64,000 nucleotides of DNA. Origin: an uncultured Prevotellaceae bacterium (lineage in GTDB: Bacteria; Bacteroidota; Bacteroidia; Bacteroidales; Muribaculaceae). The position numbers and the translations under genes are program-made. Every line of letters starts with the position of its first letter. The first letter of the stretch is position 1. The notes beneath the pieces were generated by a model, which did no database searches, was not told where the DNA came from, and worked only from the letters and a program-made list of their open reading frames with translations. The stretch is taken from the NCBI GenBank assembly GCA_900318335.1, contig ONKF01000007.1:28713-92712 (forward strand), read 5' to 3'. This document shows, one piece after another, positions 1 through 64,000 of this stretch.

Positions 1-251
1 TGTTCCCGCTCATTGCAGGCGCTGGGGTGCTGACCACGCTGATTTCACTCAAGGCGATGTATGACGACGTGAACATCTTCATCGGCCTGGCCATCAACAT
101 GATTTGGGTGTTTGCCGTTATCAAGAGTACTGGCAAGATTCAGCAGATATTGGGCGAGGGCGGCATGATGTTCTCGCGCAAATTCTTCGGTATTATCCTG
201 CTGGCGATGAGCGTGAAGATGATGACCGAGAACATTGCTCATTTGTTCTAG
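1..251 (+). CDS. MarC family (UPF0056) membrane protein, C-terminal part
   Basis: The reading frame is open from base 3 and enters from outside the window, so only the last 82 residues are seen. The visible start FPLIAGAGVLTTLISL matches the conserved loop of MarC/UPF0056 inner-membrane proteins (P-L-[IL]-[AS]-G-x-G). Two hydrophobic helices follow, one near the middle (IFIGLAINMIWVFAVI) and one at the end (KFFGIILLAMSVKMM). The family has about six membrane helices and is about 200 residues long, so more than half is missing. Transport function is unproven for the family; the old multiple-antibiotic-resistance link is not supported. Family call good, substrate unknown. Confidence 0.8.
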   Translation, partial: FPLIAGAGVLTTLISLKAMYDDVNIFIGLAINMIWVFAVIKSTGKIQQILGEGGMMFSRKFFGIILLAMSVKMMTENIAHLF

Positions 252-264
252 ACCAATGAGCAAT
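234..264 (+). terminator. Hairpin overlapping the marC-like stop codon
   Basis: A perfect 10-bp inverted repeat (ATTGCTCATT / AATGAGCAAT, loop of 11) spans the stop codon of the MarC-like gene. No long T-run follows, so it may be a weak terminator or a 3'-end stabilising hairpin. Confidence 0.45.
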
Positions 265-336
265 ATTGCTTAGAGGTTACAGATAATAATTGCCACATAT
301 CCTTTTTCCACAATAATGCCGTTTCCCTGAAATTAC

Positions 337-367
337 TTGCATATCTCATTAATTATCATTACATTTG
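337..367 (+). promoter_or_regulatory. Bacteroidetes-type promoter for the dockerin protein gene
   Basis: TTG at 337-339 (-33 element) and TACATTTG at 360-367 (-7 element) are separated by 20 bases, matching the Bacteroidetes sigma-ABfr consensus. The predicted transcript starts near 375, giving a leader of about 68 bases before the ATG at 443. Confidence 0.65.
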
Positions 368-442
368 CAGCGATTAAGCAACCCCCTATAGAAATCGAAT
401 ATGTGTTTATCAGTATTATGTTTCAACTAAGTTAAATATTTT

Positions 443-2449
443 ATGAAGAGAGTTTTTTCACTATTTGCAATTTCCCTGCTGACCATGTCAGCATGGTCTG
501 CTAACACCTATGTGAAGGTGACCAGCATTGACCAACTGGAAGAAGGTACGAAGTACATCCTCGTCAATGAGGAAGCCAGCAGCGCCATGGGTGCGATCTC
601 CAGTACAAGTACCCCCTATGGTACCTCTGTCGCCGTTACCATCCAGAATGGTATTATCGACATCGAGGGTACTGATGTTGTTGAACTCTTCTCGGGAGAG
701 GGCAGCGATGACGTCCTTGGCAACCACACATGGACCTTTAACATTGGTGAAGGCAGCCACTACATGTGCTGGACTTCAGGCAATTCTTTGAACACGGTCA
801 ACTCCTCGGCCCCCGAAAATGCGATGTGGATTGCTACCTTGACCGACGACGGTGTCGTGCTGACCAACAAGGCCGACAACACCCGCAAGCTCCAGTACAA
901 TGCAGGTAGCCCCCGTTTTGCTTGCTACACCTCCAGCCAGAAGCCCGCTGTCCTCTATGTTGAGGATGCTAATGTTACGCCTCCCGTGACTGTTGCTGCA
1001 CCCACGCTGCCTGAATCTCAGGAGTTTGAAAACAGCCTCAGCGTAATCATCACCAACAATGAGGAAGGTGCCGACCTCATGTATGCCCTCAATGATGGCG
1101 AATTTACCGAATATACCGAGGCCCTCACTATCACCGAGACCACCACAGTTCGCGCCAAGGCTGTCAAGGGCGATGTCGAGAGTGAAGAAGTTACTGCTAC
1201 CTACACCAAGGTTGGGCCTGTTGTCTATATCAACCCATATGTGAAGGTGACGAGCATTGACCAGCTGGAAGTGGGCAAGAAGTACATCCTCGTCAATGAG
1301 GAAGCCAGCAGCGCCATGGGTGCGATTTCCAGTACCAGTACCCCCTACGGTACCTCTGTCGCCGTTACCATCAAGAATGGTATTATTGACATTGATGGTA
1401 CTGATGTAGTTGAGCTCTTCTCGGGAGAGGGCAGCGATGACGCCCTTGGCCACACCACATGGACCTTTAACATTGGTGAAGGCAGCCACTACATGTGCTG
1501 GACTTCAGGTAATTCTTTGAACACGGTCAACTCCTCGGCCCCCAACAATGCGATGTGGATCGCTACCTTGACCGACGACGGTGTCGTGCTGACCAACAAG
1601 GCCGACGACACCCGCAAGCTCCAGTACAATGCAGGCAGCCCCCGTTTTGCTTGCTACACCTCCAGCCAGAAGCCCGCTGCCCTCTATGTAGAGTATGTTT
1701 CCCAGGAGGACGAGGCCATCACCACCCTTAGCCAAGCCAACGCTCTGGAAGATGACGAGGAATTCACCTTCAACGGCGACGCTGTTGTTACCGCTTTCAA
1801 GAATGGCTACCTGTTCTTGCGCGACGAGAGCGGCTACGGTATGATTTCTGGCGTAGAAGGCACCTTTGCAAACAGTCAGGTGCTGAACCAGGGCTGGAAT
1901 GCCACTAAGACCAGCAACGACGGTTGGGTTTGGTACACCGATGCTGCAGGCCTAAGCACCAGCGATGAGACCAATGCCGAGCTGGCTGCAGCCCAGAAGC
2001 TCACCGCCTTCCCCGACGAGAGCATGATCAATGCCTATGTTTACGTCGAGAAGGTGAACAAGGGATTCTTGCCAATCCGCGTTTTGCCTCTGCGCGATGA
2101 CAACACTAGCATTACAATAGCCTCTTACCCATGGGCCGTGAATCAGCCCGCAACTAGCGGCGATTGGAATGCCTATGGTGTTATTGTCAAGAATGGTGGC
2201 ACATTGGAGTTCGCTCTTGTTGCTTGGGAGAAATATGTAGAGCCTCAGCCCGAGGGTTTGCGTGGTGACGTGAACATGGACGGGGCAGTGGACATCAAAG
2301 ACGTTACCCCCCTTATCGACTATCTGTTGAGTCAAGATCCCACTGGTATCAGCCCTGAGAATGCTGACTGCAACCTCGATGATAATGTTACCATCATCGA
2401 CCTTACCGCCCTCATCGACCGTCTGTTGAGTGGCAACTGGGCCGACTGA
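443..2449 (+). CDS. Secreted repeat protein with chitobiase-like linker, OB-like domain and C-terminal dockerin
   Basis: The protein has 668 residues. A signal peptide (residues 1-19, ending SAWS-A) precedes two nearly identical modules of about 152 residues (about 23-174 and 266-417). The linker between them (about 185-262, TTTVRAKAVKG) resembles the chitobiase/hexosaminidase C-terminal fold. Residues about 425-600 look like an OB-fold domain of the kind seen in Bacteroidales secreted proteins (EFTFNGDAVVTAF then YLFLRDESGYGMI). The last 62 residues are a type I dockerin-like pair of Ca-binding loops (GDVNMDGAVDIKD and DCNLDDNVTIID). No catalytic motif is recognised, so binding or scaffolding is more likely than catalysis. 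It is probably monocistronic, with its own promoter and a strong terminator. The function of the repeated module is unknown to me. Confidence 0.8.
   Translation: MKRVFSLFAISLLTMSAWSANTYVKVTSIDQLEEGTKYILVNEEASSAMGAISSTSTPYGTSVAVTIQNGIIDIEGTDVVELFSGEGSDDVLGNHTWTFNIGEGSHYMCWTSGNSLNTVNSSAPENAMWIATLTDDGVVLTNKADNTRKLQYNAGSPRFACYTSSQKPAVLYVEDANVTPPVTVAAPTLPESQEFENSLSVIITNNEEGADLMYALNDGEFTEYTEALTITETTTVRAKAVKGDVESEEVTATYTKVGPVVYINPYVKVTSIDQLEVGKKYILVNEEASSAMGAISSTSTPYGTSVAVTIKNGIIDIDGTDVVELFSGEGSDDALGHTTWTFNIGEGSHYMCWTSGNSLNTVNSSAPNNAMWIATLTDDGVVLTNKADDTRKLQYNAGSPRFACYTSSQKPAALYVEYVSQEDEAITTLSQANALEDDEEFTFNGDAVVTAFKNGYLFLRDESGYGMISGVEGTFANSQVLNQGWNATKTSNDGWVWYTDAAGLSTSDETNAELAAAQKLTAFPDESMINAYVYVEKVNKGFLPIRVLPLRDDNTSITIASYPWAVNQPATSGDWNAYGVIVKNGGTLEFALVAWEKYVEPQPEGLRGDVNMDGAVDIKDVTPLIDYLLSQDPTGISPENADCNLDDNVTIIDLTALIDRLLSGNWAD
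509..1693 (+). repeat. Direct 456-bp intragenic duplication (509-964 and 1238-1693)
   Basis: Two copies offset by exactly 729 bases (243 codons) within the dockerin protein gene are almost identical at the DNA level; long runs match even at third codon positions. The near-identity indicates recent duplication or ongoing gene conversion. Such copies can recombine and change the number of modules. Confidence 0.85.
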
Positions 2450-2482
2450 TCCAAGTAAGGAAAGATACTAATTTTTGACCTC

Positions 2483-2519
2483 AAGAGGGTGAGCCAACGA
2501 GTGGTTCACCCTCTTGTTT
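2483..2519 (+). terminator. Rho-independent terminator after the dockerin gene
   Basis: A long stem (AAGAGGGTGA / TCACCCTCTT with an inner CCA/TGG-type extension) is followed by GTTTAATTAA. It lies 34 bases after the stop codon at 2449. Confidence 0.8.
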
Positions 2520-2591
2520 AATTAATGACAAATTCATCTAACTCACGTTACCGACGAGCCGCAAGATTTTAGGTTTCTTCATTGCCATGTA

Positions 2592-2630
2592 GAAAAAAAC
2601 GGCAGCCGTCCCATGGAGGGATGGCTGCCG
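2592..2630 (-). terminator. Terminator at the left end of the glycan locus
   Basis: On the minus strand a GC-rich stem (CGGCAGCC / GGCTGCCG) is followed by a run of seven T. It ends transcription from the leftward lipoprotein gene at 2661 and faces the terminator of the neighbouring rightward gene. Confidence 0.8.
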
Positions 2631-2660
2631 TCGTTATATCAGGAAAGAGGAGTTGGGTGT

Positions 2661-4181
2661 TTACTTTTTCCAGGCGGGGTCGCTCTCGTTCCAGCAACGG
2701 TCGAGCGCTGTGACAGCATATTGCCAGTTACCCTTGCCGCCATCGGGCAGGACAAATGTCGTCTCTCCTGTGATGGCAAGGATATTGGCGGGATTGTCGA
2801 GATGCCCTTTATTTCCCTTGGGATAACGGTAGATGACGTAACGGACGGACTGCTGCATGGGATCGTCGGTCTCGTGGGCACGCCAAGTGAGGCATTTCTT
2901 GCCACCCACCTTCTTGATGTTGAGATCATGGACACGGTGAGGCTCCTTGTTGTCGAGCCATGTGTAGGCCGGGATGAGGGCGGGATAATTCGTCTGGTTG
3001 GTGGTCAACGAGTCAAGAACGCCCTTGAAGTTGCCGGTGATGCTGTAACCGGGCCACCAGGTCACGCCATGCACATCGTCCAGGGAACGTTGGAGCCGCA
3101 TCTTGTGGTCGAGCTGCGTGGGATTGGCAGGGTCACCGCCTTCCTCGGCTATATCCTTGTGGGACATGACATTGTTGACCGACTGGCCATAGTACATGTG
3201 GCGTCCGTTGGCATGGTCATTCCACCAGTGCATGAGCACCAGGTCGCTGGCAGCCTTATGCTCCAGTTCCCAATAGAGCTGGGGCACCATATAGTCCACC
3301 CATCCCTCGGCAGTCCACCTGAGGCAGTCGGCATAGAGGGCATCGTAGCATTGCAGGCCGTTGGTCTCGCTGCCATCAGGATCACTCGCCTTGTTGCGCC
3401 AGATGCCGAAGGGGCTGATTCCGAAGCGCACCCAGGGTTTCACTTCCTGAATGGTGTTGTGTAATTGCTCGATAAGCAAGTCCACATTGTGGCGGCGCCA
3501 GTCGTTCTTGTCCCAACCGATGCCGTACTCGTTGTAGGATGTCGTGTCGGGGAACTCCACCCCACTCACGGGATAGGGATAAAAATAGTCATCCATGTGC
3601 AGGGCATCGATGTCGTATCGGGTGAGAATATCCCGAACCACAGTATCTATAAAGTCGCGAGACTCGGGCAAACCCGGATCGAAGTAGAGCTTGCCGTCGG
3701 CATACTTGAGGAACCACTCGGGGTGCTCGTAATAAATATGGCCGGGTGCGGGCTGATCGTCCTCGCTGCTGGTCACGCGGTAGGGGTTAATCCATGCGTG
3801 CAGTTCCATGCCACGCTTGTGGGTCTGCTCTATCATGAACTGCAGGGGATCCCATACGGGACTCGGTGCCTTGCCCGGCTCACCCGTGAGCCAACGGCTC
3901 CAAGGCTCGAGGTCGCTGATGTAGGCAGCATCGGCCTGCGGGCGTATTTGCCAGATGATGGCATTGCAGTTAGCCCGTTGCAGGAGGTCCAACTGCTGAA
4001 TCAGATACTGACGGGTCTGCTCGGGTGTCATCTGAGCATACTGCTGCTGACCGATGATGTGCATCCACGCACCACGGAACTCATGCTTGGGCAATGAGGA
4101 CACGGCAGACTCAGCCTCACGGGCAGTCATACAGCCTGTCAATGCCAGCAGAAGCATCAACAGGTTAAAAAATCGCTTCAT
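2661..4181 (-). CDS. GHL10/DUF187-family glycoside hydrolase-like lipoprotein
   Basis: This 506-residue protein has a lipoprotein signal ending in LTGC (Cys17). Residues about 34-350 match the GHL10 (PF02638, YngK-like) TIM-barrel family: HEFRGAWMH at the start, then IIWQIRPQADAAY, ELHAWINPYR and ALHMDDYFYPYP. The last 80 or so residues look like a fibronectin-III-like domain. Family members act on cell-wall or surface glycans, but few are characterised. It starts 18 bases after the lipoprotein gene at 4199 and is the last gene before the terminator, so it is probably the distal gene of the glycan operon. It may trim or process the exported polymer at the cell surface; that role is inferred only from context. 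Confidence 0.8.
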   Translation of the reverse strand: MKRFFNLLMLLLALTGCMTAREAESAVSSLPKHEFRGAWMHIIGQQQYAQMTPEQTRQYLIQQLDLLQRANCNAIIWQIRPQADAAYISDLEPWSRWLTGEPGKAPSPVWDPLQFMIEQTHKRGMELHAWINPYRVTSSEDDQPAPGHIYYEHPEWFLKYADGKLYFDPGLPESRDFIDTVVRDILTRYDIDALHMDDYFYPYPVSGVEFPDTTSYNEYGIGWDKNDWRRHNVDLLIEQLHNTIQEVKPWVRFGISPFGIWRNKASDPDGSETNGLQCYDALYADCLRWTAEGWVDYMVPQLYWELEHKAASDLVLMHWWNDHANGRHMYYGQSVNNVMSHKDIAEEGGDPANPTQLDHKMRLQRSLDDVHGVTWWPGYSITGNFKGVLDSLTTNQTNYPALIPAYTWLDNKEPHRVHDLNIKKVGGKKCLTWRAHETDDPMQQSVRYVIYRYPKGNKGHLDNPANILAITGETTFVLPDGGKGNWQYAVTALDRCWNESDPAWKK

Positions 4182-4198
4182 TTTGCTAAAATTGATGG

Positions 4199-5644
4199 TT
4201 AATCGTCATCGACGGAGATGAAGTTCCACACATATGCACCCAGGTCAACAGCCCCCTTAGCCAGACGGTCGTAACCATAGCGGTCATAGCGGCCCTCGGC
4301 CGGACACAGCGCAGGATTTCCCTTGCCGATGGCATCGCTCTCGTTGTCCAAGCGGTAATCAAAGTAATGCTCGTCACGCACAGTGAGGAACATGGGATCG
4401 CCTTTCCACACGCAGTTGATGAAATGAGCATCATCACTACCGTCGCTCTTGAGCAGGCAGTAACGCAGATAGACATCAAAATTGCTCAGGTCTCCCTTGT
4501 TAATCTCAGATGAGAGTCCATATATAATGCTGTTGTCAAAATAGGCCTTGATCTTGTGGGTCGTGCCGTCGATGAATTCCGCATTAAACACGTTGATGAT
4601 GGGCAACGAGGGCACCTTGAAGAGGTAATTGTTGGCAAAGGTACATTGGCTCATCATCACCTTGCCGCCATAGAAATAGGCGACTTCCTCGGCCGCATCG
4701 CTGATTTCAGTGCCTATGGCCTGAACATAGCAGGTCTGCGTTGCCAGGCAGGTCGATGCCGAATTGGTGAGGACACAGTTCACAAGCTTGAGTGCACAAT
4801 TCACCGTGTCGCCATAGCCACTTGCGCCATAGGCCGTGCAGTGCATACCGATGCTGCTGCCTTTCATGATGACGTGCTTAAGCACATTTCCCATGGTGGG
4901 CGGTGTGAAGATGACTCCACCCCACTGACCCGACATGACGTCAAAACTGGTGGAGCCCACCACATGATCCAGGCGGTCACCACGGAAGGTGATGGGTTCT
5001 TCTACCGTGCCATTGGCCAGCATACGGCCGGCACAACGCAGCACAGCCTTGTCATGGAAAAGCAATGTAGCGCCCGCATCCATCGTGAGCGTCACGCCCG
5101 GGGAAACAAACAGTGTGTCATAGATCAAGTAGGGCTTGGTGGCCGTTAAGCGGGTATCGCTTGAGATGGTGTCCCTCTCGATACGCACCACATCCTGTCC
5201 CCATGCCGTGAGCACCACATTCTGGCTGATGCCATTGGTCACAAACTCTAACCTATCCTCGATATATGTAGGCTCGTCCTTCTCCATCTCGTCGAGATAG
5301 GCCTCGATGAAGACGAAGATAGAATCATTGCCACGGATTTCCACATTCTGGAAGGAATCGCCTCGCACACCGTCCACATTGAGGTGGAAACGGCCCTTGT
5401 CGGCAAGTCCGGCGACCTTGATTGAGGAAATGTTGATCTGCTTCTTGCTGCGGTTATAAATCACCATCTGCTTGGTGGCAGTGCCCTGGAGCGTAATGAC
5501 CGTGTCAAACGCCACAGTGTCCTTGCTGAACGCCAGGATATCGCTCGACGAGGTCGTGAAGCCGTCCTCGATGCAGGAGCTGAGAATTGAACAGGCAGCT
5601 ATCATCACAGCAGCTATCCACAGGGTGATTCTTGAATGATTCAT
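4199..5644 (-). CDS. Lipoprotein with predicted right-handed beta-helix, function unknown
   Basis: The protein has 481 residues. The signal peptide carries a lipobox ILSSC (Cys24). An N-terminal Ig-like beta region (about 30-150) precedes a region rich in short beta turns typical of parallel beta-helix proteins (GVTLTMDAGATLLF, ANGTVEEPITFRGDR, GNVLKHVIMKGSSIGMHC). Beta-helix folds commonly bind or cut polysaccharides, but no catalytic residues can be assigned. It lies 68 bases downstream of the EEP-family gene and 17 bases before the GHL10 lipoprotein gene, on the same strand. The pair looks like a surface-exposed module at the end of the glycan locus. Similar lipoproteins are common in Bacteroidales without known function. 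Confidence 0.65.
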   Translation of the reverse strand: MNHSRITLWIAAVMIAACSILSSCIEDGFTTSSSDILAFSKDTVAFDTVITLQGTATKQMVIYNRSKKQINISSIKVAGLADKGRFHLNVDGVRGDSFQNVEIRGNDSIFVFIEAYLDEMEKDEPTYIEDRLEFVTNGISQNVVLTAWGQDVVRIERDTISSDTRLTATKPYLIYDTLFVSPGVTLTMDAGATLLFHDKAVLRCAGRMLANGTVEEPITFRGDRLDHVVGSTSFDVMSGQWGGVIFTPPTMGNVLKHVIMKGSSIGMHCTAYGASGYGDTVNCALKLVNCVLTNSASTCLATQTCYVQAIGTEISDAAEEVAYFYGGKVMMSQCTFANNYLFKVPSLPIINVFNAEFIDGTTHKIKAYFDNSIIYGLSSEINKGDLSNFDVYLRYCLLKSDGSDDAHFINCVWKGDPMFLTVRDEHYFDYRLDNESDAIGKGNPALCPAEGRYDRYGYDRLAKGAVDLGAYVWNFISVDDD

Positions 5645-5712
5645 TATCTTGGGATTTATATATTATATATAATGAACGTAAGAGTGGCCTTTTTAGTGTA
5701 TATGGAGCACAA

Positions 5713-6765
5713 CTAACGTTCAAAGATAGCCACCAGCGGATAGTGGTCGCTTTCGCCCTCCTTGTCACGCCGGCACGTGAGCAGTTTCATATTACCGCGA
5801 TAGAAGATGTGGTCAATTTTAACATAGAGGTGATGGGCATGGAACGTATAGGTGGGGCCAAAACCTGACTCGGCCCATGCGTCAAGCAGGTCATCGCCAC
5901 ACAGGGTGCGGTAAGTGTAGGAGCCTGGTGTGTCATTCATATCTCCCATCACTATCACGTCACCCGTTGTCTCGCCGAGCAGTTTACGCATTGCCGTGAC
6001 CTGGCGCACGTGGGTGCGGAAGCCGTTATCCAACTTGCGGACCACCGATTTGACGCGGCGTTTGCGGTTGGACGGTTTGTTCATCGATTCGATGATTTTG
6101 CTGTCGTTCTGGGTAAAGCGCAACGAACTCAAGTGCATACTCACCACCCTGATGTCACCGCCTGGTGCCTGGACATCCCATGCCTTGATGAAATAATTCA
6201 GTTTGTCCTTATCCAGAGCCGATGATTTGACTTCGGTATAGGGATACTTGGAGAGGATTCCCACGTCAAAGAAGGCTTTCTTGCGGTAAGGATATTTCTT
6301 ATACAACTCCTTGAGCATGGGCTTCACGGGCTCGAGTTGTTCATAGGAGAAATCCACCAATCCCTCCTGAATCACCACCACATCGGCATTCTGGTCAAGA
6401 ATGTAGCGCATGCTCTTGTTAGGCTTATCCCCATCGACCCAGTTAAACTGGGTGACATTCATCGTCAAGACCTTGAGTTGGACCTTGTCGGGGTCGGCTT
6501 CGGGGTGAAACAGATTTAACGGGGATATCAAGCGCAATGTGGGCCATGAGAGAAGCAAGGCGCCAACGAGGACAGCCGCCGAACGCCACTGCCTGAACAG
6601 GGCAAGCACTGCAAGTAAAACCAAAACGCACAGGGCGATGACAGGCAAAGCCAATGTAGCCATCGAGGGCAGGGTCCAGATATTGGGATTGACGCGTCCT
6701 CCATAGGCCGAAAAAAGCAGGACGAAGGCTGCTATTATCGATATGATGCGAAAGATATATTTCAT
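5713..6765 (-). CDS. Membrane-anchored endonuclease/exonuclease/phosphatase (EEP) family protein
   Basis: I chose the ATG at 6765 (350 residues, MKYIFRII...). A longer frame to 6840 would overlap the upstream acyltransferase gene by 59 bases. Three hydrophobic helices occupy residues about 5-85, followed by an EEP domain with the expected motifs: VVVIQEG (metal-binding Glu), GDMNDTPGSYTYR (Asp/Asn) and a terminal SDHYPLVA (Asp-His). EEP enzymes cleave phosphodiesters in nucleic acids, lipids or inositol phosphates. The membrane anchor and position among glycan genes argue against a DNA-repair role. A phosphodiester in a lipid-linked or surface glycan is one possible substrate, but this is inference. 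The gene begins 17 bases after the acyltransferase stop. Confidence 0.75.
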   Translation of the reverse strand: MKYIFRIISIIAAFVLLFSAYGGRVNPNIWTLPSMATLALPVIALCVLVLLAVLALFRQWRSAAVLVGALLLSWPTLRLISPLNLFHPEADPDKVQLKVLTMNVTQFNWVDGDKPNKSMRYILDQNADVVVIQEGLVDFSYEQLEPVKPMLKELYKKYPYRKKAFFDVGILSKYPYTEVKSSALDKDKLNYFIKAWDVQAPGGDIRVVSMHLSSLRFTQNDSKIIESMNKPSNRKRRVKSVVRKLDNGFRTHVRQVTAMRKLLGETTGDVIVMGDMNDTPGSYTYRTLCGDDLLDAWAESGFGPTYTFHAHHLYVKIDHIFYRGNMKLLTCRRDKEGESDHYPLVAIFER

Positions 6766-6781
6766 GTGATGATGTAGGGTT

Positions 6782-7804
6782 TCAACTGATTTTCCAACCA
6801 GGCTTGAAGAAAGGCTCCTGGGCGGTAAACCGCGGGGCATAGGTCTTGAGCAATGCTATCACGGGCCACATGATCAACATGGTCAACGTGAAGACTACCA
6901 AGGTCAAGCCGATGCCAGGTTCCATGCCACCGCGCAAGATAAGCCACGAACGGATGGGAAGAAATACCGTCATGTGAGTGCCCAGAATGATGAGCGAATA
7001 GCGTCCATAGTGGCACAGGACGGGAATGCGAGACAACGACTTGCAGGCCCAAAAGAGCGACAGGATGGCGACAAACGGCAACAGATAGAGTTTCCAATAG
7101 GGCGGCAACACCTGGAAATGCAGGTTCATGAACTCACTCAGGTAATAGATGGGCACTGCCACAGCAGCCAGCACAAGGATGCCCCACTTGTCGTGACGTG
7201 AGGGATTTAGAGCGCCCAAGCGCTTCATCCCCCACCCCAGCAGGAAGTAAGGCAACGCCACCATCGATGTATCGAGCATGAGCGGCAATTCCACCTTGTT
7301 GACACCCAGCCAATAGCCGCATAACGAGATCGCCAGCGTCGCTAAAACCAAGCCCCAGACAGGTTTAATCCAGCGCTGCAGGGCATAGAAAATGATATTA
7401 ACCCAGAACAGGCTCAGTAGGAACCATAGTGGTGTCGTCACCTGCCAGTAACGCAGGTAGAAAGGTTCAATGAGCTTGATGGGATTGATATCGATGGGTT
7501 GGGCTCCAATCATGAAACGCGCGGCATACTCCAGCAATTGCACACCATAGGCCAATATCACAAAGAAAACAAACGGCACAAGGATGTTATTGACCTTGCG
7601 CCGCGTGAAATCGGCAAAGCCGTCGTAGAGCTTAAAGAAAATGCCTGATATGAAGTAATACATGGGCAGGCGGAAGGCCTGCAAAGCGTTATTGAGATTG
7701 GGAGCTAAATAATTAAAAAACTCATGGTCAATATGGTACATCACGATGAGCATGATGCACAGGCATTTCATAAAATCGATGTAGGCAATGCGCTGTTGAG
7801 GCAT
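6782..7804 (-). CDS. Acyltransferase family 3 membrane protein (glycan O-acylation)
   Basis: This 340-residue polytopic protein has about ten hydrophobic helices. The N-terminus (RIAYIDFMKCLCIMLIVMYHIDH) carries the family signature, with Asp10 and a conserved His at the end of helix 1. Acyltransferase-3 (OafA/WecH-like) proteins add acetyl or other short acyl groups to sugars, usually from acyl-CoA. It directly follows the acyl carrier protein gene (38 bases away), so an acyl group delivered from a carrier protein should be considered. It is distinct from the second acyltransferase-3 at 25832. Confidence 0.85.
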   Translation of the reverse strand: MPQQRIAYIDFMKCLCIMLIVMYHIDHEFFNYLAPNLNNALQAFRLPMYYFISGIFFKLYDGFADFTRRKVNNILVPFVFFVILAYGVQLLEYAARFMIGAQPIDINPIKLIEPFYLRYWQVTTPLWFLLSLFWVNIIFYALQRWIKPVWGLVLATLAISLCGYWLGVNKVELPLMLDTSMVALPYFLLGWGMKRLGALNPSRHDKWGILVLAAVAVPIYYLSEFMNLHFQVLPPYWKLYLLPFVAILSLFWACKSLSRIPVLCHYGRYSLIILGTHMTVFLPIRSWLILRGGMEPGIGLTLVVFTLTMLIMWPVIALLKTYAPRFTAQEPFFKPGWKIS

Positions 7805-7842
7805 CGTGACCCAAGTTGACCGGGATTTCCTGATTGATGGTA

Positions 7843-8070
7843 TTACTTCACCTTGGTCTCGAGCAGGGCAATCACGCGGGAGAAGTCGGTCATATCGGCA
7901 ATCTCCTCGGGTTCCAAGTCAATGTCAAAAGCCTCCTCGAGCTCGGATGCCAACGAGAGGTGATGCAACGAGTCCCAGCGCTCACAATTCTTCTGTGACG
8001 CGTCGGTCGTGACGTTTTCCATTTCAAACACCTCGCGCATGATTTCCAACACTTTATCTTCTAAGTTCAT
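7843..8070 (-). CDS. Acyl carrier protein (pathway-specific)
   Basis: At 75 residues it is a typical free-standing carrier protein. The phosphopantetheine attachment site is Ser34 in WDSLHHL, within an acidic four-helix fold. Its ATG overlaps the TGA of the FkbH-like gene (ATGA), a sign of translational coupling and a functional pair. FkbH-type enzymes load such carriers with a three-carbon unit. It is not the housekeeping fatty-acid ACP, whose motif is normally GADSLD. It is one of two carrier proteins in the locus (the other at 12183). Confidence 0.92.
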   Translation of the reverse strand: MNLEDKVLEIMREVFEMENVTTDASQKNCERWDSLHHLSLASELEEAFDIDLEPEEIADMTDFSRVIALLETKVK

Positions 8071-9662
8071 AACACTCTGATATTATAATAGTTCTTTATT
8101 TCAAACATATCGCTCAGCGCCATCGAGTAATGCTTGGCGCCCGCCTCATCTGTAGCCTCAAGGGTCATGCCCATGCGGTCATAGAAATCGGCAGTCTGGC
8201 CATTCTTGGCCGTAGGCAGATAATCGGCGGTGATGTGGCGGTAGCCATCCAGCCTCAACAGATTGAAAACGGTCTTGATGAATGCCTCTTCAATCCCCTT
8301 GCCCAGGATGCGGCAGCTGAGCAACAACGTGTCGATGTTGACAGTCGTGTCATCTGTCGGCTCCAGGAAAATCGTGGCAGTGATGCCGCTGTCACCAAAC
8401 CGGTCCCTCACACTCATGCAAAAAACGCGCCAACCCTGATCGAGGCGCTGTTGGACATCGGCCTCGGTATAGCGGCGAGTTGTGAGGTTAAACTGGTTAG
8501 TCTTCTGTGTCATCTGGGCGATGCGCGGCAGATTGTGTTCATCGGCAGGGATAATATCCAGTTGCATGTCCAGGCTGTAAAGATAGGACTCGAGGTCGGC
8601 AAAATGGGATTGCTCGGCCTGCCGCATTGCATTGGCCCGGTATTGCTCGGTCTTGGCCCGATCCTCGCTGGTCACGGCATAAATGCGGAAGTATTTCTCC
8701 ACCAGTTGCTTAAAGAACGGCATGAGTTCATAGGGCTTGGCAGGGAAATCAGGCACCTCGACCTGAGGGAGCACCTGCTTGATGAGTTCACGCTCGGTGG
8801 GGTTATCGTCAACAAAGACCATGCTGTCCAGACCGATGTTGAGTTCGCTGGCTATCTCGCGTATGTTGGTTGCCTTGTCCTGCCAATTGATGCGCAAAGC
8901 GCTGAAGTGCTCACGCTTGAGGACCATGAAAGGATTGTGTTGCCATGCCTCCTCGACATCGGGCTCGTTGTTCTTGCTGCAAACTGCCAGAATCACGCCA
9001 TTCTGTGCCAACTGGAGCAGGGAACGCTGCCAATAGGAAAAAGCCTTGCCTGGATAGTCGCCACCCAACTTGATGCCATCGACGCCATCCTCGCCAAGGA
9101 CACCGCCCCACAGGGTGTTATCCAAGTCAAGGATGAGACACTTCTTGCGTTGCAAGGCCAATTCACCCTCGATGCGTTGCCACCACGACTGGAAATCACG
9201 TGCCAACTTCGGGTTGAGCAAGGTCTGTGACATGAGATAATACTTCCAGTTGACCAGCGTATCGGCATCATATCTTGCAGTGAACTCCGAGAAGTCCACC
9301 CACTTGACGTTAGGCCATGAAGCAGCCAGTGCCGCAATATGGTCATTAAAGGCCGTAACAGCCTGTTGAACAGCTGTTTCGTCACCAGTGAGCCTCATGG
9401 GGAAAAGATTCACAAGCGAGAAAACGACAAACGGCTTACTGGCATCGGCAGCCGACAAAACGATATCCAGTTTGCTGCTATAGGACTCTATCTCCTGGGC
9501 TAACTGGGCGCTATCGGCATTAACGGGAACCTGATAGAACCAAATGTAACGGTCCACCTCGCCTGGCACCATACTGATGTCGTCATAACCCGAATAGGTC
9601 ATGCCATCATAGCCGAAAAAGGCCTCAACCGTTTGATTGCGAAAGACAAAAGTAGTCATCAT
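8067..9662 (-). CDS. FkbH-like HAD-IIIC family protein (acyl/glyceryl-carrier loading)
   Basis: About 531 residues from the ATG at 9662 (a second ATG follows at 9659). A longer frame to 9746 would overlap the upstream glycosyltransferase gene, so it is not used. The N-terminal 170 residues are a SGNH-like region. The HAD core has the motif DLDNTLWGG (nucleophile Asp178 and Asp180, counted from 9659), then CSKNNEPDVEEAW and VFVDDNPTERE. The C-terminal part (about 390-530) is GNAT-like (FGDSGITATIF, LLSCRILGKGIEEAF). FkbH-type proteins move a glyceryl group from 1,3-bisphosphoglycerate to a carrier protein; the GNAT-like end may transfer the acyl group onward. Coupled by a 4-base overlap to the carrier protein gene. 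Confidence 0.9.
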   Translation of the reverse strand: MMTTFVFRNQTVEAFFGYDGMTYSGYDDISMVPGEVDRYIWFYQVPVNADSAQLAQEIESYSSKLDIVLSAADASKPFVVFSLVNLFPMRLTGDETAVQQAVTAFNDHIAALAASWPNVKWVDFSEFTARYDADTLVNWKYYLMSQTLLNPKLARDFQSWWQRIEGELALQRKKCLILDLDNTLWGGVLGEDGVDGIKLGGDYPGKAFSYWQRSLLQLAQNGVILAVCSKNNEPDVEEAWQHNPFMVLKREHFSALRINWQDKATNIREIASELNIGLDSMVFVDDNPTERELIKQVLPQVEVPDFPAKPYELMPFFKQLVEKYFRIYAVTSEDRAKTEQYRANAMRQAEQSHFADLESYLYSLDMQLDIIPADEHNLPRIAQMTQKTNQFNLTTRRYTEADVQQRLDQGWRVFCMSVRDRFGDSGITATIFLEPTDDTTVNIDTLLLSCRILGKGIEEAFIKTVFNLLRLDGYRHITADYLPTAKNGQTADFYDRMGMTLEATDEAGAKHYSMALSDMFEIKNYYNIRVL

Positions 9663-9664
9663 TA

Positions 9665-10669
9665 TTACTTCTTTATCATGCGATAGAGTTTGCTCAACAT
9701 TGACCACAAACGGGGCTGCATCATCAAGCGGTGAATCACTTTCCACTTGGCACCACCGTAATTGGCCTCGGGTCCCACACAGGGGAAGGGATACATGCCC
9801 ACAGCACGCATCCGGTCCAGCACTTCATCAACCAGTCCTGCAGTAAAAGCCCGCGTCATCGCAAAAAAGAGATACACATTTCTCAATCCTGCCACACTGA
9901 CGGGTGCGGTCTGCTGAGCGTTTTCCTGGAACTGACGGATGGTTGCATCAATCGAGGCCGCAGAATCGACTTGACAGAACAGCCGGTGACGCACATGGTC
10001 AAGATTAGTGTTGTGCATCGCACTATCAGCGCGCTTGACGTAGCAGTAAGGGGCGGCATCATAGTGAGCCACACGAGAGGCCTGAAGCATGAACCGGGCA
10101 ATGACTTCGCCGTCCTCACACACGATGAGCGACGGGTTAAAACGCCAATGATGCTGCTCGAAAAACTCCCGGCGGATGAGGTAGCGCCAGATGTAGGGCG
10201 TCATGCTGTGACCCTTGAGGTACTCGACTCCCGTCATGGCTTCGGTCGAGGAGCTACTGGTTCCTGTTGCCACCGTCACTGTGCCATCGGGAAAGACCAT
10301 CCTGTTATTAAGCACCTGGACATCCAGGTCAAGATCCATAGCCCGTTGAACGATGTTGACCATCGACCCGCCCATCAGGTAATCATCGCTGTCCACAAAC
10401 TGAATGAAGCGCCCCCGGGCATTCTCAAGCGCCAGATTGCGGGCACTGCTCACTCCCGAATGGGGCTGACGGAGGACGCGCACCTGTGGGTGTTCCCGAG
10501 CAAAGGATTCAACCACGTCCAGGGTGCCGTCGGTTGACTCGTCGTCAACGGCAATAATCTCATATTGCTCAGGTGACAATCCTTGATCAACCAAGGATTG
10601 CAGGCACTTGAGCACATAAGGCTCAGTGTTATAGACAGGGACGATGTATGTCAGCAGGATCTCACTCAT
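9665..10669 (-). CDS. Glycosyltransferase family 2
   Basis: 334 residues from the ATG at 10669, which overlaps the upstream stop by one base (TGATG); the in-frame TTG at 10672 is less likely. The GT-A fold is indicated by TYIVPVYNTEPYVLKCLQSL at the N-terminus, AVDDESTDGT, and the metal-binding FVDSDDY. The C-terminal half is poorly conserved and gives no sugar specificity. It is cytoplasmic, adding a sugar from a nucleotide donor to the lipid-linked glycan. It sits between the VOC gene and the FkbH gene, so its acceptor or product may be the sugar that carries the unusual acyl group. Confidence 0.92.
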   Translation of the reverse strand: MSEILLTYIVPVYNTEPYVLKCLQSLVDQGLSPEQYEIIAVDDESTDGTLDVVESFAREHPQVRVLRQPHSGVSSARNLALENARGRFIQFVDSDDYLMGGSMVNIVQRAMDLDLDVQVLNNRMVFPDGTVTVATGTSSSSTEAMTGVEYLKGHSMTPYIWRYLIRREFFEQHHWRFNPSLIVCEDGEVIARFMLQASRVAHYDAAPYCYVKRADSAMHNTNLDHVRHRLFCQVDSAASIDATIRQFQENAQQTAPVSVAGLRNVYLFFAMTRAFTAGLVDEVLDRMRAVGMYPFPCVGPEANYGGAKWKVIHRLMMQPRLWSMLSKLYRMIKK

Positions 10670-11067
10670 CAAGTGGGATTCTCGACCAGTTCAATGAGGC
10701 CCGTATTCTTCTGGAAGAGGAAAGCCACACGCCTGTCCTGCATCGCACAGGCGGCAACAGGACCGCTCACCAGCAGAAAGCGCTGTCCACGCAGCATGGT
10801 GATTGCGGCTTCCATATCCTGAACTTTGTAGCAGATATGATAAGGAGAAACCCCCACAGCCGTGAGGGTGCGTAAAACGGGACTCTGATCATCGAGGGGT
10901 TCAAGCAATTCCAGCCGAGGCTCGCCTTCCTTCTCCAGGAAGCAGATACGCACATGCTGGACCGGGTCCTCGACAGTGGCCGTTGCTCTATAGCCCATCG
11001 TCAAGTAGAAGCCCTTGGTCTTCTCTATGTCACGGCAGGCTATGCCAATGTGGTCAAATGAGAGCAT
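10669..11067 (-). CDS. VOC (glyoxalase/epimerase-like) metalloenzyme
   Basis: 132 residues in two beta-alpha-beta-beta-beta units. The likely metal ligands are His6 (FDHIGIA), Glu in RLELLEP, His in PYHICYK and Glu in GLIELVEN, the arrangement of methylmalonyl-CoA epimerase and related VOC enzymes. It lies 15 bases after the KAS III gene and overlaps the following GT2 gene by one base, so all three are coupled. In this setting it could epimerise or isomerise a carrier-bound or CoA-bound acyl intermediate; the substrate is unknown. VOC members next to FkbH/ACP genes are seen in other glycan loci, as far as I recall. Confidence 0.85.
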   Translation of the reverse strand: MLSFDHIGIACRDIEKTKGFYLTMGYRATATVEDPVQHVRICFLEKEGEPRLELLEPLDDQSPVLRTLTAVGVSPYHICYKVQDMEAAITMLRGQRFLLVSGPVAACAMQDRRVAFLFQKNTGLIELVENPT

Positions 11068-11082
11068 GAAATATGTGGTTTC

Positions 11083-12132
11083 TTAATACTCAATGACGGG
11101 CGACACGTGGCAGTCGCGCATATTCATGATAGCCGACCCCCAACTCAAACCAGCGCCGAAGCCGCTCATGAGCACGAGATTGTCACCCGTGAGACGTCCA
11201 GCCAACTCGCTGGAGATGGTCAAGGGCACCGAGGCACTGCTGGTATTGCCGAACTTGTGGATGCAGTAAGGCACCTTGTCGGCAGAAATCTTGAGTTTCT
11301 TGACAAAGAAGTCCATCATGAAACGGTTAGCCTGGTGAAATACCAGGTAATCCAGGTCATCAACCGAGCGATCGGTCTCCTTGAGGAGCTGCTTCACACT
11401 CTTGGGCACCTTGCTGATGGCGAAATTGAAGACGTCCATACCGTCCATAAACACTTCAAGATCAGTGCGGATATTGCCATCCTCACGCTCTCGCTCGACA
11501 CAGGAGTCGGCGGTGATGGGATTGCGCATACCGGCATGAATCTTGAGGGTCTCCTCGCCGCTGCCATCGGTGTAGAGGGTGAAAGTCGAGTCACCATAGT
11601 CGCCCTTCTCGATGAGGGTAGCCGTCCCCGCGTCGCCATAGAGGGGCCAATCCACCTTGTCACGGCGGTTGACAATCTTGGAGAACGTCTCACCATCGAG
11701 GAGCAGCACGCGGTTCACGCCCTCCATCGAGGCATAGGCAAAAGCTGCGCTCAGGGCAAACAAGTAGCCCGAACAGCCTAATGAAATGTCAAAGCACAAC
11801 GTCTCGCGAGGCAGCCCAAGGCGGTGCTGCAACAGGCAAGACGTGGCAGGAATGCGGTAATCGGCCGTCTGGCTCATGAACAAGAGCACGTCGATGCTCT
11901 CGGGCTCGATATTGTTGTCGGCAAACAATTGCTGGGCGGCCTTGAAACACAAGTCGCTCGCGGTCACATCGGGGGCAGCAATGCGGCGCTGCTCGATACC
12001 GATGTTGTTGATTGTTTTCTCGATTTCCTCCTCGGGGATGAGATATCCCAAGTCCTTGTTATAAACTATTTCCTGAGGGACACAAGCCGACAGGGCCTTA
12101 ATGCCCACGCCATGATAGGTGATAGTTGCCAT
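11083..12132 (-). CDS. 3-oxoacyl-ACP synthase III-like ketosynthase (KAS III)
   Basis: 349 residues with the thiolase fold of FabH-type enzymes. The catalytic triad is intact: Cys120 in DISLGCSGY, His266 in VFHQANR and Asn296 in KFGNTSSA. Housekeeping FabH starts fatty acid synthesis from acetyl-CoA and malonyl-ACP. This copy sits between carrier protein and VOC genes inside a glycan locus, which points to a dedicated condensation or acyl transfer. Some KAS III relatives make ester or amide links instead of carbon-carbon bonds. It starts 51 bases after the carrier protein gene at 12183. Confidence 0.9.
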   Translation of the reverse strand: MATITYHGVGIKALSACVPQEIVYNKDLGYLIPEEEIEKTINNIGIEQRRIAAPDVTASDLCFKAAQQLFADNNIEPESIDVLLFMSQTADYRIPATSCLLQHRLGLPRETLCFDISLGCSGYLFALSAAFAYASMEGVNRVLLLDGETFSKIVNRRDKVDWPLYGDAGTATLIEKGDYGDSTFTLYTDGSGEETLKIHAGMRNPITADSCVEREREDGNIRTDLEVFMDGMDVFNFAISKVPKSVKQLLKETDRSVDDLDYLVFHQANRFMMDFFVKKLKISADKVPYCIHKFGNTSSASVPLTISSELAGRLTGDNLVLMSGFGAGLSWGSAIMNMRDCHVSPVIEY

Positions 12133-12182
12133 AAATTAAAAAGAAGTTGATTGCCAGGCGACTTTAAGTCAAGGTTATCACA

Positions 12183-12416
12183 TTACTCAACCCTCGACTT
12201 TACAATTTCATACAGATCCTCTACAGTATTGCTATTGCGTATGTCTTCTCCACGGAATTCCACATCATACTCCTCATCGACCATCGCAATGACCGACAAA
12301 GCAAGAAGGGATGACCATTCCTCCAACTCCTTGAACGCGGTTGTGGCGTTTATGGTATCTGGGTCTGTTTCGTCAAACAGATCTGAAAAATTCTCGATGA
12401 ATTGTTCTAAACTCAT
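12183..12416 (-). CDS. Second acyl carrier protein of the locus
   Basis: 77 residues, acidic, four predicted helices. The attachment serine is probably Ser36 in EWSSLLAL; the usual Asp before it is replaced by Ser35, so modification should be checked. It precedes the KAS III gene and is clearly diverged from the carrier at 7843. Two different carriers suggest two acyl units, or one loaded by FkbH and one elongated by KAS III. A gap of nearly 200 bases with a candidate -7 element separates it from the upstream acetyltransferase gene. Confidence 0.88.
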   Translation of the reverse strand: MSLEQFIENFSDLFDETDPDTINATTAFKELEEWSSLLALSVIAMVDEEYDVEFRGEDIRNSNTVEDLYEIVKSRVE

Positions 12417-12496
12417 ACTGTGTATTAATCTTGAATTAATTTGGATTTATTATTGCCTTAAAAACGAAAAAGTACATAAAGTATTTTAACGGGTGG

Positions 12497-12504
12497 CAAA
12501 ATTA
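12497..12504 (-). promoter_or_regulatory. Candidate -7 element of an internal promoter
   Basis: TAATTTTG on the minus strand fits TAnnTTTG and lies 81 bases before the carrier protein ATG at 12416. No good -33 TTTG is found at the right spacing. The intergenic stretch 12417-12609 is AT-rich and T-rich on the minus strand. It may separate a distal transcription unit (12416 to 2661). Confidence 0.35.
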
Positions 12505-12609
12505 CACAAAAAAACTCATAAACACCGCTTAATGAAAACTATTTATCGGCTAAATTCCTTCTTATTACTAAAAAAAACTAAAAAATAGCCTCTGAATGAC
12601 AAATATGCG

Positions 12610-13251
12610 TCAAAAATTAAACCGGCGTGCAGGAACACCCAGGTAGGTCTTGTTGTTGCTTGGACGCGTCATGAGCACGCTATTGGCACCCAAAGTCACT
12701 CCATGACCTATTGATATTCCCTGGAGCACAACACAAGCCACGCCGAGCATATTGTTGTCGCCGATGGTGACCCCACCCGAGAGATGGACTGCAGGCATGA
12801 TGCTGTTATAGCTGCCGATGTGATTATCGTGGCCCACAACGACATGGTCATTGATGAGGTTGAAATCACCCAGGGTGACATCACACGAAATCATGCAGTT
12901 ATTCTGGATGATGTTGCCCTTACCCATGATCACTGTCACTGGATCAACCAGAAACAGTGTCGGGTCAATCAGGTTGGGGAAAGTGACATTAGGGTTGGTT
13001 ATCGCTTTGCTGATGCGCTTAACGGCCTTGTTGTCACTGATGGCGATGGCCACAGCCAAGGGTTCATTGACCTGCGACAGCGAGTCCATGCCTCCAAGCA
13101 CCTTGCCATATCGTGAAACCGGCATACCTGCAGGTTTAGCATCATCATAAAAACCTATCAGTTCCCATTGTTGATGCTGTGCGTTTATTCTGGTAATGAG
13201 GCAGGCAACTTCCTTTCCGAAGCCTCCCGCACCGTATATTGCAATTTTCAT
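12610..13251 (-). CDS. PglD/NeuD-like sugar O/N-acyltransferase
   Basis: 213 residues. An N-terminal Rossmann-like PglD domain (AIYGAGGFGKEVACLI, then GFYDDAKPAG) is followed by a left-handed beta-helix of hexapeptide repeats (about 115-205: GNIIQNNC, VGHDNHIGSYN, ISIGHGVTLGANSVL). The family acetylates amino sugars such as UDP-4-amino-bacillosamine or sialic acid using acetyl-CoA. It lies directly after the PglE-like aminotransferase gene (39 bases), the usual pairing. It is a clear paralogue of the C-terminal half of the fusion protein at 15859. Confidence 0.88.
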   Translation of the reverse strand: MKIAIYGAGGFGKEVACLITRINAQHQQWELIGFYDDAKPAGMPVSRYGKVLGGMDSLSQVNEPLAVAIAISDNKAVKRISKAITNPNVTFPNLIDPTLFLVDPVTVIMGKGNIIQNNCMISCDVTLGDFNLINDHVVVGHDNHIGSYNSIMPAVHLSGGVTIGDNNMLGVACVVLQGISIGHGVTLGANSVLMTRPSNNKTYLGVPARRFNF

Positions 13252-13290
13252 GGTTTGACTCTTTTCACTAAATTAATATCCGGGTATAAC

Positions 13291-14430
13291 TCACTTGCAG
13301 CAAGCGATGATTTCACGTGCCACGAGTTCGACCTGTTCGTCGGTCACCCACGGTCCGCTAGGCAGACAGAGCCCCTTGGTGAACAGTTCTTCACTCACAC
13401 CGTTCACATAGGCGGGAGCGCCCGAGAAGACCGGCTGGGTGTGCATGGGTTTCCACAAGGGGCGGGACTCGATATTAGCTGCATCTAAGTGCTGGCGAAC
13501 GGTCTCATAGTCGGTGCCCGTCTTGGCGGGGTCGATAAGGATCGTGTTGAGCCAGTAATTGCTGTCGGAGCGCTCATCGTAGTTGACATGAACATCAATA
13601 CCGTCAACATTGGCAAAGAGCTCGACATATCGGTCACACAGATGTCTGTGGTGAGCCAAGTGCTCGTCGAGGATAGTCATCTGACCGCGACCAATGCCTG
13701 CACAGATGTTGCTCATGCGGTAGTTATAGCCAATCTCCTTGTGCAGATAGTAAGGCATGGGCTCGCGGGCCTGGGTTGCGTAGAACATGATTTTCTTCTT
13801 GGCCACCTCATCAGGGCAGATGAGCGCGCCACCTCCGCTGGTGGTAATCATCTTGTTGCCATTGAAGCTCATGATGCCGTATTCGCCAAACGTGCCACAC
13901 AGCTGACCACGATACCGTGACCCGAAGGCCTCGGCCGAATCCTCGATGACGGGAATCTCATAACGGCGGGCGATTTCCATGATATCATCTATCTTAGCTG
14001 GCATGCCGTAAAGATAGACCGGGATGATAGCCTTGGGCTTACGGCCGGTCTTGGCGATGCGGTCCTTGATGGCCTCCTCGAGCAGATTGGGATCCATATT
14101 CCAGGTATCGGGCTCGCTATCGACAAACACGGGTATACCGCCCTGATAGGTAATGGGATTAGCGCTTGCCGAGAACGTCATCGACTGACAGATGACCTCG
14201 TCATCACGACCGACGCCTAAATTTACGAGTGCCAAATGAATGGCTGCAGTACCCGAACTGAGCGCGACAACCTTCTTGTCCTCGCCACACAGCTGCTCCA
14301 GGTCCTCCTCAAAGGCGTTCACATTGGGGCCAAGAGGCACTACCCAGTTGGTGTCAAAAGCCTCTTGGATATACTTCATCTCCTGGCCACTCATGTGGGC
14401 GAGACATAATAAGATTCTATTGTTTGCCAT
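13291..14430 (-). CDS. DegT/DnrJ/EryC1 family sugar aminotransferase (PglE/LegC-like)
   Basis: 379 residues, PLP-dependent fold type I. Lys193 in SFNGNKMITTSGGG forms the internal aldimine; Asp164 in VIEDSAEAFGS contacts the pyridine nitrogen; SSGTAAIHLAL binds the phosphate. The family transaminates UDP-4-keto-6-deoxy-sugars. The start MANNRILLCLAHMSGQEMKYI is typical of the bacillosamine and legionaminic acid aminotransferases. With the PglD-like gene downstream and the PglC-like transferase upstream it suggests the first sugar is a diamino-trideoxyhexose. The expected PglF-like 4,6-dehydratase is not in the window. Confidence 0.9.
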   Translation of the reverse strand: MANNRILLCLAHMSGQEMKYIQEAFDTNWVVPLGPNVNAFEEDLEQLCGEDKKVVALSSGTAAIHLALVNLGVGRDDEVICQSMTFSASANPITYQGGIPVFVDSEPDTWNMDPNLLEEAIKDRIAKTGRKPKAIIPVYLYGMPAKIDDIMEIARRYEIPVIEDSAEAFGSRYRGQLCGTFGEYGIMSFNGNKMITTSGGGALICPDEVAKKKIMFYATQAREPMPYYLHKEIGYNYRMSNICAGIGRGQMTILDEHLAHHRHLCDRYVELFANVDGIDVHVNYDERSDSNYWLNTILIDPAKTGTDYETVRQHLDAANIESRPLWKPMHTQPVFSGAPAYVNGVSEELFTKGLCLPSGPWVTDEQVELVAREIIACCK

Positions 14431-14445
14431 AAAACTTATATATTG

Positions 14446-15030
14446 TTATAAAATTTCCATACTTTCTGGAGCATGACCCGGATAGACGGTGCGATGCTCG
14501 GCTAACTGCTTGATAAGTATCTCACTGCAGGCTGCCTGCTTTTTGTCGCAGTGAGGTAAATTGGTCACGGTCTTGACTCCCGGGATGTAACTGTCACCCG
14601 TAAACATCATGTCGTCGAGTACCCAAGTCACGCAGCATGGACTGTGCCCCGGCGTGAAAACGGCATGCACGCTCACGCCATCGAACAGTTCAAACACATC
14701 TCCGTCATGAAGTATTCTGATGTTATTAACGGGTTGTAATTGGAGAGTATTGCCGTAAAACTTTGAAAAATTCAACTTGTCGTCATACAAGGTCTCCAGG
14801 CCGTAGTCATTGGTATAGACGGGCACATCGGGACACAAGTTCAGCAGCTGATTGAGTCCATAGATGTGGTCAAAGTGGCCATGGGTGAGCAAGATACCGC
14901 ATAGGGGCCCCTTGATGTACGGCAAAATCTGATCCACATCGCCACAGTCCACGAGCCACGAGTGTCCTGCATGAGTCAGGATGTAGCTGCAAGAGCGGAA
15001 GATGGAATTGACGACCTGGTTGACTACCAC
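14446..15030 (-). CDS. MBL-fold metallo-hydrolase
   Basis: 194 residues with the metal motif HGHFDH (His50, His52, Asp54, His55), a third-ligand region TPGHSPCCV, Asp in MFTGDSYIPG, and a final His in VYPGHAPE. Glyoxalase-II-like enzymes of this size hydrolyse thioesters or lactones. Inside a locus with carrier proteins it could release or edit an acyl thioester; this is inference. It follows the SDR gene by 15 bases and precedes the aminotransferase gene by the same distance, so they are co-transcribed. Confidence 0.88.
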   Translation of the reverse strand: MVVNQVVNSIFRSCSYILTHAGHSWLVDCGDVDQILPYIKGPLCGILLTHGHFDHIYGLNQLLNLCPDVPVYTNDYGLETLYDDKLNFSKFYGNTLQLQPVNNIRILHDGDVFELFDGVSVHAVFTPGHSPCCVTWVLDDMMFTGDSYIPGVKTVTNLPHCDKKQAACSEILIKQLAEHRTVYPGHAPESMEIL

Positions 15031-15045
15031 CGATTGACGAGAATG

Positions 15046-15813
15046 TTATAATGAGAAGCCACCGTCAAGAACGAGATCATGTCCTGTCACCCAACTGGAA
15101 GCGTCACTCAACAGATAGATGGCCGCATTAGCCACATCGCTGGGTTCGCCATAACGGCCCAGGGGATAGCCCTTAGCATCCTCGGCCAGTTGCTCCTCGG
15201 TTATTGTGCCGTTGTGAATGAGCGGGGTATCGACCATGCCAGGGCAAATGCTGTTGACACGGATCATGCGGGTGGCATACTCGCGAGCCGCATATCTCAT
15301 AACAGAGTTCAACGCAGCTTTGGACGCGCCATACACTCCGTTGCCCGGCATGAAAGTGTGGGTGCCACCTACCGAGGCGATCAAAACGACCGAAGCGCCC
15401 TTGACGAGCACTTTCTTCTTGTACATCAGCCGCAGCAACTCAACGGGCGCAAAAAAGTTGATGTCAAACATGCTATCAAACTTTTCGCGCGTACCGAACT
15501 GCAAGGGCAGGGTTATTGAATTGCCGGCACACAGCACTGCACCGTCCAACTTGGGCAATTCGCTCACAATGTGCTCGACGTCCTGCTGAACAGTCATGTC
15601 GGCAATCAACTGCAAGTGCCCCTCGACCTCGGGATTGAGTTGGTCAAAAGTTGCCTGTAAGCGTTCCTGGTTTCGGGCAGTGATGACCACCTTAGCGCCC
15701 ATGCGGGAACAGGTAATGGCGGTTTCCTTGCCTATACCCGAAGATGCGCCAGTCACCAGGATTGTTTTACCGGCCAGTGTAAAAGGATTATATTCCATCA
15801 TATTGATATTCAA
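15046..15813 (-). CDS. Short-chain dehydrogenase/reductase
   Basis: 255 residues, classical SDR. The cofactor motif is TGASSGIG (21-28). The catalytic residues are Ser147, Tyr161 and Lys165 (YGASK). The C-terminal [14 protein letters not shown] is typical. The sequence is closest in style to FabG-like 3-oxoacyl reductases, so reduction of the KAS III product is plausible, although a sugar ketone is equally possible. Starts at Met5 or Met6 are possible alternatives. It lies between the fused acetyltransferase and the MBL gene. Confidence 0.9.
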
Positions 15814-15858
15814 ATTATTCTTTGTGGTAAACGGCCCACGTAATCTGGGCTCGTCTTG

Positions 15859-17133
15859 TTATTCAAAATCGAATCTCTTAGCAGGCACTCCGATATAGGT
15901 GTGTCCATCCTTGGGCTTGGTCATGAGCACACTGCCAGCACCGAGGGTAACGTTGTTTCCAACCTTGATCTTCTGTAAGATGACGCTGTCAACACCGAAC
16001 AAGTTGCAACAGCCCACCTCAACCGCACCGGACAGGCGCACGGCAGGCATGAGGACATTGAAATCCCCCACCACCACATCATGGCCCAGGACATTGGAAC
16101 CGTTCAATACGTTGAAATCGCCCACAGTAACGTCACACGTGGCGCTGCAGCCCTCCTGAATGATGTTGCCGTGGCCAATCTTGAATGTCTTGGGGTCCAA
16201 AATCCTGAATGACGGAGCAATCAGGTTCGGGAAGTAAATATTCGGGTTCGTAATACGGCTATGGATAAGAGAACGCACACTGGGATCGCCCACAGCAATC
16301 GCCAGCGCCAACGGTTTATCAACTGAATTGAGTTCTTCCATTCCGCCTAAAACGTGCCCATAATGAGAGACCTCGGTACCAGCCGTTTTATTGTCATCGT
16401 AGAAGCCGATAAATTCCCATCTCTCTTTTCCGAATTTGTTGATTTTTTCGATACCACCAGCAACTTCTCGGCCCAAACCGCCTGCACCATAAACAGCAAT
16501 CTGATTAGGCACAACCGATGTGATGTCACTATAGGACGAGATGTCGCCTTGCCTGGGTTTGATACGGCAGGGGTTGCCATAGGCAACAGCCCCATCTGGC
16601 ACGTCATGGACGACAACGCTGCCTGCACCGACAATACTCCATCGGCCGATTCTGACACCAGGTATCACGACAGCCGCAGCACCAATCCATGCCCCCTCTC
16701 CCACGTGCACATTACCACACAAGGTGGCCTGTGGGGAAATGTGGGCAAAGTCCTCCACGACGCATTCATGATCCACCGAAGCTCCTGTATTGAGAATACA
16801 ATGCGAGCCGATCACTACCCCACTCTGGATAATCGCACCCTGCATCACTACAGTGCCCCTACCCATCCTGACGCTGGGCGATATGATGGCTGACGGATGA
16901 CGGAGCGTTGCAAAATCACAATTCTGCAGCTTGTCGACAATCTGTTTGCGAGCGAGATTGTTACCGATACTGATGACGACCGGAGATTCGCCGTTCCAGT
17001 GATGCTTGACCGGTATAGACAACAATTCGTTGATGGAGTCATCGTCATCAAACAATGCATCCACCTTGATATTCATCGATTTAAGAATATCAATAATTAC
17101 CTTTGCGTGTCCGCTTGCTCCGTATAGATACAT
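15859..17133 (-). CDS. Fusion of two PglD/NeuD-like acyltransferase modules
   Basis: 424 residues made of two complete modules. Module 1 (about 1-200) has YLYGASGHAKVIID, a short N-terminal domain and a beta-helix ending VAYGNPCRI. Module 2 (about 212-424) starts again with IAVYGAGGLGREVAGGI and ends IGVPAKRFDFE. Module 2 resembles the separate protein at 12610 very closely (ITNPN-FPNLI, GNIIQ, VLMTKP/VLMTRP), whereas module 1 is more like classical PglD. Single-module proteins of this family are about 200-215 residues. The gene begins 5 bases after the PglC-like gene stop. Two modules in one chain may act on two amino groups of one sugar or form an internal trimer scaffold; this is untested. 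Confidence 0.88.
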   Translation of the reverse strand: MYLYGASGHAKVIIDILKSMNIKVDALFDDDDSINELLSIPVKHHWNGESPVVISIGNNLARKQIVDKLQNCDFATLRHPSAIISPSVRMGRGTVVMQGAIIQSGVVIGSHCILNTGASVDHECVVEDFAHISPQATLCGNVHVGEGAWIGAAAVVIPGVRIGRWSIVGAGSVVVHDVPDGAVAYGNPCRIKPRQGDISSYSDITSVVPNQIAVYGAGGLGREVAGGIEKINKFGKERWEFIGFYDDNKTAGTEVSHYGHVLGGMEELNSVDKPLALAIAVGDPSVRSLIHSRITNPNIYFPNLIAPSFRILDPKTFKIGHGNIIQEGCSATCDVTVGDFNVLNGSNVLGHDVVVGDFNVLMPAVRLSGAVEVGCCNLFGVDSVILQKIKVGNNVTLGAGSVLMTKPKDGHTYIGVPAKRFDFE

Positions 17134-17138
17134 AATGC

Positions 17139-17753
17139 TTAGTTATTTCCGTTAAATGCTTCCATTGTTGCTTGACCGTCCTGGGATATGCCATCGCGGA
17201 CAATCACTTTCTTGATTGTGGTGAGAATCACCTCGACATCGGTCTTGAAACTGCAGTGGTCAACATACCACACATCGAGTTTGAACTTCTCGCCCCATGA
17301 CAATGTGTTGCGGCCATGACATTGGGCCCATCCCGAGATACCTGGCCTCACCTCGTGGCGACGAGCCTGCTCTGGAGAGTACAAGGGCAGATACTGCACT
17401 AACAAAGGCCTGGGGCCAATGATGGCCATGTCTCCCTTAAGTACATTGAAAAGCTGAGGCAACTCATCGATACTGGTTGAGCGGACAAAGCGCCCCACCG
17501 GGGTCAACCGCTCACCATCAGGCAAAAGCTCACCCGACGCATCGCGCTCGTCGGTCATTGTCTTATATTTAATGATTTTGAAAATCTTGCCGTTCTTGCC
17601 AGGGCGCTCCTGGAAAAAGAATGCGCCAGCACCCTTGTTAGCAAAGTGGAGCCAAATGGTCACCACCAGCAATAATGGCGACAGACAAATGATGGCGATG
17701 AGGGAGATACAGAATCCCAACACACGCTTAACACAGTCGCGATAGATTCTCAT
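17139..17753 (-). CDS. Initiating sugar-1-phosphate transferase (PglC-like monotopic phosphoglycosyltransferase)
   Basis: 204 residues. One re-entrant hydrophobic helix (about 9-35), then the family motifs: FFFQERPGKNGKIF, IIKYKTM, the Asp-Glu catalytic pair in STSIDELPQLFNVLKGDM, and IGPRPLL...YSPEQARRHEVRPGISGWAQ. The enzyme moves a sugar-1-phosphate from UDP-sugar to undecaprenyl phosphate at the inner membrane, the first step of repeat-unit assembly. The short length matches PglC rather than WbaP. Neighbouring PglD- and PglE-like genes support a bacillosamine-type first sugar. Confidence 0.93.
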   Translation of the reverse strand: MRIYRDCVKRVLGFCISLIAIICLSPLLLVVTIWLHFANKGAGAFFFQERPGKNGKIFKIIKYKTMTDERDASGELLPDGERLTPVGRFVRSTSIDELPQLFNVLKGDMAIIGPRPLLVQYLPLYSPEQARRHEVRPGISGWAQCHGRNTLSWGEKFKLDVWYVDHCSFKTDVEVILTTIKKVIVRDGISQDGQATMEAFNGNN

Positions 17754-17827
17754 TTATCTTTTTGCAAACACGATTAATTTAAACAACTGACTCGTCTGAA
17801 GTTTCTGAAGGCTAACGCAATTCATTT

Positions 17828-18208
17828 TTATTTCATGAAATTAAATAGGCGCTTGATTTTCATCGGTTTTTCTCCAAAGTTTACGAGTAGAGCCAAATCA
17901 AATCCAGTTGTTTTAAGATAGTTCAAAACTTGAGCTTCATGAATATCTGTTAATTCAGATACAGCCTTTAACTCAACAATAATCTTTTCATAACACACAA
18001 AATCTGCAATATATTCTTGCTTAAGAGTTTTTCCTCTATAATTAATATTCAATCTGACCTCTCTTTGATATGGAATTCCCGCCTCTTGAAACTCAAGTTC
18101 TTATGCTTCTTGATATACCTTTTCAAGATAGCCATTGCCCAATTCAGAGAATACAGCTTTCATGCATCCTCTAATGGCGTAAGTTTCATTTTGGTAAATA
18201 TACTCCAT
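17828..18208 (-). pseudogene. GxxExxY family gene with an in-frame stop codon
   Basis: The intact frame 17828-18052 encodes 74 residues (KTLKQEYIADFVCYEKIIVELKA...), the C-terminal part of the GxxExxY family. The missing N-terminal part continues upstream in the same frame to an ATG at 18208 (MEYIYQNETYAIRGCMKAV, then ELGNGYLEKVYQEA). It is broken only by one TAA codon at 18091-18093, where Leu (TTA) would fit. With that codon restored the length is about 126 residues, the normal size. So a single nonsense mutation has inactivated it, or the downstream ATG at 18052 makes a short product. The family has no firmly proven function and often occurs inside polysaccharide loci. Confidence 0.8.
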
Positions 18209-18276
18209 AAATATCCAATCATCGATGAATAATATGTAGGCGGATGCCTCAGAACAATCAGACTAATCAGTTGTTA

Positions 18277-19389
18277 TTAATTAAGGATCTCATGATAGAA
18301 ATCATAGAGGCACTTGCGGACATAGCCCTGTTCGTAGCGTGAGGCAATCAGTGGACGGGCATTTCCTGCTAAAGACTGTGCCAACTCGGGATCCTCAACA
18401 AAAAGTTTCATGGCTTGATATAAAGCTTCCTCATCTTGAGGGGGAACAATAATACCATTCTGGCCATCGATGATGATTTCGCGGGAGCCGTTGATATCTG
18501 TGACGATGCTGGGTAAACCCATCGCGCCAGCCTCGATCACCACGTTGGGGAAACCCTCTCGATAGCTCGGGAAGACCAACGCATCGGCATCGGTATAAAA
18601 AGGCTTCACATCGCTTTGTTTCCCCACCGCCTCAATGCCCTCGCCACGGTCGATACGCTCCAGGGTCTCAGGCAAAACGGGGTCCAAGTCATCCTCACGT
18701 GGACCGACCAATACCAAGCGTACATCGTTGTGCTCCTGATGCAAGCGGTCAAACGCCTTGACCAGTTCATTGATGCCCTTATCGCGGACAATGCGACCCA
18801 CGAATACGAAAGTAAAGCCTTGATGACTCTTGCTGGTTGTCTCGGCGGGTTTGAAATAATCTAAATCTATGCCTTTCACATTGCCATACCCCAATACCTT
18901 AAGGGGTTTGCATGTAATGTGATGATTGAGCAGGTCAGATTTCACGCCCTCGCCCTCGGGGATGATATGCGTCGCACAAGCACAGGTCAGCCAATCGGTC
19001 GCCATGAGAATGCGGCGTTTCAATCCAGTGGACGTGGGCCAGACAAGTCCAGTAAAAGTGTGGATACGCACCGGGACACCAACCAGCCACCCCGCCATCA
19101 TGCAGATGAGGCCAGCCTTGGGGGTCATCGAGTGAATCATGTCGGGCTTCTCGCGGCGCAGGACACGCCACATCTTCCACAGCGACTTCAAGTCTCTGAA
19201 CAGCGAGATATGACGTTCCATCGGCACAGCAATAGTCCGCACGCCTTCACGTTCGCCCACCTCGTCAAGGACTTCACCAGGTGAAGAAACTGCCACGACC
19301 TCATACTCCTGCGACAATTCCCTCAACATGTCCCGGCAAAACGCCTCCAGCGACAACGGCACCGTAGCCGCCCTAACAATCTTCTTCAT
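18277..19389 (-). CDS. Glycosyltransferase family 4
   Basis: 370 residues, GT-B fold. The C-terminal nucleotide-sugar site is clear: FTFVFVGRIVRDKGINELVKAF, then SYREGFPNVVIEAGAMGLPSIV (EX7E motif). The N-terminal half includes the acceptor region (MIHSMTPKAGLICMMAG). This type often adds the second sugar to the lipid-linked first sugar made by a PglC-like enzyme. It is the first gene after a 468-base AT-rich gap, so it may open a new transcription unit with the initiating transferase gene. Confidence 0.93.
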   Translation of the reverse strand: MKKIVRAATVPLSLEAFCRDMLRELSQEYEVVAVSSPGEVLDEVGEREGVRTIAVPMERHISLFRDLKSLWKMWRVLRREKPDMIHSMTPKAGLICMMAGWLVGVPVRIHTFTGLVWPTSTGLKRRILMATDWLTCACATHIIPEGEGVKSDLLNHHITCKPLKVLGYGNVKGIDLDYFKPAETTSKSHQGFTFVFVGRIVRDKGINELVKAFDRLHQEHNDVRLVLVGPREDDLDPVLPETLERIDRGEGIEAVGKQSDVKPFYTDADALVFPSYREGFPNVVIEAGAMGLPSIVTDINGSREIIIDGQNGIIVPPQDEEALYQAMKLFVEDPELAQSLAGNARPLIASRYEQGYVRKCLYDFYHEILN

Positions 19390-19857
19390 TGATCAGCTTT
19401 ATTAACAATATGGTTTCAATATAAAACCTTTTTACAAGTAGCTCATAACAGCCTCATCACACTATATTAACATAAAAATGCGGAATGAACGTTACTATAA
19501 AACTATTAATTGTCCTCAATAAGCATGTTTTAATCACAAAATAAAAATATCATCATAAGTCATTATTAATAACCTGGTTTGATGTCATGTTAGAAGACTT
19601 CTCCGGACAGCAAAAATACCTAACCCCCAAATATACATCTTATTATCTTAATGTTACATTAAGACTGAGCTATGAATAGACTATAATTGATATCACTATA
19701 GACCTGCACTCCTTCTGCAGAGCATTCAATAACTAAAAACTATTAGGATAATCAAAACTCAAGATCACTATATCATTATATTAATCTAGCCTTTATAGTA
19801 ATATCACACGATTGTAGAATAAATCAGAAACCTGAAAAGAGATAAGTCTTCTTTTAA
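19390..19857 (-). other. AT-rich intergenic region inside the glycan locus
   Basis: No plausible gene is seen on either strand. The stretch is strongly AT-rich with many short palindromes. One -7-like element (TATTTTTG on the minus strand, 19611-19618) has no matching -33 box. It separates the LicD end of the promoter-proximal gene block from the GT4/PglC block and could contain an internal promoter or a scar of gene replacement. Confidence 0.4.
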
Positions 19858-20772
19858 TTATTGCACAAACTGAACCTTCCGAATATAATGGCGTCTTCTT
19901 TCCTCTACCGATGGCACTCTTTGCCAATTGCCATAAGTCATTTCTAGATGAGACTCAGCATCATGTGGTAAAAGCACCTCAACATCTTCAAACAAACCAA
20001 CTCGTGCAGGAAATAGCATACATTCTGGGATTGGTTTCCATTTATATGTACATAATAAGTCTGAAACGAAACCAGTGTACACATTATTTCGACAAAAACG
20101 GTCAACTATATTCATCCATGTTTGAAAGCTCATAAACGAGAAACTAAAACCTATGAATTGCCTTAACCAATAATTGATTTTTGATGACATGGAATAATTC
20201 ATTATCGCATGGTAATTTTCATTGTTCAACTCATATTGTCGCACAGAAGCGCCGACATACATGAATATCATCGATAATAATCTTTTAATAGTATTTTTTA
20301 TCTTTTCAGATGGATTTAAAGAATCTAGCGGAAAAATATCTACAAATATTCCTTGAGAATGATCATCATTATCGTCTTCGTCAGCTTCAATAAACTTTGT
20401 TCGAGTGTCTACAACTTTTGCGAATCTTGTTAATGCTTTATTTTTAGAATTTGGAGCATACACTTGTAGATACTCAGGAAGATCACTAGAGTAATGATTA
20501 ATAAATAAATCATAGTCTTTCCTAGGCATGAATAAATCCATATCGTCATCCCATGGTATGAACCCAGCATGTCTTATAGCTCCTAAAACAGAACCATAAG
20601 CGAGCATTACTGTCAAATTATTCTTAAGACACACGACTTCAATTTCTTTATACATCCACAACAAATGACGTTGTAATTTCTGTCGCTCCTCATCAGTTAA
20701 CACGTGTAAATCATATTTATTCTGACAAGCTTTCTGGTATAAATCCCTTGTTTTAATTATATTAATTATCAT
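19858..20772 (-). CDS. LicD family phosphotransferase
   Basis: 304 residues. The nucleotidyltransferase-like core is clear: LAYGSVLGAIRHAGFIPWDDDMDLFMPRKDY (Gly60-Ser61, Asp75-Asp79), followed by FVDIFPLD. LicD enzymes transfer phosphocholine or another phospho-alcohol from a CDP-linked donor to a surface glycan. Related fukutin-type enzymes transfer ribitol phosphate. The donor could be made by the kinase/nucleotidyltransferase group at 29056-31750. The gene overlaps the preceding GT2 gene by 11 bases. Its base composition is visibly AT-richer than the distal half of the locus, which suggests a separate origin. Confidence 0.9.
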   Translation of the reverse strand: MIINIIKTRDLYQKACQNKYDLHVLTDEERQKLQRHLLWMYKEIEVVCLKNNLTVMLAYGSVLGAIRHAGFIPWDDDMDLFMPRKDYDLFINHYSSDLPEYLQVYAPNSKNKALTRFAKVVDTRTKFIEADEDDNDDHSQGIFVDIFPLDSLNPSEKIKNTIKRLLSMIFMYVGASVRQYELNNENYHAIMNYSMSSKINYWLRQFIGFSFSFMSFQTWMNIVDRFCRNNVYTGFVSDLLCTYKWKPIPECMLFPARVGLFEDVEVLLPHDAESHLEMTYGNWQRVPSVEERRRHYIRKVQFVQ

Positions 20773-21568
20773 GATTCCTATTTTTTACGTCCCTCAATAA
20801 AACATACAACCAATTTGGCAACAATCCTATCAAAACAGGCAAGAATGCAAAAGGATAATATATTTTTGGAATTCCTAACTCTTTATAAGCATTAAGTCTT
20901 GCTCTTGTTGAGTTCAAACGTGCTTGAAAAGTCCTCCTTTTAGCAGCACGGCGATCATCTCGCATCTTATATAATGGGGTGGTTAGATTATAGCCTCTAT
21001 GACCAGCCAAATAAATTTTAGTCCATAAATGGTAGTCTTCAATCCTAAGGAGCTTTTTTTCAACTGAATAGCCGCCAACCTTTTTGATCACAGTGGTTCT
21101 AATCATAGCAGGCGCATGGCAAAAGGGAGAGCCAAATACAAATGACTTTTTATCTGGTTCTCCACCGGCTTTACCAACCTTGTAGGTTCCTTGTTCATCA
21201 AAATAAAGCATAGGACAACTAACAATATCATATTCAGGGTGCTCATCAAGAAAAGTGATCTCCCTCTCAAAACGGTCGGGTAGCGAGATGTCATCACCAT
21301 CCATACGAGCAACATATTCTGTATCTGCATATTCTAGACAACGGTTCAATGTAAAATTAAGTCCCATATTGCATTCATTTTTCAATAAAACAATATTGTC
21401 ATGCCAAGATGAAAATTGTTTAGCTATCTCATATGTATTATCAGTTGAACCATCTTCGCATAGAATGATTTTAAAATCCTTATAGGTCTGGGCATAAAGA
21501 GAATCCAAAGCCTCTACAAGTGTTGAAGCACAATTGTAAATACCCATAATTACAGATATTCTAGCCAT
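20762..21568 (-). CDS. Glycosyltransferase family 2
   Basis: 268 residues, GT-A fold. ISVIMGIYNCASTLVEALDSL at the N-terminus, CEDGSTDNT, and the metal-binding MDGDD (Asp90-Asp93). The C-terminus has a hydrophobic stretch (YYPFAFLPVLIGLLPNWLYVLL) that may anchor it to the membrane. Its end overlaps the LicD gene start by 11 bases. AT-rich like its LicD neighbour. Sugar specificity cannot be read from the sequence. Confidence 0.92.
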   Translation of the reverse strand: MARISVIMGIYNCASTLVEALDSLYAQTYKDFKIILCEDGSTDNTYEIAKQFSSWHDNIVLLKNECNMGLNFTLNRCLEYADTEYVARMDGDDISLPDRFEREITFLDEHPEYDIVSCPMLYFDEQGTYKVGKAGGEPDKKSFVFGSPFCHAPAMIRTTVIKKVGGYSVEKKLLRIEDYHLWTKIYLAGHRGYNLTTPLYKMRDDRRAAKRRTFQARLNSTRARLNAYKELGIPKIYYPFAFLPVLIGLLPNWLYVLLRDVKNRNHDN

Positions 21569-21610
21569 TTATTACGAGCATTGATTAACAAAAGAATATT
21601 AAAACTACTA

Positions 21611-22582
21611 TTAAATAATAAAATTAGGTATCAGCCTAAACTCTTTAGCATGTATCATCTGCATACCATCAATGACACCACTAACATAATAGCATAAGAC
21701 TTTAGGAGTCAATAAGTAAATCGAAACACCTGTATGCACCAAAAATAGCCACAAAATCTTTATAGCAATATTCAATGCAGACCATATTTTTTTATATGCT
21801 GGAACCCCTTTGAGGTTATAACAGATTCTATACCATATCATCAACGAAGCCAAAGAACGAATGTAGAACTTCTTGGGATCACGCTGAAATGCTCCACTCG
21901 ATGATTTCCCATCAAGATGATTGATTCCACAATTGTAGTGCATCCCCAATCGGTATCCATTCTTATAGAGTTTGTTGAACATTACCACGTCTTCACCAAA
22001 TGGGAAACCGAACTGTTCAAGCCATAACTCATCCTCTAGATGCAAATCATGAAACACCTGTTTTTTCCAGAGGGAAGCTGGACCCGAAGCACTCTGAGAG
22101 AGATAGACATCCTTCGTGACATGGTTGTTGTAGCTGAAGCTACCATTGCTATGAATCTTGACGGACCATGTATTGCTCCAATGAGGGAAAACAAGATTAG
22201 TTACTGCTATATATATTTTCTTAGAAATAGGAATTTGATAATTGCGGAATGTCACGGCAGATACACAGTCCAAATTCTGACTTTCCATCGCTTCAATCAG
22301 TTTCCGGGCACTATCGTCGGCCAATTCCACATCATCATCAAGAAGCATGATGAGTGGAGTATCTATTTCATCATAAGGAAGTACTCGCTGGTTCATCATG
22401 CCTTTCTTGACCCAAACGTATTCCTCCTTACCAATGGTATAGTCAGGGCGCTTGTATCCTTCGGCGATATAGATAACCACTTTCTCGGGCTGGACAGTCT
22501 GCCGCTTGATTGATTCCAGCTCACGGACAAACTTCTCACCTGAAGTGCCGAGGGTACGTATAGCGATTGAATATTTTGTCAT
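21611..22582 (-). CDS. Glycosyltransferase family 2-like protein
   Basis: 323 residues. YSIAIRTLGTSGEKFVRELESIKRQ replaces the usual VPVYN start, and LLDDDVEL (81-87) serves as the metal motif. The C-terminal half contains a hydrophobic segment (IKILWLFLVHTGVSIYLL). The ATG overlaps the TGA of the upstream GT2 gene (ATGA), indicating coupling. It is somewhat more divergent than the other GT2 proteins here, and its acceptor is unknown. Confidence 0.88.
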   Translation of the reverse strand: MTKYSIAIRTLGTSGEKFVRELESIKRQTVQPEKVVIYIAEGYKRPDYTIGKEEYVWVKKGMMNQRVLPYDEIDTPLIMLLDDDVELADDSARKLIEAMESQNLDCVSAVTFRNYQIPISKKIYIAVTNLVFPHWSNTWSVKIHSNGSFSYNNHVTKDVYLSQSASGPASLWKKQVFHDLHLEDELWLEQFGFPFGEDVVMFNKLYKNGYRLGMHYNCGINHLDGKSSSGAFQRDPKKFYIRSLASLMIWYRICYNLKGVPAYKKIWSALNIAIKILWLFLVHTGVSIYLLTPKVLCYYVSGVIDGMQMIHAKEFRLIPNFII

Positions 22583-23511
22583 CTTGCTTTGTGCTTAATT
22601 AACATGGACAAAGCTAAGCCAAAAGGAGCAGCTGCCAGCACCAGTAATTTGTTAGACGTTTGACTGAACCAGTTACCATCCTTGGCAATGATGCAACTCG
22701 ACACGTAATGAACCGCCGAACGGAACCGGTTCTTAAACGTATTCCGCTTGAGTCGCATTTCAAGCAAGCGCAATTTGGCAAAGCTTCTCGGGCTGTTAAG
22801 GTATTGACGATAGATGCCACGAGACATGCTGTCGTCCTGCTGATATTCAACAGTGCACAAGTTCTCATTAAGAACCAACAAGGGATAGTCATCACACACT
22901 TGCAACAACATATAGACCGGATTGAAATTCTTTTCACCTTCAAATCCGACTTGAGGAGCGACCCTCTTCATAAGGTCGGTGCGCATGACCTCCTTAGTAT
23001 CAGCCCGATGTATATTGTTGATATACATATCTAAGAAGTAGACCTCAGTCAATCCATCAGGGAAGAAACCACCCAATGGTTTGCCCTCAGTATCATAATC
23101 AAGTCCCATGATGCCGGCATATCGTTCTCCACCCCGTTGCCGCCAACACTCCAGAATCTTCTCCACTGCATCATCGGGCATCCAGTCATCGCTGTCAATG
23201 CAGACACATAGCTCAGTATCTATGTTGGCATAAGCGGTATTATAGCCAGTGTGTAATCCCCCGTTCTTTTTCCAGATATACCGAATTTTGAAGCCTGACT
23301 CACAGTATCCATCAAAGGCTTGAGGGTTATGATCATTCAACTGGTCTGGTTTAATCCATGATGAAACTAATGAGCTGGTGTCATCGCTACTACCGTCATC
23401 GATAACCAACCACTGAAAGTCCATGGACGTCTGGCGACACAGACTCTCGTAAGTGCGCCAGATCGTGTGTGAGCGGTTATAAGTAGGTGTGAAAACGGTT
23501 AATTGCGCCAT
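22579..23511 (-). CDS. Glycosyltransferase family 2
   Basis: 310 residues from the ATG at 23511, which overlaps the upstream stop by one base; the frame can be extended by a TTG codon. LTVFTPTYNRSHTIWRTYESL, VIDDGSSDDT and CIDSDDWMPDD define the GT-A fold. The long insertion with FKIRYIWKKNGGLHTGYNTAY is typical of one Bacteroidales subgroup. It is coupled on both sides by overlapping start and stop codons, which suggests consecutive sugar additions. Confidence 0.92.
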   Translation of the reverse strand: MAQLTVFTPTYNRSHTIWRTYESLCRQTSMDFQWLVIDDGSSDDTSSLVSSWIKPDQLNDHNPQAFDGYCESGFKIRYIWKKNGGLHTGYNTAYANIDTELCVCIDSDDWMPDDAVEKILECWRQRGGERYAGIMGLDYDTEGKPLGGFFPDGLTEVYFLDMYINNIHRADTKEVMRTDLMKRVAPQVGFEGEKNFNPVYMLLQVCDDYPLLVLNENLCTVEYQQDDSMSRGIYRQYLNSPRSFAKLRLLEMRLKRNTFKNRFRSAVHYVSSCIIAKDGNWFSQTSNKLLVLAAAPFGLALSMLIKHKAR

Positions 23512-24602
23512 CAATTATTGGATGTATTTGTAATCAAGGTCTTATATAATTCAAGGTATTTCTCGGCCATAAAGGAAATATCATATTGTCGGGCTCTGTC
23601 TTGGCACTGTGATGCCACATTCCTGTATTCATCGGGATTCTCACTGAGGGACTTGATAATCTGTGCCAACTCAACATCATCCTCATGCGGGAATAGCTTT
23701 CCTGCGCCACCTACGATTTCACGCAGACCATCCACATCACTGGCTATAAACGGCCTGCCAGATGCCATGCCCTCGATACTTGACAGGGACAGCCCTTCCC
23801 AATGCGAAGACAGGACAATGAAATCACTTTGTTCCAAGATGTCAGGCACATCACTGCGCACGCCTAAAAAAGCCACTCGATCATCAAGGTCAAGACTATG
23901 GCAATAGGAACGAAGTCTTTCCTCATCTTCTCTCTCTCCGCCACCCACAAACTGGAGTCGGAACGACAACGGCAAATGCTTCATAGCACGCATCAAGGTC
24001 GCATGATCCTTCTGAGTGCGATAAGTGGAAACCATCGTTATCACAAAGCTATCATTAGCTGATATATCCTTAACCGGGCGGATAAAACGGCCTAAATCTA
24101 CTCCATTATAGATGGTGTGTATCTTCTCCTGTTTCCCAATATATGACTCAAGATTGCGTCTCGTCTGGTCTGCAATACAGATAATTGCCGCATAGCGTCC
24201 ATACATCCATCGGTCTAAAGGCTTGAGCCAAAGCTTTTGGCGTCTTCGGTTATTCGCATTATGCTCTGTCGTGACAAGGACTGGACGATGGGAACTGCAG
24301 GTCAGCGCTAACGGCACATAGAATTGGCACGCGGTATTATGAGTATGCACCACATCATACTGCCTCAGATAAGGTCTCATCCTCATGATATTATGCGGAT
24401 GATACACGTCATTGGTCATTGAGAGGGAGTGCACAGTAATGCCTTTCTCCTGAATAGCCGTCTTGAATGGTGTATCAACACCATTAATAAGTAACAGGTC
24501 AACTTGATTCCTCCCGTTATCACGCAGTCGGGGCAGCAAGTCAACCATCAGTTGCTCGGCTCCTCCCGTATAAAGTGATGTGATAACGTGAAGAATCTTC
24601 AT
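23511..24602 (-). CDS. Glycosyltransferase family 4
   Basis: 363 residues, GT-B fold. The N-terminal ILHVITSLYTGGAEQLMVDLL is the classical acceptor-side motif. The donor site is at SSHWEGLSLSSIEGMASGRPFIA (EX7E-like) with FVITMVSTYRTQKDHATLM before it. It lies between the EpsG-like polymerase gene and three GT2 genes and is coupled to the next gene by a TGATG overlap. Confidence 0.93.
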   Translation of the reverse strand: MKILHVITSLYTGGAEQLMVDLLPRLRDNGRNQVDLLLINGVDTPFKTAIQEKGITVHSLSMTNDVYHPHNIMRMRPYLRQYDVVHTHNTACQFYVPLALTCSSHRPVLVTTEHNANNRRRQKLWLKPLDRWMYGRYAAIICIADQTRRNLESYIGKQEKIHTIYNGVDLGRFIRPVKDISANDSFVITMVSTYRTQKDHATLMRAMKHLPLSFRLQFVGGGEREDEERLRSYCHSLDLDDRVAFLGVRSDVPDILEQSDFIVLSSHWEGLSLSSIEGMASGRPFIASDVDGLREIVGGAGKLFPHEDDVELAQIIKSLSENPDEYRNVASQCQDRARQYDISFMAEKYLELYKTLITNTSNN

Positions 24603-24635
24603 GAATACACATTTATGATAATTTCACCCTTTCTA

Positions 24636-25805
24636 CTAATCTCTCCACCAGTACAAGTCGAGACCTCGATAACCATTTCCAGTACCAAAGTAATAAATAA
24701 AGAACATGAAGAAAGTAAAACCGGAGTAGAAGAAGAGAATAAGGGCCGTTTTACGATCCTGATCCTTCCAAAGGTTCATACGTAAAAGCGGGAAAGCCAT
24801 AACAACAGGATAGATGAACCATGACAAGTAGGCAAAGCGGTTAGAGAATGACGAACGGATAACAATGAGCCAGAAGGCATTGCACAACAGATATACATTG
24901 GAAATAATCGTATATGACAAGTCAGTAAATCTACGATATTGTGTCACATACCAGATCATGATAATTGGGAAAACACTATATAGCCAGAAATCCCAACGGA
25001 AACCCGTTCCAGAGAAATATTCAGAGGTAGCTTCATATGAATATTGATCCATTCGGTCATCAAATCCAAGAGAAGCGAAAAATTGCGTGAGTTGAGTACC
25101 AGCTACCAAAGAAATAAAGATAGCAGAAATCCAAAAACGAAGCGCCAACTTTGTATCCTTAATCCAATATATCGAGGTGATAGCCGCAGCTGTAGGCAGC
25201 ATAGTCGATCGATGAATACCCATTGCTAAAAACATTAAGAAAAAGCCGAATGTGCGTTTGGGGCCTTCTTCAATGACTAAAGCAATCGCGACCAGTTCTA
25301 TACTACACGCCATGCCATTTCGAATACCATTTGTTCCAAAAGTAAACGTTTGGAATGCGGTGAAGAAAAAGAGCATTGCTATCCATAGATTCTTACGCAT
25401 TAATATCAAAGAGCATGTAAACATGCCTCCAATGTAGAAAAACTCAATAAACAGAAAATATTCATTGACATTAAATCCCAACTTCCTACAAAAATCCGAA
25501 ATAGCACCCCAAAACCATTCTTCTCCAATACTAACTCCATGATAGTGAAATATTCCTGTTGTATAATCATAGGCATATAACCAGCAATCACCGAACTCCG
25601 TTGAGGCCTGCCTTAGACCAAGAAAGAAAAAGATTAGGAGAGTCAAAATGAATGCGGCCGTTTGCACAGGAGAGCCCTCGGCATGAAGGATTCGCTGGGA
25701 GCCTGCACCGATGTAATAAAGGACAGTGAACCAGCAAATGACAAGCAGTGTAGTGTAATAGACTGTTGTATAGTAATACGCAGGTATGAATTCAATAGCT
25801 TCCAT
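24636..25805 (-). CDS. EpsG family membrane protein, probable repeat-unit polymerase (Wzy role)
   Basis: 389 residues with about ten to twelve hydrophobic helices. The stretch LRQASTEFGDCWLYAYDYTT and the later FGTNGIRNGMACSIELVAIALV match the EpsG family pattern (a basic residue near helix 2 and IRQ/IRN-type motifs). EpsG-type proteins are taken to polymerise exopolysaccharide repeat units at the membrane. It is the only polymerase candidate in the locus. The DNA is AT-rich compared with the acetyltransferase and carrier-protein genes. Confidence 0.82.
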   Translation of the reverse strand: MEAIEFIPAYYYTTVYYTTLLVICWFTVLYYIGAGSQRILHAEGSPVQTAAFILTLLIFFFLGLRQASTEFGDCWLYAYDYTTGIFHYHGVSIGEEWFWGAISDFCRKLGFNVNEYFLFIEFFYIGGMFTCSLILMRKNLWIAMLFFFTAFQTFTFGTNGIRNGMACSIELVAIALVIEEGPKRTFGFFLMFLAMGIHRSTMLPTAAAITSIYWIKDTKLALRFWISAIFISLVAGTQLTQFFASLGFDDRMDQYSYEATSEYFSGTGFRWDFWLYSVFPIIMIWYVTQYRRFTDLSYTIISNVYLLCNAFWLIVIRSSFSNRFAYLSWFIYPVVMAFPLLRMNLWKDQDRKTALILFFYSGFTFFMFFIYYFGTGNGYRGLDLYWWRD

Positions 25806-25831
25806 TCTATATATCTTATGGAATGTTCAAT

Positions 25832-26836
25832 TTATAATGTAAGCAAGAATGCCAATGGTGTTTTACGCAGGGCTGCTGACACAGCAGCCGATGCAATGGT
25901 ATATAATAGCGCTATCACGATTGCAATCACTGGATGAACCGTTAACCCATTCAGTACAGGGAAAATCCATCCAAGCACAATCATGAGAACAAGATGGAAA
26001 ATGTAGATGCCCAGTGCATTATCAGCCAGGAAGGAGATAAAACGCCTGAGCCAGCCCTCTCTCATGTCACAACCCTTAATCCACAGGAAGAGCGCCATCG
26101 AGAGGAAAAGGGCGCCAAATGTGGGGAAACAATAGTTTCCGCCCTCAAATTGCATGTGGGTCACATTGACGGTTGCAATCACCTCGAGCACCAGTAACGA
26201 TAAACCGGCAATAGCCAGAGCTAAAGCCATCCACTTCTTGCCGTCATGGTTCTTGAGATAATCACCCATGTAGAGATACACCACGCCATAGAGGGTGAAT
26301 GCCCCAGTGCGCCAGCATGGCATGGCCGTATCCGGATTCCGCAATATGACTAAATCCCATCCCAGGTTGGATGCAAATGGATAAATCAGCAGGAGGGCCA
26401 CAAGCAGCCAACGGCACCACGTGGGCAAATAACCCATCGCATGGTTGATTAAGTACATCAGTGCAAGCGAGAACAAGAACCAGTAATACCCCAAGGCCGG
26501 AATGGAGAATGCCGAGGGATCATGGTTGCTCAAGGCCTTGAGGCACATGATGACCAAGGCCCAAACAACGCCTGCAACAATCAGGCGTCCGGCCTTAGTC
26601 AAAGACTTCTTCAAATCATAGTTACGGCTAACCGTCAACGCTCCGTTAACCATGAAGAACAAGGGCACGCCACAAGCGCAGAAAAGCCATAGCACCTGGG
26701 TAATCGTCGGATAATAATAGACACCCTCCTGATAGCCGAAGTCCACCATCCCGACGTGATATAGGACCACAAAAAAAGCAGCGAGGGCTTTTAATGCGTC
26801 ATAGCCGAAAATGCGTTTCTTCTTCTCCGTGGCCAT
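25832..26836 (-). CDS. Acyltransferase family 3 membrane protein
   Basis: 334 residues, about ten helices. The start RIFGYDALKALAAFFVVLYHVGM carries the family signature (Asp and His of helix 1); ACGVPLFFMVNGAL is the second conserved loop. It probably O-acetylates a sugar of the repeat unit. Its gene lies between the GT2 gene at 26844 (8 bases upstream) and the polymerase gene. It belongs to a different branch from the acyltransferase at 6782. Confidence 0.88.
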   Translation of the reverse strand: MATEKKKRIFGYDALKALAAFFVVLYHVGMVDFGYQEGVYYYPTITQVLWLFCACGVPLFFMVNGALTVSRNYDLKKSLTKAGRLIVAGVVWALVIMCLKALSNHDPSAFSIPALGYYWFLFSLALMYLINHAMGYLPTWCRWLLVALLLIYPFASNLGWDLVILRNPDTAMPCWRTGAFTLYGVVYLYMGDYLKNHDGKKWMALALAIAGLSLLVLEVIATVNVTHMQFEGGNYCFPTFGALFLSMALFLWIKGCDMREGWLRRFISFLADNALGIYIFHLVLMIVLGWIFPVLNGLTVHPVIAIVIALLYTIASAAVSAALRKTPLAFLLTL

Positions 26837-26843
26837 TACAACT

Positions 26844-27767
26844 TTACAAGGTGTATCTGGATAAACACTTGGCTAATGGGTAGTTCCTTGAAATCAAGTA
26901 AGCGTACAAGCTCATCTTTGACGAAGAAATACCTGTCTTGCGGATCAGGTGCCCATAACGCCGAACAATTTCTTGAAGCACTTCGACACTGGTGTCACGC
27001 TTATAGCCGTTCAAGGCAGCAGCCCTCAGGATCTGGGTCATTTCACAGGCAAACCTGGCATATGCGATATCGCGGTATTGCGGCATATCCTCATCCACAT
27101 CACGGCAAATGGTGTCCCACACTGTGTAAGCCGTGAATTTCTTACCGTTGAATGATTGCCTGGATATGCTGTTCATGTTCACACGATAATGATAGAAAGT
27201 CTTATCGAGCAAACAAATGCTTTTCACCCGTTGAAGCACTTGCCACACTATTAACGCATCCTCGCCATAGCCCACTGACCTGTCACAGAATACACCGTCG
27301 AACAGCGAACCACGTATCAGCTTGTCGCACAACGAGCCTCTGAAGGTAGTGTGTTCCAGGAAGAGCTTGATAATCTCATCATGGTTATATACCACCTTGT
27401 TATCGGTAGATTCACCCGACAGCTTGTAGGATACGATATCGTAATCCCCTTCGGATTGAGCATTCAATAGGCACTCAACAGTATCCGGGTCAATCCAGTC
27501 ATCACTATCGACGAACAGCACCCACTCGCCCCTTGACTTACCAATCAGGAGATTGCGCGTTGAGGCAACGCCACCGTTCGCTTTGTTGTAGATCTCGATG
27601 CGTTTGTCATCCCGTGCCAACTCTTTCAAGACGTCCAGGGAGCCATCGGTCGAGCCGTCGTCAATGAGTACAATTTGCAGGTCACGGTAGGTCTGACCTG
27701 TAAGCGACTGCACACACTGCCTCAAATATGAGGCCGTATTATAAACAGGGACAAGGATGGATACCAT
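26844..27767 (-). CDS. Glycosyltransferase family 2
   Basis: 307 residues from the ATG at 27767, which follows the upstream stop directly (TGA-C-ATG). The longer frame to 27815 would overlap the previous gene. VSILVPVYNTASYLRQCVQSL, LIDDGSTDGS and FVDSDDW (Asp87-Asp90) mark a standard GT-A enzyme. Cytoplasmic; no specificity can be inferred. Confidence 0.93.
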   Translation of the reverse strand: MVSILVPVYNTASYLRQCVQSLTGQTYRDLQIVLIDDGSTDGSLDVLKELARDDKRIEIYNKANGGVASTRNLLIGKSRGEWVLFVDSDDWIDPDTVECLLNAQSEGDYDIVSYKLSGESTDNKVVYNHDEIIKLFLEHTTFRGSLCDKLIRGSLFDGVFCDRSVGYGEDALIVWQVLQRVKSICLLDKTFYHYRVNMNSISRQSFNGKKFTAYTVWDTICRDVDEDMPQYRDIAYARFACEMTQILRAAALNGYKRDTSVEVLQEIVRRYGHLIRKTGISSSKMSLYAYLISRNYPLAKCLSRYTL

Positions 27768-27768
27768 G

Positions 27769-28980
27769 TCAATCTCTATTATTGGGATGCAAGGCAAGCC
27801 AACGCTTCTGTGCATCCAGCAGGTTATTTAACAGGGATTCGGCAGCAGCTTTGCCATTGAAGTGGGACCGCACGAACTCACATCCGGCTTTTGCGATAGC
27901 CTCGAGTTCCTGCTGATGTTCAGGCTGCTGATAATAGCTGATTTTGGCTTTCAGGTCATCAAGTGTTCCGTTATAGCCGATATAATGCACACCCTCTTTC
28001 ATGCCATAATCCTCATAGTAACCGACCGTCTGGCCAATATAGGCACAGCCAGATGCCATTCCCTCGACAAAACCGATGCCCGGCAGGCCGATGATATCTT
28101 CACCTACCACACACATCTTGTAGCTGTTGAATTTCTCCACCATGTCAAAGGAATAATACTTCTTCTGATGGCCCAAGAAGAACTTGTCATGAAGGCGATT
28201 GAAGAATTTACGCAAAGGATTAGCCGAGGCATTGGTGTTATATGGCTTATCCTCGGCCAGGTAATCGCTGTTGAAGCAATCAACCCAGGGTTTCAATTCC
28301 TCGGCATTATCGTAAATCTGCTTGCGGGTAGGTTGCAGACATTGGGTGCCATAATACTTGAGCAGATAAAGGGGATATGTGATCGTTCCAACGGATACGG
28401 CCTTATTCAAACGCTCGGCAAAAGGCTTCACCGGCTTAAACCTCTCGGCGAACACGAACGGGATGACCAGATAGGGTTTCTTGAACCAACCATAATACTC
28501 ATTGAAAGCGATAAAACGCTTCTGCATATTGCTCTCGTTGTACATCAAGTCGGGATCCAGCTCTTTCATGACCTGGGCCTGGTCGAGCGTGAAGTGCAAT
28601 TGGCTCAGGGCAATGAAGGCGTCAGGGCGATGCCTGAAATCAAACTGGGCACCAAAAATCTGATACATGATCACGATATCGTCGTGCCTGATATCTTCCT
28701 CCTTCTTGAGCACCTTGACCTTTTTCAAGGGTATCCCATTCTTTTTCATCGCGATGCAGTGCTCAATAAACCTGAACGACTGCAGGAAGCGGTTGCGTGT
28801 CGTGTAAGACAACGACAAGCCTCGCTTGTTGATATAAGAACAGACTTCCACATCATCGCGTGAAAGCAGGTAATCCAAGATATACTTATGCTTGATGGCA
28901 ACCGACTGCTTGAAGATGAATTTGTTCAACGTCTTCACGAGGAACTCATTGCCATGCAGGTTCACAAAAACAATACGCAT
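27769..28980 (-). CDS. Probable GT-B glycosyltransferase (GT4/GT1-like)
   Basis: 403 residues. MRIVFVNLHGNEF at the start and LPGIGFVEGMASGCAYIGQTVG near residue 320 resemble the donor-site region of GT-B transferases (Glu followed by a small-residue-rich loop). A long middle region without clear family motifs (about 100-300) makes the family placement weak. It sits directly upstream of a GT2 gene (one base between stop and start). Another sugar-nucleotide-using enzyme cannot be excluded. Confidence 0.7.
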   Translation of the reverse strand: MRIVFVNLHGNEFLVKTLNKFIFKQSVAIKHKYILDYLLSRDDVEVCSYINKRGLSLSYTTRNRFLQSFRFIEHCIAMKKNGIPLKKVKVLKKEEDIRHDDIVIMYQIFGAQFDFRHRPDAFIALSQLHFTLDQAQVMKELDPDLMYNESNMQKRFIAFNEYYGWFKKPYLVIPFVFAERFKPVKPFAERLNKAVSVGTITYPLYLLKYYGTQCLQPTRKQIYDNAEELKPWVDCFNSDYLAEDKPYNTNASANPLRKFFNRLHDKFFLGHQKKYYSFDMVEKFNSYKMCVVGEDIIGLPGIGFVEGMASGCAYIGQTVGYYEDYGMKEGVHYIGYNGTLDDLKAKISYYQQPEHQQELEAIAKAGCEFVRSHFNGKAAAESLLNNLLDAQKRWLALHPNNRD

Positions 28981-29055
28981 ATATACCAGTTAGTCTGATT
29001 GGTCTATCTTAAAAAATATATATTCGAGACAAGAGAGTCCGTATCTGCACTGCGG

Positions 29056-29796
29056 TCAATCCCTACAGCCAAATTCTTTCATCAGCAAGTCCTCATACTC
29101 GGCGGGAACTCCTGAGAAGATGACTTCGTCTCGGTCGATGATATGGATGTGGATTTTGTAGGACTTGGCTATCAGGTAGTTATACAGAGGTGCCACATAT
29201 AGCTCAGCTATGCCGGAGATGGGATTCTCCTGATTTTCGGCATAGGCGGCCTCGAATGCCTCGGTACTCTTGAAGTAGTAAAGTCCTGTGGAGCAATACT
29301 TCGAGATCTCTTTCTTCTCGGCCGTTTCGACGACCAGGGTGGAGTCTTCAGACTCGGTCCTGGCATAGGACCAATTCTTGCCTGAGCCTACAAACACCTC
29401 AAGGTAGCCATCCCAATCATCCATCTTAGGCGGGAACGTAAAACCAGGACGGAAGGTGTCGATATTGAAAATCAGAATCGGCTCATCTTTGGCAATCGAG
29501 GCTCCCTCGATTCCCTTAAGGACCGTTTCGGCCTGCCCTTTAGTCGGGGCCGGAAGGATGACGACATTGAAATCCTTGATGCCCATCAATTCGCACTCTT
29601 TCTCGATAAAAGTCCGTGTGTCAAACACGTCCCTTGCCACAAAGACAAAGCGGCACGAATCAAAGTATTTCTCAAAACTCGATACCGCAAGGTTAAACAA
29701 GCTGCGGTTCTTGATATAAAGCATGTACTTGGGCAGGACATATCCCGCTTTGGTGAAACGGGAGCTGAGACCGGCCATCGGGATGATAATCGTCAT
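29056..29796 (-). CDS. Nucleotidyltransferase (NTP:sugar- or alcohol-phosphate)
   Basis: 246 residues, GT-A-like nucleotidyltransferase fold. The signature is IIPMAGLSSRFTKAGY...PKYML (Gly9, Arg13, Lys24), then a metal-binding FNIDTFRPG. Enzymes of this type activate a phosphate with CTP, UTP, GTP or dTTP. It overlaps the fused kinase gene by 4 bases, and that one overlaps the HAD gene by 4, so the three are made together. One hypothesis is that it produces the CDP-linked donor for LicD (19858); a nucleotide-sugar is the alternative. Confidence 0.85.
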   Translation of the reverse strand: MTIIIPMAGLSSRFTKAGYVLPKYMLYIKNRSLFNLAVSSFEKYFDSCRFVFVARDVFDTRTFIEKECELMGIKDFNVVILPAPTKGQAETVLKGIEGASIAKDEPILIFNIDTFRPGFTFPPKMDDWDGYLEVFVGSGKNWSYARTESEDSTLVVETAEKKEISKYCSTGLYYFKSTEAFEAAYAENQENPISGIAELYVAPLYNYLIAKSYKIHIHIIDRDEVIFSGVPAEYEDLLMKEFGCRD

Positions 29797-31346
29797 TTTA
29801 CCGTGGTTTTTAAGTCAATATAAAGCCGTAACGCATTGGCCAGCATGGCCCTCTGGCGCTCGTGATTGTCACGATGCAAGGGGAGCATTGACAAGAACAG
29901 ATGCACCATGATAGGATAAGCATTCAGCGTCTCAATGCTGTAACCCGCAAACTGCATCGACTTGAACTGTTCCTGCATTGCACGGGTGGAATCGTTGACA
30001 TCAAACTTGAGTGTAAGGTCATAGGGGGCTGATTCACTGTATTCAAACATGCCCGCAATGATGTAATCATAGAGGCCGATGATCGAATGGGCCAGTTTGG
30101 CCACATCATATCTCAAATCGCCATACATCGAGAGGTTCCCCTCGTTGTCGATGCCACGTGGATCAATCACCTTGACACTCCTGGACTTGAAATCATACAG
30201 AATGTTGCTGAAACAGAAGTCACCATGCATCATGGTCACGAACTCGCCCTTGTCATGAGCGATCATGTCTCCTGTTTCCTCGACTATCTGCCGCAACGAT
30301 GGCGTGGTCACACCATTAATCACCCACTTGCTGTCGAGCGAAATGCCCGACTCGTCGGCATACTGATTCAGGCGCTTGATGGTCTTGGACGTGTAGAGTT
30401 CGTTGTTATTGAACGCTATCCTTGACACCTCTGCTGCAGATTCGGGCCGATACTTCGCCAAATCGGAGATAAACACCTGACATGCATTGATGATATCGTT
30501 CCACACGAACAAGGGGTGCTTACCGAACACAAAAAGATTGGCCAATGAGCTCAAGTAATAATACTCCATCTCATAGTAGCCACAGCCATCCTTCAGACCA
30601 CTATCCCAGACAGCGGGCGCATAATGCCTCAGGTCCTTTGGCAGATTCTGAAGCCAATGGGCCTCGGCCATCATCTTGTTGACGTCATGGCTGGACTTGG
30701 TGAGCGAGAAACGCCCAATATTCAAGTCATTGAACACGCGTTGGGTTGTCAGGTTGGAAATAGACCTGTAGTAAGTGTTCACCAGTCCAAAGTCCATCCA
30801 GGAATCACTGGTGATACGCTCGAGCGACAGTGTCTTGCCGTACATCTCAACACCAGCAATGAAAGAGCTGTTCTGCCTGGTGATGCAATTGATGAGTAAC
30901 GATTGGGACGAGAATGCAAAGAATCCCGCATAGACCGTATCGCTGTCAACTGATGCCCAGGCATAATTATCCTCGGCACGGGCTATCACATAACTGTCAG
31001 GCACTAAAGTTAATGACCCGAACAGCGTGTCGCCATGCAGGATATAAACCGGCTCACTGAAATGGCCGATGGTGTTCAAGCTATATATCACCGACTGGCC
31101 TAACGACAAGCCGTCAGGTACCATAATAATGCCCACATTCCGTTGCTCCAGCTGCTTCTTATCATAGGTCGACAACTCATAAGACGAAGGCAACGAGAGG
31201 AAAATATCCTCACCGCTGTCCTCCAATAGCGAGAGCTGATGCATGTAGAGCCGCTTGTTCTGAACCGGCAGCATGCACGGAGGCAGCATGCCTAACTCTG
31301 AAGCGAGGCTCGGGTTGACGTATGCAGCCGACGTGATGAGTATCAT
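29793..31346 (-). CDS. Fusion: degenerate nucleotidyltransferase-like domain plus APH/choline-kinase-like domain
   Basis: 517 residues. The N-terminal 200 residues align in style with nucleotidyltransferases (PCMLPVQNKRLY, YILHGDTLFG) but lack the Gly-rich GxGxR loop: SAAYVNPSLASELG stands where it should be. The C-terminal part (about 220-517) is an aminoglycoside/choline-kinase fold with HGDFCFSN (His374, Asp376, Asn381) and IDPRG (Asp395). In treponemes a LicC-LicA fusion makes CDP-choline; this architecture is similar. The N-terminal domain may have lost catalysis and leave it to the partner at 29056. Phosphorylated substrate unknown. Confidence 0.8.
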   Translation of the reverse strand: MILITSAAYVNPSLASELGMLPPCMLPVQNKRLYMHQLSLLEDSGEDIFLSLPSSYELSTYDKKQLEQRNVGIIMVPDGLSLGQSVIYSLNTIGHFSEPVYILHGDTLFGSLTLVPDSYVIARAEDNYAWASVDSDTVYAGFFAFSSQSLLINCITRQNSSFIAGVEMYGKTLSLERITSDSWMDFGLVNTYYRSISNLTTQRVFNDLNIGRFSLTKSSHDVNKMMAEAHWLQNLPKDLRHYAPAVWDSGLKDGCGYYEMEYYYLSSLANLFVFGKHPLFVWNDIINACQVFISDLAKYRPESAAEVSRIAFNNNELYTSKTIKRLNQYADESGISLDSKWVINGVTTPSLRQIVEETGDMIAHDKGEFVTMMHGDFCFSNILYDFKSRSVKVIDPRGIDNEGNLSMYGDLRYDVAKLAHSIIGLYDYIIAGMFEYSESAPYDLTLKFDVNDSTRAMQEQFKSMQFAGYSIETLNAYPIMVHLFLSMLPLHRDNHERQRAMLANALRLYIDLKTTVK

Positions 31347-31750
31347 ACGAGGGAGTGGGTGTACTCTTTTTCTTTCTTCAGCATCTCCTTGATTTCCTCA
31401 TAGCTCATGTTGTGGAACTCCGAGGGACGGATGCTCTTGTCGTCGATATAGAAACCTTCAAACCCGCACCAGGGCTTTCCTACAATCACCTCATCAAAGG
31501 GGACATCATTCTTCTGCAACCAGTTGATGATATTGGGCAAGGTATAAATGTTGATTTTGCCCACGTTAGCTTCATAGGTGCGCATCTGGCGACTGGAGTG
31601 GATAATAATCTGGAAACCTTCGGCCTGATACTTCTTCAGCAGGTCAATCGTTTGTTGAATCGGTTTACTGTTGACGTAATCGCCATTCTCGGTTACAGAT
31701 ATCGTATCATCCAGATCGACAATCAGTTTCTTGACTTTATTCAAATCCAT
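31343..31750 (-). CDS. Small HAD-family phosphatase of capsule type
   Basis: 135 residues, HAD core without a large cap. Motif I is IVDLDDTIS (Asp12, Asp14), motif II HSSR, motif III around VGKPWCG, and motif IV FYIDDKSIRP. Small HAD proteins like this occur in capsule loci of Campylobacter and Bacteroidetes beside nucleotidyltransferase genes. It overlaps the fused kinase gene by four bases (ATGA). It probably dephosphorylates an intermediate of the donor pathway; substrate unknown. Confidence 0.85.
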   Translation of the reverse strand: MDLNKVKKLIVDLDDTISVTENGDYVNSKPIQQTIDLLKKYQAEGFQIIIHSSRQMRTYEANVGKINIYTLPNIINWLQKNDVPFDEVIVGKPWCGFEGFYIDDKSIRPSEFHNMSYEEIKEMLKKEKEYTHSLV

Positions 31751-31775
31751 ATTTCAATTCTTAATGATTTATCGT

Positions 31776-32846
31776 TTACAAATTATTGGCAAGAAATGCC
31801 ATGCTTTTCTCGCGTTCGGCAGCCAGCAGGCCATGGACCTTGCCCCAATCGGTTTCCACAGCGACTGGAATTGCCGTCAAGTCGGTTAACAGCCGCTCCT
31901 CAAGGCCGAGTGACCGGAGCAAGTTATAGATTCTCGTATTACCCCGACCAGCATTCCCAATGTTGTAGAAATCCCGGCCAAAAAGGATGCTGAACACTGT
32001 ACCATGAAACGAGTCGGTCACCACGACTGTGGCACGGCTCAGCATGGCCAACCATTGCCCAACACTCAATGTCGATTTCCATCCGGCCGAGAACATTCTC
32101 ACCTGGAGGCCTCTGGATGCGGCCAATTGGTTAACAAAGGCTTCTACCTCGGGGGAGACGTCGAGACAATAAACAGCCAAATAGGGTTCTCCCCCATCCC
32201 ACTCATGGTCAATGATGCTGTTATAGCCCTGGGCATCAAGCAACATCGTTGGGTCTACTACACACTCGGCATCCACTTTCAGGTGGTCATGGCACAGGGC
32301 GACACCGCTCTGCTCCCTTACCGATACCGCATCCATCTGTTGAGCCAGGGCGGCACATCTCGCGGTCTGCTCTGGGGTGTATTCCCACTGGTCCACACCA
32401 AACGAAGCAGCATATGCCACACGTTTCAACTTAAACCCCACAGCAAAGGCCAGATACATGTCTTCAAGATGGTCTCCGTTGTACTTAGCTCGCCACACCT
32501 GGTCGCTGCCGACGACAAGGGCATCGAGTCCATATCGCTTAACGACATTGCGTTTATAGTCCCACATGACCCTGGTCTTGTCGATTTGCTCCTCGACAAA
32601 ACGTCCCAGCAGCTCATAACGCAATGCGCCCTTATAGGGGTGCGGCATCTCGGCCTTGTGACCCGTCATACGCTTTATGCCGGCACGCAGGCAATTGAAC
32701 CAGTAGTGGACGGTGGAATAACGCTGGTAGGCATCGATTGTGATTGGCTCGTGACCGAGGCTTTTGAGCGCCTGTTGCAACGCCCAGTTCTGCAAGATGC
32801 CGCCGTAATTCATCTCCAACGGCTGTGTCACGATTCCCACCCGCAT
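31776..32846 (-). CDS. Polysaccharide pyruvyl transferase family protein
   Basis: 356 residues from the ATG at 32846 (MRVGIVTQPLEMNYGGILQN). A frame from a TTG at 32867 overlaps the previous gene and is less likely. The N-terminal NYGGILQNWALQQALKSLGH and the C-terminal VVTDSFHGTVFSILFGRDF (Ser-Phe-His-Gly) are the conserved ends of this CsaB/WcaK-type family. It adds ketal-linked pyruvate from phosphoenolpyruvate to a sugar of the repeat unit, giving a negative charge. Some family members are glycosyltransferase-like, so the activity is likely but not certain. Confidence 0.87.
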   Translation of the reverse strand: MRVGIVTQPLEMNYGGILQNWALQQALKSLGHEPITIDAYQRYSTVHYWFNCLRAGIKRMTGHKAEMPHPYKGALRYELLGRFVEEQIDKTRVMWDYKRNVVKRYGLDALVVGSDQVWRAKYNGDHLEDMYLAFAVGFKLKRVAYAASFGVDQWEYTPEQTARCAALAQQMDAVSVREQSGVALCHDHLKVDAECVVDPTMLLDAQGYNSIIDHEWDGGEPYLAVYCLDVSPEVEAFVNQLAASRGLQVRMFSAGWKSTLSVGQWLAMLSRATVVVTDSFHGTVFSILFGRDFYNIGNAGRGNTRIYNLLRSLGLEERLLTDLTAIPVAVETDWGKVHGLLAAEREKSMAFLANNL

Positions 32847-32863
32847 AGTGCTATTCCTGAAAG

Positions 32864-33865
32864 TCAACTCTGCTTATATCCTTCTTGCTCAAACCGCGAT
32901 GCACACCTTTTAGCGTGGATTGAATAAAGAGGCGCATACAGGGCAGGAAGGTGATAAAAGCCGTACAAAGCCAATTTTACAGGCAAACTGAGGTCGCTGT
33001 GCAGCATCTCGTCCACGGTCTGCTTATAGACCTTGGTGATCTTTTCCTTGGCTTGACCATACAGGCTGCTGCCACGGAACAAGTGACGTGTCGACAACAA
33101 GTATTTGTAGGTGTATAACAGACACCATGACCGGTAATTACGATACTCCTGTGGTATCTCGTTCAGGCACATCAGATAGGTTTCCAAGCGGTTGACAATG
33201 TTCATGTTCAAGCCATTTGCCTGGCGGGTAATTGATGTGGGCCTGAGGCGGTAGCCATAGAGCTGTCGCTCGATAACCGAAATCTTTTTCACCTTCATCA
33301 AGACCCTTGTCATCCACTCGATATCCTCTGCGTCCACGGTCTTAAAGGGCAGGTCCTCAATGAGCGTCCGCCTGTAGAGCTTATTCCAGACAACAGGATA
33401 GCCAAACTCATTTTTCGCAAACAGGCATTGCATGTATTCCTCTTGAGTTATGGTATGCAAGACCGGTTCCCTCTCCATGGCGGTCGAGGTTACCTCGCCA
33501 TTGTCATCTATCGTATAAGCCCGGACTAATGCCACGTCACTATCGGATGAATCAAGGGCATTTTTCATCATCTCAAGCATCTGGGGGTGAATCACGTCAT
33601 CTCCGTCAATGAAGATCACATACTCACCCTGGGCTTTCTTAAAGCCATTGTTCCTTGCGACACCGATGCCTGCATTCTCCTGATGAAGAACGGTAATGCG
33701 CTCATCCCGTGATGAATACTCGTCACATATCGAGCCAGAGCTATCAGTGGCTCCGTCATCGACAAGTATCAGTTCAAAGTCCTGGCACGACGAGCCCAAA
33801 ATGCTGTCGACGCAGGGAACGAGGTACTTCTCGATGTTATATACCGGGACAATAATCGAAATCAT
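32864..33865 (-). CDS. Glycosyltransferase family 2, first gene of the locus
   Basis: 333 residues. ISIIVPVYNIEKYLVPCVDSIL, LVDDGATDSS and FIDGDD (Asp87-Asp90) define a GT-A enzyme. It is the first gene after the promoter at 34104-34135, with a leader of about 230 bases. The next gene follows 17 bases after its stop. Confidence 0.93.
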   Translation of the reverse strand: MISIIVPVYNIEKYLVPCVDSILGSSCQDFELILVDDGATDSSGSICDEYSSRDERITVLHQENAGIGVARNNGFKKAQGEYVIFIDGDDVIHPQMLEMMKNALDSSDSDVALVRAYTIDDNGEVTSTAMEREPVLHTITQEEYMQCLFAKNEFGYPVVWNKLYRRTLIEDLPFKTVDAEDIEWMTRVLMKVKKISVIERQLYGYRLRPTSITRQANGLNMNIVNRLETYLMCLNEIPQEYRNYRSWCLLYTYKYLLSTRHLFRGSSLYGQAKEKITKVYKQTVDEMLHSDLSLPVKLALYGFYHLPALYAPLYSIHAKRCASRFEQEGYKQS

Positions 33866-33910
33866 GGGATAATCCTATCAATAAGCCCTATTGAAACTCT
33901 TAATTCAGGC

Positions 33911-33950
33911 CCTAACGAGCGACCCTAAGCAAGGCATACGATTAGGGTCA
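33911..33950 (-). promoter_or_regulatory. Leader with competing hairpin arms
   Basis: In the transcript of the minus strand an 8-base arm (GACCCTAA, 33950-33943) can pair with TTAGGGTC (33929-33922). Its core CCCTAA could instead pair with a second TTAGGG at 33916-33911. Mutually exclusive stems of this kind are found in attenuators. No T-run follows closely, so termination is not evident; a binding site for an antiterminator or RNA protein is possible. The leader before the first gene is unusually long (about 230 bases) and holds no convincing reading frame. Confidence 0.35.
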
Positions 33951-34103
33951 CCAATTCTTGCCGAACCAGTGAACCAGTGGAGAGCGGGTAAAGCTGTGGA
34001 CACTATCGCAGTAGTCATTATCAGCAAGTTACCTGTGCTATGTCTTGAATATCGCATCCCCAAACGCACGTACGCGCGAGAGAAAACACAAACATTCAAG
34101 ATG

Positions 34104-34135
34104 CAAAAGTAGGTTTTTTCATCGACATCTGCAAA
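34104..34135 (-). promoter_or_regulatory. Main promoter of the glycan locus
   Basis: On the minus strand TTTG (34135-34132) and TACTTTTG (34111-34104) are separated by 20 bases, a full match to the Bacteroidetes consensus. No inverted repeats that would make this an invertible (phase-variable) promoter were found nearby. The region 34136-34359 up to the divergent promoter is AT-rich without genes. Confidence 0.7.
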
Positions 34136-34359
34136 TTTGCCGTCAATAAAGTGGCCAACCTCTTTCTGAGTTACGACAAACGCCGATCTCCAAATCTGAA
34201 TAAAAATACGCCATAATCATAAAAAAATGCGTGGCACTGAGTACTCAAGTTGCGGCAGACACCAGAACGCCTTGGTTGATTGATTTGCACTTTTCTATAT
34301 CAAAAACCACTATTTCGGCCACAATATCTAACAATTTACTGATTTTTTAATTATTGATA

Positions 34360-34390
34360 TTGCATATCAAAATAAATCATCCTATATTTG
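34360..34390 (+). promoter_or_regulatory. Promoter of the leucine-rich-repeat protein gene
   Basis: TTG at 34360-34362 and TATATTTG at 34383-34390 are separated by 20 bases. The leader to the ATG at 34543 is about 145 bases and contains an imperfect palindrome around GAATTC (34436-34450). Confidence 0.65.
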
Positions 34391-34542
34391 CGCTTGAATC
34401 GTTGCAGCTATTCTGCAATGGACTGAATTCAAGTCATTCTCGTAATGAGCATTATTATGTTCTTGTATAAAACGAACAATGATTTCCATTCTGGTAGGCT
34501 AAGGATAATATTCATTAATTTCAATAAATAAATTTTCTATCT

Positions 34543-37500
34543 ATGATGAAACGGTTTCTATCTCGATCGTGCACGACTGTGCTAATGGCGCTAATGTGCG
34601 CCTTATGGGCACAGGCCAGCGTGACGCTCAACTCGGCCAATTTCCCCGATGTCCGATTCAGGGAAGCGTTGACCAGCGCAACGGGCGTCAGCGAGGGAGG
34701 CACCATTAACGAGGCCACCCTCACCACCCTGGATGTCTCTAACAAGGGCATCACAAACCTCACGGGCCTTGAATTATTGACAGGCCTTACCTATCTGGAC
34801 ATCAGTGGCAACAACCTTGCGACCGGTGCCAACATTACAGGATTAACGGCGCTCACAACCCTCAAGGCCAGCAACTGCAATCTTGTTTCTCTAGCTGGCA
34901 ACACAGGGACCAGCAATGTGACTCATCAAACAGGGTCAGGTCTTACTATCAGCGCCAACAACGTTAATCTAATCTATTTAGACATATCCCACAATCCTAA
35001 TTTCTACTCCAGTAGTAACCTACAATATCTCACAAAGCTGGAGACATTGGTAATGCACCACTGCACCAACTTTGACTTTTGGGGCACCCCTGGCAACTAC
35101 ATGTCCAGCCTCAAGTATGTTGACGTGAGCTATTGCACCAACATGGACCGCATCTTCCTGCCAGCAGCCACAAATCTTGAAGTGCTCAAAGCGGTGGGAT
35201 TAACTAAACTCAAGGGCTTCAGGTCCAAGAGTTCACTGACATCATCTCAGCAATACCGCATCGTCCTGAATGATCAATTGGCCACCCTCAAGTGGCTGGA
35301 CGTGAGCGGCTGCTCGCAACTGTCCAACATCTATTTGCGAAACTGCACCAATATGCAGCACTTGAATGCATCAGGTACAAGATTAGTCGGTTTCTCGGCC
35401 TACGCAGGTCTAAATGAAAATGACGGTGACCCGACCGATGACTATATCCAGTTGCCTGACAATCTTGAAACACTTGAGTACCTGAACCTCGCCGACTGCT
35501 CGACAATGACGTCATTCCAAGCAATCAAGAACACTTACAACATCACTTGCCTGGACACGTTGATTCTGACCAACGACATTAATCTTGGCTGGTCAAATGT
35601 CGGTTTTGAGTCACAGACCGGCATGACTTATCTTGACGTAACCCACTGCGGCATTTCCACAGCCGGGCCAAATTATGTCCCCAGCTTTGACAATCTGAAG
35701 AACCTGAAGACTCTACTTTATGGCCAGAATCCTAATGTGCAGTACTTGAGGATTACGGGCAACAGCAATTTACAGACCCTGGATTTGCATGACAATACGG
35801 GCTTGACCATGCTTGCTCTGGACAACTGCGGATTACCGCGCACCAACCTAACGATTGATGACACCAATTGTCCTGCATTTACCGGATTAAAGCTGAACAA
35901 CAATGGTTATGGATCGGTAGCTCAGGCCATGGACAATGCAACCGCATGGGGACTTGACAACATCAAGTTCCTGTATCTGCAAAAGAACAGCGGATTCACA
36001 GGCGGTCCATTGACCTTAACCGCTTCGGATTGCGGTAATCTGACAGGTCTTGATCTTAGTAACAATGGTTTCACGGCTTTCACTGCCCCAAGTCTGCCAG
36101 CCAGCCTCACGGCTCTCATGATCGGCAAGAACCCGAATTTGACACATCTGGAGATGCACAATAACCCAGGCATCACCACGATGGCGGCCGACACGGTGAT
36201 GAGTGATGGCAGCGGACTGTATCTGCTGGGCAACACGGCGTTGACCTATATGGACATCAGCGGAACCGCCGATCAGCCTAACTACTTCCAGCGCATCGGC
36301 AACAACGGTTCGCTCAACGGTGTGCCCATCGAGACGCTGAAGGCAAGCCACAACAAGTTCTACACCTTCAGGAACCAGACGGCCGTTGCTGGTGGTAACT
36401 ACGAGAGGTGGAACAAGAACTCTGGCGTATATGACAACATCGTTTCCAGTACACCGCCCAGTCTGCAATACTATTACTACGCCTATTGGCCTGCTTCGCC
36501 TGCACAACCTGACAGCGCATCACTCGAGCACTTGACGGGTCTCAAATACCTCGATTTGAGCTATTGCAACCTCAAGGACTCAGTATATCTTCACAAGAAC
36601 ACAGAATTGCGGTACCTTGACGTGAGCCACAACCGCACCATTGCACGCTATGCTTCATCCCAGGACAAGGGTGCTGGTATAAGAAGTTGGATTAACCAAA
36701 ACAAACCCACCACCTCTTATCCCGACTACAAGAAATACCTGTGGCTCATCGACACTACTCCCAAGTACCCGGGCAGGCAGGAATCCTACGACCAGGAATA
36801 CTACACGATGGACTACAACGATACCACCGGTCTCTACATCCTCGACTTGCTGGATAACAACAAGTTGGAATACCTCGACATCAGCTATACAGGTATCGAG
36901 CAAACGGCATTAACGCATTGCCATGTATCCAATGCCCGATTCATCTGGATTCAGGATTTGCCTGAGCTCAAATACTTCTACGCCGACTATAACGGTATGC
37001 GCTCAATGGGTATCGGTTCACAAAACGGCAAGAAAAAAATCGATGGCCAAATCTTGACTGCGGGCCTTAGGTCCCTTGAACGGTTGTCCGCAATTGGTAT
37101 GCGAGGGGCTGATGTGACCACCATGCAAGGCTCGATTAACTTTGCGATTGACACAAGATGCAAGAAACTGCATTACATCAACTTGTCTTATTCCGACTTT
37201 GATTCAATTGGTTTCTATGCCGCCCAGATTGACACCATCATCGTTACAGGCAACCCGATTCACTACATCAATGTCCAGACCGTTGACAGCATCACTTATA
37301 TCGATGCCACGGCTTGCGCCTTCAAGCAACGCGGCTATGACCCCGAAACGGGCAATACTGTCGCCATCCCTGAGACCTTGCGTCAGAGGTATACATACAC
37401 CGATTATTCCACGGGGCAAAGCGAGATAAGAGAAAGAACCATCACGATGAACGGTGCTCGTGTAGGAGGTGTTTACACTGGTGCTGTTACAACACCTTGG

Positions 37501-38991
37501 AGCGGACTGCGAGGCGTCAGGGCATATGACCGCAAGAACTTGACCACCGTGTTGTTGGACAACTGCAACGGATTGAGAGAGGTATATTGCCATCACGACC
37601 CGAAGTTGCCCAAGATAGACGGATTTGACAATCTGGCCTATAACAAGGAATTAGACAGCCAATTCGGCTACCCCACAGTAGATGCCGACTCCTTGCATCT
37701 GGTTTGGGTGAACGACAACAAGGTATTCAGCGAGTTGAACCTGACCAAGAATGACAACCTGCATTACCTGCACGCCTATAATGACGGTACACTGGGTGTC
37801 ACACTGGGTGCCACAGGTATGGACTTGACCGCTAACAAGAACCTTGTGAGCGCATGGGTTTCCAACTCGCGACTGGAAGCATTCACCAATGATGCCAAGC
37901 AGCATCTTGACACACTCAAGATCTGGCAGAACCCCGACCTGGCTGCACTGGATGTCACAGCAAACACCGGATTGAAATGGTTTGACCTGCGCAATTGCAT
38001 GATCCGCAACCTCGACATGACCAACAACACGCAGCTCACCTACTTCGACTGTAGCAACAGGGACAGCATCTGGACTGATTATACTCACTTCATGTTTGAG
38101 ATGCCCGGTGAAGTGCCCACTGTCATCGACGACCCCGGCAAGAACAGTATCGCCGACCTGATCTTTGGCAGCAAGGTGCTGCAAGTCGTACATGCCGACA
38201 ACAATGACTTGTACTGCCTTAAGGGCTTGAATGACAATCCTGACCTGCATACGCTCACCTATAGCTACAACCACATCAATGGCATCGACTTGAGCGGATG
38301 TCCCAGCATTACCGACTATAACTGTTACCACAATGTGAGGGGACTTATCCCTGGAGAGCTATCCTACTGGAAGACAACCGAGAACAATGTCACCACCGAA
38401 CATGAATTGTACTATTTCCAGCTTGAGCCTGATGCAGGGGACGGCTTGAATGGCAACGACACCTATCTGGGTCACAAGTGGGGACATGACTCGCTGTTGA
38501 GCGACCAGGTCGAAGCATACAAGAGACTGCTGGCTGATGACGGGTTTGACCCGACCAAGGTCATAGCATTCACGGTCAACTCGTCGGGTCCGTATGTGGG
38601 CACCAAGGGAAGACCTGGGGCCGGCGCGCCAATGAAAATTGACGTTGAACCAGGGACCGAACTCGACCCCGAAACGTTCAACGGCACAATTGCCATCATC
38701 AAGCGATATGACAACAAGCGCAACTATATCTACTACACCTATGATGACGGCCGCCCCAACAGCGGCAACCGTGATGGCGGAGGTTCGGGATTTGGCCTCG
38801 CATGGGAACCGCCTGGCCATCCGACCAACGTTGACGAGACCATGGCCGACGGCTTGGGTGACTTAACAGTAGTGAGTGAACGCTACTTTGACGCGTCGGG
38901 TGCCGAACACAGCGAGCCCGTTGCCGGGGTGAACATCATCGTTCGCCAGATGAGTGACGGTTCGACCCAGACGACCAAGGTCATCAAGTGA
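34543..38991 (+). CDS. Large secreted leucine-rich-repeat protein
   Basis: 1482 residues with a signal peptide (about 1-25, ending WAQA-S). From residue 50 to about 1290 there are dozens of irregular leucine-rich repeats of the form LxxLxxLxxLDxSxN (for example LTTLDVSNKGITNLTGLELL and LTYLDISGNN), in a solenoid broken by insertions. The C-terminal 100 residues include VVSERYFDASGAEHSEPV and end GSTQTTKVIK, which resembles T9SS-type sorting tails of Bacteroidales. Such proteins bind host or bacterial surfaces, as internalins and BspA do. It has its own promoter and terminator and diverges from the glycan locus. No enzymatic motif seen. Confidence 0.85.
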   Translation: MMKRFLSRSCTTVLMALMCALWAQASVTLNSANFPDVRFREALTSATGVSEGGTINEATLTTLDVSNKGITNLTGLELLTGLTYLDISGNNLATGANITGLTALTTLKASNCNLVSLAGNTGTSNVTHQTGSGLTISANNVNLIYLDISHNPNFYSSSNLQYLTKLETLVMHHCTNFDFWGTPGNYMSSLKYVDVSYCTNMDRIFLPAATNLEVLKAVGLTKLKGFRSKSSLTSSQQYRIVLNDQLATLKWLDVSGCSQLSNIYLRNCTNMQHLNASGTRLVGFSAYAGLNENDGDPTDDYIQLPDNLETLEYLNLADCSTMTSFQAIKNTYNITCLDTLILTNDINLGWSNVGFESQTGMTYLDVTHCGISTAGPNYVPSFDNLKNLKTLLYGQNPNVQYLRITGNSNLQTLDLHDNTGLTMLALDNCGLPRTNLTIDDTNCPAFTGLKLNNNGYGSVAQAMDNATAWGLDNIKFLYLQKNSGFTGGPLTLTASDCGNLTGLDLSNNGFTAFTAPSLPASLTALMIGKNPNLTHLEMHNNPGITTMAADTVMSDGSGLYLLGNTALTYMDISGTADQPNYFQRIGNNGSLNGVPIETLKASHNKFYTFRNQTAVAGGNYERWNKNSGVYDNIVSSTPPSLQYYYYAYWPASPAQPDSASLEHLTGLKYLDLSYCNLKDSVYLHKNTELRYLDVSHNRTIARYASSQDKGAGIRSWINQNKPTTSYPDYKKYLWLIDTTPKYPGRQESYDQEYYTMDYNDTTGLYILDLLDNNKLEYLDISYTGIEQTALTHCHVSNARFIWIQDLPELKYFYADYNGMRSMGIGSQNGKKKIDGQILTAGLRSLERLSAIGMRGADVTTMQGSINFAIDTRCKKLHYINLSYSDFDSIGFYAAQIDTIIVTGNPIHYINVQTVDSITYIDATACAFKQRGYDPETGNTVAIPETLRQRYTYTDYSTGQSEIRERTITMNGARVGGVYTGAVTTPWSGLRGVRAYDRKNLTTVLLDNCNGLREVYCHHDPKLPKIDGFDNLAYNKELDSQFGYPTVDADSLHLVWVNDNKVFSELNLTKNDNLHYLHAYNDGTLGVTLGATGMDLTANKNLVSAWVSNSRLEAFTNDAKQHLDTLKIWQNPDLAALDVTANTGLKWFDLRNCMIRNLDMTNNTQLTYFDCSNRDSIWTDYTHFMFEMPGEVPTVIDDPGKNSIADLIFGSKVLQVVHADNNDLYCLKGLNDNPDLHTLTYSYNHINGIDLSGCPSITDYNCYHNVRGLIPGELSYWKTTENNVTTEHELYYFQLEPDAGDGLNGNDTYLGHKWGHDSLLSDQVEAYKRLLADDGFDPTKVIAFTVNSSGPYVGTKGRPGAGAPMKIDVEPGTELDPETFNGTIAIIKRYDNKRNYIYYTYDDGRPNSGNRDGGGSGFGLAWEPPGHPTNVDETMADGLGDLTVVSERYFDASGAEHSEPVAGVNIIVRQMSDGSTQTTKVIK

Positions 38992-39024
38992 CGCGAGCAC
39001 AACCATAACATCTACTTTATCAGC

Positions 39025-39060
39025 AAGGATGCCCCACTCGATGGCGGGGCATCCTTGTTT
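39025..39060 (+). terminator. Terminator between two convergent genes
   Basis: An 11-bp perfect stem (AAGGATGCCCC / GGGGCATCCTT, loop of 10) followed by GTTTAT. It lies 34 bases after the leucine-rich-repeat gene. The stem also lies in front of the convergent DUF5723 gene end and may work in both directions. Confidence 0.8.
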
Positions 39061-39088
39061 ATGAATGCTTTATTCCGGAATCAAATTG

Positions 39089-40519
39089 TCAATCCCTCAT
39101 GCGGGCACCCAGGGGTACCGATATGCCCACAAGGGCATTGCAGCACTTGGTATCCTTACCCAGGAACATATAATCGGTGCCGATAAAGAGCGGGCCCAAT
39201 TTCATCGCCACACCAAATGACTGTCCGCCACACATGATAGGAGAATAGCTCACCGTGAAATCCAACAGGCTCTGGGGATGATAGTTGAATGAGAGGGTCA
39301 ACTCATTCTGATTCCCAGGTTTAGAGAAGCGGTTGGTATAGAGAGCACCAAGGTGCATCCTGTTTTCCAATAGGCGAACTTGTCCACCCAGCGCAAGGGT
39401 TGACGTGAGCGATGTTGTCCGGGACTTAGCCTCCTGTTTATCGATGTACAGTCGCATCATGTCAAGGTTAAGCGCCTTGCCTGTTGCCACAACATCGGCA
39501 AACCGCAAGAGATCGCCAGGATTATTACTGTCGTAATTCAGATCAGACGTGTTGGCATGGGCCGTGACTGTGTTCCCCTTGCTCCACCTGATGAAACCCA
39601 GGTCGGTGATCGCTGCCGATAGCGAGAACGTCTCGTTCACATTGTACTCGATACCCAAGTCCACGGCGGCACCAAATCCAGCCACGCCTAATTTATTCGC
39701 CTTGAATTCAACATCATCAATATAACCGTTATCATTGACAATGTAATCCAAACCATGAGCCGAACTCTCAAGATTGGCCACCACATCGACCGATGCCGTG
39801 CCTGTGGCCTCGACCAGGTCCATTGGGTCGGCATTGGTCCAGTCAACGTCTGGGCTCAATCCATCGAGGTGAGTCTTGATGACCGCTTTGTCCATCTTCA
39901 AGTTCACGTTTCCATGCCCCAGAAGGCCCTTGACGCGGCCTCCCAGTGTGAGATGATCGTTGATGACATGAGCATATCCAAACCCCAATTCTGTATAAAC
40001 ATTGATATTAAGGTCACCGCCACCGATGTTACGCACATAATCGTTGTAGTCATTGTGGTTCATACCCTTCATGTCACGCATAAACGTGAACATCTCTTTT
40101 GGGACGCCCACATTACCATCGGCCTTGACGCTTACATTGAATGACATAAAACCGTTGCCGTGCCAGAATCCTGCCGCGATCAGGTCGGTCACAGCTGCAG
40201 CGTGGGCTCGGTTCATGTCCTTGAGTTTATCATAGAACTTGCTGGTTGTGAAGTAATCAGCATCGTCCCCGTTCTTAAACACATCTATCATATCGTCCAG
40301 ACCCAAGGCATCGGATTGAAAAGATGCCCCCGTGTGGCTGATGACGGGAAGATTGAGATAGCCCCTGTCGGGAGCGAGAGCGGGATTGAGTTGGAGACGG
40401 TATTGCGCACCCTCCATGAAATAGGTCGAACGCACATATTGGGCATTACCCATGACCGGAATCATCGCCAACAGCACAGCTATCGCGGCCTGGGCAAATG
40501 TGATATTTATTCGTTTCAT
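39089..40519 (-). CDS. DUF5723-type outer-membrane beta-barrel protein
   Basis: 476 residues with a signal peptide (about 1-26, ending GNA-Q). The body is rich in alternating beta-strand segments and starts with RLQLNPALAPDRGYLNLPVIS, typical of DUF5723 proteins of Bacteroidetes (related to PorV/FadL-like barrels). The C-terminus LVGISVPLGARMRD is not an obvious T9SS tail. Membership is recognised by pattern; function unknown. A -7-like element is found 90 bases upstream. Confidence 0.75.
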   Translation of the reverse strand: MKRINITFAQAAIAVLLAMIPVMGNAQYVRSTYFMEGAQYRLQLNPALAPDRGYLNLPVISHTGASFQSDALGLDDMIDVFKNGDDADYFTTSKFYDKLKDMNRAHAAAVTDLIAAGFWHGNGFMSFNVSVKADGNVGVPKEMFTFMRDMKGMNHNDYNDYVRNIGGGDLNINVYTELGFGYAHVINDHLTLGGRVKGLLGHGNVNLKMDKAVIKTHLDGLSPDVDWTNADPMDLVEATGTASVDVVANLESSAHGLDYIVNDNGYIDDVEFKANKLGVAGFGAAVDLGIEYNVNETFSLSAAITDLGFIRWSKGNTVTAHANTSDLNYDSNNPGDLLRFADVVATGKALNLDMMRLYIDKQEAKSRTTSLTSTLALGGQVRLLENRMHLGALYTNRFSKPGNQNELTLSFNYHPQSLLDFTVSYSPIMCGGQSFGVAMKLGPLFIGTDYMFLGKDTKCCNALVGISVPLGARMRD

Positions 40520-40608
40520 CGTTGTATTTATCGGAGTTAAAATCTATTTCCACTCATGCATTTTACTGCCGCCATCATCAGGAATCCTGGCGGCATCATT
40601 TCATGCCG

Positions 40609-40616
40609 CAAATATA
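40609..40616 (-). promoter_or_regulatory. Candidate -7 element for the DUF5723 gene
   Basis: TATATTTG on the minus strand, 90 bases before the ATG at 40519. No clear -33 TTTG lies at the right distance. It is set back-to-back with the pdxA promoter at 40679. Confidence 0.4.
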
Positions 40617-40678
40617 CATAAAATAACTTAATCCATCTCCCATTGCCTCACAATTAACCCACATCAGCGACGTTGATA

Positions 40679-40709
40679 TTGTGTGGGAATAAAAAAAATT
40701 GTACTTTTG
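40679..40709 (+). promoter_or_regulatory. Promoter of pdxA
   Basis: TTG at 40679-40681 and TACTTTTG at 40702-40709, 20 bases apart. The ATG follows 35 bases later. Confidence 0.65.
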
Positions 40710-40744
40710 TGGTTTGAATTAAAAAATCTAACACTGAACTTATC

Positions 40745-41845
40745 ATGAGCCAACAAAATAAGAAATTAAGGGTTGGTATCACCATCGGTGACACCAACGG
40801 AATAGGAATCGAGGTAACAATGAAGGCAGTCGGGATTCCCGAGATGATGGATATGTGCATACCTGTCATCTATGGTTCGAGCAAGATCGTGAGCTATCAC
40901 CGCAATGCCTGCAACCTGCCCGGTTTCCAAATCAACCACACCAAGAGCGCTGAGCAAATTAAGGAGAATATGCCCAACCTGGTGGAATGCATCGACCAGG
41001 AAATCAAGGTCGAGCTGGGCCAACCCAGCAAGCAGGCCGGCATGGCATCGTTTATTGCACTTGAAGCAGCCGTTCGTGACCTCAAGGCGGGCCTAATCGA
41101 CGTGCTTGTCACCGCTCCCATCAGCAAGGACAACATTCAGAGCGAGCAGTTCAAGTTCCCCGGCCACACCGAGTACCTTGAGAGCGCTGCCGGAGAGGGC
41201 GAGAAAGCCCTCATGCTCATGTGTACCGAGAACCTGCGTATCGCTCTGGTGACTACCCATCTGCCATTATCACAAGTGCCTGGCGCCATCACTATTGACG
41301 CCATACGCGAGAAACTGCATCTGCTCAACACGTCATTGAAACGTGACTTCAATATCGACGGCCCCCGCATCGCGGTGCTGTCGCTCAACCCCCATGCCGG
41401 TGAGAACGGCATCCTGGGCAACGAGGAACGCGACATCATCATACCCGCCATCCAGCAAGCTCTTGACGAAGACGGCGTGCAGTGCTTTGGCCCCTATGCT
41501 GCCGACGGCTTCTTCGGCGCCCGCCACTACAGGCGCTTTGACGGTGTGCTTGCCATGTACCACGACCAGGGACTGGCACCATTCAAAACCATCGCGATGG
41601 ACGAGGGCGTGAACTTCACAGCTGGCCTGCCCATCGTGCGCACCAGCCCCGACCATGGCACGGGTTATGACATCGCCGGACAAGGCATTGCCAACGAGTC
41701 ATCGATGCGTCATGCCATCTATACCGCCATCGACGTGTACCGCAACCGCATCCGCTATGACGAGTCCAGGCACAACCCGCTGCCCAAGCTGTTCCAGGAC
41801 CGCGGCCGCGATAATGTGAAACTCGACCTGACCAAGGGAGAGTGA
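40745..41845 (+). CDS. pdxA: 4-hydroxythreonine-4-phosphate dehydrogenase
   Basis: 366 residues. PdxA oxidises 4-phospho-hydroxy-threonine to an intermediate that PdxJ condenses with deoxyxylulose phosphate to form pyridoxine phosphate. The family motifs are visible: VGITIGDTNGIGIEV at the N-terminus, the metal-binding PGHTEYLES, LSLNPHAGENGILGNEE, and HDQGLAPFKTIAMDEGVNFTAGLP near the C-terminus. Length is normal (about 330-370). It is followed after 46 bases by a HAD hydrolase gene that may be transcribed with it; no functional link between the two is obvious. Confidence 0.95.
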   Translation: MSQQNKKLRVGITIGDTNGIGIEVTMKAVGIPEMMDMCIPVIYGSSKIVSYHRNACNLPGFQINHTKSAEQIKENMPNLVECIDQEIKVELGQPSKQAGMASFIALEAAVRDLKAGLIDVLVTAPISKDNIQSEQFKFPGHTEYLESAAGEGEKALMLMCTENLRIALVTTHLPLSQVPGAITIDAIREKLHLLNTSLKRDFNIDGPRIAVLSLNPHAGENGILGNEERDIIIPAIQQALDEDGVQCFGPYAADGFFGARHYRRFDGVLAMYHDQGLAPFKTIAMDEGVNFTAGLPIVRTSPDHGTGYDIAGQGIANESSMRHAIYTAIDVYRNRIRYDESRHNPLPKLFQDRGRDNVKLDLTKGE

Positions 41846-41891
41846 CCCCAGTTGGCCTTATTCTTGTAGTGACAAAAGCAAAAACCTGAAT

Positions 41892-42590
41892 ATGATAAAG
41901 GGAATCATCTTTGATTACGGTGGCACACTCGACAGCCGAGGCGTGCATTGGAGCGAAGTGCTGTGGCAGGGCTACCAGCAAGCTGGAGTGCCGATTGATA
42001 AAGAAACCTTCCGCACAGCCTATGTGGAGGGCGAGCGCGCCCTTGCCCGTGAGCGCATCATCTTGCCACAGGACAATTTCCACACCCTGCTGCTCAAGAA
42101 GGTGGCACTCGAGATCTGCTACCTGCCAGAGCAACCAGCCGGCTCCCTGCGCGACAAGTGGGTGGACGAAATCGCTGCCTACTGTGACAACGCTGCCCGC
42201 TCCTGCATCAACGAGGCCCGCCCCATGCTGGAGACCTTGCATGAACGTTACCCGATGATGCTGGTGAGCAACTTCTATGGCAACATCGATGAGGTGTTGC
42301 GTGACTATGGCATCCGCGACCTGTTCAAGGGCATTATCGAGAGTGCCGTAGTGGGCGTGCGCAAGCCCAACCCCACCCTATTCCGCTTGGGTGTGGATGC
42401 TCTTGAATTAAATGCCGATGAGGTGCTCGTGGTGGGTGACAGCCTGCGCAAAGACATTGAACCCGCCGAGAAACTTGGTTGCCATGTCCTGTGGCTCAAG
42501 GGTAAAGGCTGGACCGCCGAGGAAGACCAGCAGACCCACCCGAATACCATCACCCGTGTCACTCAGGTGCTGGACTGGTTAGACAGATAA
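41892..42590 (+). CDS. HAD family hydrolase
   Basis: 232 residues. Motif I is FDYGGTLDSRG (Asp8; the usual second Asp is replaced by Gly10, which occurs in some HAD groups), motif II LVSNFYGN, motif III RKPNPTLF, and motif IV VVGDSLRKDIEPA. An alpha-helical cap fills residues 15-90. Likely a small-molecule phosphatase. It lies between pdxA and a nucleotidyltransferase gene (36 bases downstream), suggesting an operon; with that partner it may handle a sugar or alcohol phosphate. Confidence 0.88.
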   Translation: MIKGIIFDYGGTLDSRGVHWSEVLWQGYQQAGVPIDKETFRTAYVEGERALARERIILPQDNFHTLLLKKVALEICYLPEQPAGSLRDKWVDEIAAYCDNAARSCINEARPMLETLHERYPMMLVSNFYGNIDEVLRDYGIRDLFKGIIESAVVGVRKPNPTLFRLGVDALELNADEVLVVGDSLRKDIEPAEKLGCHVLWLKGKGWTAEEDQQTHPNTITRVTQVLDWLDR

Positions 42591-42626
42591 TTTTCACATT
42601 CAAATAAAGGAAATACCACATCTATT

Positions 42627-43325
42627 ATGAATTATGCCATCATTGCCGCAGGCGAGGGCTCACGCTTGGCCCAAGAAGGCGTTGCCAAGCCCAAACCCCT
42701 GGTAGAGTTGCAGGGCGAGCCCATGATAGGCCGCTTGATTAACATCATGCTCAGGTGCAATGCCGAGAGCATCAGCATTATCGTCAACGAGCACATGACC
42801 GAGGTAAGGGAATACCTGGAGAGCCTGGAGCTGCCCGTTCCCCTGAATCTCGTTGTCAAGACCACGCCCAGCTCGATGCACAGCCTGTGGCACCTGAGCC
42901 GCGCTATTCCTCAAGGCAAGTTCTGCCTGACCACGGTTGACACGATCTTCCGCGAGGAGGATTTCAAGGGCTACATAGATGCCTTTGAGGCCGACGAGGA
43001 GCACGACGGCATGTGGGCGGTGACCCCATTTGTGGACGACGAGAAGCCGCTATGGGTTGATGTGGACGAGAAGATGAATATCACGGCCTTCCGCGATAAG
43101 CCATGGGACGGAGCCACGTATGTGTCGGGAGGCGTGTATGCCATGACCGACAAGGCATTTGAGGTTCTTGACAAGTGCATCGAGCAGGGCATCAGCCGCA
43201 TGCGCAATTTCCAGCGCGCGCTGGTCGACGCCGGTTTCCACCTGCAGGCTTACAGCATCGACAAGATCGTCGATGTGGACCATGCCGATGACATCGCCAC
43301 TGCCGAGGAATTTCTCGCGTCTTAA
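42627..43325 (+). CDS. NTP transferase (sugar/alcohol-phosphate nucleotidyltransferase)
   Basis: 232 residues. IIAAGEGSRLAQEGVAKPKPLVEL gives the nucleotide-binding loop and the catalytic Lys; TVDTIF holds the metal Asp; VDVDHADDIATAEEFL is a typical end. It activates a phosphorylated compound with an NTP. Given the inositol-phosphate synthase gene 4 kb away and the HAD partner, a CDP-alcohol or CDP-inositol product is possible, but a nucleotide-sugar is just as likely. A terminator follows 27 bases after the stop. Confidence 0.88.
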   Translation: MNYAIIAAGEGSRLAQEGVAKPKPLVELQGEPMIGRLINIMLRCNAESISIIVNEHMTEVREYLESLELPVPLNLVVKTTPSSMHSLWHLSRAIPQGKFCLTTVDTIFREEDFKGYIDAFEADEEHDGMWAVTPFVDDEKPLWVDVDEKMNITAFRDKPWDGATYVSGGVYAMTDKAFEVLDKCIEQGISRMRNFQRALVDAGFHLQAYSIDKIVDVDHADDIATAEEFLAS

Positions 43326-43352
43326 GACCCTACTCATTTTATGATAACATAA

Positions 43353-43388
43353 TGCGGGGCACCCGGTCGGGCGCCCCGCATTGTTTTA
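43353..43388 (+). terminator. Terminator after the pdxA operon
   Basis: TGCGGGGC / GCCCCGCA stem with GC-rich loop followed by TTGTTTTATT. It also lies just beyond the end of the leftward protease gene and may serve both. Confidence 0.8.
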
Positions 43389-43431
43389 TTCATGCAAGAT
43401 GAAATTGCGGTTATCTCTTGAGTACACCATA

Positions 43432-46400
43432 TCACCTAGTGGCGGGAGCCGGTGACAGGAGAATGTCGATGAGAGCTGTAACGTCTTCGATATTTACCTT
43501 GCTATCGCCATTGACGTCAGCGCAGATAGAGCAGCCACTGCCATTGCTGTCGAGCAGATTGTCGATCAGCTCAGTCACATCACTGATGTTAACAGAACCA
43601 TCGTGGTTAACATCACCCACCTGGTAGCCATGACCCTGGAGCAGGGTTACCTGCTCGACATTGCTCCAGTCACTCTGGGTACCATCATTATAGAGGGCTT
43701 TAACCCTGTAAACGAAGGTACCTCCCGAGGTAAGGTTCTCAACATCATAGTAGAACTGACCGGAGGGGATGCCAGTAATCAGGCGATAGTTAGCATCGCC
43801 AGTCTCGTTAGCCAACAACATAGTGGAGAAGTTGGTACCCACCTCAAGGGTGTAGCTGGCCACCTCGCTTGCTGTAGTGGCATCGGTCCAATTGGCACGG
43901 AAGCCTGTGGCACTGATGTAAGCTTCATTGGCAGCCTGCATCACAGGAGTGGCCTTAGCTGCAACAGCTGTACCGTTAAGCTGAACATAAACGGTATCAG
44001 CGCCAGCGCTTCTCAGCATCACCTTACCAGTGTGATTACCGACAGCCCTCGGGTTATAGGTAACGGTCACATTAACACCGGCTGTAGCAGATGCCTTAGA
44101 AATATTGGTCGGGCTAACCTGGAAGCCAGCGCCACTGCACGACAAGTAAACAAGGCCGGTGAGGTTAGTACCCTGCACGAAGAAGGTCTCAGTAACAGGA
44201 GTACCTACTGTGGTGCTCAAGCTCAACGATGAGGGATCAACATTGATGGTGGGCACGGCAGTAGCAGTACCAGTGAGGGATACGACAACATTGTTTCCGC
44301 CATCGGTAGAAGCGGTAACGGTGCCGACAACTGTTCCAGCAGCGGTAGGTCTGTAGGTCACAGTCACAGTGGCACCCTCGGCGGCCTCCTGGGCACTGAT
44401 GGTAGTGGGCGAAACGGAATAAGCCGAATTTCCACTCAAGCTGAGGGTGACATCGCCAACCAAGTTGGTACCCGACACGGTGAAGGTCTTGGTATAGGTT
44501 TGACCCACATTGCCAGTAAAGGACAAAGATGTGGGATCAACGGTCAATGTGGGAGAAGGAAGTGGCTCACTGTCCAGAATGTACTGGATACCAGCCAAGG
44601 CATCAATCTTACCATAGGGTCCAAATGCCTTATTTGAAGTATAGGAGTCCTTAATGGCAGAGTTGGCAAACACGTCGCGGATGCCGGCGGTGTTGAGCGT
44701 CTTGTTCTTGTACTTTGCAGCCTGGAGATAGAGAGCGATAATACCTGCCACACAAGGTGTTGACATCGAAGTACCGTCCATGCTACCCAACGAGGATGCG
44801 CCATCCTTATAAACAAGGTACATGTAATCGCTAGCAAAAGCATTGGCCATGTAACCATTGGTGTCATAGTGGTTGATACCTGCAACAATCGTGGCACCAG
44901 GACCGCAGATGTCAGGCTTAGCCGCACCAGTGGGGCCAGCACCAGGTGCCTGATAACTCGAGAAGTAGGCAATTCTGCTCAGTGTATATATGCCAGTTAA
45001 CGAATGGTTCGTTCCATTGTAATCCTTTACGCTGGTCTTAGAAACATAAGCACCCACCGAGATCAGATCTTCGCAGGCAGCCTCATCACCGATACTGCAG
45101 TCATCACTACCAGAAATGAAAGTATAATCGTCAATCGTCTTGGTATACTTGGCAAAATAGTTATAGCCATTGAGGTCCCAAGAATCGATCATACATGTGC
45201 CACTGGTGGGATAAACACTGATGGCGAGAGCATAATTGGAGTTAGTGTAACCTGATTTCTTTGAACAGTTGGTATACAGCTCAACATAGTACTTATTGTT
45301 GTAACTGTTCCTGGTGATAGTCACTGTAGGTGAAGAAGAGAAGTAGGTAGTAATGCCACTCACACTCGAAGTTGATGACGTGATTGCATTTGACGTCCAT
45401 ACCACCTGATTGGTGCTTGTATTCACGACATGAAGTTTGCAAGCAACCTGCCTGCCTGCAGTGCGTGCGTAAAATATATCGTAACCATAATACTGCTGGT
45501 TCTTGGTATTTCCAGCATAGCCGTTGATCACGGTCGAGAAGGGCTTGCTTGAAGTAGCCTCACCGCCGGAATACACATAACCATAATAGTCACCATAGCC
45601 TGCCTCATTACCCGCAGCATTAACGATAATGTGGTTGGCATGACTGCCACCATACTGGGCATATACCGATGCAAGTGAACCCGTGCCATCGTGGGGGCCA
45701 TTATGAGAACCCAAGCTGATGCTGATAACTGCAGGCTCATTCTGGCTGTCGGCGTAGTCACAGATCTTCTTGATTGCATTGGCAATGTTGGTATTATACA
45801 TATAACTACCCAAGCCCACAAGAACAAGGTCGGCTTCGGGAGCCATACCTCCGTAGGTGACACCGCCAGCAGTGATTTCGCTACCAGCTGCAGTTGAACT
45901 GGTGTGCGTACCGTGGGATTCGGAGGAATCATCGGTTGTCAGAGATGTGAAAGTGCTATATTCAGTCAACGTATTGGAGCCTCTTGCTATATAGGCCCTC
46001 TTGATACGATAGTTGCCATTGGCATCCTTGAACATGTTGTGCTGGAAGTCAATACCGCCATCGATCACGCCGACCACAACGCCAGCGCCCTTAAAGGCCT
46101 GGGGAAGGCCAGCCTGAACAGCCGAACTGCTATAACTGAGCACGTCGTCGGTATTGGTATAAAAGCGGGCCTTGTCGGTGAGTTTCTTCATCTGGCGTGC
46201 CACGTCAACTTCCTGAACCTCGGCAACCTCGGCAATACGCTCGATCTTGTCGACAGGAATCATGGCGGTCACCTGATTATCAAAGCGCTCCTGGATTACT
46301 ACGCCCAAAGTCTCGAGTTTGGAGGCATAGATAGGATTGATGTGGATGAAAGCAGGCACCATATCCCTGCCATTCACACGCTCAGCACGGGCAATATAGC

Positions 46401-46596
46401 GTTCTACAGGCTGAGTGCGCAGCAGCGGAGCCCTGCTCATCAACTTGGGACCCGGCATTTGAACATCAAGGGAAATTTTACCATCACGCTCGGCAATAAA
46501 GAGCTGAGTCGATGATGAAATTTTCTCATTAATACCTGCAATGGCAGCTATCCATACGGACAAGACCATTACACTGAGGAAAAAGAATCTTCTCAT
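43432..46596 (-). CDS. Secreted subtilisin-like (S8) protease with C-terminal dockerin
   Basis: 1054 residues. A signal peptide (1-20) and an inhibitor-like propeptide (about 40-140) precede the S8 domain. The triad is Asp179 (VIDGGID), His228 (SHGTHTSS) and Ser610 (GTSMSTP); oxyanion Asn330 lies in NAAGNE. A 150-residue insertion (about 345-495) splits the domain, as in some large bacterial subtilases. Two choice-of-anchor/Ig-like domains (about 685-880), a fibronectin-III domain (about 885-985) and a type I dockerin pair (GDVNHDGSVNISD, DVNGDSKVNIED) follow. It acts outside the cell or on its surface. Own promoter; probably monocistronic. Confidence 0.93.
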   Translation of the reverse strand: MRRFFFLSVMVLSVWIAAIAGINEKISSSTQLFIAERDGKISLDVQMPGPKLMSRAPLLRTQPVERYIARAERVNGRDMVPAFIHINPIYASKLETLGVVIQERFDNQVTAMIPVDKIERIAEVAEVQEVDVARQMKKLTDKARFYTNTDDVLSYSSSAVQAGLPQAFKGAGVVVGVIDGGIDFQHNMFKDANGNYRIKRAYIARGSNTLTEYSTFTSLTTDDSSESHGTHTSSTAAGSEITAGGVTYGGMAPEADLVLVGLGSYMYNTNIANAIKKICDYADSQNEPAVISISLGSHNGPHDGTGSLASVYAQYGGSHANHIIVNAAGNEAGYGDYYGYVYSGGEATSSKPFSTVINGYAGNTKNQQYYGYDIFYARTAGRQVACKLHVVNTSTNQVVWTSNAITSSTSSVSGITTYFSSSPTVTITRNSYNNKYYVELYTNCSKKSGYTNSNYALAISVYPTSGTCMIDSWDLNGYNYFAKYTKTIDDYTFISGSDDCSIGDEAACEDLISVGAYVSKTSVKDYNGTNHSLTGIYTLSRIAYFSSYQAPGAGPTGAAKPDICGPGATIVAGINHYDTNGYMANAFASDYMYLVYKDGASSLGSMDGTSMSTPCVAGIIALYLQAAKYKNKTLNTAGIRDVFANSAIKDSYTSNKAFGPYGKIDALAGIQYILDSEPLPSPTLTVDPTSLSFTGNVGQTYTKTFTVSGTNLVGDVTLSLSGNSAYSVSPTTISAQEAAEGATVTVTYRPTAAGTVVGTVTASTDGGNNVVVSLTGTATAVPTINVDPSSLSLSTTVGTPVTETFFVQGTNLTGLVYLSCSGAGFQVSPTNISKASATAGVNVTVTYNPRAVGNHTGKVMLRSAGADTVYVQLNGTAVAAKATPVMQAANEAYISATGFRANWTDATTASEVASYTLEVGTNFSTMLLANETGDANYRLITGIPSGQFYYDVENLTSGGTFVYRVKALYNDGTQSDWSNVEQVTLLQGHGYQVGDVNHDGSVNISDVTELIDNLLDSNGSGCSICADVNGDSKVNIEDVTALIDILLSPAPATR

Positions 46597-46665
46597 ATAA
46601 AACTGTTTTAAAGTAAAATGTATAATGTGTAAAGAAAATATTTTTATCGATTATTTAGCGACCCG

Positions 46666-46695
46666 CAAAATTAGCAAACTTTTTATTCTCTGCAA
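46666..46695 (-). promoter_or_regulatory. Promoter of the S8 protease gene
   Basis: On the minus strand TTG (46695-46693) and TAATTTTG (46673-46666) are 19 bases apart. The leader to the ATG at 46596 is about 65 bases. Confidence 0.6.
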
Positions 46696-47101
46696 TTATT
46701 TATACGGAATAATTTTAACTTTTGAAGCACTTAACGCCTCTTTTTTCAAAATGATAACATCTCAGGCTCCAAATCGCTAAAAAATGTTATCAAAGCACTC
46801 GAGGGGCTGAAAAGCCGAAAAAAAGGCCTCAAAAGAGCAAAATGGCAAGGGGGTGGCATTAACTTTTATTAAGTGTATCAGTACCAAATTGCCGCCTATT
46901 TAGCATTTATTATCATATTAGGCAGAATTTTATATTTTTTAAAGCATTTTTACAATACGTTTAGTTTCTCAGTTCAAAAAAAGGCTGTAATTTAGCGCCG
47001 TTTTTGTCACAGGTAATTTTTCCCAATGTAGGAAATCCGCCCTTTTTGGGGGTGGTGATAAAAAAAGAAAACAACATAAACATTAACTGTAATAAAAGAT
47101 T
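46696..47101. other. Divergent intergenic region with a 9-bp inverted repeat
   Basis: No gene is seen here. A perfect inverted repeat TGATAACAT (46752-46760) / ATGTTATCA (46784-46792) with a 23-base gap lies upstream of both the protease gene and the inositol-phosphate synthase gene. It could be an operator for a dimeric regulator or an RNA stem. The rest is AT-rich; I could not assign a convincing promoter to the rightward gene at 47102. Confidence 0.4.
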
Positions 47102-48409
47102 ATGGCAAAAGAAATCGTTAAGCCCGCTACCGGCAAGTTAGGTATTATGGTAGTAGGATTGGGTGCAGTGAGCACCACGTTCATGACTGGTGTGATGATG
47201 ACCCGCAAAGGTCTTGCAAAGCCCGTCGGCAGCATGACACAGTATGATAAGATTCGCGTAGGAAAAGGCGAGAACAAGAAGTATTTACATTATAATGAAA
47301 TCGTATCGATGCCCAGCCTCGACGATATCGTATTTGCGGCTTGGGACGTATTCCCCGCTAACGCTTATGAGAGCGCCATCAATGCCGAGGTATTGAAGGA
47401 GAAGGACATCGAGCCCGTTAAGGACGAGCTGTTGAAGATCAAGCCCCTCAAGGCTGCCTTTGACAAGAATTATGCAAAGCGCCTGGACGGTGACAACGTG
47501 AAGCAGTGCAAGGACCGCTGGGACATGACCGAGCAGGTTCGCGAGGATATCCGCAACTTCAAGAAGGAAACCGGCGTTGACCGCGTGGTTGTCCTGTGGG
47601 CAGCCTCGACCGAGATCTATGTCGAGCCCGACATGAAGTATCATGGCACCATGGCAGCCCTGGAGCAGGCCATGAAGGACAATGTCGTTGACAAAGTCGC
47701 TCCCTCGATGTGCTACGCTTATGCAGCGCTTGCTGAGGATTGCCCCTTCATCATGGGCGCTCCCAACACCACCGTTGACATCCCCGCTATGTGGGAAATG
47801 TCCGAGAAGACCCAAGTGCCCATCGCAGGCAAGGACTTCAAAACGGGCCAGACCCTCGTGAAGAGCGGTTTCGCTCCCATCATCGGCACCCGCATGCTCG
47901 GCCTGAACGGTTGGTTCTCGACCAACATCCTGGGTAACCGCGACGGTCTCGTGCTTGACGAGCCCGCCAACTTCCGCACCAAGGAGGTCAGCAAGCTGTC
48001 GACCCTTGAGTCTATTCTCGTTGCCGACAATCAGCCCGACCTGTACAGCAACTACTACCACAAGGTTCGCATCAACTACTATCCTCCCCGCAACGACAAC
48101 AAGGAAGGTTGGGACAATATCGACATCTTCGGCTGGATGGGCTATCCCATGCAGATCAAGATCAACTTCCTGTGCCGCGACTCTATCCTGGCAGCTCCCT
48201 TGTGCCTCGACCTGTGTCTGCTCATGGACCTCGCTCACCGCGCAGGCCGCTTTGGCACTCAGCGCTTCTTGAGCTTCTTCCTCAAGAGCCCGATGCACGA
48301 CTACACTAAGGACGAAATCCCCGTTAACCACCTGTTCCAGCAGTATGTAATGCTCAAGAACGCCATCCGCGAGATGGGCGGTTACGAGGCCGACGAGGAG
48401 ATCGATTAA
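47102..48409 (+). CDS. myo-Inositol-1-phosphate synthase
   Basis: 435 residues. MIPS converts glucose-6-phosphate to inositol-phosphate in an NAD-dependent cycle of oxidation, aldol closure and reduction. Visible motifs: the NAD loop VVGLGAVSTTFMTGV (about 18-32), VLWAASTEIY, the domain core GKDFKTGQTLVKSGFAPI, and LGLNGWFSTNILGNRDG, the most conserved stretch of the family. Codon use is strongly biased, as expected for a well-expressed gene. In Bacteroides this enzyme feeds inositol phosphate to lipid synthesis; the CDP-alcohol phosphotransferase at 54852 could be the next step. Monocistronic with a strong terminator. Confidence 0.93.
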   Translation: MAKEIVKPATGKLGIMVVGLGAVSTTFMTGVMMTRKGLAKPVGSMTQYDKIRVGKGENKKYLHYNEIVSMPSLDDIVFAAWDVFPANAYESAINAEVLKEKDIEPVKDELLKIKPLKAAFDKNYAKRLDGDNVKQCKDRWDMTEQVREDIRNFKKETGVDRVVVLWAASTEIYVEPDMKYHGTMAALEQAMKDNVVDKVAPSMCYAYAALAEDCPFIMGAPNTTVDIPAMWEMSEKTQVPIAGKDFKTGQTLVKSGFAPIIGTRMLGLNGWFSTNILGNRDGLVLDEPANFRTKEVSKLSTLESILVADNQPDLYSNYYHKVRINYYPPRNDNKEGWDNIDIFGWMGYPMQIKINFLCRDSILAAPLCLDLCLLMDLAHRAGRFGTQRFLSFFLKSPMHDYTKDEIPVNHLFQQYVMLKNAIREMGGYEADEEID

Positions 48410-48442
48410 TCCTCCCGATAGAACATCTACATTTGAACTATA

Positions 48443-48482
48443 AAAGAGACGACTGCCGGTTGACTGGCGGTCGTCTCTTTTT
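48443..48482 (+). terminator. Terminator after inositol-phosphate synthase
   Basis: AAAGAGACGAC / GTCGTCTCTTTTT stem with inner CGCC-type loop pairing and a run of T. It lies 33 bases after the stop codon. Confidence 0.85.
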
Positions 48483-48542
48483 GCACATCATTCACGTTGC
48501 ACAAACAGATATTTGACATTAAAATTTTTTATCATTGTTTCG

Positions 48543-48574
48543 TTTGTCAATTCAAGTGAATTGCACTAAATTTG
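48543..48574 (+). promoter_or_regulatory. Promoter of the tyrosine autokinase / UDP-glucose dehydrogenase pair
   Basis: TTTG at 48543-48546 and TAAATTTG at 48567-48574 with exactly 20 bases between them, a full consensus match. The leader to the ATG at 48657 is about 75 bases. Confidence 0.7.
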
Positions 48575-48656
48575 CAGCGGATTATGCCATAATGGCTTGG
48601 CCATTACAATGAGTGGTAAAATTCATACTATTAAAGTTGAAAAAAATTAGTTTATC

Positions 48657-51101
48657 ATGCAACAAATAGTTCAAGAAGATCTGGTCGCAAAAGCGGCGGC
48701 CGAGGAGAAAAAGAAAAAACGAGTGCGCAATGGCATCAAGTGGGACAGATTGTTCATGGCTTGTGCCTACAACTGGTACTGGTTTATCCTGTCCATGATT
48801 GTATGCTCAGCTATCGCCTACCTGTTCGGCAAATCCCAGCCACAGTTTTACATTGCTAAATCCACAATCCTTGTTAGGTCTAAGGATAGCGCCCAGGGCA
48901 CCCCGTCAATGACATTTAGCGACCTGGGCTTGAATACCGTGAACTACATCCCCAACGAGCCGTTCAAGCTCAAGTCATCACGTGTAATGGAGGTTGTGGT
49001 CAACTCTCTGGGTCTTAACGTCCAGTACTATGGCCACATGTTCCTGCGCGACATCAACATCTACAAGAACACCCCTATCCAGGTGACCCCGCTCAAGGAA
49101 GTAACCAGTGGTTACACAATCACTGTTGTCCCCAAGAGCGAAGAGGAATATGAATTCAGGGTGAACAACGGTCAATGGAAGAAAGCCCACTTTGGCAACA
49201 AGGTAAGCACGGACTACGGTCCCGTGGCAATCAACAAGACCAAGATGTTCAATCAAAACTACATTGACTATAACGTCATTGTACAAATCAGCAATCCAAC
49301 CGCTATGGCCAGATCTTTGGCATCAGGCCTGGTGGTTGAACTCGCCGAGACCCACAGTGACGTGCTCAACCTCGCCATCCGTGGCCAGAACGCCGAAATG
49401 TGTGCCGACATTTTGAACGCTCTAGTTGTCGCCTATAACCAGGAAGGCATTAACGACATGAACCAGGTGGCCCGCAATACCGAGGCCTTTATTGAGGAAC
49501 GTGTCGCCGATCTGTCCAAGGACCTGAGCGGTGTGGACAACGAGGTAGCTGTCCTCACGGCAAACTCGGTTAATTCCATGATGATTGGTAATTCGGGGAA
49601 CGCTATGAACCAGCTCAATAACGCTGCCGACGTGAACCTGCAGGTTAACCTGGCATCCCAGATTCGCCACTTTATCGCAAGCGCTGGTCCCAACGACCTG
49701 ATCCCGGTGAACACAGGTATGGATAACGCGGGTATCTCTAACCAGATTTCCCAATACAACGAGGCCATGCAGGAATACCAGAAGATCTCTGCCACCTCGA
49801 GTCCCGAAAACCCCGTGATGAAGGAACTCACAAGTTCACTGGCATCGCAGAGGAAGGCAATTCTTGCCAGTCTCGATAACTATATGGCCTCTTTGAGGAC
49901 AAAGCAGAGCCAGGCCAACCGCATGCAGAGCCAAGCTCAAAGCAGTATGGTCGCCAACCCGTCCCACGAGAAAGCCATCACCGAGGTTATGCGTCAGCAG
50001 AAAATCAAGGAGCAACTTTACCTCTACCTGCTTAACAAGCGCGAGGAGAATGCCCTACAGATGGTTATTACCGAGCCTAATGCCAAGGTGATTGAGCCTG
50101 CCGTTCCCAACTATAGCCCCACGTCGGCTCCACTGACCCGTATCGTGCTTACAGGTATGGTTATCGGTCTTCTCATCCCGGCATTTATCCTGTATGGTGT
50201 ATTCTGGTACTTCTCACTTGATAAGACCATCCACACCCGCCGCGAGGTCGAAGAAGTTTGTGACATTCCTATCCTGGGTGAGTTGCCAGCCAAGAAGAGC
50301 AACATCACAGGTGAGATTGTGGTTAATGAGACCTCTAATGACCGCATGAACGAGGCCTATCGAATAGTGAGGAACAACCTTGACTTTGTCACTCAGAATA
50401 AGAAAGACGGCGAGGGCACAGTCATCCAGTTCACCTCGACCATGTCTGGTGAAGGTAAGAGTTTCGTTGCCGTGAACTTAGCGTTGTCCTACACATTTGT
50501 AAACAAGAAGGTGATTGTAGTCGACCTTGACTTGCGTAAAGGTAAGTTCTCGGAGTACGTCGGTGTGCAGGACGGACGAGGCGCTTCGGCCTATCTGTCT
50601 GGCAAAGAACCCGACTTGGATAAGGTGATTCACCGTGGTGCCCTTCACGATGGATTTGACATCATCAGCGTTGGTGCCATTCCTCCCAACCCGACGGCTC
50701 TGCTGCTGAGCGAGAACATGGGTAAGATGGTAGACGAGCTGAAGAAGCGTTACGACTTTGTGATCCTCGATACCGTGCCTTATAACCTGATCGCCGATGC
50801 CGCCGTTGTGAACCGCTTTGCCGACTTGACCATCTATGTCGTGCGTGACGGCAGGGTTGAGCAGACCTATATGTACGAGCTTGAGCGCTTGGCCGAGGAG
50901 CAGAAGATCAACAACCTGACCATCCTCATCAACGATATCAAGGTAAGTAAGACCCGCTACAACTACTCCTACGCCTACGGTTACGGTAAGGGCTATGGCT
51001 ACGGTTACGGCTACGGCTATGGCTACGGCTACGGTGGTGACAGTGGAGGCTACTATATTGATGACACTCCCAAGGATAAGGAGAAACCCATCAACGGATA
51101 A
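48657..51101 (+). CDS. Polysaccharide co-polymerase / tyrosine autokinase (Wzc-like)
   Basis: 814 residues. A Wzz-type N-terminal domain spans two membrane helices (about 38-56 and 497-520) with a long periplasmic coiled-coil part between them. The cytoplasmic BY-kinase follows: Walker A SGEGKS (about 596-601), Walker A' VIVVDLDLRKG, and Walker B FVILDTVPYN. The C-terminal tail carries 14 tyrosines alternating with glycine, the autophosphorylation cluster. Wzc proteins set chain length and control export of polysaccharide. The usual partner Wza is not next to it; the UDP-glucose dehydrogenase gene follows after 19 bases, so the two are one operon. Confidence 0.95.
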   Translation: MQQIVQEDLVAKAAAEEKKKKRVRNGIKWDRLFMACAYNWYWFILSMIVCSAIAYLFGKSQPQFYIAKSTILVRSKDSAQGTPSMTFSDLGLNTVNYIPNEPFKLKSSRVMEVVVNSLGLNVQYYGHMFLRDINIYKNTPIQVTPLKEVTSGYTITVVPKSEEEYEFRVNNGQWKKAHFGNKVSTDYGPVAINKTKMFNQNYIDYNVIVQISNPTAMARSLASGLVVELAETHSDVLNLAIRGQNAEMCADILNALVVAYNQEGINDMNQVARNTEAFIEERVADLSKDLSGVDNEVAVLTANSVNSMMIGNSGNAMNQLNNAADVNLQVNLASQIRHFIASAGPNDLIPVNTGMDNAGISNQISQYNEAMQEYQKISATSSPENPVMKELTSSLASQRKAILASLDNYMASLRTKQSQANRMQSQAQSSMVANPSHEKAITEVMRQQKIKEQLYLYLLNKREENALQMVITEPNAKVIEPAVPNYSPTSAPLTRIVLTGMVIGLLIPAFILYGVFWYFSLDKTIHTRREVEEVCDIPILGELPAKKSNITGEIVVNETSNDRMNEAYRIVRNNLDFVTQNKKDGEGTVIQFTSTMSGEGKSFVAVNLALSYTFVNKKVIVVDLDLRKGKFSEYVGVQDGRGASAYLSGKEPDLDKVIHRGALHDGFDIISVGAIPPNPTALLLSENMGKMVDELKKRYDFVILDTVPYNLIADAAVVNRFADLTIYVVRDGRVEQTYMYELERLAEEQKINNLTILINDIKVSKTRYNYSYAYGYGKGYGYGYGYGYGYGYGGDSGGYYIDDTPKDKEKPING
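50964..51036 (+). repeat. Tyr-Gly hexamer repeat at the 3' end of the kinase gene
   Basis: A tract of TAYGGY hexamers encodes alternating Tyr-Gly units (seven in a row after Lys-Gly). Such tracts can lengthen or shorten by slippage in steps of two residues, changing the number of phosphorylation sites without loss of frame. Confidence 0.85.
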
Positions 51102-51120
51102 AACATAACAAGAAAGACGA

Positions 51121-52440
51121 ATGAAAATCGCGGTTGTAGGAACCGGATACGTCGGATTAGTCACGGGCACCTGTTTCAGTGAAATGGGTGTCCATGTGAC
51201 ATGTGTGGATGTGGATAAGCGCAAGATCGAGGCCCTCAACCAGGGCATCATCCCCATCTATGAGCCCGGGCTCGAGACGCTTGTTCGCAAGAACGCTAAG
51301 TCAGGACGCTTGCGTTTCACCACACGGCTGGAAGATGTGCTCAACGAGGTGGACATCGTCTTCAGCGCTGTGGGCACCCCACCCGACGAAGATGGCAGTG
51401 CCGACCTGAAGTATGTCCTCGAGGTCGCCAAGACCATCGGCCAGCACCTGAATCATTATATTGTTGTCGTGACCAAGAGCACCGTGCCCGTGGGTACGGC
51501 GCGTAAGGTCAAGGCCGTTATTCAAGAGCAACTTGACGCACGTGGCGTGCAAGTGGAATTTGATGTTGCCAGCAATCCGGAATTCTTGAAGGAAGGTAAC
51601 GCTGTCAAGGATTTCATGAGTCCCGACCGCGTGGTTGTGGGTGTGGAGAGCGAGCGTGCCCGCAAACTCATGGCACGCCTGTACAAGCCCTTCATGATTG
51701 TGAGTGACCGACTCATCTTCACCGACATCCCATCTGCCGAGATGATCAAGTATGCCGCCAACTCAATGCTTGCCACCCGCATCAGTTTCATGAACGACAT
51801 CGCCAACCTGTGTGAACTCGTGGGTGCCGATGTCAATATGGTGCGCAAGGGCATCGGCAGCGATACCCGCATCGGCAAGAAATTCCTCTATGCCGGTTGT
51901 GGCTATGGAGGCTCCTGCTTCCCCAAGGATGTGAAAGCCCTCATCAAAACAGCAGCTGACCACGGCTACAACATGCGCGTGCTGCAAGCTGTCGAGGAGG
52001 TCAATGCCGAGCAGAAGCTGATCCTGTTCCACAAGTTAGTCAACTATTACGGAGACATTGCACAGCTCAAGGGCAAGACCGTGGGCATCTGGGGGCTTGC
52101 TTTCAAGCCCGAGACTGACGATATGCGTGAGGCTCCCTCGCTGGTACTGATCGACTTGCTGCTCAAGGCTGGCGTCACGGTCAAGGTCTATGATCCGGTA
52201 GCCATGAACGAGTGCCGTCGCCGCATCGGTGACATGGTGACCTATACCCACGACATGTATGAAGCCGCTGAGGGGTGTGACGCTCTGATGCTTGTGACCG
52301 AATGGAAGGAACTGCGCATGCCTAACATCGACACACTCTTGCACAAGATGAAGGGACGATTAATCCTGGATGGCCGCAATATCCTCGACAGTGAAGAACT
52401 GCAGCAGGCAGGATTTGAGTACCACTGCATTGGCAGGTAA
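51121..52440 (+). CDS. UDP-glucose 6-dehydrogenase family
   Basis: 439 residues. It oxidises UDP-glucose to UDP-glucuronate with two NAD. The Rossmann motif is GTGYVGLVTGTCFSEMG; FSAVGTPPDEDGSADL and VTKSTVPVGTARK follow. The catalytic Cys266 lies in GYGGSCFPKDVKAL, and LAFKPETDDMREAPS marks the C-terminal domain. A UDP-GlcNAc or GDP-mannose specificity is possible, but the residue pattern fits UDP-glucose best. It is cotranscribed with the Wzc-like kinase gene, whose homologues elsewhere phosphorylate and activate this enzyme. Confidence 0.93.
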   Translation: MKIAVVGTGYVGLVTGTCFSEMGVHVTCVDVDKRKIEALNQGIIPIYEPGLETLVRKNAKSGRLRFTTRLEDVLNEVDIVFSAVGTPPDEDGSADLKYVLEVAKTIGQHLNHYIVVVTKSTVPVGTARKVKAVIQEQLDARGVQVEFDVASNPEFLKEGNAVKDFMSPDRVVVGVESERARKLMARLYKPFMIVSDRLIFTDIPSAEMIKYAANSMLATRISFMNDIANLCELVGADVNMVRKGIGSDTRIGKKFLYAGCGYGGSCFPKDVKALIKTAADHGYNMRVLQAVEEVNAEQKLILFHKLVNYYGDIAQLKGKTVGIWGLAFKPETDDMREAPSLVLIDLLLKAGVTVKVYDPVAMNECRRRIGDMVTYTHDMYEAAEGCDALMLVTEWKELRMPNIDTLLHKMKGRLILDGRNILDSEELQQAGFEYHCIGR

Positions 52441-52464
52441 GCACCGACCCAAAGAACATATAAG

Positions 52465-52504
52465 AAAAGAGTCCCGCATCACAGTGCAGGACTCTTTTCT
52501 TTTA
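52465..52504 (+). terminator. Terminator after UDP-glucose dehydrogenase
   Basis: AAAAGAGTCC / GGACTCTTTTCTTTT stem with a 14-base loop and T-rich end; it lies between two convergent genes and probably works in both directions. Confidence 0.85.
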
Positions 52505-52526
52505 GTATGAATCAAGTAATGTTTAC

Positions 52527-54821
52527 TTATTTGACCACCACCTTGCGGGAGTGGGTGTCTCCAGACACGAGGTAGATGCCGGCAGGCAACTCTACGGTGC
52601 TGTTACCGCTATTCGTCACCACAGCCTTGCAGTTACCATCCATATCATAGATTTCCAACATCTCGCCGTCACACTTGTTTTCAATGAAGATGCCTCCCAT
52701 CGTGGGCATTGCATCCCAAGCCTTGTTCATCGTGGCTGCGGGATTTAACAAGATGTCAATCAGTTCAGTCACATCGGTGATACCGACACTGTGATCGCCA
52801 CTCAAGTCAGCCGCTTCCTCATCGATTACCGTGGAGTTGCCCAGCAGATAATCAATCAAGTCTGTCACATCGGTGATGCTGACAGATCCATCCATGTTCA
52901 CGTCACCCATGCGGGCATGGACGGCACCATGCACGTCGGCATAAACCTGCTTGTTTCCAACGCTAGCGACCATGGATCCCTCATAGGAACCGATAACGGC
53001 AGTGCTCTTCAAGCGCACGTAGTAAGTCTCGCCTGTCGGGTCAAGCGTGATAGTGTTTGCCCAATTCACCTTATTAAGACTCACCTCAAAGTTGCCGTCA
53101 ACGGTCAGAGTAATAGCCTGAGTGTTATTCTCGGCCAATACGGTACCCGACACAATGGGCGAAGCGTCACCCTGGACTGCATCAATCGCACCAGGCGCAG
53201 TGATTGTCAACGTGGGTTCAACAACAGCAGGATTGCTGGTAATGGCAATATCATCTATATTGAGACGGGCACCTGCGCTCTGCTTGATGCGGATGCGTAC
53301 ATCGCCGTGAACATCCGTGTTGAAGATATACTGTTGCCAGGTCGTTGTAGGCGTACATGAGCCAGCGGTGCTCCAAGTGCTACCTCCATTGGTGCTATAT
53401 TGCACTTGGAGGGTGGGATTCGCTTCACTGGAGCTCCATTTAGCCGCATAGAATGAGATTTTGCTCACACCGTCACTCAAGTCTTGAGTCATCTCGATTG
53501 TGGAAGTTGAGTTTTTGCCAAAACGGCAACTCAGGGCACCATTCCTATTAGCATCGGCCCAGATACCGGCATCAATAAAGTTCCACGAGAATGCATGGCC
53601 TTGTACGGCTTGGGTCCAATAGCCGCCTGTAGCACAGCCTTCCCAAGTTTCAACGGTCTCGGTTCCACCAGAACTGCCACCAGTGTTATAGGTGGCGGTG
53701 AGGGTGACAGAGTAATTGGTGATTTCGGTGCTGCTGATGGTCAAACGGCCAGTCGCATTGGTGGTAGTTCCATTATAGGTAACGCTAATGGTTGTGCCGG
53801 CATTGACAGCGGCTGCGGTAAGCGTTGTCGGGGTAACACTGAATCCAGCGCCCGTAACAGCTACGGTTACAGACTTGGTCAGATTAACGCCCTTGACGGT
53901 AATGGACTTGGACACGCCCTCGCCAGTATTGGTGCCCACGTTGATGGTTGAGCCATTAGAGGGAGTAGAGATAATGGGCGAATTGGTGGCGCTTCCGGTC
54001 CATGCGGCGCCAGTATTGTTGCCCCACAGGAATTCGGCCAACTCGGGATGGTCAATGAAGGGGTTGCGATTGTGCTGGATACCATATACGGCCTCGTTGC
54101 GTCTAGTCTCAAGATCGCTGACGGGGTCATTGCGGTGCCATGCCAGCAACTGGCTGATGGCCCACGGCGTGAGGTGCTTGTAGGTGTTATTGGTAAACAC
54201 TTTGCTGCCATCACCATTGGTCCAAGAACCCACGCGGTCCATGTAACGCACGACCATATAGAAATAGGTGCGGGCAAAGTCACCCTTGTACTCGTCGGCC
54301 ACCTCAAACACTGTGCCTGTATAACCGCTGTGGGTGCAAGCACCCAACTTACCGGTACCCCACTGCGTGCCATTGGCACAGTCACCAAAGGGGAAATTGG
54401 CGCGTTTGCCGTTCACAAAGCCATCTGTGGGATACATGTGGAACAGGTCGGTGTACATCGTGTCGGCTGTAGTGCTATTACCTCCCCACCAACTATTGGG
54501 CACCGAGTGCTCACGGTTATAGCAATCACCCACAGAGTTATAGCCACCAGTGCCACACTGATCGGTGCTATAGGTGAACTGGGAGTCGGAGTAACGGTCA
54601 ATAATGGTGTTGCCGTTACAGTCGGTTGTCTTGAACTTCTCCCACAAGTTATTGTAATAAATCTCGTAATGCCCATTAATGATCTGATGCAGAGACACCA
54701 TCAAGTCGCGGTCTGCCTTACCCAGGGCGCTGTTGTAGTAATTGGTAGGAATTGCTGCTGTAGCCTGCAAGCCAATGATGGCGGCAAGCAGCACAAAGAG
54801 GCCGTTTAGAGTTTTTTTCAT
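52527..54821 (-). CDS. Secreted endonuclease I family nuclease with dockerin and T9SS-like tail
   Basis: 764 residues. After a signal peptide (1-22) the endonuclease I domain (about 28-270) shows YNREHSVPNSWW (His105, metal-binding Asn/His region), MYPTDGFVNGKRANFPFG and HLTPWAISQLLAWHRNDPVS. A choice-of-anchor/Ig-like region, a jelly-roll domain (about 400-530, LNIDDIAIT) and a second Ig-like domain (about 535-635) follow. Then come a dockerin pair (GDVNMDGSVSITD, DLSGDHSVGITD) and a T9SS type-A-like end (LPAGIYLVSGDTHSRKVVVK). It probably degrades extracellular DNA or RNA. It starts 30 bases after the CDP-alcohol gene stop and may be cotranscribed. Confidence 0.9.
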   Translation of the reverse strand: MKKTLNGLFVLLAAIIGLQATAAIPTNYYNSALGKADRDLMVSLHQIINGHYEIYYNNLWEKFKTTDCNGNTIIDRYSDSQFTYSTDQCGTGGYNSVGDCYNREHSVPNSWWGGNSTTADTMYTDLFHMYPTDGFVNGKRANFPFGDCANGTQWGTGKLGACTHSGYTGTVFEVADEYKGDFARTYFYMVVRYMDRVGSWTNGDGSKVFTNNTYKHLTPWAISQLLAWHRNDPVSDLETRRNEAVYGIQHNRNPFIDHPELAEFLWGNNTGAAWTGSATNSPIISTPSNGSTINVGTNTGEGVSKSITVKGVNLTKSVTVAVTGAGFSVTPTTLTAAAVNAGTTISVTYNGTTTNATGRLTISSTEITNYSVTLTATYNTGGSSGGTETVETWEGCATGGYWTQAVQGHAFSWNFIDAGIWADANRNGALSCRFGKNSTSTIEMTQDLSDGVSKISFYAAKWSSSEANPTLQVQYSTNGGSTWSTAGSCTPTTTWQQYIFNTDVHGDVRIRIKQSAGARLNIDDIAITSNPAVVEPTLTITAPGAIDAVQGDASPIVSGTVLAENNTQAITLTVDGNFEVSLNKVNWANTITLDPTGETYYVRLKSTAVIGSYEGSMVASVGNKQVYADVHGAVHARMGDVNMDGSVSITDVTDLIDYLLGNSTVIDEEAADLSGDHSVGITDVTELIDILLNPAATMNKAWDAMPTMGGIFIENKCDGEMLEIYDMDGNCKAVVTNSGNSTVELPAGIYLVSGDTHSRKVVVK

Positions 54822-54851
54822 CGTGAGTAATATGGATTAAGGATTAATAAT

Positions 54852-55802
54852 TCAATGTGTATTGAGGTACTTGAGCGCTTTTTTGCAGATGCCCTCGTGA
54901 CGCACAATCATGTAAATCAACAGGATATTGAGCACCACGATCTCAAAGGCGAAGTAGAGCCATGGCATATTAATCAGCACTGCGATAAAGCATGCGATGA
55001 TGCGGGTGTTGAAGGTCAAGATGTTGGTATACTTCATCAACGGCAGACTCAGCTGGCGGAAGTAGTCACGGAAGTCCTGTGAGGGCACGCCATCCTCGCC
55101 ATAGCGCTCACCGAGGGTGGCACGCAGGCGTTGCATGTTGGGGGTCATACGTTCCTGATTACCGGTGTAACCGAGATAGAAGAACAGAGGCACCTTACGC
55201 CAGAATGCGCCCCACTCCAACTGATGATACTGCTCCCTGAGCTTGGATGTGCTGTCCAGCTCACTACCCTGCTGCCCCTTGAGGAAGAAGAGGTGGAACT
55301 GGCGGTAATAGTCGGCCATCGCGGCTTGCAGCGCATGGCTCAAGCCCGAAGCAATACCCAAGGCCCAAATCTGCCACTCGTGGCTGGAAAAATAGTTGCC
55401 CAACAGGCTGTCGCCGAAGTCCAGTTCCCTGAATACCAGCGCAAAACTGATAGCGGCAAACCAGAAATCACCACTCACGCCGTCTAGAATGCGGCCCATG
55501 CGTGAATACTGCTGGGTGAGACGAGCCAATTGGCCATCAGCGCTGTCAAAGGTGTCGGCCCACGTGATGAGCAGCATACCAATCCAATTCAGCCAGGCCA
55601 GGTCGGGCTGACCGAAATACAGCAGCACGCCACCGGCCACTCCCATGAAGATACTGGCAACGGTGATGGCATTAGGGCTAACGCCCAACTTGGCAAAAAA
55701 CTTCGCCCACAAGAAGCCTAAGGGACGATGGAAGTGCAGGTCAAACCACTCCTCGGTGTCCGACGACTTGAGCGATGCTTGATATTCCTCTTTTAATGTC
55801 AT
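54852..55802 (-). CDS. CDP-alcohol phosphatidyltransferase family membrane protein
   Basis: 316 residues, several membrane helices. The CDP-alcohol motif reads Asp86-x2-Asp89-Gly-x2-Ala-Arg-x8-Gly103-x3-Asp107, but the fourth Asp is at 112, one residue later than the standard spacing (Gly111 stands at the canonical place). An N-terminal soluble segment (EEWFDLHFHRPLGF) and a hydrophilic insertion (about 170-235) are unlike PgsA or PssA. The enzyme swaps CMP of a CDP-alcohol for another alcohol; an inositol-phosphate acceptor is attractive because of the MIPS gene 6 kb away. Preceded by the ATP-grasp gene. Confidence 0.87.
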   Translation of the reverse strand: MTLKEEYQASLKSSDTEEWFDLHFHRPLGFLWAKFFAKLGVSPNAITVASIFMGVAGGVLLYFGQPDLAWLNWIGMLLITWADTFDSADGQLARLTQQYSRMGRILDGVSGDFWFAAISFALVFRELDFGDSLLGNYFSSHEWQIWALGIASGLSHALQAAMADYYRQFHLFFLKGQQGSELDSTSKLREQYHQLEWGAFWRKVPLFFYLGYTGNQERMTPNMQRLRATLGERYGEDGVPSQDFRDYFRQLSLPLMKYTNILTFNTRIIACFIAVLINMPWLYFAFEIVVLNILLIYMIVRHEGICKKALKYLNTH

Positions 55803-55854
55803 GTATCGTTGTAAAATTGTGTTGTGTGTCTATTATAAATAAGAAATGTGCTGT

Positions 55855-56724
55855 TTAAAGCCCCATGTGAGCCTTGGCAAGTGCCAGGACAGCCTTGGCG
55901 ATATGGGGTGCCGACTCGTTGCGGCACGGCGCGAAGCTGGGCCAGTCGTTAAAGTCGATGATGCGGATGGTACCGTCCGGGTCCACGATGCAGTCGCCAC
56001 CGTAGATGACCACGTTCAGCTCTTCGGCCGCGCGCGAGCAGATATCCTTCAACTCCTTGAGGTCGATGTCGATACCCTGGGAATGGCCATTGACTTCCTC
56101 CCAGCCATACTTGCTGTGACCCTCGTCAAAGGGGTAGAACCAATAGAAGAACTGCGAGTCCTTAACGCCATAGAACTTCACCAGGTCACCCTGCAGATGC
56201 ACATTGATGACGGCGCGGGTGATGCCACGGTAGAAGTATTCCTGGAGCACCTCTTGGGCCTCCTCAGGATGACGGACGTAGCTCACGTCCTCCTTGTGCA
56301 TGGCATGGAAGTCACCACGCTTGATCCAGCAGGACTTGAAGCCGGCCTTCTTGAGCTGCGACTTGATGTTCTCGTTAGTGTTGACGATGATACTCTCGGG
56401 ATAAGGAATACCGTTACCCAGCAGGATGCGCGTCATGCGCTCGCGGGTACAGTTCTCGATGCCATAGCCCGAGTTGATGACCAGCTTGCCCTCATCCTCC
56501 AGACGCTGCAACTTTGCTATACTTTCCCGTTCACGGCACATGGCAAGAACCACAGGCTCCTGGATGTCCGTGCTATTGAATTGATCCTCGCTATAAACGT
56601 TTACCTGGCAACCGCGCTTGCGCAGCTGCTCGGCCACGAGGTTGAAGATGGCCGTGTCGTTGCCAATGTGATTGGGCGAATATGCCCCAGCGCGCATTAC
56701 GCCCGCTATTGTGATGTCTGCCAT
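55855..56724 (-). CDS. ATP-grasp domain protein, function unknown
   Basis: 289 residues. Features of ATP-grasp enzymes: a Rossmann-like start (IAGVMRAGAYSPNHIGNDTAIF), the Lys-containing loop CWIKRGDFHAM, and the metal site IIDFNDWPSFAPCRNES near the end (Asp-Phe-Asn). Family members form carboxylate-amine or carboxylate-thiol bonds. A partner substrate is not evident. It is the first gene of a likely leftward operon with the CDP-alcohol phosphotransferase gene (52 bases downstream) and the endonuclease gene. A role in modifying a lipid head group is a guess from that context. Confidence 0.8.
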   Translation of the reverse strand: MADITIAGVMRAGAYSPNHIGNDTAIFNLVAEQLRKRGCQVNVYSEDQFNSTDIQEPVVLAMCRERESIAKLQRLEDEGKLVINSGYGIENCTRERMTRILLGNGIPYPESIIVNTNENIKSQLKKAGFKSCWIKRGDFHAMHKEDVSYVRHPEEAQEVLQEYFYRGITRAVINVHLQGDLVKFYGVKDSQFFYWFYPFDEGHSKYGWEEVNGHSQGIDIDLKELKDICSRAAEELNVVIYGGDCIVDPDGTIRIIDFNDWPSFAPCRNESAPHIAKAVLALAKAHMGL

Positions 56725-56780
56725 TATGATTGACGGTTTAAAAATGTTGACGGGAATTATTGCCCGCCCTTAACGGAGTG

Positions 56781-56788
56781 CAAAGATA
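56781..56788 (-). promoter_or_regulatory. Candidate -7 element for the ATP-grasp operon
   Basis: TATCTTTG on the minus strand, 57 bases before the ATG at 56724. The -33 box is not clear. Confidence 0.45.
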
Positions 56789-56879
56789 CAAAAAATTGTA
56801 ATTGTGGCACTTAAAAACCGAGAAAAAAGACCTTTACCGCTATTTGTGACTTTTTTTTGAAAAAAAAACGCCAAAAGTC

Positions 56880-56909
56880 TTGCAAGTATCAAAAAAAGCA
56901 GTACCTTTG
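56880..56909 (+). promoter_or_regulatory. Promoter of tRNA-Ser
   Basis: TTG at 56880-56882 and TACCTTTG at 56902-56909, 19 bases apart, about 36 bases before the mature tRNA. Confidence 0.65.
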
Positions 56910-56945
56910 CACTCGCTATTTGAAAATACTTTCAGCATAGCTACC

Positions 56946-57032
56946 GGAGAGGTGGGTGAGTGGCTGAAACCAGCAGTTTGCTAAACTGCCGTAGGGGTAA
57001 CTCTACCGCAAGTTCGAATCTTGTCCTCTCCG
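56946..57032 (+). tRNA. tRNA-Ser (anticodon GCU)
   Basis: An 87-base tRNA. The acceptor stem is GGAGAGG / CCTCTCC with discriminator G at 57032. The anticodon stem-loop GCAGT-TTGCTAA-ACTGC places GCT in the loop; a long variable arm (GTAGGGGTAACTCTAC) is typical of serine tRNA; the T-arm holds GTTCGAATC. CCA is not encoded. It reads AGC and AGT codons. Confidence 0.95.
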
Positions 57033-57199
57033 CCTTTGAACAACCGACCGCCAACAGCGGTTGGTTGTTTTGTTATAGGGGTGTCGCCGAGTTTACTCGA
57101 GCGCACCCCTTAACAAAATGACCAAAAGATTGCGCAGCAATCGGTTGTTCAAAGGCAGCGCCCCCGCGGGAGCGCACAAGATGCACGAAGTGAATCTTG
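57032..57199 (+). repeat. Chain of nested hairpins starting at the tRNA-Ser 3' end
   Basis: Perfect 16-bp inverted repeats bound a 125-bp unit: GCCTTTGAACAACCGA at 57032-57047 and its complement at 57141-57156. Inside are the tRNA terminator stem, a stem TTTTGTTA..GGGGTG / CACCCC.TAACAAAA (57068-57118) and GATTGC-GCA-GCAATC. After the unit come GCGC.CCC / GGG.GCGC (57157-57174) and CAAGAT / ATCTTG (57177-57199). The first base is the tRNA discriminator. It resembles a small inverted-repeat element (MITE-like), but no target duplication is visible. Confidence 0.7.
57039..57071 (+). terminator. Terminator of tRNA-Ser
   Basis: AACAACC-GA-CCGC / GCGG-TT-GGTTGTT stem (with one G-U pair) followed by TTT. 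Its left arm is part of the larger inverted repeat. Confidence 0.8.
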
Positions 57200-57228
57200 T
57201 CGCACCCGCTTCTCACGCACTCCCTTTC

Positions 57229-57365
57229 TAATCCCCACTCCCGAATCTCGCTTCCTCCCACTCTAATCCCCACTCCCGAGTCTCGCTTCCTCGCTGGCTA
57301 ATCCCCACTCCCGAGTCTCGCTTCCTCCCCCTCGCCAATCCCCACTCCCGCTTCTCACGCACTCC
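57229..57365 (+). repeat. 35-bp tandem repeats, cluster 1
   Basis: Three full units start at 57229, 57264 and 57299; a shortened one starts at 57334. Each has the core TAATCCCCACTCCCGA, then TCTCGCTTCCTC, then 5 variable bases. The string CGCTTCTCACGCACTCC flanks the cluster on both sides (57208-57224 and 57349-57365). The same units recur in a second cluster 600 bases away. No coding sense is seen in the repeats. Confidence 0.8.
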
Positions 57366-57513
57366 ACTTACTGATACCTGATTGGAATTTCTTTGCTTCT
57401 GCATGAGCTAAGCCAAACTCCTTTGCCAAAGCTTTGACATTGGTACTTGCAGTAACCAGAGACTCCTTGCCCACAATCGTCAGTTTGATGTTGAATTTTA
57501 TTTCTTTTGGCAT
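57355..57513 (-). CDS. Small hypothetical protein, probable gene fragment
   Basis: 52 residues from the ATG at 57513: MPKEIKFNIKLTIVGKE, then TNVKALAKEFGLAHAEAKKF. The N-terminal pattern (beta strands with a V-G-K-E turn, then a helix with T-N-V-K-x-L-A) resembles the start of tape-measure-like proteins of Bacteroidetes phages and elements, as far as I can judge by eye. The last few codons and the stop lie inside the repeat string CGCTTCTCACGCACTCC, so the repeat appears to have cut the gene short. It may be expressed or be only a remnant. Confidence 0.45.
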   Translation of the reverse strand: MPKEIKFNIKLTIVGKESLVTASTNVKALAKEFGLAHAEAKKFQSGISKWSA

Positions 57514-57517
57514 GATT

Positions 57518-57549
57518 TTTGCTGTTTGTCTATAAAAATATTACTTTTG
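57518..57549 (+). promoter_or_regulatory. Promoter directly in front of the small membrane protein gene
   Basis: TTTG at 57518-57521 and TACTTTTG at 57542-57549, 20 bases apart, a full consensus match. The ATG at 57554 would be at about the transcription start, so the message would be leaderless or translation would begin at the second ATG (57605). Confidence 0.55.
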
Positions 57550-57553
57550 TAAT

Positions 57554-57778
57554 ATGAACTATCGTGAAAAAATAAAGCAGCTCTTACACAAGGACAAAAG
57601 AGAAATGGTTATTGCTTTTGCCTTGCTGGTTTCATTTGTGGCCCTTCTGTTTTGTTGCTATATAGGATGGAATAAAGGAATAATAGCTTGCTCTGTCTTA
57701 ACGGTGATTTGTTATATGTTCCATTCTTTCGGAAACCCGTTTGAAGGTTCTGGCAGAAATCCTTTCTCTTGGTTCTAA
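57554..57778 (+). CDS. Small two-helix membrane protein, function unknown
   Basis: 74 residues from ATG 57554, or 57 from ATG 57605. Two hydrophobic helices (VIAFALLVSFVALLFCCYIGW and IIACSVLTVICYMF) and a polar end with GRNPFSWF. The promoter at 57518 lies so close that the shorter form is plausible. AT-rich compared with the GC-rich repeats on both sides. I do not recognise a family. Confidence 0.55.
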   Translation: MNYREKIKQLLHKDKREMVIAFALLVSFVALLFCCYIGWNKGIIACSVLTVICYMFHSFGNPFEGSGRNPFSWF

Positions 57779-57824
57779 CCATCTGTCACAAAATCACGTG
57801 CTGTTGGCTCGCACCATCGCCTCA

Positions 57825-57922
57825 AACCGCTTCCGAGTCTCGCTTCCTCGCTGGCTAATCCCCACTCCCGAGTCTCGCTTCCTCCCTTTCTAATCCCCAT
57901 TCCCGCTTCTCACGCACTCCCT
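57825..57922 (+). repeat. 35-bp tandem repeats, cluster 2
   Basis: A partial unit (57825-57855), a full unit (57856-57890) and a shortened unit (57891 onward) match the cluster at 57229. It ends in the same CGCTTCTCACGCACTCC string (57903-57919). The two clusters stand in the same orientation and enclose the two small genes. Confidence 0.8.
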
Positions 57923-58004
57923 TCCCGCTCCCACACAAACCAAGCGCACCCCGTGAATGAGATGCGCTGAAGAAATGAAACAGGTATTATTAATTAAATG
58001 AAGC

Positions 58005-60155
58005 TCAATTGGAACGGCTGGATTCACGCTCTTTGGTGTCTCGATAGACGTTGTTGACCTTATTCCTGCCGAAAGAATAGGAAATGCGTAACGAGACCGA
58101 ATGAGAGTGAATGTCATTGCAAGAGTAAACGCTGTAGCCGTTATATCGTGCCGTGGATTTGGTGATATTCCAGCCGAAGGGGTCACTCACAGCGGCCGTT
58201 AGTGCCAAGCGGTTATCAAGCAGCATATACCGCAATTCAAAGCCTATCAGCGACATCGCCTCATATTGAGTCATTCGCTCATGATAGGGAAAGAAGTGAC
58301 TGAACCGCACATTGAAAATGAGTGTTTTGGGGCGATTGAGCATCCACGAGGTATTGAGTTCGAGTTTGCCACTCCAACTGCGGTCATCTTGCTCCCGGAA
58401 GTCGGCAATCTTGGATCTGGCATAGGTATTGAACACCTCGCAACCCAGGTTTACGTTCCACCAGTCGAAGAATGAACGGTAATAGGACGCATAGAGTCCC
58501 ACTTTGTTGTTGTCGATGCAATTCTCGGGTATTGTGTATTGCGAACCATCGCCATTGAAACGGGTCACATAGCCTATAGAATTGCGGTTATATGAATTAT
58601 AGAGCACGGCATAGAAACCGTTCAAACTATAGTTTATCTCGGCATTATGCGCTATGCATGGCCTCAAATCCGGGTTACCCGACACATAGTCGCTGGTTGT
58701 GGTGTAGTAACGGAACGGGTTGAGGTCCGCAAAGTTGGGACGGGTGATACCCATGGAATAGGACAGGGATATGCGCCCCACCCTCGCGCTGTTCCAACTC
58801 ATGTTTATCGACGGGAAGAGATAGCCATAGCTATTGTTATGCCGCTCGTTACCTATAGCCTGAAGCCCCTTCACATCGGTGTGCTCATACCGCAGTCCCA
58901 GTTTCCCGTAAAATGAATTGGAGAAACTCTTTTCGGCGCTGACATAGGCAGCGGCGGTGTTCTCGTCATAGTTGAAATTGTTGCTCTGAGCCGGGTCAAT
59001 GGCCCAAGTCCCGCCATCGTAGTTACCCACAATGAGCGATGTGTTATTACCGATGCCGGTGAATGCCATTCCCGTTTCCATCTTAAAATCAGAAAACGGT
59101 AACGTGGCATCCAGCTTTGCCGAATGGATGTGGTACCTGTTGTTACCCTCATTTGTTATTCTGGCCATTTCCTCACCCCAAGTCGTTGACACATCGGCAA
59201 ATGAACGAGTGGACCGATTAAAGTAGTTGTAGGTGATGCTGAGCGTCTTCCCCATGCCGTCAAGTATCCAATCGGTGAATGCGGTCAATGTGAGCGCATT
59301 GTTGGGCCTTGATGGTGAATGATTGTGCGAGCTGGAAATCTGGCCATTATCATTCATCAGATCGTTGAGGTCACTCCTCATACGCACGGTTCCGAAATTG
59401 ACAATAGCTCCAGCCGAGATACGATTACTGAATTTATACTTGAAAAGCGCATTGACGCCAAATGTCCCGTTAGTGAAATCGGTGCGACGGCTTGATGTTT
59501 TCAGGTGGTCGGCAAAGGTGTAGGTGCGGTCCAGGTCATTGATGCCACGGATGTCGGACCAGCTGGCATCGGCCGAGAGTTCGACCCGTCTAGTGGAGTG
59601 AGACAGGTTGCCACCCAGCATATAGCTGAAGCCCTCTCTAACCATACCCCTACCCCACACATTGCCGCGAGTGCCCAACGTCTCGTTGCGGGTGGTGATA
59701 CTGATAAATGCCACATTGGTTCCCGCGGCATACTTAGCTGGTGGCGTAGTGAGAACCTCAATTTTCTCAATACCTGAAGCCTGCAAGTTTTTCAACTGTA
59801 GAGCGACTGCCTCGTCGGACATCTCGAGCAAGCGGCCGTCAACTATGTAACGCACCGACGACTTACCAGCCACAGTCACTGCATCGCCCTCGACGGTCAC
59901 ACGTGGAATGCGGTCAAGCACCTCGATGCCATTCAGCCCTGAAGTGAACGCGTCGTTCTTGGTAAGATAAACGATGCGGTCGGGTTCCTGCTTAAGCACA
60001 GTGCGATGACCCACTACTACCACTTCGTTCAATTCCAGTACTTTATCCCAATAGTCGGCAATGGAATCAATGTTCAGAGAATCATTGTTCTCCTGTCCAA
60101 AAAGGGACACAGGGAGCAGAGCCACCAATAAGATGGCTTTCAGAATTTTATCCAT
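58005..60155 (-). CDS. TonB-dependent receptor-like outer-membrane beta-barrel protein
   Basis: 716 residues. A signal peptide (1-20, ending LFG-Q) is followed by a short segment with LNEVVVVGHRT, and a plug domain (NGIEVLDRIPRVTVEGDAV, VRYIVDGRLL, GIEKIEVLTTPPAKY). Then comes a long barrel of the outer-membrane beta-barrel family 3 type. It lacks the usual CarboxypepD-like N-terminal domain of SusC proteins and any FecA-type signalling domain. Ligand unknown. It is the last gene of a four-gene operon with an ECF sigma factor; the spacing to the small secreted protein gene is 17 bases. Confidence 0.88.
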   Translation of the reverse strand: MDKILKAILLVALLPVSLFGQENNDSLNIDSIADYWDKVLELNEVVVVGHRTVLKQEPDRIVYLTKNDAFTSGLNGIEVLDRIPRVTVEGDAVTVAGKSSVRYIVDGRLLEMSDEAVALQLKNLQASGIEKIEVLTTPPAKYAAGTNVAFISITTRNETLGTRGNVWGRGMVREGFSYMLGGNLSHSTRRVELSADASWSDIRGINDLDRTYTFADHLKTSSRRTDFTNGTFGVNALFKYKFSNRISAGAIVNFGTVRMRSDLNDLMNDNGQISSSHNHSPSRPNNALTLTAFTDWILDGMGKTLSITYNYFNRSTRSFADVSTTWGEEMARITNEGNNRYHIHSAKLDATLPFSDFKMETGMAFTGIGNNTSLIVGNYDGGTWAIDPAQSNNFNYDENTAAAYVSAEKSFSNSFYGKLGLRYEHTDVKGLQAIGNERHNNSYGYLFPSINMSWNSARVGRISLSYSMGITRPNFADLNPFRYYTTTSDYVSGNPDLRPCIAHNAEINYSLNGFYAVLYNSYNRNSIGYVTRFNGDGSQYTIPENCIDNNKVGLYASYYRSFFDWWNVNLGCEVFNTYARSKIADFREQDDRSWSGKLELNTSWMLNRPKTLIFNVRFSHFFPYHERMTQYEAMSLIGFELRYMLLDNRLALTAAVSDPFGWNITKSTARYNGYSVYSCNDIHSHSVSLRISYSFGRNKVNNVYRDTKERESSRSN

Positions 60156-60172
60156 AATGAGTTATGTGTTAA

Positions 60173-60556
60173 TTACTTAAATGCTTTATCCTTGCCTTGA
60201 ATGAAGAAAAATGCGCCGCCATGTTTATCCCGTTGCAGCCCAATGTAGATAACCTCACCATTGTTGACAATCTGGAGCGAGGTGTATTGCCCGTCGGCAT
60301 CTTGATGATCCGAATAGTCTTTAGCCCTGGGAGCATCCTTAGAGATGGCCTCGGCAATTGTCTTGATGATACCCGGATTATTCTTTATGGTCATGCCACG
60401 ATAGAAGTTGCCATTATTCCTGTAGATGGTAATGGTCACATTCTTGTTGCCGTTATAGCGACCGTCAAAGAGGTTTTCCACGTTCAACTTGGGCGGATTG
60501 GCATAAACTGCTATTGCAGTCATGATGCACGTTATGATAATGAGAAATCGTTTCAT
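60173..60556 (-). CDS. Small secreted protein, possibly DUF6108
   Basis: 127 residues with a signal peptide (1-19, ending VYA-N). LNVENLFDGRYNGNKNVTITIY and GAFFFIQGKDKAFK resemble DUF6108, a family I recall beside sigma factor genes in Bacteroidales; this call is by memory. Its ATG overlaps the stop of the small membrane protein gene by 4 bases. It is probably periplasmic; it may be a sensor or effector of the sigma system. Confidence 0.6.
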   Translation of the reverse strand: MKRFLIIITCIMTAIAVYANPPKLNVENLFDGRYNGNKNVTITIYRNNGNFYRGMTIKNNPGIIKTIAEAISKDAPRAKDYSDHQDADGQYTSLQIVNNGEVIYIGLQRDKHGGAFFFIQGKDKAFK

Positions 60557-60948
60557 CTTGATATGGGTTTATGTTGCATGAATTGATTGACTTTTGCTTC
60601 CTCCTCGGCTCGTTGCCGAGACACGGTCAGCATGAACTGCTCCATCTTGGCGACATCGGCCTCGGCAATGCTTCGGGCCACATTATCGCTCACTTGCTTT
60701 CCCTCGACATACACGATGCAATCATCGTTGGCCGATGACGAGGTGTTATGTGTTCCAGCGAACCATGCAATGCCTATAACAATCGCCACAGATGCAGCTG
60801 CACGCCACAGCCATGTTCCGGTTGTGATATGGCGTTTGTTTTTCGGGAGGCCATCACCTATGCGCTCTCGCAGCTCGCGAGAGGCCATAATCGCACGGCG
60901 AGGCTTTAACATTTCTCTTACGTCCTGAAAATCTTCCATAACGGTCAT
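60553..60948 (-). CDS. Small membrane protein, candidate anti-sigma factor
   Basis: 131 residues. A cytoplasmic part (about 1-44), one membrane helix (about 46-65, AAASVAIVIGIAWF) and a short periplasmic part ending in a Glu-rich helix. There is no FecR domain or zinc-binding HxxxC motif. The position directly after the ECF sigma gene, with a 4-base overlap, is the typical place of an anti-sigma factor. Function is inferred from that position. Confidence 0.6.
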   Translation of the reverse strand: MTVMEDFQDVREMLKPRRAIMASRELRERIGDGLPKNKRHITTGTWLWRAAASVAIVIGIAWFAGTHNTSSSANDDCIVYVEGKQVSDNVARSIAEADVAKMEQFMLTVSRQRAEEEAKVNQFMQHKPISR

Positions 60949-61451
60949 AAATTAGTGCCGAAATACTTCTGCTTCAATTTCCTCATCCCCGAATAGAACC
61001 GGGATTTGATAGTGGTTTGTGGAATGCCCAATATACGGCTGATTTCCACAAATGAGAGTTCATCGACAACGTTCATCCTCACTGCTTCAGCTTCATTGGG
61101 CGGCAAGCCGTCAAGCAGACGATTAATGCGGTTGATTTCTTCCTGATCGAGCTTGTCGTTCTCGTCAACTTCGGGCATATCAATACCATCACAGGGAACC
61201 GTGACCCGGTCCTTCCTATACTTGTCTTGAATGAGGTTGTAAACGATTCGGAACAAGTAACTCCTCGCTTCGTCGACATTACCGCTGTTTTCGAGCAATC
61301 GCAGCACGGCTTCGTAAACAATATCCTCGGCCTCGGCACGGTCATTGACACGGAAATAAGCAAACCTCACCAGTGCGTCAAGGTTTGCCTCTATCTCCTT
61401 GTCAATATTCCTGCGTTTACTGTTGCCAAACATAATCTCAAAAACGCGCAT
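60945..61451 (-). CDS. ECF-type RNA polymerase sigma factor
   Basis: 168 residues; Met7 (61433) is an alternative start. Region 2 covers about 20-85 (DALVRFAYFRVNDRAEAEDIVYEAVLRLL); region 4 about 110-165 (LDGLPPNEAEAVRMNVVDELSFVEISRILG with the helix-turn-helix PQTTIKSRFYSGMRKLKQ). It probably drives transcription of its own operon including the TonB receptor gene. A -7-like element lies at 61475. Likely signal unknown. Confidence 0.93.
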   Translation of the reverse strand: MRVFEIMFGNSKRRNIDKEIEANLDALVRFAYFRVNDRAEAEDIVYEAVLRLLENSGNVDEARSYLFRIVYNLIQDKYRKDRVTVPCDGIDMPEVDENDKLDQEEINRINRLLDGLPPNEAEAVRMNVVDELSFVEISRILGIPQTTIKSRFYSGMRKLKQKYFGTNL

Positions 61452-61474
61452 TCGGCGTTCTATATTATAAGACG

Positions 61475-61482
61475 CAAAAATA
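61475..61482 (-). promoter_or_regulatory. Candidate -7 element for the sigma operon
   Basis: TATTTTTG on the minus strand, 24 bases before the first ATG of the sigma gene. A -33 box at correct spacing was not found; autoregulation by the ECF factor would use a different sequence. Confidence 0.35.
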
Positions 61483-61572
61483 CCGAAATCGACGAATTGC
61501 TAGCCCCAAAACATATCCTTTTCACCCAATTATCATAAATCCAGAGGATGACACACCCACATAATATAACAC

Positions 61573-61605
61573 GCGGTTGAATTACCACAAAAGTAATTCA
61601 ACCGC
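61573..61605 (-). terminator. Perfect 13-bp hairpin behind the lipoprotein gene
   Basis: GCGGTTGAATTAC / GTAATTCAACCGC with a 7-base loop, 28 bases after the stop at 61633. No long T-run on the minus strand, but the size suggests a terminator or mRNA end. One arm (TTCAACCGCC) is repeated at 62505. Confidence 0.6.
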
Positions 61606-61632
61606 CTAGACCTTAAAAAGACGGCATCAATG

Positions 61633-62304
61633 CTAATTCTGCGAGACACGCACAGCACGGACGGTAAACCCATTGTCGCGGTAGCTTTCCCAATCTAAAC
61701 GACCAGAACCGAAGAATAGGCCGCAGGACTTGTTAGATTCATATTCGTAAAGTGTACGCGACCAATAGCCACCGTGCGACCCCGTCAGGTTGAGTCCATC
61801 ATCAAATCTGCCGCCAGTAGCAGGCAAAAAGATGGTATTACCATTCGGACCGGTAACCAACAGACCGTACACGCCATTCTGCGTCGTCTCTGTCCAAGTG
61901 CACTTATCAATCAGTTCCTTTTCCTGTTCTTTGGTCGGCATACGCCATAATGCACCCCAGTTAACGTAGGCAGCATCATCCCCTAGAACCAACTGCGTCT
62001 TGTGGTCAACAAAGCCATACTTGCTTTCGGTGCAGTATTTCGTCAGCTTGTAATCGTTGCCGTTACGCCATTTATAGTTACTCCAATAATAAGCCACCTT
62101 TGGCTCAGTCTCGCCCCATGCAAAGTAATCGCCGTATTCCTCTGGACTATTAGCACCAACATTGCATGTTGCCCACAGCGTGCCGCTGGGCAAGCCCAAG
62201 TCAATAAACTCGTGGTTGTCGGCCACGGGTTCGTCTTTATCGTCACCACATGAAATGAAAACGAAAGGCAATAGAATAGCCATTAACAAAAGTATCTTTT
62301 TCAT
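61633..62304 (-). CDS. Lipoprotein with Fibrobacter-major-paralogue-like (FISUMP) domain
   Basis: 223 residues from the ATG at 62304; the longer frame to 62436 begins with a poorly coding stretch and lies across the promoter, so it is rejected. Lipobox VFISC (Cys19). The domain starts IDLGLPSGTLWATCNVGA and runs through YFAWGETEPK, WGALWRMPTKEQEKELID and ends NGFTVRAVR, the pattern of many Bacteroidales surface lipoproteins. The fold is related to sulfatase-modifying/C-type lectin-like proteins. Ligand unknown. A promoter element lies 23 bases upstream. Confidence 0.78.
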   Translation of the reverse strand: MKKILLLMAILLPFVFISCGDDKDEPVADNHEFIDLGLPSGTLWATCNVGANSPEEYGDYFAWGETEPKVAYYWSNYKWRNGNDYKLTKYCTESKYGFVDHKTQLVLGDDAAYVNWGALWRMPTKEQEKELIDKCTWTETTQNGVYGLLVTGPNGNTIFLPATGGRFDDGLNLTGSHGGYWSRTLYEYESNKSCGLFFGSGRLDWESYRDNGFTVRAVRVSQN

Positions 62305-62326
62305 AAGAAGCAAGATTATATTGTTG

Positions 62327-62334
62327 CAAAAGTA
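62327..62334 (-). promoter_or_regulatory. -7 element for the FISUMP lipoprotein gene
   Basis: TACTTTTG on the minus strand, 23 bases before the ATG at 62304. The -33 region is AT-rich without a good TTTG. Confidence 0.5.
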
Positions 62335-62537
62335 GCAAATAATCTTTGCTAAACACTCATTTTCTTTTTGATTTCGGTGATTTGGATAAATCGTTCTCGC
62401 TCGACAATGCTCATGCAAGCATGGCATTGCGCTCACTTAATCACGATTTTATTATTCATGAGGCGCTGGTACTCGTCCTGGCTTTTATGATTTTGGAAAA
62501 GTTGTTCAACCGCCCTATGCCTTGAAAAGACAGGGGA

Positions 62538-62946
62538 TTATGGCATAACACTCAAAGGGCCGATGTTATCAGTCAAGATGACACCGCCATAAAAACAGTT
62601 ATCAAATCCTTTGTTCTCTCGCGTTAACAAATCAGTCCCTTTCTTGAATATGTTATTCTTTACTATCAGTTGCTTCTCAAAGATGCAGTCAAAGAAACTG
62701 AAGAAGCCATAAAAGATATTCGATGTTTCCTGTGAACATAAGACCAGCACCAAACACAGTAGAATGAATGCCCAATTTGTCAATAACACAGTTACAGATA
62801 CTCACTTTTCCCGAAAATCTAACCGCCACTATATCAAGCTCATGAATATGGCAATGTTCAAGAATCATGCCTTCACTATCACTATCATGACCATTAACAG
62901 TGAATTCATCAATACGTTCTATTATTTGATTCTTTATTTCTAGCAT
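62538..62946 (-). pseudogene. Frameshifted gene for a repetitive beta-helix-like protein
   Basis: One frame runs from the ATG at 62946 (a TTG at 62970 is possible) and reads MLEIKNQIIERIDEF, HCHIHELDIVAVRF, VSICNCVIDKLG, MFTGN. It becomes meaningless after about 62725. A second frame one base away continues the same style (SNIFYGFFSFFDCIFEKQLIV, NIFKKGTDLL, GFDNCFYGGVILTDN) to the stop at 62538. One extra base near 62722-62725 explains it. The short alternating units resemble pentapeptide or beta-helix repeats. Together about 136 residues. A sequencing error cannot be excluded. Function unknown. Confidence 0.6.
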
Positions 62947-62991
62947 AACCTGTTTTTCGCGAACATTCAATTAGTTATTTGTAAAGATATG

Positions 62992-63399
62992 TCACTTGTG
63001 CTGCGCGACGAAAATGCTGACTGCGATAAAACTAAACAGTGACAGTATGTAGTATAGGAAAACCAGGTAGCCTTTGAGTGTCCGATATTTCTCATCTCTA
63101 TATTTCTCATCCATCATTTTGTAAAACCGTTCATCATCGTTATCGGTGAATATTTTGTTCAGCAATAAAAGGCCTATGATAAGACTCGGAATCGCCAATA
63201 GTAACTCTGCATCTCGTTGCATTTCACCGATAATCAGATACGCCAAAATCAAGATTATCGTATAGATGTTCGATATGATGATACCAGAATTCCAATTGGC
63301 GCAATGAAATGAGTAATTCTTGCTCCAACCAAAATTAATCATCGCATGGGCCCAACGGTAATAGAAGTATCTGAAGAATTCCAGTATCTTGTTATTCAT
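62992..63399 (-). CDS. Small integral membrane protein, function unknown
   Basis: 135 residues. Three hydrophobic helices are seen (IYTIILILAYLIIG, ELLLAIPSLIIGLLLL and YLVFLYYILSLFSFIAVSIFV) and a charged loop between the second and third (DNDDERFYKMMDEKYRDEKYR). No known motif. It has a -7-like element upstream and lies 45 bases in front of the frameshifted gene, so they may have formed an operon. Confidence 0.6.
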   Translation of the reverse strand: MNNKILEFFRYFYYRWAHAMINFGWSKNYSFHCANWNSGIIISNIYTIILILAYLIIGEMQRDAELLLAIPSLIIGLLLLNKIFTDNDDERFYKMMDEKYRDEKYRTLKGYLVFLYYILSLFSFIAVSIFVAQHK

Positions 63400-63418
63400 A
63401 TGATAAATGTTTCATCGG

Positions 63419-63426
63419 CAAAGTTA
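63419..63426 (-). promoter_or_regulatory. Candidate -7 element for the small membrane protein gene
   Basis: TAACTTTG on the minus strand, 20 bases before the ATG at 63399. It precedes the 30-bp repeat shared with the lipoprotein gene promoter. Confidence 0.45.
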
Positions 63427-63543
63427 GCAGAAAACATGCCTAAACACTCACTTTCTTTTAGATTTCGGTGAGTTATTGTTCATGAGGCGCTAGTTACTTT
63501 TCCCATGCGTGCTTGATGATACATCTTGATGAAATTCAACAAT

Positions 63544-63798
63544 CTAATTGGGTTGAACACCGCGTTCGTAAAGGTATTCAGGAGCAAATCCTATTTCATC
63601 GTTCCAGTCAATTGTGAATGGGTCAAGAGTGAACGCTTTAAAGTAGTCAATATCTTGCAACTTCTTGCAGATTCCCTTTTGCATCAATGGTGTGAAATCC
63701 ACAAGTCGAACTTCTCCATTGCTGAATGTGATACGCAGTGTATAGTCTCTATCATATTCAGCTTTTGTTACTGTCAGCAATAATGAATTAGCATCCAT
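63544..63798 (-). CDS. DUF2442 domain protein
   Basis: 84 residues. The pattern TKAEYDRDYTLRITFSNGEV, then VDFTPLM, KLQDIDYFKAFTLDPFTIDW and EIGFAPEYLYERG covers the whole DUF2442 domain (about 80 residues). The family has no proven activity and is commonly found next to DUF4160 genes, as here (7 bases downstream of it). The pair is sometimes listed as a putative toxin-antitoxin set, without proof. Confidence 0.85.
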   Translation of the reverse strand: MDANSLLLTVTKAEYDRDYTLRITFSNGEVRLVDFTPLMQKGICKKLQDIDYFKAFTLDPFTIDWNDEIGFAPEYLYERGVQPN

Positions 63799-63805
63799 GA
63801 TATAA

Positions 63806-64000
63806 TTATTTTAAGGGTTCTATCTTCTCGGGCTTCTCACTATTGGTAAGGCGTTCCCAGTTGCTCATCAACTCATCTTTATGTAGGTCAAGCCATTCAT
63901 AGACAAGTTTTAATGCCCTGCGAGGCAAAGAACCAGTAACAATTCCGTCCTGGATAGTGATTATCGCTTTGTAGTTTTCATACCACACATGAAAATGCGG
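63806..64000 (-). CDS. DUF4160 domain protein, N-terminus outside the window
   Basis: The frame is open to the window end, giving 64 visible residues. It starts PHFHVWYENYKAIITIQDG, the core of DUF4160, and continues with SLPRRALKLVYEWLDLHKDEL. Only about 15-25 residues should be missing (the family is about 80-90). It is followed after 7 bases by the DUF2442 gene, the usual order. Confidence 0.85.
   Translation of the reverse strand, partial: PHFHVWYENYKAIITIQDGIVTGSLPRRALKLVYEWLDLHKDELMSNWERLTNSEKPEKIEPLK

Follow-up and report, generated by a model that had tools for sequence, protein, structure and literature searches.

The window analysed here is a stretch of 64,000 nucleotides from an uncultured Prevotellaceae bacterium of gut type, assigned to the Muribaculaceae in GTDB. 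Between positions 7843 and 17753, it carries 12 co-directional genes on the minus strand, which form an acyl and amino-sugar unit: two carrier proteins, an FkbH-type protein, a KAS III, an SDR, a VOC-fold enzyme, an MBL-fold hydrolase, a PglE-like aminotransferase, PglD-like acyltransferases, a glycosyltransferase and a PglC-like transferase. The initial annotation had placed carriers, FkbH, KAS III, SDR, MBL, VOC and sugar genes in 7843-15813; family profiles and a fold match found all of them on this strand, and the unit exceeds that range, with PglDD and PglC extending to 17753 and the membrane acyltransferase AcylT3 (Acyl_transf_3; 6782-7804, minus strand; PF01757, 1.7e-29) at its 3′ end. 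AcylT3 has a match at 71-76% in five near copies of the cluster (L122-L126) and none in the sixth (L121).

ACP1 (7843-8070), the proposed glyceryl carrier, adjoins FkbH in all 22 clusters described below and retains the serine motif W-D-S-L. It had no Pfam match at E<=0.001, and its NCBIfam carrier matches are all below cut-off (best 3.7e-6). The adjacent FkbH-type HAD-IIIC/GNAT protein (8067-9659), proposed to load glyceryl from 1,3-bisphosphoglycerate, passes TIGR01686 (298.4 bits against a cut-off of 146.65, E 5.9e-89, residues 172-501). Its residues D178, D180, D284 and C449, whose roles we take to be those of the HAD aspartates and the C-terminal cysteine, are kept in 103/103 homologues. 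The GNAT half was missed by Pfam and recovered by fold, as the hits of the AlphaFold model (mean pLDDT 87.3, pTM 0.54) include 3slr (E 7.7e-23) and GNAT folds, 2r7h among them. The FkbH start was set by alignment at the ATG at 9659 and the GTG at 9746 of the ORF table was set aside, so that FkbH does not overlap the family 2 glycosyltransferase GT2 (9665-10672; PF00535, 1.4e-29). Overlapping starts and stops, as noted initially, do occur, with four bases shared by ACP1 and FkbH (8067-8070) and by GT2 and VOC (10669-10672). GT2 is inserted in the acyl operon, and among the 22 clusters only the window and L121-L126 have it between VOC and FkbH.

The VOC-fold metalloenzyme (10669-11067; PF13669, 3e-22), a candidate alpha-carbon epimerase of the carrier-bound acyl group, has H6, E53, H77 and E126, presumably the H-E-H-E metal ligands, in 28/28 aligned sequences. 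It shares a VOC family by sequence with PDB 2qh0 and 3hdp (methylmalonyl-CoA epimerase/glyoxalase I), but differs from methylmalonyl-CoA epimerase in scoring below the TIGR03081 cut-off (66.8 vs 114.95 bits) and in adjoining carrier-loading genes. Its gene occurs in 17 of the 22 clusters and in 0/38 KAS3 loci without FkbH; in a sample anchored on FkbH or KAS3, 27 of the 28 VOC matches share their strand with FkbH and lie no more than 1.43 kb from it. A VOC-anchored search ruled out that the enzyme belongs to FkbH only: of five matches above 90 bits, three adjoin FkbH and two adjoin an amino-acid-adenylating enzyme and an ACP-like gene, the ACP in L235 being a weak 28-bit profile match. Among the five weaker matches inspected, L236 has as neighbour what looks by eye like an AMP-ligase gene, two ACP-like genes lie on the opposite strand in L240, L241 resembles an ordinary methylmalonyl-CoA epimerase as judged from its neighbours, and L238 and L239 have no carrier-loading neighbour.

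KAS3 (11083-12132; PF08541/PF08545), proposed to carry out a glyceryl-primed condensation, passes the Pfam KAS III models and lies below both NCBIfam FabH subfamily cut-offs (248.1 vs 249 and 219.1 vs 292.1 bits). The Cys-His-Asn triad described in the initial annotation is intact (C120, H266, N296), and it is kept in 22/22 FkbH-linked KAS3 and in the 56 other aligned KAS III, a comparison that leaves out the distant KAS of L184 and L160. In a quick tree built without bootstrap, with identical proteins counted once, the 22 FkbH-linked KAS3 form one side of a single branch (SH-aLRT 95), requiring one change against a shuffled mean of 19.6. Their identity to the KAS3 of the window is 54% or higher, whereas the other 58 rows of the tree are all at or below 48%; a second KAS3 near FkbH, L134_5968 (40% identical), was scored with the latter. 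The clade was never met without FkbH in the loci sampled.

Within this clade, the five clusters without VOC form one subclade (support 99). Five fixed differences separate KAS3 of clusters with and without VOC, aligned to L75, F87, A118, L142 and F157 of E. coli FabH. Three of the five fall on FabH substrate-pocket positions, one of the three, F157, by our own assumption that it is a pocket residue, and this match concerns five positions on one branch, examined after the fact. PMC3734052 describes FabH position 87 as setting substrate choice and Leu142 as lining the channel of PqsD. Residues of the FabH CoA site are altered too, but also in KAS3 of FkbH-free loci, so these changes are no specific sign of glyceryl-ACP as the starter.

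ACP2 (12183-12416), the proposed malonyl or elongation carrier, has a W-S-S-L motif and is narrowly over the PF00550 cut-off (23.2 vs 20.8 bits; 8.3e-5). At 12497-12504 on the minus strand, 88 bases ahead of ACP2, lies TAATTTTG, which is promoter-like by what we take to be the -7 consensus. Its flanking sequence recurs 53-55 bases ahead of ACP2 in L121, L122, L123, L125 and L126, and the L124 stretch is interrupted by the start of an ORF. No good -33 element partnering it was seen, sigma-70 and terminator scans gave no excess over shuffles, and an Rfam scan of the window returned only a tRNA.

The remaining genes comprise a PglD/NeuD-type sugar N-acyltransferase (12610-13251; TIGR03570, 2.3e-46, 158 bits and just under the cut-off of 160.8; PDB 4m98, VioB 7txp), a LegC/PglE-like DegT aminotransferase (13291-14430; PF01041, 3.6e-92; PDB 1o61 and 4ztc, which we take to be PglE), an MBL-fold hydrolase resembling hydroxyacylglutathione hydrolase (14446-15030; PF00753, 4.4e-15; PDB 7l0b, 1.9e-13) and a FabG-like SDR (15046-15798; PF13561, 1.1e-55), a proposed beta-ketoreductase whose start codon probably lies near 15798. 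They are followed by PglDD (15859-17133), two fused PglD-type units (PF17836 in two stretches; TIGR03570, 363.5 bits, in two stretches), and by a PglC-like polyprenyl-phosphate sugar-phosphate transferase (17139-17753; PF02397, 7.2e-58). The best NCBIfam model for DegT is the LegC family, with a score below cut-off (367 vs 420 bits), and its predicted sugar substrate is to be read with that in mind. A PglF homologue (L201; nearest PDB match WlaL, E 2.3e-80) is found elsewhere in the genome, which thus holds homologues of PglF, PglE and PglD for a UDP-QuiNAc4N (bacillosamine-type) route. MBL was rejected as a core part, being present in only 8 of the 22 clusters; it is perhaps an accessory for thioester clean-up.

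The arrangement ACP2-SDR-KAS3-(VOC)-FkbH-ACP1 co-occurs in 22 loci, the window included, mostly from Bacteroidota. KAS3, ACP1 and ACP2 are found near FkbH in 22 of 27 short-type FkbH loci; the five without KAS3 are L101, L137, L138, L139, which has VOC, and L143. Only 2 of 76 long-type FkbH loci have a KAS3 match, both weak (27% and 25% identity). These loci were drawn from a limited sample: contig-derived loci are the best 80 of at least 553 relatives; of 33 matches listed outside the window, 22 were taken with flanks (L032, L033, L101-L120) and 11 left out; and the 40 KAS3-anchored regions (L032-L071) are mostly top-scoring places with a few lower ones, rather than a random draw, L032 and L033 holding FkbH and leaving 38 without it. 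The 75 and 85 records retrieved by plasmid searches were all below 60% identity, with no close relative among them.

In a Mantel rerun with the six near copies L121-L126 dropped, distances of FkbH correlated with those of VOC (0.77), KAS3 (0.49), ACP1 (0.44), ACP2 (0.44) and SDR (0.41), and were uncorrelated with those of PglD (0.21, 429/2000 permutations as high) and DegT (0.13, 573/2000). KAS3 and ACP2 correlate weakly (0.30). The acyl genes co-vary as a module, and PglD and DegT are outside this co-variation. Recurrence of the named gene set in 22 loci is more than chance would give, and with the single KAS3 clade it rules out chance assembly. Scattering of homologues had been set beforehand as a refutation of the initial annotation; the homologues are not scattered, and the linkage at 22 of 27 loci together with the KAS3 clade supports its claim that the amino-sugar genes are coupled to a dedicated carrier-protein acyl pathway.

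From gene content and linkage, which are what was observed, we infer all reactions of the cassette. It probably builds a small acyl group derived from a sugar acid on carriers, which is placed on an amino sugar of the surface coat. Tentatively, and at somewhat less than an even chance, we propose a glycerate-primed mobile acyl cassette that decorates a surface-glycan 4-amino sugar with a chain-extended polyhydroxy-acyl group. Judging from its family, FkbH would load D-glyceryl from 1,3-bisphosphoglycerate onto ACP1. VOC may invert the alpha-carbon of the carrier-bound glyceryl; its family is methylmalonyl-CoA-epimerase-like, and its gene context and its co-variation with KAS3 point the same way. 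KAS3, with its intact triad and tight linkage, would condense the glyceryl starter with malonyl-ACP2, and SDR would reduce the beta-keto group to give 3,4,5-trihydroxypentanoyl-ACP2. By homology, UDP-QuiNAc4N would be supplied by the PglF homologue and the PglE-like DegT, a PglD-type enzyme would move the acyl group from the carrier to the UDP-QuiNAc4N-type sugar, and PglC would place the sugar on the lipid carrier. A fuller version is possible but rather doubtful: a mini fatty-acid synthase for glycans, in which KAS III takes an ACP-glyceryl starter, VOC is a new carrier-level alpha-carbon epimerase, acting on amino-acyl carriers as well in other glycan loci, and the product is a trihydroxypentanoyl amide differing in stereochemistry between lineages with and without VOC.

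Other readings have to be weighed against this one. The cassette might serve two separate acyl groups, FkbH, VOC and ACP1 giving a glyceroyl and ACP2, KAS3 and SDR a 3-hydroxybutyryl from acetyl-CoA, each attached by a different PglD unit. The halves do occur apart, as ACP and SDR accompany KAS3 in 32 of 38 loci without FkbH, and FkbH with ACP1 lacks KAS3 in 5 of 27 short-type loci; C. jejuni attaches a glyceroyl-type group unextended; and the window, with PglD and the double PglD, has three PglD-type domains, which makes two different acyl groups possible. Against this, the FkbH-linked KAS3 are one clade that always comes with FkbH in our sample, and their pocket positions shift with VOC. Moreover, a PglD-profile match lies within 8 kb in 17 clusters, 16 of them with a single gene above 60 bits and the window with two, a count in which the match of L133 is weak (62 bits) and the stretches of L121-L126 end ahead of the place of PglDD. 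We regard two groups as unlikely, if still worth serious consideration. It is less probable again that KAS3 is an acyl shuttle, moving glyceryl from ACP1 to ACP2 or the sugar with no extension, while SDR works on the sugar or in some other step. KAS III-type acyltransferases exist, and in C. jejuni fkbH, an annotated epimerase gene and FabH2 are numbered side by side, yet the acyl product is C3; FkbH beside KAS III therefore need not mean chain extension. However, the condensing triad is kept in 22/22 KAS3, whereas in KAS III enzymes known as acyltransferases the Asn tends to be lost, and KAS III is accompanied by ACP and SDR also where FkbH is absent, a setting that suits a ketoreductase.

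Tetronate-type chemistry, in which KAS3 would join glyceryl-ACP1 to a beta-ketoacyl group and form a tetronate ring on the glycan, has a precedent in the FkbH, ACP and FabH-like protein of a glycerate-utilisation operon, according to the part of the article available (PMC7489565). We consider it very improbable, since no Agg4- or Agg5-like enzyme or polyketide synthase was named among the locus proteins scanned, and a ketoreductase would presumably take away the keto group required by the ring. Marginally less probable still, FkbH would make hydroxymalonyl-ACP1 as an extender for KAS3. FkbH and ACP are common to the methoxymalonyl-type route, and VOC resembles methylmalonyl-CoA epimerase, but the route requires two dehydrogenases, plus a methyltransferase for methoxymalonyl, as described in the portion of that article available (PMC7489565). 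SDR-profile matches occur in 16 clusters, 15 with one SDR each and L134 with more than one, and in the window the proteins scanned from 6782 to 33865 yielded no methyltransferase. Of the hydroxy- or methoxy-like group first suggested, hydroxy-acyl fits, and methoxy is unsupported for want of that methyltransferase; one SDR and no methyltransferase in the locus scans rule out a methoxymalonyl or methoxy product in the window.

Acyl groups on surface amino sugars help determine bacterial antigen type, but for the less common groups most enzymes have been assigned through homology. In Flavobacterium psychrophilum, R-group genes affected LPS antigenicity, according to the available part of PMC6519341. 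A conserved cassette for which starter, extender, reductase and epimerase can be predicted makes such a pathway testable. If correct, glycerate priming would link the decoration of glycans directly to central glycolysis by way of 1,3-bisphosphoglycerate. It would also establish a carrier-protein epimerase, which current family models put close to glyoxalase or methylmalonyl-CoA epimerase.

The initial annotation did not recognise the combination from any described pathway. This is only partly right, because both halves are in print (PMC6519341, PMC7489565, PMC7099621 and PMC3068675); the general idea and the parts are known, and the particular gene combination and its likely product seem to be new. 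Like the O-polysaccharide R1 pathway of F. psychrophilum, the window combines ACP, KAS, ketoreductase and PglD homologue within a single locus. In the sections available, wfpC-wfpG (ACP, two KAS, ketoreductase, PglD homologue) are assigned by homology to 3,5-dihydroxyhexanoyl, which NMR placed on N4 of Qui2NAc4N (PMC6519341). That pathway differs, by its description rather than by wfp sequences, in its two KAS genes and presumably acetyl starter, and the term FkbH is absent from the main text of PMC6519341. Bacteroidales cassettes such as that of Parabacteroides distasonis (NZ_OY725812.1) also have ACP, KAS III and SDR in a glycan locus, but the 14 features annotated there include an AMP-binding enzyme and neither FkbH nor VOC.

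The flagellin glycosylation locus of C. jejuni, known here from published annotation only, has fkbH, an annotated epimerase and FabH2, which may correspond to FkbH, VOC and KAS3 of the window, and presumably two acp genes; its glyceroyl-type group is on an amino sugar, as proposed for the acyl group of the window. As given in the parts available of PMC7099621, PMC3068675 and PMC3229698, the genes are cj1302 (fkbH), cj1301 (annotated epimerase) and cj1303 (FabH2), the product is an unextended di-O-methylglyceroyl on pseudaminic acid, and one strain without cj1302 and one without cj1301 both lack it, in a comparison of three strains with other gene differences. This product differs from the one proposed for the window in being C3, methylated and on pseudaminic acid. 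FkbH and polysaccharide were found together only in PMC7099621, in a search of mostly non-subscription literature, and the combination may still be published. The tetronate glycerate-utilisation operon, compared by description, resembles the window in its FkbH-like enzyme, stand-alone ACP and FabH-like enzyme using glyceryl-ACP; as described in the available part of PMC7489565, it serves a polyketide synthase and has Agg4/Agg5-type genes, whereas the cassette of the window lies among sugar genes and includes SDR and VOC.

A long surface-glycan locus lies on the minus strand of the window. In order of transcription, positions 6782–17753 (-) encode PglC; a double PglD fusion; the FabG-like SDR; the MBL protein; a DegT aminotransferase; PglD; the second carrier protein, ACP2; the KAS III (KAS3); the epimerase-like VOC protein; GT2; FkbH; its neighbouring carrier, ACP1; and a membrane acyltransferase (AcylT3). 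Family scans of the locus proteins bore out the gene list of the initial annotation across this interval, and the corrected start sites are 9659 for FkbH and about 15798 for SDR. The fusion (15859–17133) is a single protein formed by two complete PglD-type acyltransferases.

FkbH belongs to the FkbH domain family, and its HAD and GNAT halves are both backed by the fold of the predicted model (mean pLDDT 87.3). The solved structure nearest to this model is 3slr, from the phosphatase part of Bacteroides fragilis BF1531, followed by GNAT folds. KAS3 retains the Cys-His-Asn triad and missed the FabH subfamily cut-offs, one of them narrowly; VOC did not reach the methylmalonyl-CoA epimerase family cut-off. 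Both carriers were weakly matched by family models and keep the serine motif, as W-D-S-L in ACP1 and W-S-S-L in ACP2. Family scans of the locus proteins revealed neither the tetronate nor the methoxymalonyl gene set.

ACP2 is preceded by an AT-rich gap of 193 bases. In this gap, TAATTTTG (12504–12497, minus strand), 88 bases before ACP2, resembles the -7 element of Bacteroidota promoters. TAnnTTTG occurs in the same flanking sequence, 53–55 bases before ACP2, in L121, L122, L123, L125 and L126, near copies of the cluster; in L124 an ORF start cuts the stretch short. No good -33 element was seen, and sigma-70 promoter scans gave no excess over shuffles. The shared motif suggests that the part from ACP2 to AcylT3 is under its own promoter.

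An FkbH alignment, used to scan named genomes, returned at least 553 relatives; the 80 best entered the comparison. In the sample of 393 Bacteroidales genomes, FkbH was found at E ≤ 1e-20 in 32, four of them scoring above 470 bits; there were 33 matches outside the window, and flanks were taken for 22. The 103 loci compared, window included, split into 27 of a short type (profile score >600) and 76 of a long type (<460). Of the 27 short-type loci, 22 have KAS3, ACP1 and ACP2 together no more than 6 kb from FkbH, and the other five are without KAS3; among long-type loci, a KAS3 match lies nearby in only 2 of 76, and is weak.

These 22 clusters span rumen Prevotellaceae, other Bacteroidales, Chryseobacterium jejuense, a Bergeyella, a Verrucomicrobia MAG and one archaeon-filed contig. 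The last, filed under Candidatus Methanofastidiosia, carries a cluster of mostly Bacteroidota type, and may be misbinned or else transferred. FkbH is missing from all five genomes of the window's family in the sample, which fits horizontal spread. An SDR profile match was obtained in 16 of the 22 clusters; in L121–L126 the gene falls at or past the edge of the stretch examined, and in L122 and L125 its tail is recognisable there by eye. At the attachment serine of ACP2 (12183–12416 in the window), 18 of the 22 have W-S-S-L or W-S-S-F rather than the usual D-S-L, one has W-D-S-L, and three have neither pattern. L121–L126, the nearest relatives, also carry an extra block between SDR and MBL, not present in the window and located at about 0.3–4.5 kb of each locus (the L123 stretch is incomplete), with a second ACP2-like carrier, a further ACP and a KAS III (35–37%); in L122 and L125 an AMP-ligase and an ATP-grasp-like protein were seen in it by eye.

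In the KAS III tree (80 proteins, quick maximum likelihood), a single branch (SH-aLRT 95) separates all 22 FkbH-linked KAS3 proteins from the rest; FkbH linkage changes once on the tree, whereas shuffled labels need 19.6 changes on average. Identity to the window KAS3 is at least 54% for these 22 and at most 48% for the remaining 58. FkbH-free relatives with KAS3, ACP and SDR are common in Bacteroidales: ACP and SDR lie within 3.5 kb in 32 of the 38 regions examined, a PglD-type gene lies within 8 kb in 11, and VOC is present in none of the 38. One such cassette is inside a glycan locus on a Parabacteroides distasonis plasmid.

Distance correlations, with near copies removed and 2000 permutations, related FkbH to VOC (r 0.77, 11 loci) and, over 16 loci each, to KAS3 (0.49), ACP1 (0.44), SDR (0.41) and ACP2 (0.44, a value as high arising in 25 of the 2000 permutations). 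FkbH distances did not correlate with PglD (0.21, 11 loci) or DegT (0.13, 7 loci); for PglC the value was 0.71 in just six loci, and for KAS3 against ACP2 it was 0.30. The acyl genes travel jointly and two sugar genes, PglD and DegT, do not. Some clusters seem to employ different acyltransferases; hexapeptide-transferase-like ORFs were seen by eye in three (L130, L131 and L135).

VOC is absent from five of the 22 clusters, whose KAS3 proteins form one subclade (support 99). KAS3 proteins with and without VOC differ consistently at five positions, aligned with E. coli FabH L75, F87, A118, L142 and the pocket residue F157. Position 87 has been reported to determine which substrates FabH prefers, and in PqsD the channel is lined by Leu142 (PMC3734052). 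With a guessed pocket size and a test chosen post hoc, the chance of at least three of the five differences falling in the pocket is 0.0003 (12 of 349 positions) or 0.003 (24 positions). When the 393 genomes were searched with VOC as the anchor, 195 had a match at E ≤ 1e-8, but only five matches scored above 90 bits. Three of these five adjoin FkbH (window, G123 and G266); the other two adjoin an ACP-like gene and one for a DltA/amino-acid-adenylating enzyme (L235:7171-9107; L237:7428-10279), in apparent glycan-gene surroundings. The neighbours in these two loci suggest that VOC acts generally on amino or hydroxy acyl groups attached to carriers, and a carrier protein bearing an alpha-substituted acyl group may be the common factor. 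Chemistry like that of methylmalonyl-CoA epimerase, proton abstraction beside a thioester, would fit epimerisation of such a group; this VOC role and the pathway product are predictions.

Other genes lie in and near the locus. A LicD-family protein (19858–20772) and a polysaccharide pyruvyl transferase (31776–32867) are encoded in it, and from these the glycan may additionally bear a phospho-substituent and pyruvate. At 17828–18052 (-) is a 74-residue ORF resembling the tail of a GxxExxY-type protein. A leucine-rich-repeat protein of 1482 residues (34543–38991, plus strand) adjoins the locus. Dockerin_1 domains, here in a Bacteroidales genome, occur in a protein at 443–2449 (+) and C-terminally in a subtilase at 43432–46596 (-).

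The sugar side of the proposed pathway is supported, by homology, by the PglE-like DegT, by PglD and by L201, a PglF homologue encoded at another place in the genome (top PDB match WlaL, E 2.3e-80). Since the window has three PglD-type domains, two acyl products from its cluster are possible; against this, 16 clusters besides the window gave a PglD-profile match, and each shows one PglD-type gene above 60 bits, in stretches that are partly incomplete.

The cluster resembles R-group synthesis in F. psychrophilum, combined with glyceryl loading as in tetronate and FK520-type pathways. In F. psychrophilum, the 3,5-dihydroxyhexanoyl group on N4 of Qui2NAc4N is attributed to one ACP, a pair of KAS enzymes, a ketoreductase and a PglD homologue (PMC6519341). 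Given this precedent, the simplest reading is a glyceryl-primed version of that pathway, in which one glyceryl and one malonyl unit with a single reduction would give 3,4,5-trihydroxypentanoyl. The five short-type FkbH loci without KAS3 and the possible second acyl product of the window speak against this reading. The C. jejuni locus counts against such extension: it has an fkbH gene (cj1302), a gene with an epimerase annotation (cj1301) and FabH2 (cj1303), yet its product is a di-O-methylglyceroyl sugar with an unextended chain, so a KAS III need not extend and may have another role in such a locus (PMC7099621, PMC3068675, PMC3229698). Among three strains compared there, which have further gene differences, di-O-methylglyceroyl is missing both from 12664, without cj1302, and from 12661, without cj1301; this favours a role for FkbH, and perhaps for an epimerase, in providing glyceroyl groups for sugars. 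The window cluster itself is real and conserved, and the pathway proposed for it is testable.
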